A DNA stretch of 37,622 bases from Candidatus Dormiibacterota bacterium (lineage in GTDB: Bacteria > Chloroflexota > Dormibacteria > Aeolococcales > Aeolococcaceae). Below, in pieces: positions 1 through 37,622 of the stretch. The position numbers were made by a program, and so were the translations under genes. The stretch spans positions 11,442 to 49,063 of the forward strand of contig PKWB01000183.1 in assembly GCA_003131685.1 (NCBI GenBank). The letters are read 5' to 3'. Position 1 is the stretch's first letter. The number at the start of each line of letters is the position of its first letter. The notes below the pieces were generated by a model. It was not told the origin of the DNA. It worked only from the letters and a program-made list of their open reading frames with translations, and ran no database searches.

Positions 1-4
1 GCCG

Positions 5-1858
5 ATGTTCGGCAAGCGGGTGAGCGATTTCTACCCGGCGGGTGCCGTCGCAGCTCAGTACCCGGTCACGGCAGCTGCGGCCTCCGCCGCTGCCACCGCG
101 TACATCGCCGACGTGATTGCGCGTCTGACGCCGACGGGCACGGCCGGCGCCGACAGCTTCGACACGAGCCTGACCGAGGCCGAAGATGCGACCGGCGGTG
201 TGCTCGAGTATCTCCAGGTCAATCCCCGCACCCACAAGGCGGCGTTCAACTTCGCGATCTGCCGGGTGCGGATCCGGGGAACGACGCCACCATATCCGCC
301 GCCGCCGTTCACGACCCAGGCGTCCAACTGCCGCGTGTTCTTCCGGGCCTTCCAGGCGCAGAACACGGATTCGACCTTCGACCCGAGCACGACGTATCGC
401 TCGACGCCGATCGGCGTGCCGGACGTGACGCCGCGGGTCCCGCTCCTGGGCGTACAGGCCGATTCCATGGGCCAGGACGAAGTCGTGACGATCCCGTTCC
501 TCGCCGTTGCTCGCGTCAACCTCATGGGGGTGGCGGACCTCACGACGCAGCCGCCAGACGCGCCGAACGTGCAGACCATCTCGCCGCAAAGCGGGAGCGA
601 GATCGACACCTACTACGGCTGCTGGCTGGACATGAACCAGCCGACGCCGCTGCTTCCGCAGTTCGTCAAGGCGAACGACTTCGACAACGCGACCGGGTAC
701 TTCGGCACCGCCGGATTCGACATCCAATCGATCAACGCCGCGTTCACGCGGGCGCCCCATCAGTGCCTGATCGCCGAGATCGCGTTCGATGACGTCCCGA
801 TTCCGCACAACGCGGACAGCTCGACCTCGGACAAGCTCGCGCAGCGAAATCTCGCGTACATCGATGGCCCCAACCCGGGCGTGCCGGGCTCGCGGCGGAT
901 GCCGCACCCGTTCCAGATCCGCGCGAGCTCGGCGGCCACCAGGCACGTTGATGAATTGATGATCACGTGGGGAACGACTCCGCCTGGTAGCACGGCGTCG
1001 ATCTACCTGCCGGGGGCGAGCGCATCGGACATCCTCGGGCTCGCCGATGCCATGTATCCGTACCACACGCTGACCGTCCAGGACCCGTACACGATCACGA
1101 CGCCGACCGGGACGATGACATTTGTCCCGATCCCGAGAAGCACTGGCTTCATCGCCGGATTGCTGACGGTCGATCTCTCGACCGCCGTCCGTCACGGGGA
1201 CGTGCACACGGTCGTCGTGCGGCAGCTGACCGACGTCAGGCAGTTTCCGGGGATAGCGGGCTTCAACCCTAAGCGGAGCAAGCTGAGCGCGCAGACCACC
1301 CGCCGGACCAGCTCCGCGAGACAGCCATCGGCGATCCTCGAGTGGCGTCGCGTCCTCGGGACTTTCCAGATCAATCTCACCATCACGCAGAAGGAGAAGC
1401 TCCTTGTACCCGAGGAGCATCGTCTGGCGCTGTTCAAGTGGATCGCGGACGGTGTCCTACCCGAGAGCCGGTGGTATCCGGTGATGCAACGCTACGTCCT
1501 GCAGCTCGGGAGCCGGGTCACCGGGTTCGGCGGAAACCCGACAGAGATACCTCCCTCGCCAACGGGACATATCCCCGGGGCGGGCGACCGCGACGGGCGC
1601 GATCCCGACGAACATGACCGCGTGACGGGCAAGGTGGTCGGACTGGTGTTCGATCGCTTCGGGGACTTCGAGGGCTTCGTCGTCGAGACCAAAGAGGGCG
1701 AGGTCCGTACGTTCCGAAGCCGCGAGCGGCGGGTGCTCGAGCTCGTCACGCGTGCGCTCGAAGAGCGAATCCTGATAACCGTGGTCCATGGTCGAGAACC
1801 CCACGGCCAGATGCGATCGATCATCCTGCGCCGCGCCCGCGGCCGCGGGACTGAATGA
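5..1858 (+). CDS. Large hypothetical protein (617 aa); may extend upstream of the window
   Basis: Long ORF whose antisense and alternative frames are low-complexity; ends TGA at 1858, just before the GAF gene. No family recognised by eye. Confidence 0.7.
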   Translation: MFGKRVSDFYPAGAVAAQYPVTAAAASAAATAYIADVIARLTPTGTAGADSFDTSLTEAEDATGGVLEYLQVNPRTHKAAFNFAICRVRIRGTTPPYPPPPFTTQASNCRVFFRAFQAQNTDSTFDPSTTYRSTPIGVPDVTPRVPLLGVQADSMGQDEVVTIPFLAVARVNLMGVADLTTQPPDAPNVQTISPQSGSEIDTYYGCWLDMNQPTPLLPQFVKANDFDNATGYFGTAGFDIQSINAAFTRAPHQCLIAEIAFDDVPIPHNADSSTSDKLAQRNLAYIDGPNPGVPGSRRMPHPFQIRASSAATRHVDELMITWGTTPPGSTASIYLPGASASDILGLADAMYPYHTLTVQDPYTITTPTGTMTFVPIPRSTGFIAGLLTVDLSTAVRHGDVHTVVVRQLTDVRQFPGIAGFNPKRSKLSAQTTRRTSSARQPSAILEWRRVLGTFQINLTITQKEKLLVPEEHRLALFKWIADGVLPESRWYPVMQRYVLQLGSRVTGFGGNPTEIPPSPTGHIPGAGDRDGRDPDEHDRVTGKVVGLVFDRFGDFEGFVVETKEGEVRTFRSRERRVLELVTRALEERILITVVHGREPHGQMRSIILRRARGRGTE

Positions 1859-1868
1859 GGGTGGATGC

Positions 1869-2273
1869 ATGCAAGCAGAGCTGGAGGCGATCATCGGCCG
1901 ATTCGAAGCCGACACCGGGACCATCCACCTGATCGAAGATGGGGTCCTCATCCTCAAAGCGCATGTCGGCGTGCCGCCGCCCGTGGTCGAGATCGTCGCC
2001 AGGGTGCCGATCGGCAAGGGGATGGCGGGGATGGCCGCTGAGCGCAACGAGGTCGTTACCTCTTGCAATCTCCAGGTCGACGAGATAGGAAGAGTTCCGG
2101 CGGGCGCGAGACAGACCGGCGTGAACGGCGCGGTCGTAGTGCCCATCCGCGACGACGCGGGCACGGCGGTCGGGGCGCTCGGCATCGGCGTCCACCACGA
2201 GCACGAGTACTCCGCCGACGAGGTTGCGACGCTCCTCGACGAAGCAGGCCGGTTGGCCTTCCGGGTGGCTTGA
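1869..2273 (+). CDS. Small GAF-domain protein (about 134 aa)
   Basis: MQAELEAIIGRFEADTGTIHLIEDGVLILKAHVGVPP...VPIGKGMAGMAAERNEVVTSCNLQ...GVNGAVVVPIRDDAGTAVGALGIGV: GAF-like pattern. Start set at the ATG at 1869, 10 bp after the upstream stop, rather than the ORF start at 1788. Confidence 0.8.
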   Translation: MQAELEAIIGRFEADTGTIHLIEDGVLILKAHVGVPPPVVEIVARVPIGKGMAGMAAERNEVVTSCNLQVDEIGRVPAGARQTGVNGAVVVPIRDDAGTAVGALGIGVHHEHEYSADEVATLLDEAGRLAFRVA

Positions 2274-2726
2274 AGACCACACTGACGCTCGGCCGAGCCT
2301 ATATTCGCTTCAATGGGCTGGACGCCCTCGGTCGGTCTTCCGAAATGAGGTGATCTAAGTCCACGACACTAGATGGGCGTATGGTCACTGTCGATGGGTG
2401 TGTGGAAGCGCTCGAAGAGGCGCGTGGATAGACATCTAGAGGCGGTTATCGCTAGCGCCTGAATACAAAAGAGGACCGTCACCTTCTCAAGGTTGACGTT
2501 GAGGTTTCGAGCCGTCTCCCCTGAGGGTCCTGGCGAGGCCTGATTTGGTGGTCCTATGCGAGCCAGCACCCGCATCATGTCCACGCGCTTCCAAGTGCGG
2601 GCCCCTTAGATCGGTCCCCAACCGCAATGTCGTGCGCGCCGGCAGTGTCAGGATCAATGCACGTGATTGATGCCAGTGCAGCACCAAGTTGGGAGATGGA
2701 GTACGTTCAATTGGCCTCGGTGGACG

Positions 2727-2734
2727 CCGACGCG
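2727..2734. repeat. 8-bp target site duplication CCGACGCG, left copy
   Basis: Identical to 4171-4178, immediately outside the IS terminal inverted repeats. Confidence 0.9.
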
Positions 2735-4170
2735 GAGCTCTTGTCAACTCCTGTGGAAATTCTTCCAGGCGAGTCGGTGAGTTGAACTATGCGGCAGCAC
2801 CCTCCGTGTTCGGTTGACGTTGCAGCTTGCCGTCGACGAAGCCTTCGCCGGCGATCAGGAGGAGCAGCTGGTTGGGGCCGTTGATGGCGCGCCAATTCAA
2901 GCTCAGTCGGGTCACCAGCTTGAAGACCAGGTAGAGCGCGTTCTCGCGCACCCGCATGCGCTTGGCCGCGTCGGTGCGCAGGCGCACGCCGGCGAAGATG
3001 CTCTCGATGGGGTTGCTGGTGCGCAGATGCGTCCAGTGCTCTTCGGGGAAGTCGTAGAAGGCGACGAAGTCCTCCCAGTCGCGCTCCAGACAGGCGGCCG
3101 CATCCGCTTGCCCTTGCAAGCGCAGCTGCTGACAGAGCGCAGCCCGAAGCTGTGTGCACTCGGCCCGGGTCGGCGCCGTGTACAGCGCATGCAGCTGCTT
3201 GCTCGTCGCCGCGTGCAGGCGCCGGGGCAGCTTGTCGAGCACGTTGAGACGGCGATGGTTCCAACAGCGCTGATGCCGGGTGCTGGGAAACACCTGATCG
3301 AGCGCAGCCCACAAGCCGAGCGCGCCGTCAGCGACTGCGAGCAGGGGCGCTTCCTCCAGCCCGCGATCGCGGAGCCCGCGGAGCACACCCGTCCACGAGG
3401 CGGTGCTCTCGCGGTAGCCCTCGTCCATGGCCAGCAACTCCTTGCGCCCGTCGGCAGTCACGCCGATGACGATCAGCATCGCGGTCTTCTCGGCCTCAAG
3501 CCCCGCCTTGAGATAGAGACCGTCGGCGAACAGGTACACGTAGCGCTCGGTGAGCGGCCGGCAGCGCCAGAGCTGATACTCGTCCCCCCACTCCTGCTTG
3601 AGCCGCAGGATGCTGCTCGGCGAGAGCGCCGCGCTGCCACCCACCAGCTCGCGGAACACCGGCTCGAAGTCACCGGTGGCCAAGCCCTCGAGGTACAAGC
3701 GGGCGAGCAGCCGCGCCTGGGTCGCGGAGCGACGCTCATAGCGGCCGACGATTGCCGACGCGAAGGGCTCCGCACCGACCGGAACATCGCGCACTCGCGG
3801 CTGCCGGATCGCCACCGCACCCATGCCAGTGCCCACGGTCCGCTCGGGCGCGTAGCCGTTGCGGTAGCCACGGAACTCGGCGCCGCGCTGATAGTGGACG
3901 CGGCCGAGGAACTCCTCGCGTTCGATCTCGAGAGCACGGGCCAACATCTGGCGCGCTCCCTCTCGCGCCACCGCTTCGAGGGTGTCGTCGGGCGCCGGAA
4001 CCGGCGCAGTCGGGGGCAGAACTTGATACCTTGCAGACACGGCGTACCTCCAGGACGACCCGTTGGCGCGGGCCGGTTTGTTTGTTGAGATTCCTGGAAG
4101 GCTACGCCGTCTTCATGCCCGGCTCGGCCGAGCTGTCAGTGGCGATTTCCACAAGTTCTGAAATTAGCTC
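2735..4170 (-). mobile_element. IS256-family insertion sequence, about 1436 bp, apparently complete
   Basis: Left end GAGCTCTTGTCAACTCCTGTGGAAAT (2735-2760) matches the reverse complement of the right end, GAGCTAATTTCAGAACTTGTGGAAAT (4145-4170), at about 18/26 positions. Flanked by a perfect 8-bp direct repeat CCGACGCG (2727-2734 and 4171-4178). Contains a full-length transposase. Confidence 0.93.
2787..4040 (-). CDS. IS256-family (mutator type) transposase
   Basis: 417 aa with LFADGLYLK, AMLIVIGVTADGRKELLAMDEGYRES, VADGALGLWAALDQVFPSTRHQRCWNHRRLNVLDKLP and RTSNPIESIFAGVRLRTDAAKRM, typical of the mutator/IS256 DDE transposases. Confidence 0.95.
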   Translation of the reverse strand: MSARYQVLPPTAPVPAPDDTLEAVAREGARQMLARALEIEREEFLGRVHYQRGAEFRGYRNGYAPERTVGTGMGAVAIRQPRVRDVPVGAEPFASAIVGRYERRSATQARLLARLYLEGLATGDFEPVFRELVGGSAALSPSSILRLKQEWGDEYQLWRCRPLTERYVYLFADGLYLKAGLEAEKTAMLIVIGVTADGRKELLAMDEGYRESTASWTGVLRGLRDRGLEEAPLLAVADGALGLWAALDQVFPSTRHQRCWNHRRLNVLDKLPRRLHAATSKQLHALYTAPTRAECTQLRAALCQQLRLQGQADAAACLERDWEDFVAFYDFPEEHWTHLRTSNPIESIFAGVRLRTDAAKRMRVRENALYLVFKLVTRLSLNWRAINGPNQLLLLIAGEGFVDGKLQRQPNTEGAAA

Positions 4171-4178
4171 CCGACGCG
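4171..4178. repeat. 8-bp target site duplication CCGACGCG, right copy
   Basis: Identical to 2727-2734. Confidence 0.9.
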
Positions 4179-4279
4179 ATTCAAAGAGATTCCATCACGC
4201 GCGCTCTAGTCGTCATTCGAACCACTTTCCGAGGGAAACGACTCCAAATCGAACTCGGCACTCATCGGGAGATCAGTAC

Positions 4280-4325
4280 TAGTCTGGGGGACCAGGGGTC
4301 GCAGGTTCGAGTCCTGTCTCCCCGA
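4280..4325 (+). other. tRNA-Pro(GGG) 3' fragment, probable att-site scar
   Basis: TAGTCTGGGGGACCAGGGGTCGCAGGTTCGAGTCCTGTCTCCCCGA reads as anticodon loop CT-GGG-GG, variable loop, T arm GCAGG-TTCGAGT-CCTGT and 3' acceptor strand CTCCCCG plus discriminator A. No matching 5' acceptor (CGGGGAG) or D-arm lies upstream. Confidence 0.8.
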
Positions 4326-4549
4326 CGGGGCCTCTTGCATGGGGAGTTGCAAGATGGTCCGAAAAGCCGAAATTCCTTGAGAAATATAGGTTTTTGAGCT
4401 GACAGTCGGCGCCCCCAGGGACCTGCTTGGGTCCGATTTGGGCCAAAGGAGGCCCCGCGGGAACCGGGGGCAGCCTCATGGGCACGCTGAAGAGGAATGG
4501 AGGCAATGGGAAGGCCGACCCCGGGACGTGGTTCCCGAAGGATCGAGTT

Positions 4550-5600
4550 TTAAATAGGCCCCGGAGGGGACTTTGAGCGCCTGTGGATGCGCGCATCCTG
4601 GCGCTCGGCACGGAGCCGGCGCATCCGCAGGTTGTAGCCGTTATCGCTGGTCGTAGTGACGTTGGCAACACCGGCAAGACTTCCCCAGCGGAGCAGAACA
4701 CGCAGCCACTCGATGATCAGCGCTGCGTTGGCACGAAGCCGTTGGCATCCAATCCCGACGCGCTTGGGGCGGAGTGCCAGTCCGGGCCCACCAGGTACTG
4801 GATCCGCAGGTCACGGTGCTTGTGCTCGTAGTTCTGGTGCGAGACACGCAGCGCTGTGTAGGCCTCCTCATCGCGCCAAAGCGGAAGCAGGACGCGATAG
4901 TTGTCGCTGCAACTCAGGGTTTGACGCTTCTGGCAATTGGGGGTCTTCGGCAGCTTGCACCGGACCCAAAGCCGTCCCTTGCCGCGCTGCACGGCGAACG
5001 AATCCTTATGGGTTTCACCCTTGCAGTAGCGGCATCGGGGGATGCCTCCCTCGTCATAGAGGCTCGTGGCCGGACGCTTCTTGGGCTCGGTGCCGTTCAT
5101 CTGGCGCTATGGGAAGACGCTAGCGACGCCGCGATCGGTGTTGAAGGCGAAGATCTTGGAGAGCGAGAAGCCACGGTCGCCGGCAACCGCAAGCGGCTTG
5201 ATGTCGCCCAGGTTGGCGGTGCTGCGTTCGAAAACCTCGGGATAGGCGTCCGATTCTTGGCGGCTGGCGTTGATAAACAGAGTGGCGATCGGCGCATGCG
5301 TGAAGTGGTCGACGACCTGGACCACGTAGTAGCCGTGCCATACCGTTTTGATCTTGTCGCCCGCGGGTATATGCCCGCGTGCCAGCGTCGAGATCGCGTG
5401 AAAACCACCAATGCTGACCGAGGCGGAATCGTCTGCCGTGGCGGTCCTCGTCAACCTCCTCGGCTTCGATCTTGGCCTCCGTGTATCCCTCGATCTTGAA
5501 CTCGACGTTCTCCTCGTCGACTGGCGCGGCCGCATGCTTGTGGCGGAATGACCGTTCCACCTGGGTACTTAGCCGGCCTAAACCACCACGGGTGTTTTCC
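4550..5600 (-). pseudogene. Decayed transposase-like gene (frameshifts plus amber codon)
   Basis: Coding-like pieces in successive frames: VERSFRHKH...VEFKIEGYTEAKIEAEE...WWFSRDLDAGTRAYTRG | DKIKTVWHGYYVVQVVDHFTHAPIATLFINASRQESDAYPEVFE...VAGDRGFSLSKIFAFNTDRGVASVFP* | RQMNGTEPKKRP...CRYCKGETHK...DLRIQYLVGPD... | LIIEWLRVLLRWGSLAGVAN...NLRMRRLRAE. The TAG at 5107-5109 is in frame with the downstream piece. Family assignment uncertain; the upstream limit is approximate. Confidence 0.6.
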
Positions 5601-5756
5601 GTCGCGCAACTGTCACCAGGTCGGCAATCATGCTGGGGTGAGGCGATTTGTACGCGAGCCGATCGTGGTTTCGCCTCGCACGTCGAGCCGTGCGATGACG
5701 TGCGCTACTCGGTTCTCGTGGCCAGTGACGGCGGTGTTATCGCAGCGCTCACGCGC

Positions 5757-6935
5757 TCAACGAAAGTCTGCATCCTGTCGTGGCCACGGCGAAGCAGACG
5801 AAGCTCCAATCATTTCACGACGCCGACTATGCAAGCGCACGACGCGTAGCAGCGGATCCTCGTAATATCGGACCTCGTCATCTGCGAGTGATCGCCAGTC
5901 GACCGAACCTAACGTGCCGGTCTCCAGCTCCGCCCAATTCCGTTGATTTGCCTCCTGCACACGGTCGAAGTCTGTTGGCGCATCTCCAACGAACCACAGA
6001 TACGAGATCGCGGATCGCGCTGCCGTCAGGCTCTCGCGAAGCTCGAGCGCGTCCCGGATCGCAAACGTCGGTGGCCGCTCGCTCACCTGAAGCAACGTTT
6101 CGAGCTCATACCCCGCAAACGCGATGACATACAGGAGCACAAGCTCAGAGCTGAAGTGGTCATAGCGCGGGGCTCGGTCGAAGTCCATGTGCCGCCCGTA
6201 CAGCGTTCGATAGTGATCGTTGAGTGGGTGGACGAAAGCGCTCAGGAAGCGATAGTGCACCTTGAGACGGAGCAGATCCTCAGTGGTCGCAAGCTCATTC
6301 ATCCGCAAGTTGGCAAGGAGCGCATCCCAGCGAAGCGCGGTGCGATACATAGCGTGCTGTTCCTTCGCGTGCCGCTCGCGGTCTCGCCTCCCTGATCCCG
6401 TAGGAAGAAGTCGCTCCTGGTCCTTCGAAGGCATGACGAACGGCTGGAATTGCTGAAGCAGAAAGTAGTAGACCGAAAGGACCTGACTCTCATTGCCGGA
6501 CGTCGATGAGACGAGGCCGTGCAACTCGAGTCGCACCATCCCCGTCGTTGGATTTCGTTCCATTCGATGAATGTGCCTAGTACCCTCGGCCTTCGCGCGC
6601 CAATCCCGCCTCCAATCTTCGAATGTCTCGAGAGGGACCTCAGCGATCTGCCGAACGTACTTGGACGCGAGGCACAGGAGCCGATCGAAGACGATCTGCT
6701 CAAGCGCAGGTCGCAGGAGGCAGAAGGACTGCCCGTACGCATCGCGACCCGCGAGTTCGATCGCTGCACCCAGTTGCTCGGCCAGCGTTGACACGCGCTC
6801 AACGTAGGTCCGATGTTGGCCATAGGCGATCTCGCCGGTCTCAATTCTCTGAGCGAAGGCGCTGAGGTCTAGAACGAACTCTCGCGCGTGTAGCAAGAGC
6901 GCCTGGTGCTCCGCCTCGAAGGGTGTATTGCTCAC
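5757..6935 (-). CDS. Hypothetical protein (392 aa), mostly helical
   Basis: Long ORF with protein-like composition (RPALEQIVFDRLLCLASKYV...FLSAFVHPLNDHYRTLYG). No firm family. Confidence 0.75.
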   Translation of the reverse strand: MSNTPFEAEHQALLLHAREFVLDLSAFAQRIETGEIAYGQHRTYVERVSTLAEQLGAAIELAGRDAYGQSFCLLRPALEQIVFDRLLCLASKYVRQIAEVPLETFEDWRRDWRAKAEGTRHIHRMERNPTTGMVRLELHGLVSSTSGNESQVLSVYYFLLQQFQPFVMPSKDQERLLPTGSGRRDRERHAKEQHAMYRTALRWDALLANLRMNELATTEDLLRLKVHYRFLSAFVHPLNDHYRTLYGRHMDFDRAPRYDHFSSELVLLYVIAFAGYELETLLQVSERPPTFAIRDALELRESLTAARSAISYLWFVGDAPTDFDRVQEANQRNWAELETGTLGSVDWRSLADDEVRYYEDPLLRVVRLHSRRREMIGASSASPWPRQDADFR

Positions 6936-7049
6936 CTATTCGCTCCCACAAGAGGCCACAGAGTTGATGTCTCTGGATCCACAGTCCCTAGCTCGCCGCC
7001 ACCAGCCGAGATTGATCGACCGGCCCATGAGTGCTCGCTCGAAAACCAG

Positions 7050-7319
7050 TCAGTACCTCGGGAGGTAGAGCAAGTTGTCGGTGTAACTACCGTCAGCGAC
7101 CGTACGCACGTATGGCGGCGTCGCATTGACAACCCTGACCTCGACGGCGCCGTTGTCCCCCGCTACGTTGAGCTTGTTCTGCTTGAGCAGCGAATCGATC
7201 GCCTCGGCGGTCGACATTGTCTTCGAAATCGACTTGTCAGAATCGAGCCAGCGAACCCCGGCGATGTGGGGATGCTGCTGGGCTGACGCGGGCGTGATTG
7301 CGGTGACATATACGGTCAT
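7050..7319 (-). CDS. DUF3892-like small protein (89 aa)
   Basis: MTVYVTAITPASAQQHPHIAGVRWLDSDKS...MSTAEAIDSLLKQNKLNVAG...AVEVRVVNATPPYVRTVADGSYTDNLLYLPRY: matches the DUF3892 pattern (I-x-V-x-W..., ...YIRT-x-ADG...DNLL-x-LP). Confidence 0.75.
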   Translation of the reverse strand: MTVYVTAITPASAQQHPHIAGVRWLDSDKSISKTMSTAEAIDSLLKQNKLNVAGDNGAVEVRVVNATPPYVRTVADGSYTDNLLYLPRY

Positions 7320-7416
7320 TGCCAGTTCCTTTGAGGAAGTCGATGGAGTTGGATTTGAGGTGTGCGTGTTGCCATGTCGTGCAAGGGGAGACGCGTCGTC
7401 GGGTCTCTCCTCACGA

Positions 7417-7581
7417 CTACCTGAGTACCTTCTGAACGCCCCATCCCACTAGGACGGTGGCTCCCAGGCTCAGCACGGTCGCGAGGGCGGGCTCATGACG
7501 AAAGACGCGGTGAATGACCAAGCTCACCTCTTTGTTGATGATCTCGTCAGCGATCCATTCGCCACAGACAGGACAGAACAT
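7417..7581 (-). CDS. 54-aa CxxC zinc-ribbon-like protein with C-terminal hydrophobic segment
   Basis: MFCPVCGEWIADEIINKEVSLVIHRVFRHEPALATVLSLGATVLVGWGVQKVLR, preceded by a Shine-Dalgarno (GTGAGGAGCCTCAAC-ATG on the minus strand). Confidence 0.65.
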   Translation of the reverse strand: MFCPVCGEWIADEIINKEVSLVIHRVFRHEPALATVLSLGATVLVGWGVQKVLR

Positions 7582-7633
7582 GTTGAGGCTCCTCACTCCG
7601 CTCCGAACCCCGGAGCCGTCTTCGTTATAGGCC

Positions 7634-7694
7634 AAGTTTAGCCATACCTAAACTTCGTGTCAAGCTGACACTCGGGTTTAGGGAAAGGTAAACT
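7634..7694. promoter_or_regulatory. Divergent back-to-back promoters with twin operators GTTTA-N8-TAAAC
   Basis: Operator 1 AAGTTTAG-CCATAC-CTAAACTT (7634-7655); operator 2 GTTTA-GGGAAAGG-TAAAC (7676-7693); centres 40 bp apart. Plus promoter CTGACA (7665-7670)-N18-TAAACT (7689-7694). Minus promoter TTGACA (7663-7658)-N17-TAAACT (7640-7635). The two -35s form the palindrome GTGTCA-AGC-TGACAC (7657-7671). Confidence 0.75.
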
Positions 7695-7701
7695 CTGGCA
7701 C

Positions 7702-8118
7702 GTGGAGACGATGTGGGCCTACGAGCTCCCGAGCTGTCCTCCTGAGCAGTTGATCTTCGGCGGCACCTACCTTCGGGTTCAGGCAATGGTCGATCGGCTA
7801 GGGAACGCATCGGCAGCAGCCTGGGTAGCCGCTCTGGACGTCTTGAATCACGTCCGGCTCGATGCCGTCTGCGCTCTCGTGGAGCGGCGTCTCGTTGCCG
7901 GCAGGTCACTCATCAGCCTCGCCGTCGCCTTACCAGCTTCAGCCCTCGGATTGTGGCAACTCCTCCTCTCACTCCCCGGCTATGCCGTGCAGGCTTCGCT
8001 GATCTTCTGGCCCGCTGGCGCCGTGTGGTGGGCTGTCGCCGGCATTTCGTCGACCCAGGTGAGTGATCGCCAGGTCTCAATGTGGGATGACGCCGTCAGC
8101 GACTGGTTACGGAGGTAA
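7702..8118 (+). CDS. Unknown 138-aa protein with hydrophobic central region; first gene of TAC-like operon (candidate toxin/effector)
   Basis: GTG start at 7702, alternative ATG at 7711. Only 3 bp before the HTH gene. Hydrophobic stretch SLISLAVALPASALGLWQLLLSLPGYAVQASLIFWPAGAVWWAVAGI. Toxin role is inferred only from position. Confidence 0.6.
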   Translation: METMWAYELPSCPPEQLIFGGTYLRVQAMVDRLGNASAAAWVAALDVLNHVRLDAVCALVERRLVAGRSLISLAVALPASALGLWQLLLSLPGYAVQASLIFWPAGAVWWAVAGISSTQVSDRQVSMWDDAVSDWLRR

Positions 8119-8121
8119 TAC

Positions 8122-8526
8122 ATGGCCGGGGATTCGGCGACAAGCGAATATACGCGCCTGGTAGCTGAAGAAACGCTCTGTAGAGAAGCGCACGTGGTCT
8201 TACAAGAGGCGGTGTCACAAGCCGGCGTATCCCAGAAGCAGATTGCGCATCGTTTAGGCCTTTCGGCTGGTCGAGTGAGTCAGATCATGTCTGGATCCGA
8301 AAACCTGACATTGCGATCATTCGCGGCGGTGGCATGGGCCATCGGCCTTGCCTTAACGATCGATTGGCATTTGATATCAGCACCTCAGGACCTCGGACAG
8401 CCTTCAGCAGATCTACTTGATCTCACCAAGCACGGACGTATTGAAATGCCAACCTCGACCCTCCCAGATATCGACACTGTGTTTGAGCAGGCACCGGCCG
8501 CTGAGCAAAGCGCACTCGCGGCCTAG
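8122..8526 (+). CDS. Xre-type helix-turn-helix protein with C-terminal extension (candidate antitoxin)
   Basis: HVVLQEAVSQAGVSQKQIAHRLGLSAGRVSQIMSGSENLTLRSFAAVAWAIGLALTIDW is a clear HTH_3 pattern, followed by about 50 aa of acidic, non-HTH tail. SD (GGAGG) lies in the end of the preceding gene. Confidence 0.88.
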   Translation: MAGDSATSEYTRLVAEETLCREAHVVLQEAVSQAGVSQKQIAHRLGLSAGRVSQIMSGSENLTLRSFAAVAWAIGLALTIDWHLISAPQDLGQPSADLLDLTKHGRIEMPTSTLPDIDTVFEQAPAAEQSALAA

Positions 8527-8531
8527 GCGCA

Positions 8532-9062
8532 ATGACGTCCGTCCCGCAAAACACAAATTCCGCCGACGTGCCGTCGCTCGCGTCGGCGGCTCGGGCGAGT
8601 GCACGGGCGTCAAGCGCACCTGAATACGATCCTGAGTCAGTCAGTCGGGTCGCTGGTGGGGTTCGTATCCGTGTCATCGACTTGGTCGCCGCGCACTTCT
8701 CGAGGAAGGACGAAACGGCGCTCCCAGTTTCGGCGATCGATGTGCCCGATCCCGAGCTGGGAATCGATGTGAAGTGGACGCTAGCGGACGACGCCAAACA
8801 GCTCGGATGCCTCATCACGTTCGCGACCATATTCAGAGAGGCGGAACCGTATCGGCTCACTGCTCAGTTTCGCCTGGTGTACGACCTCGAGCTAACTCAG
8901 CCTCCAGAGCGCGAGGACCTAAACCAATTCGCTAACTGGAACGCGGTCTTTAATGCTTGGCCATACTGGCGCGAGTACCTGTCTAGCACGCTCAACCGTG
9001 CGCGCCTTCCGTACTATTTGGTTCCTGTGATGGGCGTGCCGCTCCTGAAGAAATCGGAATAG
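8532..9062 (+). CDS. SecB-like protein (candidate TAC chaperone)
   Basis: YRLTAQFRLVYDLELTQPPEREDLNQFANWNAVFNAWPYWREYLSSTLNRARLPYYLVPVMGVPLLKK resembles the SecB pattern (FA...NA.F..WPYwReyls......LP...L..). Starts 5 bp after the HTH gene stop. Confidence 0.75.
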   Translation: MTSVPQNTNSADVPSLASAARASARASSAPEYDPESVSRVAGGVRIRVIDLVAAHFSRKDETALPVSAIDVPDPELGIDVKWTLADDAKQLGCLITFATIFREAEPYRLTAQFRLVYDLELTQPPEREDLNQFANWNAVFNAWPYWREYLSSTLNRARLPYYLVPVMGVPLLKKSE

Positions 9063-9213
9063 ATCAGAGAGCTTCGCGAAGTGGCAGGTCTAACTACGCC
9101 CCAAGTGGCACCAAGACAAGGATGGTCACGGCCCCTCACCGTCAAGGCAATCGACTGGGCCCGCGTCGCCTGACAGAAATTTGAGCGTCACCGACGTGAT
9201 TGCGGCGCCCTCG

Positions 9214-9242
9214 TTGACAACCCCTTGCAGCCCCTCTAAGAT
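9214..9242 (+). promoter_or_regulatory. Sigma70-like promoter TTGACA-N17-TAAGAT upstream of RHS gene 1
   Basis: TTGACA 9214-9219, 17-nt spacer, TAAGAT 9237-9242. Confidence 0.6.
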
Positions 9243-9456
9243 GCGCGTCGAGTGTGATTGCGCTGACCCGCGCGAGCGGATTTCCACTCACTTTCGGTTT
9301 CGCTATGTCCCCCCTGGCGAACCGGATCAGGAAGGGGGCGCGGAGGTCGGCGCGATGCATGACGGGCTTGATCGCAGTGCGCTTCGTTCATTGGTTCCCG
9401 AACATGCGGCGAGCGCTGATCGCACCGACCGTGATGGAGCCAAACGGGCCGTTGGC

Positions 9457-12400
9457 ATGTCTCCGCTACGTCGATTGGGAATGCTGCTCGCAGCGTGCCT
9501 TGTTGTTGTCGCCAGTCAATTCGGCGGAGCGAGCGTCGCGGATGCGTCAGGCGCACCTCCGTCGCATTCTCTTGCAACACCTCGCGGTGGTGTGGGTCCA
9601 TCGAATCCCATGGCCGCACCTCGTGTTGCCGGCGCCCACTCCACGGTTAAGGTGCACGAACCGCGTTCCAAGCTTGGCGGGCGCGTCGTCCCAGATTTGT
9701 CCGGCGGCCCGAAAGCAGGCGGCAGGCTCGGGAGCATCGCGTGCGTGACTTCGAGTGACTGCTGGGCCGTCGGCGACTACAATGCCGGCCCTGTAACGGC
9801 GACTCTCATCGAGCAATACAACGGCAGCGCATGGAATCTTGTCGCGAGCGCCAACGCGGCGAGCTCTTGGAATTCACTGAATGCGGTAACGTGTGTCAGC
9901 GCAAGTGACTGCTGGGCGGTCGGCGAATACGATGTGCCTGGCGTGAACCAGCAGGCCTCCCTGATCGAGCAGTACAACGGCACGGCTTGGAGCGTCGTGC
10001 CCAGTCCCAATCCTGGCCAATACTACAACGTCCTTTACGGTGTGGCCTGCTCAAGCGCCAGCACTTGCTGGGCGGTTGGGTGGGAGGAAGGGAGCGCTCC
10101 GCAAAGCCTTATCGAGGAGTACAGCGGCGGCAGTTGGTCACTGGTTAGTAGCCCTGATCCCGGGGAGGTCAACTGGCTCTACGGGATCACGTGTGTCAAC
10201 GCGAACGACTGCTGGGCCGTCGGCCAATACCAAACGCCGCCTTCTCACATCGTCACTGAACTCATCGTTCAGTGGAATGGGAGTTCGTGGACATCGGTCA
10301 CTGGCGCGAACGCCTCGGGCGGACCGCAGCTCAACGGCGTGGCGTGCGTTAGCACGACCGATTGCTGGGCTGTCGGTGAAGCCGACAACGGCAATACTCT
10401 TCTACCGTTGGTCGAGCAGTACAACGGCACCAGTTGGTCGGTTGTGGCGAGCCCCAATCCGGGAGGCACGTATAACTATCTCAACTCCGTGGCATGTGTC
10501 ACTGCTAGCGAATGCTGGGCGACCGGATATTACGTCGGCTCGCCCGGTGACAATGCCCTGATCGAACAATACAACGGAACGACGTGGGCGATCGTGTCCA
10601 GTCCGAGCCCCAACTACGACAACTTTCTCCAGAGCGTGGTTTGCTTGACCGCGACGAACTGCTGGACCGTCGGCTACGGCGATATTGGTCCAGGTAACGA
10701 TGATTTACCACTCGTCGAGCAGTACAACGGCACGAGCTGGTCGGTCGTTGCTAGCCCCAACCAGAGTGGTGCGCCAGTTGGCGGCGGCATCACGCCTCCG
10801 GAGACGTATGGGGGCACCAACTGTAGCTGCGCGAACGCAGATCTCGGTCAGAACAATGCTGGGGACCCCGTTAGTACTGGGTACGGCAACCTGACGGAAG
10901 CGTATGTGGAACTCTCCATTCCCGGTAGGGGGACTCCGCTCGGGTACAACCGCACATATAACTCGCTCGTTGCTCTGTCCGCATCCACAAGCGGACCGCT
11001 CGGCTACGGCTGGACGTTCAACGGACTGATGTCGCTTAGCCAACCTGGGGGGAGCGGTCCCGTGACCATCACTCAGGAGGGCGGGGCGCAGGTCGTCTTC
11101 AACCAGACGGGCTCTACCTATGCGCCGGCAGCACCCAGGGTGATTGCAACCCTGACACAGAGCGGAGGGATCTGGACGTTCGTTCGCTTCGCCCAGGACA
11201 CCTACACATTCTCCGCCTCGGGGCAGCTCCTCACCGCGACGGATCGCAACGGCTATCCGACGACTTATGGATACAACGGTAGTAGCCAACTGACGAGCAT
11301 CACCGATAGCGAAGGCCGAAAGCTATCAATCGGATGGACCGGTACGCACATCACTACCGTCACCGATGCGAACGTGACGCCAAATCGCGTCGTGACGTTT
11401 GAATACAACGACGGGAACGGCAACCTCACTGACGTCATCGATGTCAACGGCGGTCACACGCACTTTGTTTACAACAGCGTCCACGAGCTGACCAATGTCT
11501 TCGATCCAAACTGCTACGCCGCTGGCAGCGCTTGCAACAGTGGCAACGGCCTCGTCAATACGTACTACAGCACCGGGCAAATCCACACGCAACAGGATCA
11601 ACTCGGCCGCACCACGACGTTTACCTACGCAGGAGATCCAAGCTCCGCAGCCGGCGGGACGACCACGATTCTCAATCCCAAGGGAAACACCACTCTCGAC
11701 ACCTACCAGTACGGTCTCTTGACGGAGGAGACTCAGGGGTACGGCACACCTGCTGCTGCCACGTGGCAATACTTCTACGACCCGTTCACGACGGCGCTCT
11801 CGAGTGAAACCGATCCGAATGGCCACACCACCGTGTTTGGCTACGACAGCAGCGGAAATCGGTTGTACTCGGTCGATCCCCTGGGCCGCACCACCAGTGC
11901 CACCTACAACTCGTTCAACGAGCCTCTGACCAAGACGGATGGTGATGGCATCACCACGACGTACACCTACAGCGCTCATGGCGATGTCGCATCCGTCTCG
12001 ACGCCTCTCGTGCCGAGCAGTCCGCAACAGTATCAGCTCACGAAGTATTTCTATGCAGACTCCTCACATCCGGGAGATCTCACCTCGATGGTGGATCCGA
12101 ACGGGAACACCTGGACGTACAGTTACGACGCGAATGGGGATCGAATGACCGTCAAAGACCTCATTGGAAACATCTCTACCACCTGTTACAACGCGATCGG
12201 CTGGAAGACCGCCACCTATCCACCTCGTGCGGGCAGCATCACGTGCGTGACCCCACCCCAAAGCTCCCCGTACTACACAACCTACAGTTACGTCCAAATC
12301 AACGGCCAAACCGATGAGTTTGGGGATGTACAGACGGTCACTGATCCCCTCGGCCATACCACCACCTATGTCTACGACGCCAACCGCAACCTCGTGAGCG

Positions 12401-15123
12401 AGACCGATGGCGATAGCAACACGACAACATACGTCTATGACCTCGCCAATGAGCAGACTCAGATCAAACGGGCAGACAGCCCACAGACGACAGTTATAAC
12501 GAACTACAACCTCGACGGGACGGTGAATTACAAGGAGAACGGCAAGGGCTACAGGACGCTCACCTACGGCTACGACAGCCTAGGTCGCATGACCAGCGAG
12601 GTGGATGCGGACAACAACACGACCACGTATACCCTCGACGGTGTAGGCAATGTGCTTACCACGCAGCTTCCCGGGGGCAGCTGTCCATCAACGGCATGTA
12701 TCACAAACACCTACGACGCTGATGACGAGCTGAAAACGGTCACGTATTCAGACGGCGTCACACCCAACGTCACCAACGCCACCTACGACAGCGATGGTCG
12801 TCGCCTGACCATGACCGACGGAACGGGCACCACGATTGATGGATGGGACTCGTTGGGCCGGCTCATGTCTGAGCAGAACGGCGCCGGCGTCACGGTTGGT
12901 TATGGATATGACCTCATGGGCCACGTTACGAGCCTCACGTACCCCGGCGCTCTGACCGTGACCTATGGATACGACACCACCGAGCGCCTCACCACGGCCA
13001 AGGACTGGCTAGGCAACACGACCACCTACACGCCCAACGCCGATTCGTTCGACACCTCGATCGCCTACCAGAACGGAGTCACCGCCACTCAGACTCCTGA
13101 TAACGCGGACCGACTGATGGGGATTACCGACAAGCACAGCTCAACGACGCTTGCGAGCATGACCTACACCCGCGATGGCAACAACCAACTGACCGGAGAG
13201 ACTGACAGCGGGGTCCCACAGGTTGCCCAGCCATACACGTATTCCCCGCTCAATCAGGTCAAGGTGGCGGGCTCTGCCAGCTACGGATATGACGCCGCCG
13301 ACAACCTGACCACGTTGACCAACGGCACCAACCAGCTCTTCGATCCCGCAGATGAACTGTGCTGGTCGGCGTCCACGACCGGAACGAGCTGCACCACGCC
13401 GCCTTCGGGAGCGACCACGTACACGTATGACAACCGTGGGGACCGGACCAAGAGCACCACCGGCTCGGCCTCGATCACGTATGGCTACGACGAGGCCAGC
13501 CGACTCAGCTCGTATACCAGCGCGACCGAGACCGCCACCTACAAATACGACGGCGACGGGCTGCGCATGAGCAAGACCGTGAACGGGGTGACCACGCCGT
13601 TCACCTGGGACACTGCCGCTTCGACGCCGCTCCTGCTCAGTGACGGCACTACTGACTACATTTACGGCGCCAACGGCACACCGATCGAACAGGAGACCGT
13701 GCGTCCGGCCATCAGTCTGGTCGGCGAGAGCAGCGCCAGCGGTGCGACTGGAACCACCAGTCTGACCGTCAACCTCCCGTCCGGGGTACAGGCCGGCGAT
13801 CAGGTATTCGTTGACTCCACGCAGTCATCGGGCACCGTGGTCACGGCACCCTCGACGTACACGCTCGTCAAGAGTGTGGCCTCCGGGGGGACCACGCCGA
13901 AGGCTGGTACCTCAGTGTTTCGCCACACCGTCGTCCCCGGAGACACGTCGGTGATCCTCACCTACAGCGGTACCACATCGGTGAAAGCGGTGGTGGTTGC
14001 CGACTACCGCGGGGTGGATCCGAGCCTACCGGTGGACGTGGTCGCCAGCGCGTCGACCGCCGGCGGCACCACCGTCGTGGCTCCGTCGATCTCCGCTGCT
14101 TACGCCAACGACCAGCTGCTGATCTTCCAGGGTGCCCGTGGGACTTTCTCGTCGTCTACCTGGACCGCCCCGAGCGGAACAACCGAGCAGGTGCAGATCA
14201 ACTCGCGAGCGAACGTCTCTGCGGGGCTTGCCGATCAGCCCCTGAGCGCGTCTGGACCGACGGGGACGAGAACGTCTACGTTCGGGGTGAGCGCCAACCT
14301 CACCACCGTGATACTGGCGATCCCGCAACCGCCGAACGTGCTCTTCTACCAGACCGATCAACTCGGGAGTACGCGACTGCTGACCGACAGCGCGGGGGTG
14401 GTGCGGGGGACCTTCAGCTACGATGCGTATGGCAACCTCATCGGATCAACGGGCTCGTACTCGACGCCACTCGGATGGACTGGGCAATACCGCGACGCTG
14501 AATCTGAGCTTGTCTACCTTCGGGCCCGATACTACGATCCGATCACCGGACAGTTCCTTTCTCGCGATCCGATGCTAACCTCAAGTCGCGAGCCATATGC
14601 GTATACAGCTGACGATCCACTCAACGCGAGTGATCCCAGCGGGGAACTCCTCGACTACACCATCAGTTACGGCCTGGGAGAGTTCGGACCCAATGCTGCC
14701 GTCATCGCGATGCACATGCTACAGAGCGATCCAGCCGCCTTCTTCCCGTTTCCGATTCAGGCCAACAACGGCAATGGCAGCATCGCTTCCGGAAAACAAT
14801 TCAGCCTCTCCCCTGTGGCCGGTCCTGCTTGGCAGGTCACAGTCTCGCAAATGACGTCGACCTCCTTCACTTTTGCCGCGGGCTTCCCACATGGGGATAT
14901 GCCAGGGTCGACAGTTACGTTTTCAACGAGTGTCACACGTCAGGGCAACCTCGTATTCAGCATTCATGGGATCGCGAATCCCTGGCTAAATCTGATTCCC
15001 GGTGCCGGCATATCGTTCTTCGGTAGCACTGTGCAGAACTGGTACTGGCAGATCGCCCAACTGCTTTGGCTTCCGATGGGCTACAAGCTGCAAAGCGCCA
15101 TGCAAGCGTGTGAGGTTGGATGA
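9457..15123 (+). CDS. Secreted RHS/YD-repeat protein 1 (about 1888 aa): signal peptide, seven-repeat propeller-like region, RHS shell, variable C-terminal domain
   Basis: Signal-like MSPLRRLGMLLAACLVVVASQFGGASVADAS at 9457. Seven repeats ...C-x5-C-W-x-[VT]-G...EQYNGTSWSVVASPNPG (9721-10776). Many YD repeats. RHS core DQLGSTRLLTDSAG...YDAYGNLIGSTG...GQYRDAESELVYLRARYYDPITGQFLSRDP...DPSG. Start moved from ORF start 9181 because a promoter sits at 9214-9242. Confidence 0.93.
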   Translation: MSPLRRLGMLLAACLVVVASQFGGASVADASGAPPSHSLATPRGGVGPSNPMAAPRVAGAHSTVKVHEPRSKLGGRVVPDLSGGPKAGGRLGSIACVTSSDCWAVGDYNAGPVTATLIEQYNGSAWNLVASANAASSWNSLNAVTCVSASDCWAVGEYDVPGVNQQASLIEQYNGTAWSVVPSPNPGQYYNVLYGVACSSASTCWAVGWEEGSAPQSLIEEYSGGSWSLVSSPDPGEVNWLYGITCVNANDCWAVGQYQTPPSHIVTELIVQWNGSSWTSVTGANASGGPQLNGVACVSTTDCWAVGEADNGNTLLPLVEQYNGTSWSVVASPNPGGTYNYLNSVACVTASECWATGYYVGSPGDNALIEQYNGTTWAIVSSPSPNYDNFLQSVVCLTATNCWTVGYGDIGPGNDDLPLVEQYNGTSWSVVASPNQSGAPVGGGITPPETYGGTNCSCANADLGQNNAGDPVSTGYGNLTEAYVELSIPGRGTPLGYNRTYNSLVALSASTSGPLGYGWTFNGLMSLSQPGGSGPVTITQEGGAQVVFNQTGSTYAPAAPRVIATLTQSGGIWTFVRFAQDTYTFSASGQLLTATDRNGYPTTYGYNGSSQLTSITDSEGRKLSIGWTGTHITTVTDANVTPNRVVTFEYNDGNGNLTDVIDVNGGHTHFVYNSVHELTNVFDPNCYAAGSACNSGNGLVNTYYSTGQIHTQQDQLGRTTTFTYAGDPSSAAGGTTTILNPKGNTTLDTYQYGLLTEETQGYGTPAAATWQYFYDPFTTALSSETDPNGHTTVFGYDSSGNRLYSVDPLGRTTSATYNSFNEPLTKTDGDGITTTYTYSAHGDVASVSTPLVPSSPQQYQLTKYFYADSSHPGDLTSMVDPNGNTWTYSYDANGDRMTVKDLIGNISTTCYNAIGWKTATYPPRAGSITCVTPPQSSPYYTTYSYVQINGQTDEFGDVQTVTDPLGHTTTYVYDANRNLVSETDGDSNTTTYVYDLANEQTQIKRADSPQTTVITNYNLDGTVNYKENGKGYRTLTYGYDSLGRMTSEVDADNNTTTYTLDGVGNVLTTQLPGGSCPSTACITNTYDADDELKTVTYSDGVTPNVTNATYDSDGRRLTMTDGTGTTIDGWDSLGRLMSEQNGAGVTVGYGYDLMGHVTSLTYPGALTVTYGYDTTERLTTAKDWLGNTTTYTPNADSFDTSIAYQNGVTATQTPDNADRLMGITDKHSSTTLASMTYTRDGNNQLTGETDSGVPQVAQPYTYSPLNQVKVAGSASYGYDAADNLTTLTNGTNQLFDPADELCWSASTTGTSCTTPPSGATTYTYDNRGDRTKSTTGSASITYGYDEASRLSSYTSATETATYKYDGDGLRMSKTVNGVTTPFTWDTAASTPLLLSDGTTDYIYGANGTPIEQETVRPAISLVGESSASGATGTTSLTVNLPSGVQAGDQVFVDSTQSSGTVVTAPSTYTLVKSVASGGTTPKAGTSVFRHTVVPGDTSVILTYSGTTSVKAVVVADYRGVDPSLPVDVVASASTAGGTTVVAPSISAAYANDQLLIFQGARGTFSSSTWTAPSGTTEQVQINSRANVSAGLADQPLSASGPTGTRTSTFGVSANLTTVILAIPQPPNVLFYQTDQLGSTRLLTDSAGVVRGTFSYDAYGNLIGSTGSYSTPLGWTGQYRDAESELVYLRARYYDPITGQFLSRDPMLTSSREPYAYTADDPLNASDPSGELLDYTISYGLGEFGPNAAVIAMHMLQSDPAAFFPFPIQANNGNGSIASGKQFSLSPVAGPAWQVTVSQMTSTSFTFAAGFPHGDMPGSTVTFSTSVTRQGNLVFSIHGIANPWLNLIPGAGISFFGSTVQNWYWQIAQLLWLPMGYKLQSAMQACEVG

Positions 15124-15548
15124 TTGAAAGGCAGCCGGCTCGGCCTCCACGCCTATTCGCGTTGCTTACACTCGGGTCCTCACACTGGCCGCCTAGTCTG
15201 TTCCTACTCCTCTCTGCTGTCGGATGCGGTCTACTCCTTGGGAGCAATCGTGATGGGTGGTCGTTTCTTGGGATCCTCGGCGGTAGCCTTATCTGCGCTG
15301 TCATTCGCAAGAGCCACGCGTGGACAAGTGTGCTTTGGATCTCGGCCGGATATGTTGCTGCAGTCGGATGCACAGCCCTGCTGGCGTGGTATGGCCCATG
15401 GGTTAGGCCAATATCGACTAGCGCCCCGCTAGGCGCGTTCGCGCTTCAGGGCATGGTCATCTTTTTGTTACTACTCACCGTCGCCGCTACTGCGACAATC
15501 GGATCGGGGGTCGCTGTACTGCTTCGCCGTACTTTGGCAGACCTTTGA
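15120..15548 (+). CDS. Small polytopic membrane protein (142 aa), candidate immunity partner of RHS 1
   Basis: ATGA overlap with the RHS 1 stop (15120-15123). Several hydrophobic segments (PPSLFLLLSAVGCGLLLG, WTSVLWISAGYVAAVGCTALLAW, GMVIFLLLLTVAATATIGSGVAVLL). Confidence 0.65.
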   Translation: MIERQPARPPRLFALLTLGSSHWPPSLFLLLSAVGCGLLLGSNRDGWSFLGILGGSLICAVIRKSHAWTSVLWISAGYVAAVGCTALLAWYGPWVRPISTSAPLGAFALQGMVIFLLLLTVAATATIGSGVAVLLRRTLADL

Positions 15549-15591
15549 CGCGCTCGCTTAGCCACTGAACCGTTGGAATGAAGCGTGGCCA

Positions 15592-16095
15592 TCAGTGTGT
15601 CTCTTGGCGGAAGCCTGGATCCCGCCGAGCGGCGGTGAACGTAGCGGCATCGAGCAAGTGCTTCATCCGCAAGACCTCGTTCTGAGTATCTCGCGCTAGC
15701 CACCGGCCGAACAACGTCCGCAAGACTCGGCCACTAACTGGTCCCAAGATGAAGCACTCGGTGTGCGTTACCCGTGTGCCCTGCGGTGTGAGATCGCACG
15801 TGAACGAGCCGTGGAATCCACGAACTGGCCAGGGCATTGACACACCTCGGAAGTCAAGCCGTGATGAAGGGGTGAGATCGAAAGCGAGCGTCGCCGCCGG
15901 TGCTGGGAGACCCAGGAACCGGCCGCCATGGCGCATCTGACCCTTGTTGCCGTGGCGACGAATGTAGCGCAAGCGACCTATCTTGTGATCCGCTTGCCGG
16001 TAGCTGTCGACATCCAAAACAAACTCCAGGACTGTGGATGGATCGCAGCGAATGACCGCGCTTCCAGTTGCGCCGAGGTGCACGTTAGGACCCAT
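15592..16095 (-). CDS. SRPBCC-superfamily (START/polyketide cyclase-like) protein
   Basis: GSAVIRCDPSTVLEFVLDVDSYRQADHKI...CDLTPQGTRVTHTECFILGPVSGRVLRTLFGRWLARDTQNEVLRMKHLLD. Start overlaps the upstream gene's stop (TAATG). Confidence 0.75.
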   Translation of the reverse strand: MGPNVHLGATGSAVIRCDPSTVLEFVLDVDSYRQADHKIGRLRYIRRHGNKGQMRHGGRFLGLPAPAATLAFDLTPSSRLDFRGVSMPWPVRGFHGSFTCDLTPQGTRVTHTECFILGPVSGRVLRTLFGRWLARDTQNEVLRMKHLLDAATFTAARRDPGFRQETH

Positions 16096-16592
16096 TACCG
16101 GGACGCCTGATCACATTGCCTTGTCGGCAGCGAGGAGTCGTTCACCATCACTCGCTCCGATGCTGCGCGTATCTGATCATTATTCTGTCGGAGGAGACTC
16201 GTCATGTGGCGCTCAAGCACAAGGATGTCAACGATGTGACCGAGTATCCCGAACGGAGAAGCGAAGTCGACGTGATCGATCATTCGCGTCCCGGTGTCGG
16301 ACTTCTCAAAGAGGTGCTGATGGCGCCAGCGTCCAAACGGCCCTCGCTGCATCTCGTCGGTAAAGGTCCGAGGGCGGTCGTACGCGACGATCTTTGAGGT
16401 CATCTCCCAACGAAGTCCGAATTGACTGGCGTTCCAGGTCACGCTATCACCAAGGCTCATTTGCCCGTTACGCAAGCCGCCAACGACGTGCATCCGCGGC
16501 GAGACAGCGAGATGGACCTCGACCTCAAGTGAGGCGCTAAAACAGACGTCCGGCTCCGCAGCGATGTCGGTGACGAGGTCGATGTGGGGCAT
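16095..16592 (-). CDS. SRPBCC-superfamily protein (second paralogue-like copy)
   Basis: MPHIDLVTDIAAEPDVCFSASLEVEVHLA...GDSVTWNASQFGLRWEMTSKIVAYDRPRTFTDEMQRGPFGRWRHQHLFEKSDTGTRMIDHVDFASPFGILGHIVDILVLERHM: typical SRPBCC ligand-binding pattern. Confidence 0.8.
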   Translation of the reverse strand: MPHIDLVTDIAAEPDVCFSASLEVEVHLAVSPRMHVVGGLRNGQMSLGDSVTWNASQFGLRWEMTSKIVAYDRPRTFTDEMQRGPFGRWRHQHLFEKSDTGTRMIDHVDFASPFGILGHIVDILVLERHMTSLLRQNNDQIRAASERVMVNDSSLPTRQCDQASR

Positions 16593-17546
16593 TTAGGGCG
16601 TTGAGCGGAACCCACGGAGGTCGGCGATCGTAAAACGCTGCATGGAGGGAAGGCCGTCGCGGATCGACTGCAGCGAAAATGGCGTCGACGGCAGCAGGTC
16701 ATCGGGAAGCCGATCGGGAGCCAGCACTGGTTCGACGATTCCCTCGGCGAGAATGTGTACCTGGGCCGCCGACTCCAACGGTACCTTCATGATCCTCTCG
16801 AAGATCCAGGCGAGGGCGCGATGTAAAGCGATAGGAGCGGGAAGATAGACCGGACGCTTCTCGACAGCAGTGGCGACACGCTTTACCGCTTGCTCAAGGC
16901 TCAGCTCCTCGGGCCCGAGAACGGGCACCGTCACGTTGCTCAAACGCTCGTCATGTACGGTTGCGACAAGCACACGGGCGACATCTCTGACGGATACAGG
17001 GCGTAGGTGGCGCCGTGAGCCGAAGCCAACGAGGAGGAAGATAGGAAAGCTGTTGAGCGCGCGGCTGAGATGATCGAGCAAGTGATCGCCGCGACCGTAA
17101 ATGACCCCGGCTTTGAGGATGGTGTATGAGAGGCCTGACGTCCTCACGATCTCTTCGGCCTCCCACTTGGATTCGTGATACACAGAGCCACAGGCGGGGC
17201 GTGCCCGAAGGAAACTCACAAGGGCGCTGCGTGACACTCCAGTGGCTTGCGCTGCACGCACCACCGCCATGGTGCCACGAACGTGAACCTTGCCGTACGT
17301 CTGAGTGCCGCGCTCCAGATTGATGCCGGCGCAGTGAATGATGGCTTCGCAGCCCGCGAATGCCCGGGCCAACGCTGCCTCGTCATCAATGTCCGCGCAG
17401 ACCCAGGTTGCGTGCTCACTAGTCGGGAACATCGCCAGATTGGCATGACGGGCAATCAGCACCACATCGTCGCCGTGGGCCAGCAGCGCTTGAGCTGTAT
17501 GACTGCCGACGAAGCCACTTGCGCCAGTGACTGCGACGCGGGTCAT
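16593..17546 (-). CDS. NAD(P)-binding epimerase / atypical SDR (NDUFA9-like)
   Basis: MTRVAVTGASGFVGSHTAQALLAHGDDVVLIARH...GCEAIIHCAGINLERGTQTYGKVHVRGTMAVVRAAQATGVSR...YHESKWEAEEIVRTSGLSYTILKAGVIYGRGDHLLDHLSR. Start at the ATG at 17546, overlapping the TetR stop (ATGA). Confidence 0.9.
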   Translation of the reverse strand: MTRVAVTGASGFVGSHTAQALLAHGDDVVLIARHANLAMFPTSEHATWVCADIDDEAALARAFAGCEAIIHCAGINLERGTQTYGKVHVRGTMAVVRAAQATGVSRSALVSFLRARPACGSVYHESKWEAEEIVRTSGLSYTILKAGVIYGRGDHLLDHLSRALNSFPIFLLVGFGSRRHLRPVSVRDVARVLVATVHDERLSNVTVPVLGPEELSLEQAVKRVATAVEKRPVYLPAPIALHRALAWIFERIMKVPLESAAQVHILAEGIVEPVLAPDRLPDDLLPSTPFSLQSIRDGLPSMQRFTIADLRGFRSTP

Positions 17547-18313
17547 TCGATTGCCACGTTGGTTGCCGGGCCCCGCCGCGCGGAAGTCGACTTGCCGAGC
17601 AGTTGATCGATCCATGGCGCCACCTGGATCAGCGTGCTCATCAGTGCTGTCGATTCGCTGCTGTCGCCAGCTCGCATGCGGGTAACAATCTCTTGCCCCA
17701 TATAGAGGGCGATGACCGCAGAGCCGATCCCCGATGGATCAACCAAACCGACGAGCGGTGAGCCGGCGAGGATTCGCGTGGCCAGTTGCTCGGCGTATGT
17801 CATCCAGGCTTGCAGGCGATCGACGATCGCGATACCCAGCACACGGTCGAAGGCCATGGCCCCGATGATCTCTTGGACGGCCGTAAGTTGACCGAGCTGG
17901 AGGTCCTCGGCATAGAGCTCTTCGATAGCAATGGCAAGGGAACGAAAGTCACTGACATCCCGAAGACGGTCCTTGTAGCGAGCCAGGCGCTGGCCGCTGA
18001 CTTTGTCGAGTGCTGCGAGCAGCAGGGTATCTACGCTGCCGAAGTGGTAGAAGACGAGGCTCGGACTGAAACCTCCGGTGGTCGCAATCGTGCGCACCGA
18101 GGTGTTGGAGTACCCGGTGTTGATCAACGTCTGTAACGCGGCATTGACGATCCGTTCGCGCATTAAGTCCCCAGCCTCGTTGGGACGCTGACGACCAGGT
18201 TGGAGTTGCCGTCTGGGATGAAGCCGTCCTGCAAAAGCTTGGGCATGACCGGTCCTAGGATCGCTTAGGAGTGTCGCGATCTTTGGCCCTCCCCGACCGA
18301 CTGATTTGACCAT
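17543..18313 (-). CDS. TetR-family transcriptional regulator
   Basis: MRERIVNAALQTLINTGYSNTSVRTIATTGGFSPSLVFYHFGSVDTLLLAALDKVS: TetR N-terminal HTH. True start may be internal (ATG at 18163, or between). Confidence 0.85.
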   Translation of the reverse strand: MVKSVGRGGPKIATLLSDPRTGHAQAFAGRLHPRRQLQPGRQRPNEAGDLMRERIVNAALQTLINTGYSNTSVRTIATTGGFSPSLVFYHFGSVDTLLLAALDKVSGQRLARYKDRLRDVSDFRSLAIAIEELYAEDLQLGQLTAVQEIIGAMAFDRVLGIAIVDRLQAWMTYAEQLATRILAGSPLVGLVDPSGIGSAVIALYMGQEIVTRMRAGDSSESTALMSTLIQVAPWIDQLLGKSTSARRGPATNVAIE

Positions 18314-19129
18314 ACGATCAATATAGCGCGAAAAGGTAGAGCCGACGCTGGTGCCAACATCGAGGCGAGGACCCGGCTACCGGGAGCGACGTCCATAGCT
18401 GGGTGTGCAGTCTCTCCGCGGCCTACGATCACCTCCGGTGCCGGAAGCTGGCGCCCGGTACCCATCCTTCTTCCGCGCCACGCTCGCGCCCGATGGTCCG
18501 AGGAGTGGCGCGCTGAGCGTCTCGAGCTAGTGTCACGATGCTCCCGGACCAGGTTCACCTGGTCACCACTTCTGGCGATGCCTCGCTTCGCACGCATCGC
18601 GCGTTCGCGCGAGCGCCGACCCGGGTAGTGCCGTGAAGCTTCTTGCAATGTTTGCCGCCGTCGCGAGTCTCGGCTCAAACGGAGCCATCTGGCTGCCGAT
18701 AACGCTGCTCGTCGTCGCCGTGGGGTGCATGCTCTTCGGCCCGAGTGAGATTCCGCTACTTCGGCTTGAACGCTTGATTCGCGCCCTGCGCCCACCGTCA
18801 GCCCGATCGCATACGGGGCAACACTGCAAGGCCACGGATTCTGCGCCGAACACAATTGATGTCTCACGAATGATCAGGACCTGGAACATCGCACCGTACG
18901 TCTCCGCGACCCCGATGATGGGGCGCCAGCCTCGCAGTGACCCAGACCTGTTGACCTTCAGCTGGCCATGCTCGCGGCTGGAACGAGATCGTCATATCTG
19001 CGACCGATGACGTGGCAGGCTCTGCAGACGTCAACACGTAGTCCGACGATGTGATGTTCCAGACGTGCGCGACCATCAAGGCCGCGCACGCTCGCCGAAC
19101 TTCTCCGGCGATGGACTGGGAGCGCCAAA

Positions 19130-19813
19130 GTGACAGCTATGAGCTGGCGACGATACCTCGTACTAATGGCCCCGCTCGGGGTGGCCGGTATGGTCGCGTG
19201 CGGCGCGACTACTCCAGACGTTTCGCCGATGGGGGTCACGGCACCAGCACCGCGCACCACAACGACTGCTGACCCAATCGCTGCAGCTGCAACGATCGAC
19301 ACAGGCACCACAGCGATCGGTACGGTGCTGACCGATCACCAAGGAGACACGCTGTATTACGTCTCAACGGAAGCTAACGGCGAAGACGCGTGTAGCACGG
19401 CGCCGGGCTGCGCGTTGATGTGGCCGGCGCTCGCTCCGCCAACCGACGGCACTCCCGTTGCGGGAGAAGGAGTTGGCGGAGCATTGGGTATGATCACCGC
19501 AGCCGATGGGAGTAGCGAGGTCACTTACAACGGCTGGCCGGTGCATACCTTCAGTGGCGAAGGGGCCGGGAAGGTCACCGGCCAAGGTAACGCGAGCTTC
19601 GGCGGTACGTGGTCGGTCGCAACTCCGGACATGGCTCCTATCTCTAGTTCTGGCGGGGTCTCATCACTCCCGGGACTCGCCACACCAGTCGGGCTTGCGT
19701 CGCCGCCGGGGGGCCTCCCGACAAACCCGTTCGCTCCAACGACGCCCGCGGGTACTCCTGTCGAGCCACCGCTCCCGACCATATCGTCGGGCATACCAAC
19801 CGATCCACCTTGA
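19130..19813 (+). CDS. Secreted lipoprotein, COG4315/Lipoprotein_15-like
   Basis: Lipobox VAGMVAC; GTVLTDHQGDTLYYVSTEANGEDACSTAPGCALMWPAL...VTYNGWPVHTFSGEGAGKVTGQGNASFGGTWSV; proline-rich tail. Start could be 19139. Confidence 0.8.
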   Translation: MTAMSWRRYLVLMAPLGVAGMVACGATTPDVSPMGVTAPAPRTTTTADPIAAAATIDTGTTAIGTVLTDHQGDTLYYVSTEANGEDACSTAPGCALMWPALAPPTDGTPVAGEGVGGALGMITAADGSSEVTYNGWPVHTFSGEGAGKVTGQGNASFGGTWSVATPDMAPISSSGGVSSLPGLATPVGLASPPGGLPTNPFAPTTPAGTPVEPPLPTISSGIPTDPP

Positions 19814-20313
19814 TAACTGCGCTTCCGCCACCGTCCGCGATCATGCGAGCTGCAACTCGGATCAAGGCCGCCCTGACGGCTGATCCGACTCTCGCTCAGG
19901 ACGAGATGCGGATCGCGCGGATCCTCGCGGAGGAGCTGAAGCGCGGGCAGGATGTAGCGCGCATTCCTTCCTGTTTGCGCGACGACCGGTAGTGAGCCGG
20001 CTCGGACTTCAAGCGGCGGAAAGCTTTAGCCGTCGGTCAGACGCATCAACTGACACAAGCGGGGTGGCGATTCTACGCAGGTTGAAATTCAGATGGCTCG
20101 CTTGCGCGGTCGTCCCGCGAGACGGAATACTGCCGACAGGATTCGGAGCTGACCGATGGTCGCGGCCAACTTCGGGCGGTCTTGGCTCGGGGAGCGCGTG
20201 TTCTTCGTGCTACGAATGAAAAGCCGCTCACCGACGGTCTACGGGCTACGGTTGGGCTGACTTCCGAGCGAGGACCTGGCTCGGTCTGAGCCGAACGGCC
20301 TAAAAGACTTCGC

Positions 20314-20961
20314 TCACCCGGGGGTCGGCGGAAGGGGTGGATAGCTGAACGCCTTGGTCGAGGCAACGATCTGGAGCAGCGTCTCCAGATTCGCCGCGCT
20401 CGCGTTCCCGTATTCCGCTCCACTCAGGTCGACGCAGTTACCACCGATGACGACATCGCTATTGAAGAACTGATAGTGATGCTCGGTCACATTGCTGGGG
20501 GCGGTGACGTACACGACTGCAGTGTGACCCATGACAAGCAGCGGGTCGACCGCAGTGATCACCATGCCCGAGGGATGGGTAGGAGAGGCCAAGCCGTCGA
20601 CCAGCGCAGCAGGCTCGGAGGGGCAGTGTTTCGCGGAACCAACGATCTGCCAAGAGACATTCAGCCGGTTCGTCGGGTCGGCGACTCCTTCGAGTCCGTT
20701 GTTCACGACCTCCGGCTTGGTCCAGTCGATTGGAATCTTGGCCGTGCAGCAGGTAGCGAGCGTGATAGTCGACCCGAGCAAAGGAGTGGGTACGGGCGTT
20801 GGGGTGGCGATGGAGACGGGTGGGAGCGAGGGAGCACCATGTATCGGGGCGGCGGTCGCGCATGCGGTGAAGGAGAACGCGATGCCCACAAGCAGCGCGA
20901 GGCGCAGGCTACGTTTGGGCAATGAGCTCCAACGCTGCGGCGTCGAAGCGGCAGAGACCAT
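20314..20961 (-). CDS. Putative lipoprotein
   Basis: Signal and lipobox LRLALLVGIAFSFTACATAAP, then a Pro/Thr linker and globular domain. Start set at the ATG at 20961 from the signal peptide position. Confidence 0.65.
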   Translation of the reverse strand: MVSAASTPQRWSSLPKRSLRLALLVGIAFSFTACATAAPIHGAPSLPPVSIATPTPVPTPLLGSTITLATCCTAKIPIDWTKPEVVNNGLEGVADPTNRLNVSWQIVGSAKHCPSEPAALVDGLASPTHPSGMVITAVDPLLVMGHTAVVYVTAPSNVTEHHYQFFNSDVVIGGNCVDLSGAEYGNASAANLETLLQIVASTKAFSYPPLPPTPG

Positions 20962-21447
20962 TCGATGCGGCGTCCACGCGTCAAGACGCGTTTCGTCACC
21001 AGCCAACCGTACCGGCGGCTGCAACAGTCTTTCGGGTGGCACGGCTAAGGACAAGCGCAAATGCACAGCGTCCTCGTTGGCTGCCTTCTCATGATCTGCA
21101 CCTTCTCGCCTCACGATTCCTGACGCGCATCATGCGCGCGGCTCGTGAGAGCGCGGCATCGTCGGATGACTTGTGACAGGTTGCCCAGAGTCGACAGCTA
21201 GCGGCAAGAGATTTGAGCGCTGGTACGTGGCTTGGCGTCTCGGCTGCACGGCGGGTCGAACTATTCGCCAGGAATCCGAGTGGGTTGATAACTGTTACAG
21301 AGACGCCATATCACGTGGAAGGTCGTCACTACGCTTGCGGGCACTGACCTTGCGCTGTGACGGCGTTCTCGTCACGGGGCGGAAATGCGAGACGGAGGGA
21401 TTCCCTGTGTCCATAGCTGTGAAGGCCCCGGTCAAGGCTCACGCGTG

Positions 21448-24400
21448 ATGGCGCTGCCGCGCTCGAAGCAGGCAGGTAGACAGTTCGGACAAGCACACAC
21501 TGGGGTTGCGCCGCAGCGCAGCTGGAAGCAGGCGTTGGCAGTAGTTGCGAGTATCGCGTCGGCGTGCACGGGATTCTTCGTCTTCGCGCCGGCCGCGGTA
21601 GCCAAAGCTGATGTCGCGCAGCGAACCAGCTGGAACACAGCGACGCATCAGCTCTATCGTCTCGAGGGCAACAACGGCAGTACCTGGGTACCGCTTGATC
21701 CGAGCAAGCTGGTGCTCTCTGTTACACCAACAGTGGCGTCGACGGCCGTCTTGTCGGCTTTTGTCGATGTGGAAAGCTCGACAAGCCTCAACGCCGAGAT
21801 CGGTATCGCGGTGAACGGAATCGTCGTGGCCTATAAGGATGGGGGCGAGTACACGGGTAGTTCTCCAGATCCTGTCTACGTGCAACACCCCATGCCCATG
21901 AATGCCAACTCCCCATACACCCTGGAGTTGATGTGGCGAGCCACTTCAGCCGAAGGGCCGGGCGTGTTCCTTGAAGCGGGCGATCCGGTGCCGACCTATG
22001 GTCCGGGATTCTCTCCAAGCACTCTCAATGCTCTGCTAACCCCGAATCCGGACACCCTGACCCCCTACGCAGAATCGACGGGAACTCAGCCACTCCAGTT
22101 CACCACCAGCTCCACAACCTGGCAGTTGATGGATAGCAGTGTGGAGACCAGCTTCACAACCCCGACGGGGAGCAGCAACTTCTCCACCCTGTTGACCGCC
22201 AGTGCTGACCTGTATTCGTCGTCGGCCTATTCGTATTCGGATATGGGCATCTGCCTCGTGGCGGCGGCTACAGTGAATAGCAGCTGCAACAGCGGGGCAA
22301 ACATTATTGCGGCGAAGACCAGCGGTGCGGCAGCGGGGGCGATGCCGATCGCGTCGCTGGTAGAAGCAACCCAAACTTTGGCGCCAAACACCACCTACAC
22401 GATGGGAATCTTCTGGCAATCCGAAGCCGGGCATGCCATCTATGCGGGAGTGGGGACCACCGGGGCGTGGTCGCTGGTGAGCCTGATCGGGCAGATGACG
22501 CCGACCTCCGACAACGAGTTGTCCACCGTCGCAACGACGGGAATCCAAACCCGCACGTATTCGACCAGCGACGACGGGACCGCGTGGACGACACTTGGGT
22601 CCGAGACCTTCAGCCTCACCCCGACGGTCAACGTCTTGACCTACTTGACCGCGAACGCGACGCTGGCAATCAACACCGGGAGCGACCCCATCGACTACGC
22701 CATCTGCGTCGCCTCAGGCACGGGGAACAGCTGCGACGCCGCCGGCGACAACATCGTTGCGGAGACGGCTTCGCGGGTGTTGCCGCCGACGCCTGACGCG
22801 GCGTATCTGCAAATCCCGGTCTTCATGAGCGCGGGAACCGCATACACGGTGACCCTGGAATGGCGAGCGGGCTTCTCGATGAGCGGGACCGAGTCGATGA
22901 CGGCTGGACGCACGATCTCCGCGGGAGCCTTTGTCGAGCAAAGCACCCTGACGAGTCTCGAGGTACCGTACTCGGCTCCCTCGGCTCCACCGTCGGCATC
23001 AGCGACGGCCGGGAATGGGCAAGCTACCGTCACCTGGACCGCGCCGACGACGAGCCCTGGCAGCCCACTGAGCGGCTACGCCATCACGCCATACCTCGGT
23101 GCTACGGCGTTGGAGAGCTTGCGCGTGGGGAATATCACGTCGTTGGTGGTGCCCAACCTCGCCAACGGTCAGCAGTACAGCTTTACCGTCGCCGGGGTAA
23201 ACGGCGTGGGTCCTGGGGCGATCTTCACTACTGGGACGGTTACGCCGGGACTCCCCGGAGCACCGACGGGGGTGACCATCGGCATGCGCGGCAATGGTTT
23301 TGAGAACCTTTCATGGACCGCGCCGACGGCACCGGGTGCATCAGCCATCACGGGTTACCTGATCACTCCATTCATTGCTGGGGTGGCCCAGGCGACGACC
23401 ACCCTTTGGGGCACGGCGACAAGCAACACGATGACCGGGCTCACCGACGGGACCAATTACACGTTCGGCGTCGCGGCGATCAACGTGTTCGGCACCGGCC
23501 TGGCCGGGAACTCGGGGTCCAATAATCCGTACAAGCAGACCCCCGGTGCGCCCACGGGCGTGAGCGGCGCCGCTGGCAACGCTCAGGCCACCATCGGCTG
23601 GACGGCGCCCGCGAACAATGGCGGCGCTGCGATTTCCTCGTACACCATCACGCCATACATCGCCGGGGTTGCGCAGTCGACCACGAGTGCGAGTGCGAGC
23701 CCTGCAACCGTCACCGGGTTGACCAACGGCACCACGTACACATTCACTGTGGCGGCGGTTAACAGTATCGGGACGGGTGCAGCATCATCCAACAGTTGGG
23801 CAGTGATCCCCGCCACGACGGCGATTGTCCCCACCCTCACCATGGCTGTGGACGAAGGGACTGCTGCGACCTACGCCATCGGGACGGAGGTGACCTACAC
23901 AGCGACGATAGCCTCAAATGCCGGGACCGCGACGACGGCCAGCTTCAGCGACCCGCTCCCGACCGGAGTGAGCGGCACGGGGGGGCTCGTCGAGGTCAAT
24001 GGGGCAGCCTGTACAGGTGGCACCACCTGTAGCGCAACCGCTACGGCGATCTCCGTCGCCGGTTTGACGGTACCCGCCACTGGGAACGTGGTGGTCACCT
24101 ACTCGTTGACGGTGACTGGCTCGCTGTCGCAGTGCGCAAAGGAGCCGGACAACGCGAGCGTAACTCTGGCCGGCGGCAACAGCGTTGGGGCGTTCGCGCA
24201 ATTCACCGCATGCGACAGCGGTCTCGGCGCCGCGGCCTGGGACTCTTTCATTCCCCAGACACTGGGTGACGGGGGCAGTGCCCGCGTCAATCCCGCGAAC
24301 GGCAACCTAGTGGTGACGCAGACCGACGCCATTCCGATGGCGTTGCATGGCAGCCTGAGCTTCCACCTCTCCCGGACCTATAACAGCGAAGACAAGGATC

Positions 24401-27400
24401 TGGCAGGCCTGCCTGAACCAGTCGGCAACGGCTGGATCGTAAGCTTCGTCGACGCTGGCCCACAGCCCGGTGGTGTGGCCCTGATCCTCCCTGCGATCGA
24501 GTCATATGCGAATCCGACCCCGATCACCATGGTGGACGGGAGCGGTACGAGATACGTGTATACCCCGTCCGCACTGAGCAGCGTGATCAACGTCGGCAGC
24601 CTCAGCACCACGGGCCCGCTGGCAACGGTGATCCCAAACAACCTTCCCAAGACGAGCGGCTACAACCAACGCTGCATAGATGAGGAATACAACCCTCCAA
24701 CCGGTCTGCACGTCTCGATGTGGCGATACGTCGAGACCATGGGTACCTGCGCCACGCTCAGCACGTCGACCGATCTAGTCCTCGGGTATGTCGCAATCGG
24801 GACGGACCGTATCCGTAGGGAGTACAACGCGAACGGTGAGCTGATCAACCTCATGGACGCAGTCGGTAACACCGTCTTCTACACCTACACCAGCGGTCAG
24901 TTGACTGCGGTGACGGAGACCGGCAACAGCCGCAAGTTCAAGCTCGCCTATGCGGGTTCGACTGTCACAATCACCGATCCGGGGGGTGAACGCACCGTCT
25001 ACACGCTGGCGGCCAATAACGATCTGAACTCGGTCGCCAATCCCGACGGGACGTCGCTCGCTTACACCTACGGAACGATGTGCAATGGCGACTCGTATAA
25101 GCAGCTGTGCTCGGCCACGGATGGACGGGCCAACGCAACCAACTTCACCTACCAGGTCGCCCCCAACGGACCGCCCATGATCGCCACCATCGTCGATCGC
25201 AATGGCGATACCACAACGATTACCTACAACTCGACCAACGTCACCGCTGATCGGGGGTCGGAGCGGACCGCCTTTGCCGCGATCGATGCGTCTGGGCGAG
25301 TGGGTGAAATCGACGCTGGCAGCACCGCCAACATGTGGCTGACCCGTGCCTTCTATGGATGGGACACGTCGGCGCTGGGCTGCCGGCAACCGGACGCTGG
25401 CGTTGACAACGACCTCTGCTACATCGTCCGGCGCGGGTTGACCGCCGGTGCACCTGACCGGGTGACCGATTACACCTACGGCGATGAAGGTCAGATGCTC
25501 AGCCAACGCGACGTGGACTACCCGATCGATCTGTACACCACAGCCGGGTACCAGGAGCAGTACTTCGAGGCAGGTGTGAGCGTCTCGACATACACCGACA
25601 CTGTGGCTGGCTCGGGCTCGGTCACATCGACGACGCAGACCGGGGGCCGGCGTGACGCTGCCACCCTCTTCGATGTGACCACTCAGATCCAGTCGCTGAC
25701 GCCGAACGGGAACGCAGCGGGGTCGGGCTACGGAGCCTACGAGGCTACGTATTCGGTTGACAACAATGCGGCCGTGTCCACGAACACGGTCAACGGCGCG
25801 TCCGCGCTTTGTAGTTCACCCGCAGCGCCGGTCGCCAATAGCGGGTTGCTGTGCCAGATCAAGGGTGCGGCGTATGACACTAACGGTGATCATCCGCTCA
25901 CCAATTACACGTATAACCCAGACGGAAGTCGGGCGACGATGGTCACTCCGATCGAGACGGCTGGCTTGCTTACCACGCACTACACCTATACGTACTATCA
26001 GAATACCGACCTCGATCTGTCCGGGACGACTTCGGCGGGAGGATGGTTGAAGGGGATCACCGATCCCACGAACAACTTCACCGCGTTCGCCTACGACGCC
26101 GAAGGACACCAGGTGCGGTCCTGGGACCGCGACGCGACTGCCGCTAGCGGAGGCACGCCGCTCTCGTCTTCGAATTGGAGCAGTCTCAGCTCGGGCGTCG
26201 CCCCGCTGTACTACACCGAGAAGCTCTACACCAAGGGCGCGGACACGCTCGCGTCAACGTTCTCGGCTCCTGGCCGCCATGTTCTGGCGTCGCGCACCCA
26301 AATGGACGACTGGACGACCGAAATCATCGATCCGAACGGCAATATGGATGGAACGCAGTCCCCGAAGGGGACGCTTGGCGATCCTACGTCGAGTCCTCGG
26401 TGCCCACAATCAACGACGACCCAGACCTTCGACACGTGCATGACGTACGACAAAGATGACAACCTGACGAGCACGCTCACGCCGATGGAGGCGTACGAGA
26501 GCTATTGGATGAGCACCGTCCAATACCCAACCACGTACGTTTACGACGTATTCGACAACCGTATCGCCGTAACCGACCCGAACGGGAACGTCACGGTGAC
26601 AACCTATGACCATGTCAATCGACCAATAACGGCGATCTGGACCATGGCAGCCTCAGGCGCGATGCCAACACCGAGCAACTGTCGGATCTCGACCAGCGGC
26701 GACGCCCCGATCCCCTCAGGCCGAATTCTCTGCCAGTCGGCGACAGCATACGACGGCACCGGCAACACGATCTCCTCAACAGATGGCAACGGAAACCCGA
26801 CTTACACCTTGTACGACGCAGATCATCGGGTCGTCTCCAGCATCGTTCCGCGTGGCGGGGTCTTTTCCAACGTTGTCACCACCACGCTCTACGACCCGGA
26901 CGGTCGAGCCACAGACGTCTGTTCGGGGCGCGAGCTTAGTGAAGGCAGTGCGGAAGGGTTCGTTTGCGGTGTCAATGCGACCTATGCTACCCACGCTCAA
27001 TACTTTCCGGACGGTCTTGTCAGCGAGACATACGATTACCAAACCGCGGGGACCCAGCTGAAGACGATCTATACCTACGACCCAGACGGCAACAAGGCGA
27101 CCGTCGAGAACGCGGACTCGGTCTTTACGACTTACTCGTTTTCTGAACTCGACCGCATGTCGCAAACCTCGGTGCCGCAGACAAGTGCGCAGACGGACGT
27201 GACCGTGTACGCGTATGACCCGTCAGGAGACGTCCTTACTGAGCATCAGCAGACCCACACCGGCACAGTGCTCATACGAACCGTGTACACCTATGACTTC
27301 GACCATCGGGTGATCGAGACGATACAGGGAGCGAGCTCGGATACGAGCACGGCTGACTACAACTCGGCCACAGGGACCGACGTCAGGACCTGGAATCTCT

Positions 27401-30400
27401 ACGATCCTGACGGCAACGTGACGGAGCAGTATCAGCCCAACGCCTTCGCCGGCAGTGGGTCTGTCGGGAGCCCAGACGCTGATTACGCAACCGCCGCCGC
27501 ATATAACGCTGACGACCAGCGAGTAGCGGTCTACCGACCACGCTACGACACGAATGCCGCCCATACGCCGCTCTTGACCAATCCCGTCGGGACTACGGGG
27601 ACCCAGGAGTCTCAGTGTCCGACCGGCGGAACACACCTCTACGGATTTCCGTCCACCACAGGGGTCTGCACAACTTCGTACGTGTACGATCCGAACGGCA
27701 ATGTCGCTCGAGTGAACTGGCCGACGCAGGTGAGTGGTGGTGATGCGAACCCCTTCACGACCTACACGTACACCGACACCAACTTGGTGCTTACCGACAA
27801 TATCGCGAACCCGAACACCGGCTTCGGCGGAGGAGGGCGGGTTGCGGCCGAGACTTACGCGTACGACGCTGACGGAAAGCAAGTGGACGTCACCGACGCA
27901 GTCGGGATATCGACACAAACCGGATACACAAATGATGAGCTTGTGGCCACGTCTATGGCAACGCCGAATGCGTCGATAACGCACAACACAAGCTATCTGT
28001 ACGACGCTGCCGGGGAGCTGATCGACACCACGGACGCGATGGGCAACAGCACGCTCACCTCCTACTACCCGAATGGCCTGACGTACACGGTGTCAGACGC
28101 TCTGGGCGACGAGACGAAGTACGCTTATGACGGCGTCGGGAACCCGGTTGAAGTCTGGTCTCCGGACGCCATCGCGGCTGCTTCGGCCGACCCAACTGGT
28201 AGGCCCACGTATAACGTATACACAGAGAACAATCTCCTCGAAGCGACCCTAATTCCGTATACGGCGGCCAACCTTCAGCGGGCGGTCTGCTATGCCTACG
28301 ACGAGGCCGGACGCAAGACAGGTGAGGGTGGTTGGTTGAACGGTACCGGGAGCTGGCAGACCGGTGAGCCGAGTGGTTGCAGCTCCGGACTACCTGCCGG
28401 TTCGTTCGCGTTCACGACGCTTGCCGATGGCCGCCTGGCCACGGAGACTGGGCGTAATGGGAGCAGCACGCTCACTTACACGTACGACGCCAATGGCAAT
28501 CAGATCACTGCCATCGACTCGAGTGTTCCGCGAACGACGACGAATACGTACTATGCCGACAATCTCATGAGGACAAACCAAGACTACACTGCAGGTCGCG
28601 TTACCGACTACACGTATGACGGAGCGGGCAAAGTCACCCTTAGAAAGAGCTCGCAGAGCGGCTATCCAACGTATACGGACACGATGACGTATAACGACGC
28701 CGATCTCGAAGCGAGCGAGACCAACAGCGTCACGGGCACCACCGAAACGTGGTTCTATGACGCGAATGGCCGCCTCGGCTCCGGCTCATATAGCGGAGTG
28801 ACCCTTGGCAACGGAGATCGAGAGATTCTCTACTATGCGAATGACGGGACCCTCGATGATTCTTCAGTCTGGAACAGCCTGCCACCCATCCCATCGTCGC
28901 TGTCGTACTTTGTGCAAACGTTCGACGGCGACTTCCGCGTCACAAGTGACGGCTGCACGTGCCTCAACACTACGGGCACAACGAACATCGGTCACACCTT
29001 CACCTACCAATACGACGCAGCAAGCCGGCTGATCTTTATCAACGCCTCGGGAGGGTACGCGGCCTTCCAAACGTACGACCCAAGCGGGAACCGGATCACG
29101 CACGACGACGTGACCACCGACGCCTACACGAACTACACATACAACGGCGACAACAGCATTGCCACGACAATCCTGAGCGGGACGACGCCGCTCACGGCGA
29201 CCTATAACGTCGCCGGTGTAATGACGGGCGACGGATGTAAGAGCTGGACCCTCGACACCTTTGATCGGGCCGCCACACTCGCGAAGGCCACAAATGCACC
29301 CGCCGCGTGCCCTACAGCCCCGACGGCGACAACGTACTCGTATGACGCGAATGGCGACATGGTCTCCCAGAAGATTGGATCGACGACGAGTACGATTCAG
29401 TACGACGCCGTCACCAACACACCGATGGTCGAGGTGACCGGCAGCACGGTTACGGGCTACAGTCTGGATGCGAATGGAACTCCGATCGTGGTCACACAAG
29501 GGTCAACGACAGTGTATCCAGTCGATGATCCGAAGGGCGATGCGTCCACAATCATCGCGAGCAACGGCAACTGGCCAACGTGTCAGATTCAGTACGATCC
29601 GTATGGAACCGTTGCGTTCAGCCAGCCCCTGGGTAACGTCTGCGAGAATGGGAGCACGTTTGACGACCTGCTCTATCAGAACAATCGGGTGGATAGTCAG
29701 AGCGGCGACTACCAACTTGGATCGCGAACTTACGACCCGAGCAAGAACAGCTTCCTCTCGCCGGACCATTTCGAACTGGGGACGCCGGCGCAGGATCTAT
29801 CCATTGCGGTGGATCCTCTCACCGCCAACGCCTATGCGTTCGTCAACGGGGATCCAGTCAACCGCTTCGACCCGACGGGGCACAGTTACACAACGGGGAA
29901 CGACCCCTCCGATAGTCAAGGGAGTACGACGTGCGCGACCTGCTACACTCAGCCTACCCAGTATGTGCAGCAGACGTCTCATGGACCTGTGTGTGGGACA
30001 TCCTGCCAGCGAGCGTCACGCGAAGCACGAGCGCGCGCCGTGGCGGCCGATGAGGCGCGGCGTGCCGCGGCCCGGCACAAAGCGGCTGGTGGCGGTGCAT
30101 ATGGTTTCACAGCTCCACAGATCGCGTACTTGTCCTCCCAGCAGTTCCTCAAGTCCTATCTGAGCGCCGAAGATTACGCGTGCTCCTACCAAAGTGATTA
30201 CGCAGCTTGCGGCGCAATGGGTTCGATGCATCCCGGTCAGAACCTGATGCAATGTATATTGATATATGGCCCGAGTTGCGACAACATCGCAAGCCTCGGT
30301 AACCTCGGGATGTTTCTCCAGGTCGGTGGGGGCGCGCTTACCGCGTACGCACCGAATGTGGGGGCGCCAGATGCGCTCGCCAGAGATGGCGAGGAATTGG

Positions 30401-30735
30401 AGAAGCTCGGCGACGGGCTCGGCAACACCGTGACTATTGTCGGAGGCGTTTTGGTCGCGTTCCAGGATTGGGCAGACCACGGCAGCCTGTCGCAGCCGCA
30501 ACGAATCGTCCACGCGGCTATTGTCGGGGTAACCACGTCGGGTGCTGCGGCTGGCGGCGCTTGGGCCGGAGGTATGCTCTGCAGCGAAACGGGACCAGGT
30601 GCGGCGCTGTGTGCTGGTGCCGGGGCATTCTTGGCCGCCAACATCGCACAGCCTGCGATTGAATGGGCGCTGGACGGCGACCAACCGACGCAAACACAGA
30701 TAGCGTGCACCAAGATCTTTGGACCCAACTGTTGA
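21448..30735 (+). CDS. Giant secreted RHS/YD-repeat protein 2 (about 3095 aa) with repeated beta domains, FN3 domains and C-terminal glycine/alanine-rich region
   Basis: Signal-like SWKQALAVVASIASACTGFFVFAPAAVAKA; three about 120-aa repeats (about 21.6-22.97 kb); three FN3-like domains (about 22.97-23.8 kb); DUF11-like domain; RHS start DGGSARVNPANGNLVVTQTDAIP...LSRTYNSED; many YD repeats; core ending NAYAFVNGDPVNRFDPTGH. Confidence 0.93.
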   Translation: MALPRSKQAGRQFGQAHTGVAPQRSWKQALAVVASIASACTGFFVFAPAAVAKADVAQRTSWNTATHQLYRLEGNNGSTWVPLDPSKLVLSVTPTVASTAVLSAFVDVESSTSLNAEIGIAVNGIVVAYKDGGEYTGSSPDPVYVQHPMPMNANSPYTLELMWRATSAEGPGVFLEAGDPVPTYGPGFSPSTLNALLTPNPDTLTPYAESTGTQPLQFTTSSTTWQLMDSSVETSFTTPTGSSNFSTLLTASADLYSSSAYSYSDMGICLVAAATVNSSCNSGANIIAAKTSGAAAGAMPIASLVEATQTLAPNTTYTMGIFWQSEAGHAIYAGVGTTGAWSLVSLIGQMTPTSDNELSTVATTGIQTRTYSTSDDGTAWTTLGSETFSLTPTVNVLTYLTANATLAINTGSDPIDYAICVASGTGNSCDAAGDNIVAETASRVLPPTPDAAYLQIPVFMSAGTAYTVTLEWRAGFSMSGTESMTAGRTISAGAFVEQSTLTSLEVPYSAPSAPPSASATAGNGQATVTWTAPTTSPGSPLSGYAITPYLGATALESLRVGNITSLVVPNLANGQQYSFTVAGVNGVGPGAIFTTGTVTPGLPGAPTGVTIGMRGNGFENLSWTAPTAPGASAITGYLITPFIAGVAQATTTLWGTATSNTMTGLTDGTNYTFGVAAINVFGTGLAGNSGSNNPYKQTPGAPTGVSGAAGNAQATIGWTAPANNGGAAISSYTITPYIAGVAQSTTSASASPATVTGLTNGTTYTFTVAAVNSIGTGAASSNSWAVIPATTAIVPTLTMAVDEGTAATYAIGTEVTYTATIASNAGTATTASFSDPLPTGVSGTGGLVEVNGAACTGGTTCSATATAISVAGLTVPATGNVVVTYSLTVTGSLSQCAKEPDNASVTLAGGNSVGAFAQFTACDSGLGAAAWDSFIPQTLGDGGSARVNPANGNLVVTQTDAIPMALHGSLSFHLSRTYNSEDKDLAGLPEPVGNGWIVSFVDAGPQPGGVALILPAIESYANPTPITMVDGSGTRYVYTPSALSSVINVGSLSTTGPLATVIPNNLPKTSGYNQRCIDEEYNPPTGLHVSMWRYVETMGTCATLSTSTDLVLGYVAIGTDRIRREYNANGELINLMDAVGNTVFYTYTSGQLTAVTETGNSRKFKLAYAGSTVTITDPGGERTVYTLAANNDLNSVANPDGTSLAYTYGTMCNGDSYKQLCSATDGRANATNFTYQVAPNGPPMIATIVDRNGDTTTITYNSTNVTADRGSERTAFAAIDASGRVGEIDAGSTANMWLTRAFYGWDTSALGCRQPDAGVDNDLCYIVRRGLTAGAPDRVTDYTYGDEGQMLSQRDVDYPIDLYTTAGYQEQYFEAGVSVSTYTDTVAGSGSVTSTTQTGGRRDAATLFDVTTQIQSLTPNGNAAGSGYGAYEATYSVDNNAAVSTNTVNGASALCSSPAAPVANSGLLCQIKGAAYDTNGDHPLTNYTYNPDGSRATMVTPIETAGLLTTHYTYTYYQNTDLDLSGTTSAGGWLKGITDPTNNFTAFAYDAEGHQVRSWDRDATAASGGTPLSSSNWSSLSSGVAPLYYTEKLYTKGADTLASTFSAPGRHVLASRTQMDDWTTEIIDPNGNMDGTQSPKGTLGDPTSSPRCPQSTTTQTFDTCMTYDKDDNLTSTLTPMEAYESYWMSTVQYPTTYVYDVFDNRIAVTDPNGNVTVTTYDHVNRPITAIWTMAASGAMPTPSNCRISTSGDAPIPSGRILCQSATAYDGTGNTISSTDGNGNPTYTLYDADHRVVSSIVPRGGVFSNVVTTTLYDPDGRATDVCSGRELSEGSAEGFVCGVNATYATHAQYFPDGLVSETYDYQTAGTQLKTIYTYDPDGNKATVENADSVFTTYSFSELDRMSQTSVPQTSAQTDVTVYAYDPSGDVLTEHQQTHTGTVLIRTVYTYDFDHRVIETIQGASSDTSTADYNSATGTDVRTWNLYDPDGNVTEQYQPNAFAGSGSVGSPDADYATAAAYNADDQRVAVYRPRYDTNAAHTPLLTNPVGTTGTQESQCPTGGTHLYGFPSTTGVCTTSYVYDPNGNVARVNWPTQVSGGDANPFTTYTYTDTNLVLTDNIANPNTGFGGGGRVAAETYAYDADGKQVDVTDAVGISTQTGYTNDELVATSMATPNASITHNTSYLYDAAGELIDTTDAMGNSTLTSYYPNGLTYTVSDALGDETKYAYDGVGNPVEVWSPDAIAAASADPTGRPTYNVYTENNLLEATLIPYTAANLQRAVCYAYDEAGRKTGEGGWLNGTGSWQTGEPSGCSSGLPAGSFAFTTLADGRLATETGRNGSSTLTYTYDANGNQITAIDSSVPRTTTNTYYADNLMRTNQDYTAGRVTDYTYDGAGKVTLRKSSQSGYPTYTDTMTYNDADLEASETNSVTGTTETWFYDANGRLGSGSYSGVTLGNGDREILYYANDGTLDDSSVWNSLPPIPSSLSYFVQTFDGDFRVTSDGCTCLNTTGTTNIGHTFTYQYDAASRLIFINASGGYAAFQTYDPSGNRITHDDVTTDAYTNYTYNGDNSIATTILSGTTPLTATYNVAGVMTGDGCKSWTLDTFDRAATLAKATNAPAACPTAPTATTYSYDANGDMVSQKIGSTTSTIQYDAVTNTPMVEVTGSTVTGYSLDANGTPIVVTQGSTTVYPVDDPKGDASTIIASNGNWPTCQIQYDPYGTVAFSQPLGNVCENGSTFDDLLYQNNRVDSQSGDYQLGSRTYDPSKNSFLSPDHFELGTPAQDLSIAVDPLTANAYAFVNGDPVNRFDPTGHSYTTGNDPSDSQGSTTCATCYTQPTQYVQQTSHGPVCGTSCQRASREARARAVAADEARRAAARHKAAGGGAYGFTAPQIAYLSSQQFLKSYLSAEDYACSYQSDYAACGAMGSMHPGQNLMQCILIYGPSCDNIASLGNLGMFLQVGGGALTAYAPNVGAPDALARDGEELEKLGDGLGNTVTIVGGVLVAFQDWADHGSLSQPQRIVHAAIVGVTTSGAAAGGAWAGGMLCSETGPGAALCAGAGAFLAANIAQPAIEWALDGDQPTQTQIACTKIFGPNC

Positions 30736-30774
30736 GCACCTGGACGGTAGTTCGGATAATGAGCGCCATGCTTC

Positions 30775-31344
30775 ATGGCCCTGGAATCAGTCTATCGAGG
30801 CGGCTCTAGCACCGCTGTGGAACGGAAGTATCTGCTTGGTGTGGCGATAGGTACCGCAGGATTCGCCTGTCTCTTTATCACACTGCAGGGCCTCTTGCAG
30901 CTCGGCATACTCCGTCCCGCAGCTTGGGCACGGCGCTACAGCAGGGGCGAACTGGCGATTTGGCGCGAGCGGTTGCCGGGATTCGGAATTCCGTTGGGCG
31001 TAGCGGTGCTGTTGGGGGCCGTCGCCCTTGCTTGGCCGAGCATTGTCGCGCGTTCTGTGCTGGCTGGGATGGCTTCGCTACTCGTGGCGTGTGCAATCCT
31101 TGTTGGAGTCGGGAATCCGACATGGGCCCGTCCCGCGTGGCTGCAACAACCGGGCGCCGACAATCTCGTGACGTCGCGCGGGGAACGGGTTCTCCTTATC
31201 GTCGGCAGCCTCGAGCTTGGCCTGATGGCAATTGTGTACTTGGTTGCCGAAGGCCTCTCCGCTATCACTTTTGGGTTGATCCTCCTCGCCGCTGGCGGCA
31301 TCCTCCGTGCGCTACCTCGACGGCACAATCGAGCAAGGCCGTAA
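30775..31344 (+). CDS. Polytopic membrane protein (189 aa), candidate immunity partner of RHS 2
   Basis: About 40 bp downstream of the RHS 2 stop. Hydrophobic segments YLLGVAIGTAGFACLFITLQGLLQLGIL, GIPLGVAVLLGAVALAW, SVLAGMASLLVACAILVGV, IVGSLELGLMAIVYLVAEGL, ITFGLILLAAGGIL. Confidence 0.65.
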   Translation: MALESVYRGGSSTAVERKYLLGVAIGTAGFACLFITLQGLLQLGILRPAAWARRYSRGELAIWRERLPGFGIPLGVAVLLGAVALAWPSIVARSVLAGMASLLVACAILVGVGNPTWARPAWLQQPGADNLVTSRGERVLLIVGSLELGLMAIVYLVAEGLSAITFGLILLAAGGILRALPRRHNRARP

Positions 31345-31809
31345 GCGCGACTGGAGTCAAACGCAGGGACGTCTCGTCGCGGACGGGTCGGGCAGCAGTC
31401 CGGTCGACGCCCTGGATGAGCACCCTTTCGGCTCAATGTTGCGCTGACGGATGAGCGATCCGACAACCGTCGCCACTCCGCCGACTTGACTGTACCTTCT
31501 CCCTTCGGTGCGTTTATCGCACCCGCCCGGAATCGTAGTCATTGGTTTGAGGGCATTTGGGTGCGTCTGACGCGCCTGCCTTGAACGCTCCGGTGGAAGT
31601 CCGTTCGCCGCGAGTTCCCAGGAACACGTCCGAGCTGCCGACGGGTACCGGCGCCTCTTTGAGCGGCGGGTACTATCGGCTCTTAGAGCCCAGGACCAAC
31701 CGTTACTTGTCGATCTTGCCTTCAATGGCGAGACACAGCGCGAAGCTGCGGCAACCACAAGTCGCAATCCTCATCGTCCACGAAGGTGAGGATGCTGATC
31801 ACCCCAGCA

Positions 31810-31838
31810 CGAAGATCGCCAGCAACCGGCGATCTTCG
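31810..31838. terminator. Perfect 11-bp stem-loop CGAAGATCGCC-AGCAACC-GGCGATCTTCG
   Basis: Exact inverted repeat in the intergenic region; no obvious T-tract, so its role is uncertain. Confidence 0.5.
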
Positions 31839-31873
31839 CGGTGTTCGCTCGACCTCGGCGATTTGGCGGTAGG

Positions 31874-31897
31874 GGGCATTGCCTACAGGGCGATGCC
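31874..31897 (-). terminator. Stem-loop GGGCATTGCC-N4-GGCGATGCCC just past the hydrolase stop
   Basis: 10-bp stem with one G-T position, immediately 3' of the minus-strand gene ending at 31898. Confidence 0.45.
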
Positions 31898-33127
31898 CTA
31901 CAAGCAGGCCTTGAGCAGAATGTCGGCGGCCGTGGTCGCAAACGCGGGGTTGTCCCAGTAGTTGTGCGCGCGCAAGCCTCCGCCGAGGCTGTCGCGCACG
32001 TTGTCTACCTGGACGTCCGCAACTGCGATATCTCCTTGAGCTCCGGTGTCAGGGTCATGGACGATAAACATCGAGGTGCCGTTGGGTTCCGGGACGACTG
32101 GGGCGCGCTGCCAGCCGTACGGAGGCGCGAGTGGGTCTGCGACGGGATCCAGCGGATCCCAGAAGTTCGTCCAACTGTCGCGCATGAGTCGCGCGTTGCC
32201 AACGTCGCGTCCCCAATCGAGAAGTTCGGAGTACTTCCGGAGTGGACTGCCCGAGGTGATCAGGGCACGCACATTTCGGGCCGCAGGAGGTGACAAGGCG
32301 GCGAGAAGATCGAATCCCATCACAGTCCCATTGCTATGGCCGTTGATCACCACACCCTCAACATCCGGGCGTGCGATGAGGCGGCTCGCCGCGTCGCGAA
32401 TGAAACCGCGAACCCTCTCGCGGTGCTCGTTGCGCGTGACGTAGGCTGCGACGTCATCTTCCACGGTGTGCAGAATGCCCGCCGGGCCGCTTGAGGACGC
32501 GGGATTGGTGGGATGGGCCACGTCGTGGAGCAGCCGAGCGACGATGCCTCGGTGCATGGTGGTATCGGTTCGAGGGCGCAAACTCGGCGAGACCGAGCCG
32601 TCGCCGGCGGGATGCTGGGACAGCGCCTTGAGATCGTTGATCAGCATCTTGGCGAGGCCGCCCAGGCTCTCGTAATCGGTAATGGAGGTGGCGCTGAGTG
32701 TCTCCAAGCCAAGGAGTGCGGGCACGTCTCCTTGATTCTCCTCTAGGCCGGAGTACACCAATGCGACATGAGCAATCTTCGTGCCGGGCGCCGCCAAGGG
32801 CTTTCCGGTGGGGTCGACCGAACCGGTTGGGGTCCAGCTGCCGAGACGCGCAAGACCAGGCTCGGTCGCGCCGCTCCGAGGTGGAAAGTTATTGGCCGCA
32901 TATACCGGACCACGACCATTCTCGGCGACGCGGAAGGGGTCGTCGCCGAGGGCACCGGGGAGATTCGTTCGAAGTTGCTCGTGGAGCGGGTCGGCATAGC
33001 CGTCGGTGGCCGAGATCGAGGTTGGAGCCTGCTGGAAACCGATCCCGTGAATCGTCAAGACAACAATCACGACGGAGTCCTTGGAAGGGACCAGACGACG
33101 CGCCGCTGATCTTGCTCGGGGCGACAT
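31898..33127 (-). CDS. Alpha/beta-hydrolase-like protein (409 aa)
   Basis: VVIVVLTIHGIGFQQ near the N-terminus and VVINGHSNGTVMGFDLLAAL (G-x-S-x-G nucleophile elbow). Start codon uncertain; an in-frame GTG lies just before VIVVLTIHG. Confidence 0.7.
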   Translation of the reverse strand: MSPRARSAARRLVPSKDSVVIVVLTIHGIGFQQAPTSISATDGYADPLHEQLRTNLPGALGDDPFRVAENGRGPVYAANNFPPRSGATEPGLARLGSWTPTGSVDPTGKPLAAPGTKIAHVALVYSGLEENQGDVPALLGLETLSATSITDYESLGGLAKMLINDLKALSQHPAGDGSVSPSLRPRTDTTMHRGIVARLLHDVAHPTNPASSSGPAGILHTVEDDVAAYVTRNEHRERVRGFIRDAASRLIARPDVEGVVINGHSNGTVMGFDLLAALSPPAARNVRALITSGSPLRKYSELLDWGRDVGNARLMRDSWTNFWDPLDPVADPLAPPYGWQRAPVVPEPNGTSMFIVHDPDTGAQGDIAVADVQVDNVRDSLGGGLRAHNYWDNPAFATTAADILLKACL

Positions 33128-33315
33128 GAGGCGCGTCGGCCATTGCTGGGCTCCCTGCGCATCAGGGATGCCGTGAAGACGGTCAGGCAGGTGCTTTCTC
33201 GATGTGGCTTGGTCGCGAGCGTCTCGCGTACCACGGTGGTAGCGTCTAGCATCGGTGCCCTCCTGACCCCTCGGGACAGTGGATTCTAGCCGAACCGCGG
33301 AGGGAACGTTGGATG

Positions 33316-33484
33316 GGTGACGGCGTTACGTCACCGCCCTCCTTCCGGCTGAAGAGGGGGTGTACGGGTCCCGGTGAACGGGCCCCTCCGAGTCTCGGAA
33401 GTGGTGCGGTTTCCGAGTGGCAAACGTTGCTTGCACGGTGTTGCAATCCGCCGCCGCTGGGTGCATCATGCCCCACGCGGCGGC
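33316..33484 (+). promoter_or_regulatory. Hairpin-rich 5' leader, possible structured RNA
   Basis: Consecutive exact inverted repeats: GGTGACG/CGTCACC (33316-33335), CCCG/CGGG with flanking GGG/CCC (33366-33385), CTCGGAA/TTCCGAG (33394-33417), TTGCA/TGCAA (33431-33446), GCCGCCGCTGGG/CCCAcGCGGCGGC (33450-33484). Confidence 0.4.
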
Positions 33485-33538
33485 GCCCCCATCGGCATCA
33501 CGGGTCGGGGCACCGTCCTCAGCGTAGGGAGGAATGCG

Positions 33539-34671
33539 ATGCCAGGCTTGGCGTACCTCTTTGGGGTTGGCGTTGTCGCTGTTGCTGTTGGAGTCACATT
33601 TGTGGCGACCGGCGGCAAACCGTGGACTGTCATCGACGGCGCAGATGGCCGACCGAGCACCTCGAAGTTTCAATGGACCATCTGGACCGCGGTCGTCTTG
33701 TTCGCTTACAGCGCGATCTATTTCTCGCGAGCACGAAACGGCTCTTGGGACGCGCTTCCGAATGTGCCACCCAACATCCTCCTTGTGATGGGCTTCAGTA
33801 CTACGACGATGGTCGTCGCCAAGGGCATCACCACCCAGTACGTCGCCAACGGACGGGTGGTGAAGCCGGCGGGCGGCCAGGGAGGATTGTTGTCCGACGA
33901 CATCGGGCAATCGGATCTAAGCAAGGTGCAGTTGGTCATGTGGACGCTGCTCGCGATTGGCATCTACTTGGCGATCGTTGTCAAACAGGTATCGGCAGTG
34001 GCAACGGGGTCGAGCGTTCAGGGCAGCAACGTGGGGTTGCCCGACATTGATTCGTCACTCATGGTCCGATGGGCCTCGCACAAGGCGGATATCTCGGGAA
34101 GAAATTGGTGACTGCTACGCAGCCGGCGCCAACAAGTGTGTCTCCACTTCGGGCTGCGGCGGGCCAGGTGATTACCGTCGCTGGTTCGGGCTTCGGCGCC
34201 CTCCAAGGGACGAGCCTCCTCACGCTCAACGACAACCCCGTGAATGTCACCAGCTGGTCGGACACGAAGATCGTCTTTGCGCTCCCAAGACAACTTCCGG
34301 ACGGTACCGTCGTTGCGGCGGGCATCACGTTGCAAGTGGGGCTGTTGGTCAATGGTCAACCCGCCGGGCAATTGCTCCCGTTGCCAATATCCGTCCCGGC
34401 CAACGTGACTGGAGTAAATCCTGGATCGGCTGCCGTTGGCGATCCAGTGACAATCGCAGGAAGCCGATTCGACAATCAGCAGACCGATAGCGGAGTGACG
34501 TTCGACGGCAATCACGTCCCCGTGGTTTCCTGGAGCGATTCCTCGATCGTTGTGGTTGTGCCCGCGCAGCTCTTGGATGGCAGCGCCATGACATCGGGTC
34601 GCATCGTGACCGTTGGCGTCGACGTGCATGGCCAACCAGGAGTGGGCACACCGAACTTGACGGTTAAGTAG
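33539..34671 (+). pseudogene. Membrane protein with C-terminal IPT/TIG domains, split by a frameshift near 34065
   Basis: SD GGGAGG then ATG at 33539; frame 1 runs to 34111 (MPGLAYLFGVGVV...GLPDIDSSLMVR), frame 2 resumes MGLAQGGYLGKKLVTATQPAPTSVSPLRAAAGQVITVAGSGFG... to 34671. Frame 2 continues the expected sense across the overlap. Confidence 0.7.
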
Positions 34672-34754
34672 TCCGAAGCTTTCGGGTCACCGTCGCATAT
34701 CCATCACCGCAAACTGAGCCAGCTCAGGAACGCCGTGCTCGCCCAGGGCCGGTG

Positions 34755-35936
34755 TCAGCTGGACGCGGGAGACCTCTCGAGGACGAGATCGCTGCTCTGT
34801 CGGGTGTCGTTGACGATCTCGACCAGGCTGATCACCTGCAGCGCAACGGTGCGAACCTGACTGATCGCCGCACTCAGCGGGTTTGCCAGAGGCGTCCTGC
34901 CAATACAGTCAAAGACCACGTTGAGCAGCGGTGTGGTCAGTGACGGGTCGAGCTCGGTCGTTCCATGGGTCGCGCGCAGCGCCTGAGTGCCGGTTTGAAG
35001 ACAGTCGAGCGTATCGAGCACCTCCTTCGCCTGTTCGAAACCGGGAACGACCAGTTGCGCGACTGTCACTAACACATCGATTCCGAAGGTGACGACCGAC
35101 GGTCGGACCTGGAACGTCCAGCTGCCATCGGATGTTGGGATATCGAAGGCCATCTCCTCGCCGGCGGGAAGATAGGAGACGGTCGGCGCGACCTGACGGA
35201 CAATCCACTGGCGCGCCGTATCAGTTAGCGACTTTCCTTGAGTCTGGCCGCGACGGAGAGTGTTAGGCGCCGAAATCAGGAGCGCATAGCTCCGGTTGTC
35301 GACGATCCGGAGCGTGCCAGGCTTTGAACTCGAGCCTTCAAAACAAGCGCCGACCACTGATGGGGCGGTGACCGTTGCGGCCGGGTCCATAGGCGCGCAA
35401 TGGAGCGGATATGCTCTGACTCCAACAGCTTGCGACAAGAGCCGAAACGCCGTCTTAGCGCGCGCACGAAGCACACTAAAGTCCCAGGTCCATACCTTCC
35501 ACCACGAGGTGTGCATCGTGCTCACCCGGAGGACGGAAAGGCCGTTGTCGACTTGGGAGTTGACGGGAACCCAACTCCCCCGAGTGTTGTCGTAGTACGC
35601 CGCGAAATCCTGATCGGCCTGCCTCGAGCCCGTGGGTGCCGAAATAGGCAGTGTCAACGTCACAGGCTTGAGGATCGACGAGCCGGTTACAGAGAACAGG
35701 TACGGATTCCCGGCCGACATGGAGTAGGGAATGGTCGGCGGCGGCACGGGTCCTCCTGAAGACGCGTCGGCCACTTCAATCGTGGCGTCTCTGGAAGCGG
35801 CCCGAGGCGGCACCAGAATCGTGGCGTCGCCGTCAGCCACGAATCCACCAATCCTGGCCGAGAAGGTAGGCCTGAAACCTATGCGGTTGCGGAAGGTCGG
35901 AGGCTCCGAGCAAGCCTGCGGCCACAAGTGAGGCAC
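34755..35936 (-). CDS. Hypothetical secreted protein with ZU5-like segment; N-terminus probably frameshifted
   Basis: GGFVADGDATILVPPRAASRDATIEVAD...AGNPYLFSVTGSSILKPVTLTLPI resembles ZU5-like beta domains. A signal peptide (MRYVSRTGLGSVAFLVGASLVAAGLLGA, ATG at 35985) lies upstream in another frame. Confidence 0.65.
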   Translation of the reverse strand: MPHLWPQACSEPPTFRNRIGFRPTFSARIGGFVADGDATILVPPRAASRDATIEVADASSGGPVPPPTIPYSMSAGNPYLFSVTGSSILKPVTLTLPISAPTGSRQADQDFAAYYDNTRGSWVPVNSQVDNGLSVLRVSTMHTSWWKVWTWDFSVLRARAKTAFRLLSQAVGVRAYPLHCAPMDPAATVTAPSVVGACFEGSSSKPGTLRIVDNRSYALLISAPNTLRRGQTQGKSLTDTARQWIVRQVAPTVSYLPAGEEMAFDIPTSDGSWTFQVRPSVVTFGIDVLVTVAQLVVPGFEQAKEVLDTLDCLQTGTQALRATHGTTELDPSLTTPLLNVVFDCIGRTPLANPLSAAISQVRTVALQVISLVEIVNDTRQSSDLVLERSPASS

Positions 35937-36593
35937 CCACTAGGAACGCCACCGAACCCAGACCAGTTCGGGACACGTAGCGCATACCGTCATCCTATGT
36001 CGCCTCATGGAGGCACGACTAGCTTCGGCACATCCGCAACCTCACAGGCCGCTTTGCGAGATGCAACTCTGACGGTTGCGTCTGCATACGGGCGCCCAGG
36101 CACCATGAGTTTGAGGGCGAGGACCCAACCCCCCAAGACGGAGCCCACCCTTCGCCTCCTTACCGGTCCAAACGTCATGCGCACCGCGACACCAACGTGG
36201 CATACGCGTCAACAGGATCGTCATCGTCTAGGGGTGCTGGGTCGTACGTAAGAAACCGGACTTCGGGGTGCGAGCACCCTCGCCTAACGGGCGGGTGAGC
36301 ATCAGCAGCATGGCGTCGCCAGACTGAACGATCCGCCCAATCGGCTTCGCACACGGCGTTGCATCCGAGGCAAAGCAGCGAATCTGATGTCTTCGTGCTT
36401 GGAGCGTCAGGCGAGACTCACCGCTGAAGCAGGGCAGGTGACGGACCCGGCAGCGCAGACTGATCGACGACACCGCCGGTTGTCGACGACCCGTGACGCG
36501 TCCACGCAAGCTGATCGAAGCTGACCACCACGACGACGCTCGGCGTACTCTTGAATCGCCGGGTCACGCGCTGCAGTCGCCACACTGGCAGGA

Positions 36594-37047
36594 TCACGTG
36601 CCGTGTCCAGCGACCGCCGCTGGCGCGATACGAGCCGAGGAGGTCTGCTGCGTGAGTCGGATCCACGGCGAACGAAACTCATGGCCGAGATCCAAGACGA
36701 TGTGAGCGCGGATTCGATCACCACAGCGGAAACCGGCCCGAAAGAGGTCTTCGAGAGCAAGGGCGCAGGTGTCCGTGGCTCCGCGGGAAATGGGTGGTCG
36801 GTCGTGCAAAGGTAGTCGTAGCGCGGCGGCTTGCGATTCGATGCGCAGCCAGTCGATATTGGCGGGGTAGTGGCCTCGGTTGCGGATGAGTACCCGGACG
36901 CCCTCGCCCCCCGAGGTTGTTTGCGCGGACACCAGTCGAGGGCGCACCGAGATACGGAGGTCGTTCAAGGTGCGCGATGAGACGAAACGTGAGATCGACG
37001 ATGACGCCGGCGGCCGCGCAAATTGCGAGTAGGAGCTCAGATGACAT
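36594..37047 (-). pseudogene. Small membrane-anchored protein split by a frameshift near 36971
   Basis: Strong SD (AAGGAGGGAACCG) before the ATG at 37047: MSSELLLAICAAAGVIVDLTFRLIAHL, then frame change to NDLRISVRPRLVSAQTTSGGEGVRVLIRNRGHYPANIDWLRIES... ending at 36594. Confidence 0.55.
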
Positions 37048-37140
37048 CGGTTCCCTCCTTGTGTGGTCGCGTGGCGGCGAATTGCGAGCCGCTGCGTGAC
37101 GATGCACGTCGCGTCGCAACCTGTCGACTCGCGTTGGCAT

Positions 37141-37524
37141 TCACCATGCGTTATTCATGACACATCGGACGTGGGTTAGACAAATGTCTACAGTGGCGCC
37201 GGTCAACCCGAGTTGACCAAGCGTCACCGCTGGCGCGCCTCTCTCAGGTTGAGGTCGGTGCAACTGCTCTACGTGTGATTCGGCTCGTAATGGCCCTTGA
37301 TTCGCCAGCTGATCCAGGACCAGCGTCTTGGTCGCACGCCACTTGCACTCGTCTCCGAATGGCCGGCGCGTAGGCGGCAGCAACGTGAGCAACGTGGGCA
37401 CCTGTCGCCAGCGTTGCTGCGCGAAGAGTTGCAACGCGCTGCTGGTCATCACGAGGTAGGCGACGAAGACCACTCCAACGAGGATGAACGCCACTACTTG
37501 ATGAGTGGGAGCAAGCGCGAGCAC
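37141..37524 (-). CDS. Hypothetical protein with N-terminal hydrophobic segment
   Basis: MLALAPTHQVVAFILVGVVFVAYLVMTSSALQLFAQQRWRQ; plausible but weak support. Confidence 0.35.
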   Translation of the reverse strand: MLALAPTHQVVAFILVGVVFVAYLVMTSSALQLFAQQRWRQVPTLLTLLPPTRRPFGDECKWRATKTLVLDQLANQGPLRAESHVEQLHRPQPERGAPAVTLGQLGLTGATVDICLTHVRCVMNNAW

Positions 37525-37622
37525 GGCGACCGCGATGCCAAGCAGCCCGAGCCCACCGCGAGGAAGGTTCCGCCCTTGGCGACGAGGGTATCGGCCGCGG
37601 CTAGCCCGGATCTTTCAGTAAG

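What the first reader, a model, noticed from the sequence alone, without database searches (positions are those of the whole stretch)
7702..9062. Candidate toxin-antitoxin-chaperone (TAC) operon with an unrecognised first gene
Seen: three genes on one strand separated by 3 and 5 bp: a 138-aa unknown protein, an Xre-type HTH protein, and a protein with SecB-like sequence (FANWNAVFNAWPYWREYLSSTLNRARLPYYLVPV). Established: TAC modules such as HigBA with SecB-like Rv1957 in M. tuberculosis, and CmdTAC in E. coli, pair a toxin, a chaperone-dependent antitoxin and a dedicated SecB-like chaperone, in contexts of stress response and phage defence. Inference: this is a TAC-type module. The first gene does not look like a RelE/HigB, MqsR or ADP-ribosyltransferase toxin by eye, so the toxin may be a new type.
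Basis: partly seen in the sequence, partly recalled or inferred. Interest (0 to 1): 0.87.

Follow-up and report, generated by a model that had tools for sequence, protein, structure and literature searches.

The report
Chaperone toxin-antitoxin operon with disarmed toxin
A soil bacterium carries a three-gene toxin-antitoxin-chaperone operon whose toxin still has the shape of a known RNA-cutting toxin but has lost every key cutting residue, so the module may have become a chaperone-controlled gene switch rather than a poison.

Summary
In detail: three + strand genes (7702-8118, 8122-8526, 8532-9062) with 3- and 5-bp gaps. They form a toxin-antitoxin-chaperone (TAC) module. Gene 3 has a SecB-type fold closest to Rv1957 of the M. 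tuberculosis TAC. Gene 2 is an Xre/HigA-type regulator ending in -ALAA, like this genome's own tmRNA tag. Relatives of gene 3 in several phyla follow a toxin and an HTH gene. Gene 1 is not a new toxin type: intermediate sequences, profile comparison and an AlphaFold model show a diverged HigB (Gp49, RelE fold) nearest Rv1955. What is unusual is that it and its one close relative (another Dormibacterota genome, 45% identity) have lost all three basic residues (R68, R77, K95 by Rv1955 numbering) that are invariant in the 15 other TAC toxins. The pI falls to 5-6.5, yet the gene stays open and constrained. Two conserved operators overlie back-to-back promoters, facing a different divergent gene set in each genome (in the relative, a ubiquitin-like E2/JAB/E1 operon). 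I read it as a TAC with a disarmed toxin, possibly reused as a chaperone-gated transcription switch. A ParE-like change of target, or a tolerated relic, is not excluded.

The parts
7636..7653 (.). operator 1, GTTTAGCCATACCTAAAC; overlaps the -10 box of a leftward promoter (TTGACA 7663-7658, 17 nt, TAAACT 7640-7635)
   Evidence: the same motif lies upstream of TAC operons of several phyla
7676..7693 (.). operator 2, GTTTAGGGAAAGGTAAAC; overlaps the -10 box of the rightward promoter (CTGACA 7665-7670, 18 nt, TAAACT 7689-7694)
7702..8118 (+). gene 1: diverged HigB/Gp49 (RelE-fold) toxin homologue without the catalytic residues; alternative start ATG 7711
   Evidence: HMM 40.7 bits vs best of 4000 shuffles 7.4 in the same run (9.6 in a separate shuffle run); AF2 pLDDT 90; Foldseek top hit Rv1955; residue table
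8122..8526 (+). gene 2: Xre/HigA-type HTH antitoxin/repressor with a roughly 55-aa C-terminal tail ending -SALAA
   Evidence: HTH_3 6e-5; HigA antidote model 0.0028, below its cut-off; alignment A5; C-terminal comparison; own tmRNA tag ANNAPLALAA
8532..9062 (+). gene 3: SecB-like TAC chaperone
   Evidence: PADLOC PD-T4-9_C (the system later named CmdTAC) 0.0033; profile hit to Rv1957 7.6e-13; AF2 pLDDT 85; Foldseek Rv1957 5.5e-9, E. coli SecB 7e-6
7417..7635 (-). divergent ORF that the leftward promoter would drive; likely start ATG at 7581 (54 aa, CPVC plus a hydrophobic helix) behind AGGAG
   Evidence: sequence; a 44% identical relative in G033; membership in the module is inferred

Best explanation
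A TAC-type operon. Shown by sequence and model: gene 3 is a SecB-like TAC chaperone, gene 2 a HigA-like HTH protein with a ClpX-type C-terminus, and gene 1 a HigB-fold protein that has lost the residues needed for mRNA cleavage. Inferred: gene 2, with gene 1 as co-repressor or structural partner, binds two operators and represses both its own operon and the divergent genes. Gene 3 holds the gene 2 tail and shields its -ALAA end from ClpXP. When stress or a phage protein draws the chaperone away, gene 2 is degraded and both promoters fire. The output would then be transcription of the neighbouring operon rather than RNase toxicity. My estimates: TAC module about 0.93; gene 1 is HigB-derived about 0.95; no HigB RNase activity about 0.85; transcription switch as the main role about 0.4.
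For: Chaperone: Rv1957 by profile and by fold; no canonical SecB in 41 genomes, this one and 40 relatives, so a general export role is unlikely. Toxin homology. Residues R68/R77/K95 are invariant as [KR]/R/K in 15 of 15 other TAC toxins and are L/S/deleted in both Dormibacterota copies; alanine at these positions abolishes Rv1955 toxicity (PMC9098466). Gene 1 pI is 5.2 and 6.6 against 7.7-11.3 in the others. Constraint: pN 0.385 against pS 0.743, random pairing 0.72. Antitoxin ends -ALAA, the last four residues of the genome's tmRNA tag; 13 of 17 TAC antitoxins end in A against 13 of 90 background ORFs; CmdA ends LAA and HigA1 ends VA, and both are degraded by ClpP or ClpXP. Operators; two operators with a leftward promoter whose -10 lies in the outer operator occur only in the two toxin-disarmed loci of 17 TAC promoters.
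Against: The switch role rests on promoter-consensus matches and on two loci of one lineage, so it is one evolutionary event. The divergent genes differ between the two genomes and lack an obvious shared function. The stem branch of gene 1 is long (2.11 in the toxin tree against 0.64 in the chaperone tree) and gene 1 keeps changing faster relative to the chaperone than in intact operons, which fits relaxed constraint as well as a new role. Nothing experimental was done.
Confidence: 0.5

Rival explanations
1. Target switch: gene 1 is still a toxin but acts on something other than mRNA, as ParE does on gyrase with the same fold and without the RelE residues.
For: ParE toxins share the fold and lack the catalytic residues (PMC11980606). 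The former active-site stretch carries new shared motifs in both copies (QLLL[ST]LPGY, WPAG, WAVAG[IA]SST), the operon is under constraint, and antitoxin, degron and chaperone are all kept.
Against: No sequence likeness to ParE was found; the conserved stretch is also beta-sheet core, and intact pairs are conserved there too.
Confidence: 0.27
2. Silenced relic: the toxin was lost by selection for harmlessness and the operon persists by its own regulation, without present use. M. tuberculosis HigB2 and HigB3 are non-toxic homologues explained in that way.
For: HigB2/HigB3 lack several key residues and are not toxic (PMC9098466); gene 1 shows faster change than intact toxins.
Against: Both copies are open at 45% identity with pN well below pS; gene 2, gene 3 and both operators are kept as well.
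Confidence: 0.17
3. Ordinary HigBAC: gene 1 still cleaves mRNA with residues placed elsewhere.
For: Same operon layout and fold.
Against: All three invariant basic residues are gone, there is a 2-aa deletion at K95, and the protein is acidic, unlike the ribosome-binding toxins.
Confidence: 0.06

Closest known systems
M. tuberculosis TAC, Rv1955-Rv1956-Rv1957 (HigB1-HigA1-SecB-TA)
   Same: Gene order, SecB-like chaperone (best profile and fold match), HTH antitoxin with hydrophobic C-terminal degron, RelE-fold toxin with Rv1955 as best fold match.
   Different: Rv1955 is an active ribosome-dependent RNase; R68, R77 and K95 are replaced or deleted here and the charge is reversed. Two operators and a divergent promoter here (the Rv1955 promoter was not examined).
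Gp49-type higBAC modules (E. coli O112ab:H26 and C496, abortive infection)
   Same: Gp49/HigB family toxin, HigA, SecB-like chaperone; the published E. coli C496 HigBAC is triggered by the lambda major tail protein (as reported in PMC11980606).
   Different: The toxin here has no HigB active site; no phage trigger is known.
CmdTAC (PD-T4-9)
   Same: SecB-like chaperone (weak profile match), antitoxin ending in LAA.
   Different: CmdT is an ADP-ribosyltransferase; gene 1 is a HigB-fold protein.
M. tuberculosis HigB2 and HigB3
   Same: Non-toxic HigB homologues lacking key residues, with an acidic C-terminal helix (PMC9098466).
   Different: The residues named as missing there (K58, N73, F93, K99, K113, R117) do not include R68, R77 or K95; from my own knowledge they have no chaperone gene.

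Membership tests
Toxin-antitoxin-chaperone (TAC) module | SecB-like chaperone encoded next to the TA pair | tested here: met
Toxin-antitoxin-chaperone (TAC) module | HTH (or MqsA/HicB) antitoxin in the same operon | tested here: met
Toxin-antitoxin-chaperone (TAC) module | Antitoxin C-terminal extension with a ClpX-type end | tested here: met
   ends -SALAA; 13 of 17 TAC antitoxins end in A
Toxin-antitoxin-chaperone (TAC) module | Chaperone-addiction (ChAD) segment in the antitoxin tail bound by the chaperone | tested here: inconclusive
   a 55-aa tail exists but ChADs share no sequence (PMC5105189); no complex was modelled
Toxin-antitoxin-chaperone (TAC) module | Toxin that is harmful unless antitoxin and chaperone are present | not testable with these tools
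   needs expression; the active-site loss argues against an RNase toxin
HigB/Gp49 (PF05973) toxin family | Sequence or fold homology | tested here: met
   profile of four TAC HigB-like toxins hits gene 1 at 40.7 bits, hhalign 96.5%, Foldseek Rv1955 prob 1.00, TM 0.58/0.65, E 0.012
HigB/Gp49 (PF05973) toxin family | Pfam Gp49 model above its cut-off | tested here: not met
   no Gp49 match for gene 1
HigB/Gp49 (PF05973) toxin family | Catalytic basic residues (Rv1955 R68, R77, K95) | tested here: not met
   L, S and a deletion
SecB (PF02556) | SecB fold | tested here: met
   E. coli SecB 7e-6 by Foldseek
SecB (PF02556) | Pfam SecB model match | tested here: not met
   no match for gene 3; only 2 of 19 relatives weakly, best 0.083
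CmdTAC | ADP-ribosyltransferase toxin | tested here: not met
   gene 1 is HigB-fold

The most novel reading that the evidence does not exclude
A TAC module whose toxin has been disarmed and which now serves as a chaperone-gated sensor and transcription switch: loss of the SecB-like chaperone to a phage or misfolded protein leads to ClpXP removal of the repressor and firing of a divergent operon (in the relative genome, a ubiquitin-like/E2/JAB/E1 operon of a kind linked to defence).
Probability: 0.35. Interest if true: 0.82.

Novelty: new variant of a known kind. Interest (0 to 1): 0.6.

Why it matters
TAC systems are known as toxin controllers whose chaperone can sense phage proteins. A TAC that keeps the sensor (chaperone), the degradable repressor and the operators but not the toxic activity would show that the sensing half can be separated from killing and used to control other genes. 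Even if the switch idea fails, gene 1 is a natural HigB without its active site and bears on whether RelE-fold proteins change target or are kept as co-repressors.

Tried and rejected
(a) A new toxin family for gene 1: rejected; intermediates from other TAC loci link it to HigB/Gp49. (b) Direct library hits for gene 1: only MalQ_N at 0.027, below cut-off and taken as chance. (c) Gene 3 as a general export SecB: no SecB in this genome and 40 relatives, and the locus context speaks against it. (d) Wider copies of the disarmed toxin: a search of 110 genomes of the class gave G000 and G030 only, other hits being noise at E 0.003-0.09; none in plasmids. Viral contigs gave no chaperone relative; in phages two weak SecB-like matches, in plasmids eight, Acinetobacter/Vibrio/Shewanella. 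(e) Pseudogene by sequencing error: rejected, two independent genomes share the losses. (f) dN/dS as a number: dS is saturated, so only pN against pS is quoted. (g) First genome-contig scan with the single protein found nothing; the alignment scan worked. (h) The K58 column is poorly aligned and is not used. (j) Structure predictions were capped at two, so no complex of gene 1 or 3 with gene 2 was modelled.

Full report
What was checked. The three ORFs, their strand and their 3- and 5-bp gaps are as described. The window lies in a 3.78-Mb, 76% complete metagenome genome.

Gene 3. Library models for SecB do not fire, but the PADLOC model of the PD-T4-9 chaperone (the system later named CmdTAC) does, weakly (0.0033). 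A profile of 19 relatives finds one solved structure, the TAC chaperone Rv1957, at 7.6e-13. The AlphaFold model (pLDDT 85) is closest to Rv1957 (5.5e-9) and then to E. coli and H. influenzae SecB (about 1e-5). The fetching patterns included FNAWPYW, so the invariance of that motif in alignment A4 is by selection and is not used as evidence. No canonical SecB was found in this genome or 40 relatives.

Neighbourhoods. Of 19 relatives from the genome collection, 16 have a Gp49/HigB-type toxin gene near by and an HTH gene (most of these sequences built the models used, but Pfam's Gp49 model independently matches 11 of the 14 toxins in A3). One more has a PF05015 HigB (L039) and one an MqsA antitoxin (L033); in one (L036) none was recognised. 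They come from Dormibacterota, Actinomycetota, Acidobacteriota, Planctomycetota, Gemmatimonadota and Binatota. This is the TAC arrangement. In the class of the window only 3 of 110 genomes carry it.

Gene 1. Alone it has no database relative. A profile of the HigB-like toxins of L025-L028 matches it at 40.7 bits and its relative in G030 at 66.7 bits, against at most 7.4 bits for 4000 shuffled copies in the same run (9.6 in an earlier run of shuffles); profile-profile probability is 96.5%. The AlphaFold model (pLDDT 90, pTM 0.83; the alignment contained intact toxins, which helps the fold) is nearest to Rv1955, the toxin of the M. tuberculosis TAC (prob 1.00, TM 0.58/0.65, E 0.012), followed by other HigB and RelE toxins. 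Gene 1 is therefore a HigB descendant.

Loss of the active site. Mapping the Rv1955 residues (PMC9098466) through the profile alignment: R68, R77 and K95 correspond to columns that hold [KR], R and K in all 15 other TAC toxins and L, S and a gap in both Dormibacterota copies. The two copies also share a 2-aa deletion at K95, E66 to Q, and a shift of pI from 7.7-11.3 to 5.2 and 6.6. In the toxin tree the two form one clade (100/100) on a stem of 2.11 inside the intact HigB clade; in the chaperone tree the same stem is 0.64. The loss is thus derived, older than the split of the two genomes' copies, and was accompanied by a burst of change. Since then the gene has stayed open: at 45% amino-acid identity pN is 0.385 and pS 0.743, with random codon pairing giving 0.72; the antitoxin gene is similar (0.371). 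Relative to the chaperone, gene 1 changes faster than in intact pairs, so constraint is real but partly relaxed.

Gene 2. It has an Xre-type HTH and a tail of about 55 residues ending -SALAA. The genome's tmRNA tag is ANNAPLALAA, so the antitoxin ends like the cell's own proteolysis tag. Of 17 TAC antitoxins 13 end in Ala against 13 of 90 long ORFs in the same loci (rough binomial P 1.6e-8; relatedness ignored). HigA1 ends VA and is degraded by ClpXP unless the chaperone holds it (PMC8165232); CmdA ends LAA and is degraded by ClpP (PMC11618068).

Control region. Two 18-bp palindromes GTTTA-N8-TAAAC lie at 7636 and 7676, with none expected in shuffles. The G030 operon has the same pair, with TTTAGCCATACCTAAA identical in operator 1. 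The motif with the same 8-bp spacing also precedes intact TAC toxins in L025, L027, L029, L037 and L038 exactly, and in L034, L040 and L042 with one mismatch, so it is probably the TAC autoregulatory operator. Only the two disarmed loci have two copies at the promoter, and only there does a leftward promoter have its -10 in the outer operator (TTGACA-17-TAAACT in the window, TTGACT-17-TAAAGT in G030). In G030 that promoter faces a multiubiquitin (4.6e-7), Prok-E2_E (2.5e-7), JAB-like (weak, 0.0071, below cut-off) and ThiF (1.7e-34) gene set; in the window it faces a 54-aa CPVC/helix ORF, then a DUF3892 gene and a 392-aa protein without a family. Flanks of the two operons are otherwise different at the DNA level (only two short repeats besides the operon).

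Interpretation. Shown: a TAC module with all non-toxin parts intact and a HigB-fold toxin without its catalytic residues. Inferred: the operon works as a chaperone-gated repressor of itself and of the divergent genes, or the toxin has a new target as ParE has, or it is a tolerated relic as proposed for HigB2/HigB3. I favour the switch, moderately, because operator number and promoter arrangement changed together with the loss of the active site; but this is a single lineage with two members.

Limits. Promoters are consensus matches. No complex was modelled and no expression data exist. The search for more disarmed copies was limited to 110 genomes of the class plus plasmids. In the papers held, one search for pseudotoxins in toxin-antitoxin systems gave nothing and one for catalytically inactive toxins gave two papers, not read, whose titles concern other systems; subscription papers were not covered.

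Noticed in passing
L050:5748-7740 (G030): Multiubiquitin, Prok-E2_E, JAB-like and ThiF genes start about 115 bp from, and divergent to, the TAC operon of the relative genome: a bacterial ubiquitin-like conjugation operon of the kind linked to phage defence.
   Followed up: partly
upstream of TAC toxins in L025, L027, L029, L037, L038 (exact), L034, L040, L042 (one mismatch): A palindrome STTTA-N8-TAAAS with fixed 8-bp spacing precedes TAC toxin genes across several phyla; it looks like a general HigA-TAC operator.
   Followed up: partly
L048:1131-1845 (own genome, contig C22): A second, canonical Gp49 toxin (5.4e-12) with an HTH gene and no chaperone seen in the 3.3-kb locus, beside an integrase-like gene; its FGKK motif is intact.
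   Followed up: no
L031:3650-5231: In this Acidobacteria MAG the order is HTH antitoxin, toxin, chaperone, unlike the usual toxin, antitoxin, chaperone.
   Followed up: no
window 9181-15123 and 21385-30735: Two very large YD-repeat/RHS-like proteins (1980 and 3116 aa) downstream of the operon.
   Followed up: no
window 2787-4040: Mutator-family transposase (2.2e-63) upstream; two short stretches near it (2432-2520, 4176-4325) recur in the G030 contig at 82-88% identity, so they may be mobile-element remnants.
   Followed up: no
window 5757-6935: A 392-aa protein without any Pfam or PADLOC match, on the divergent strand behind DUF3892 and the 54-aa ORF.
   Followed up: no
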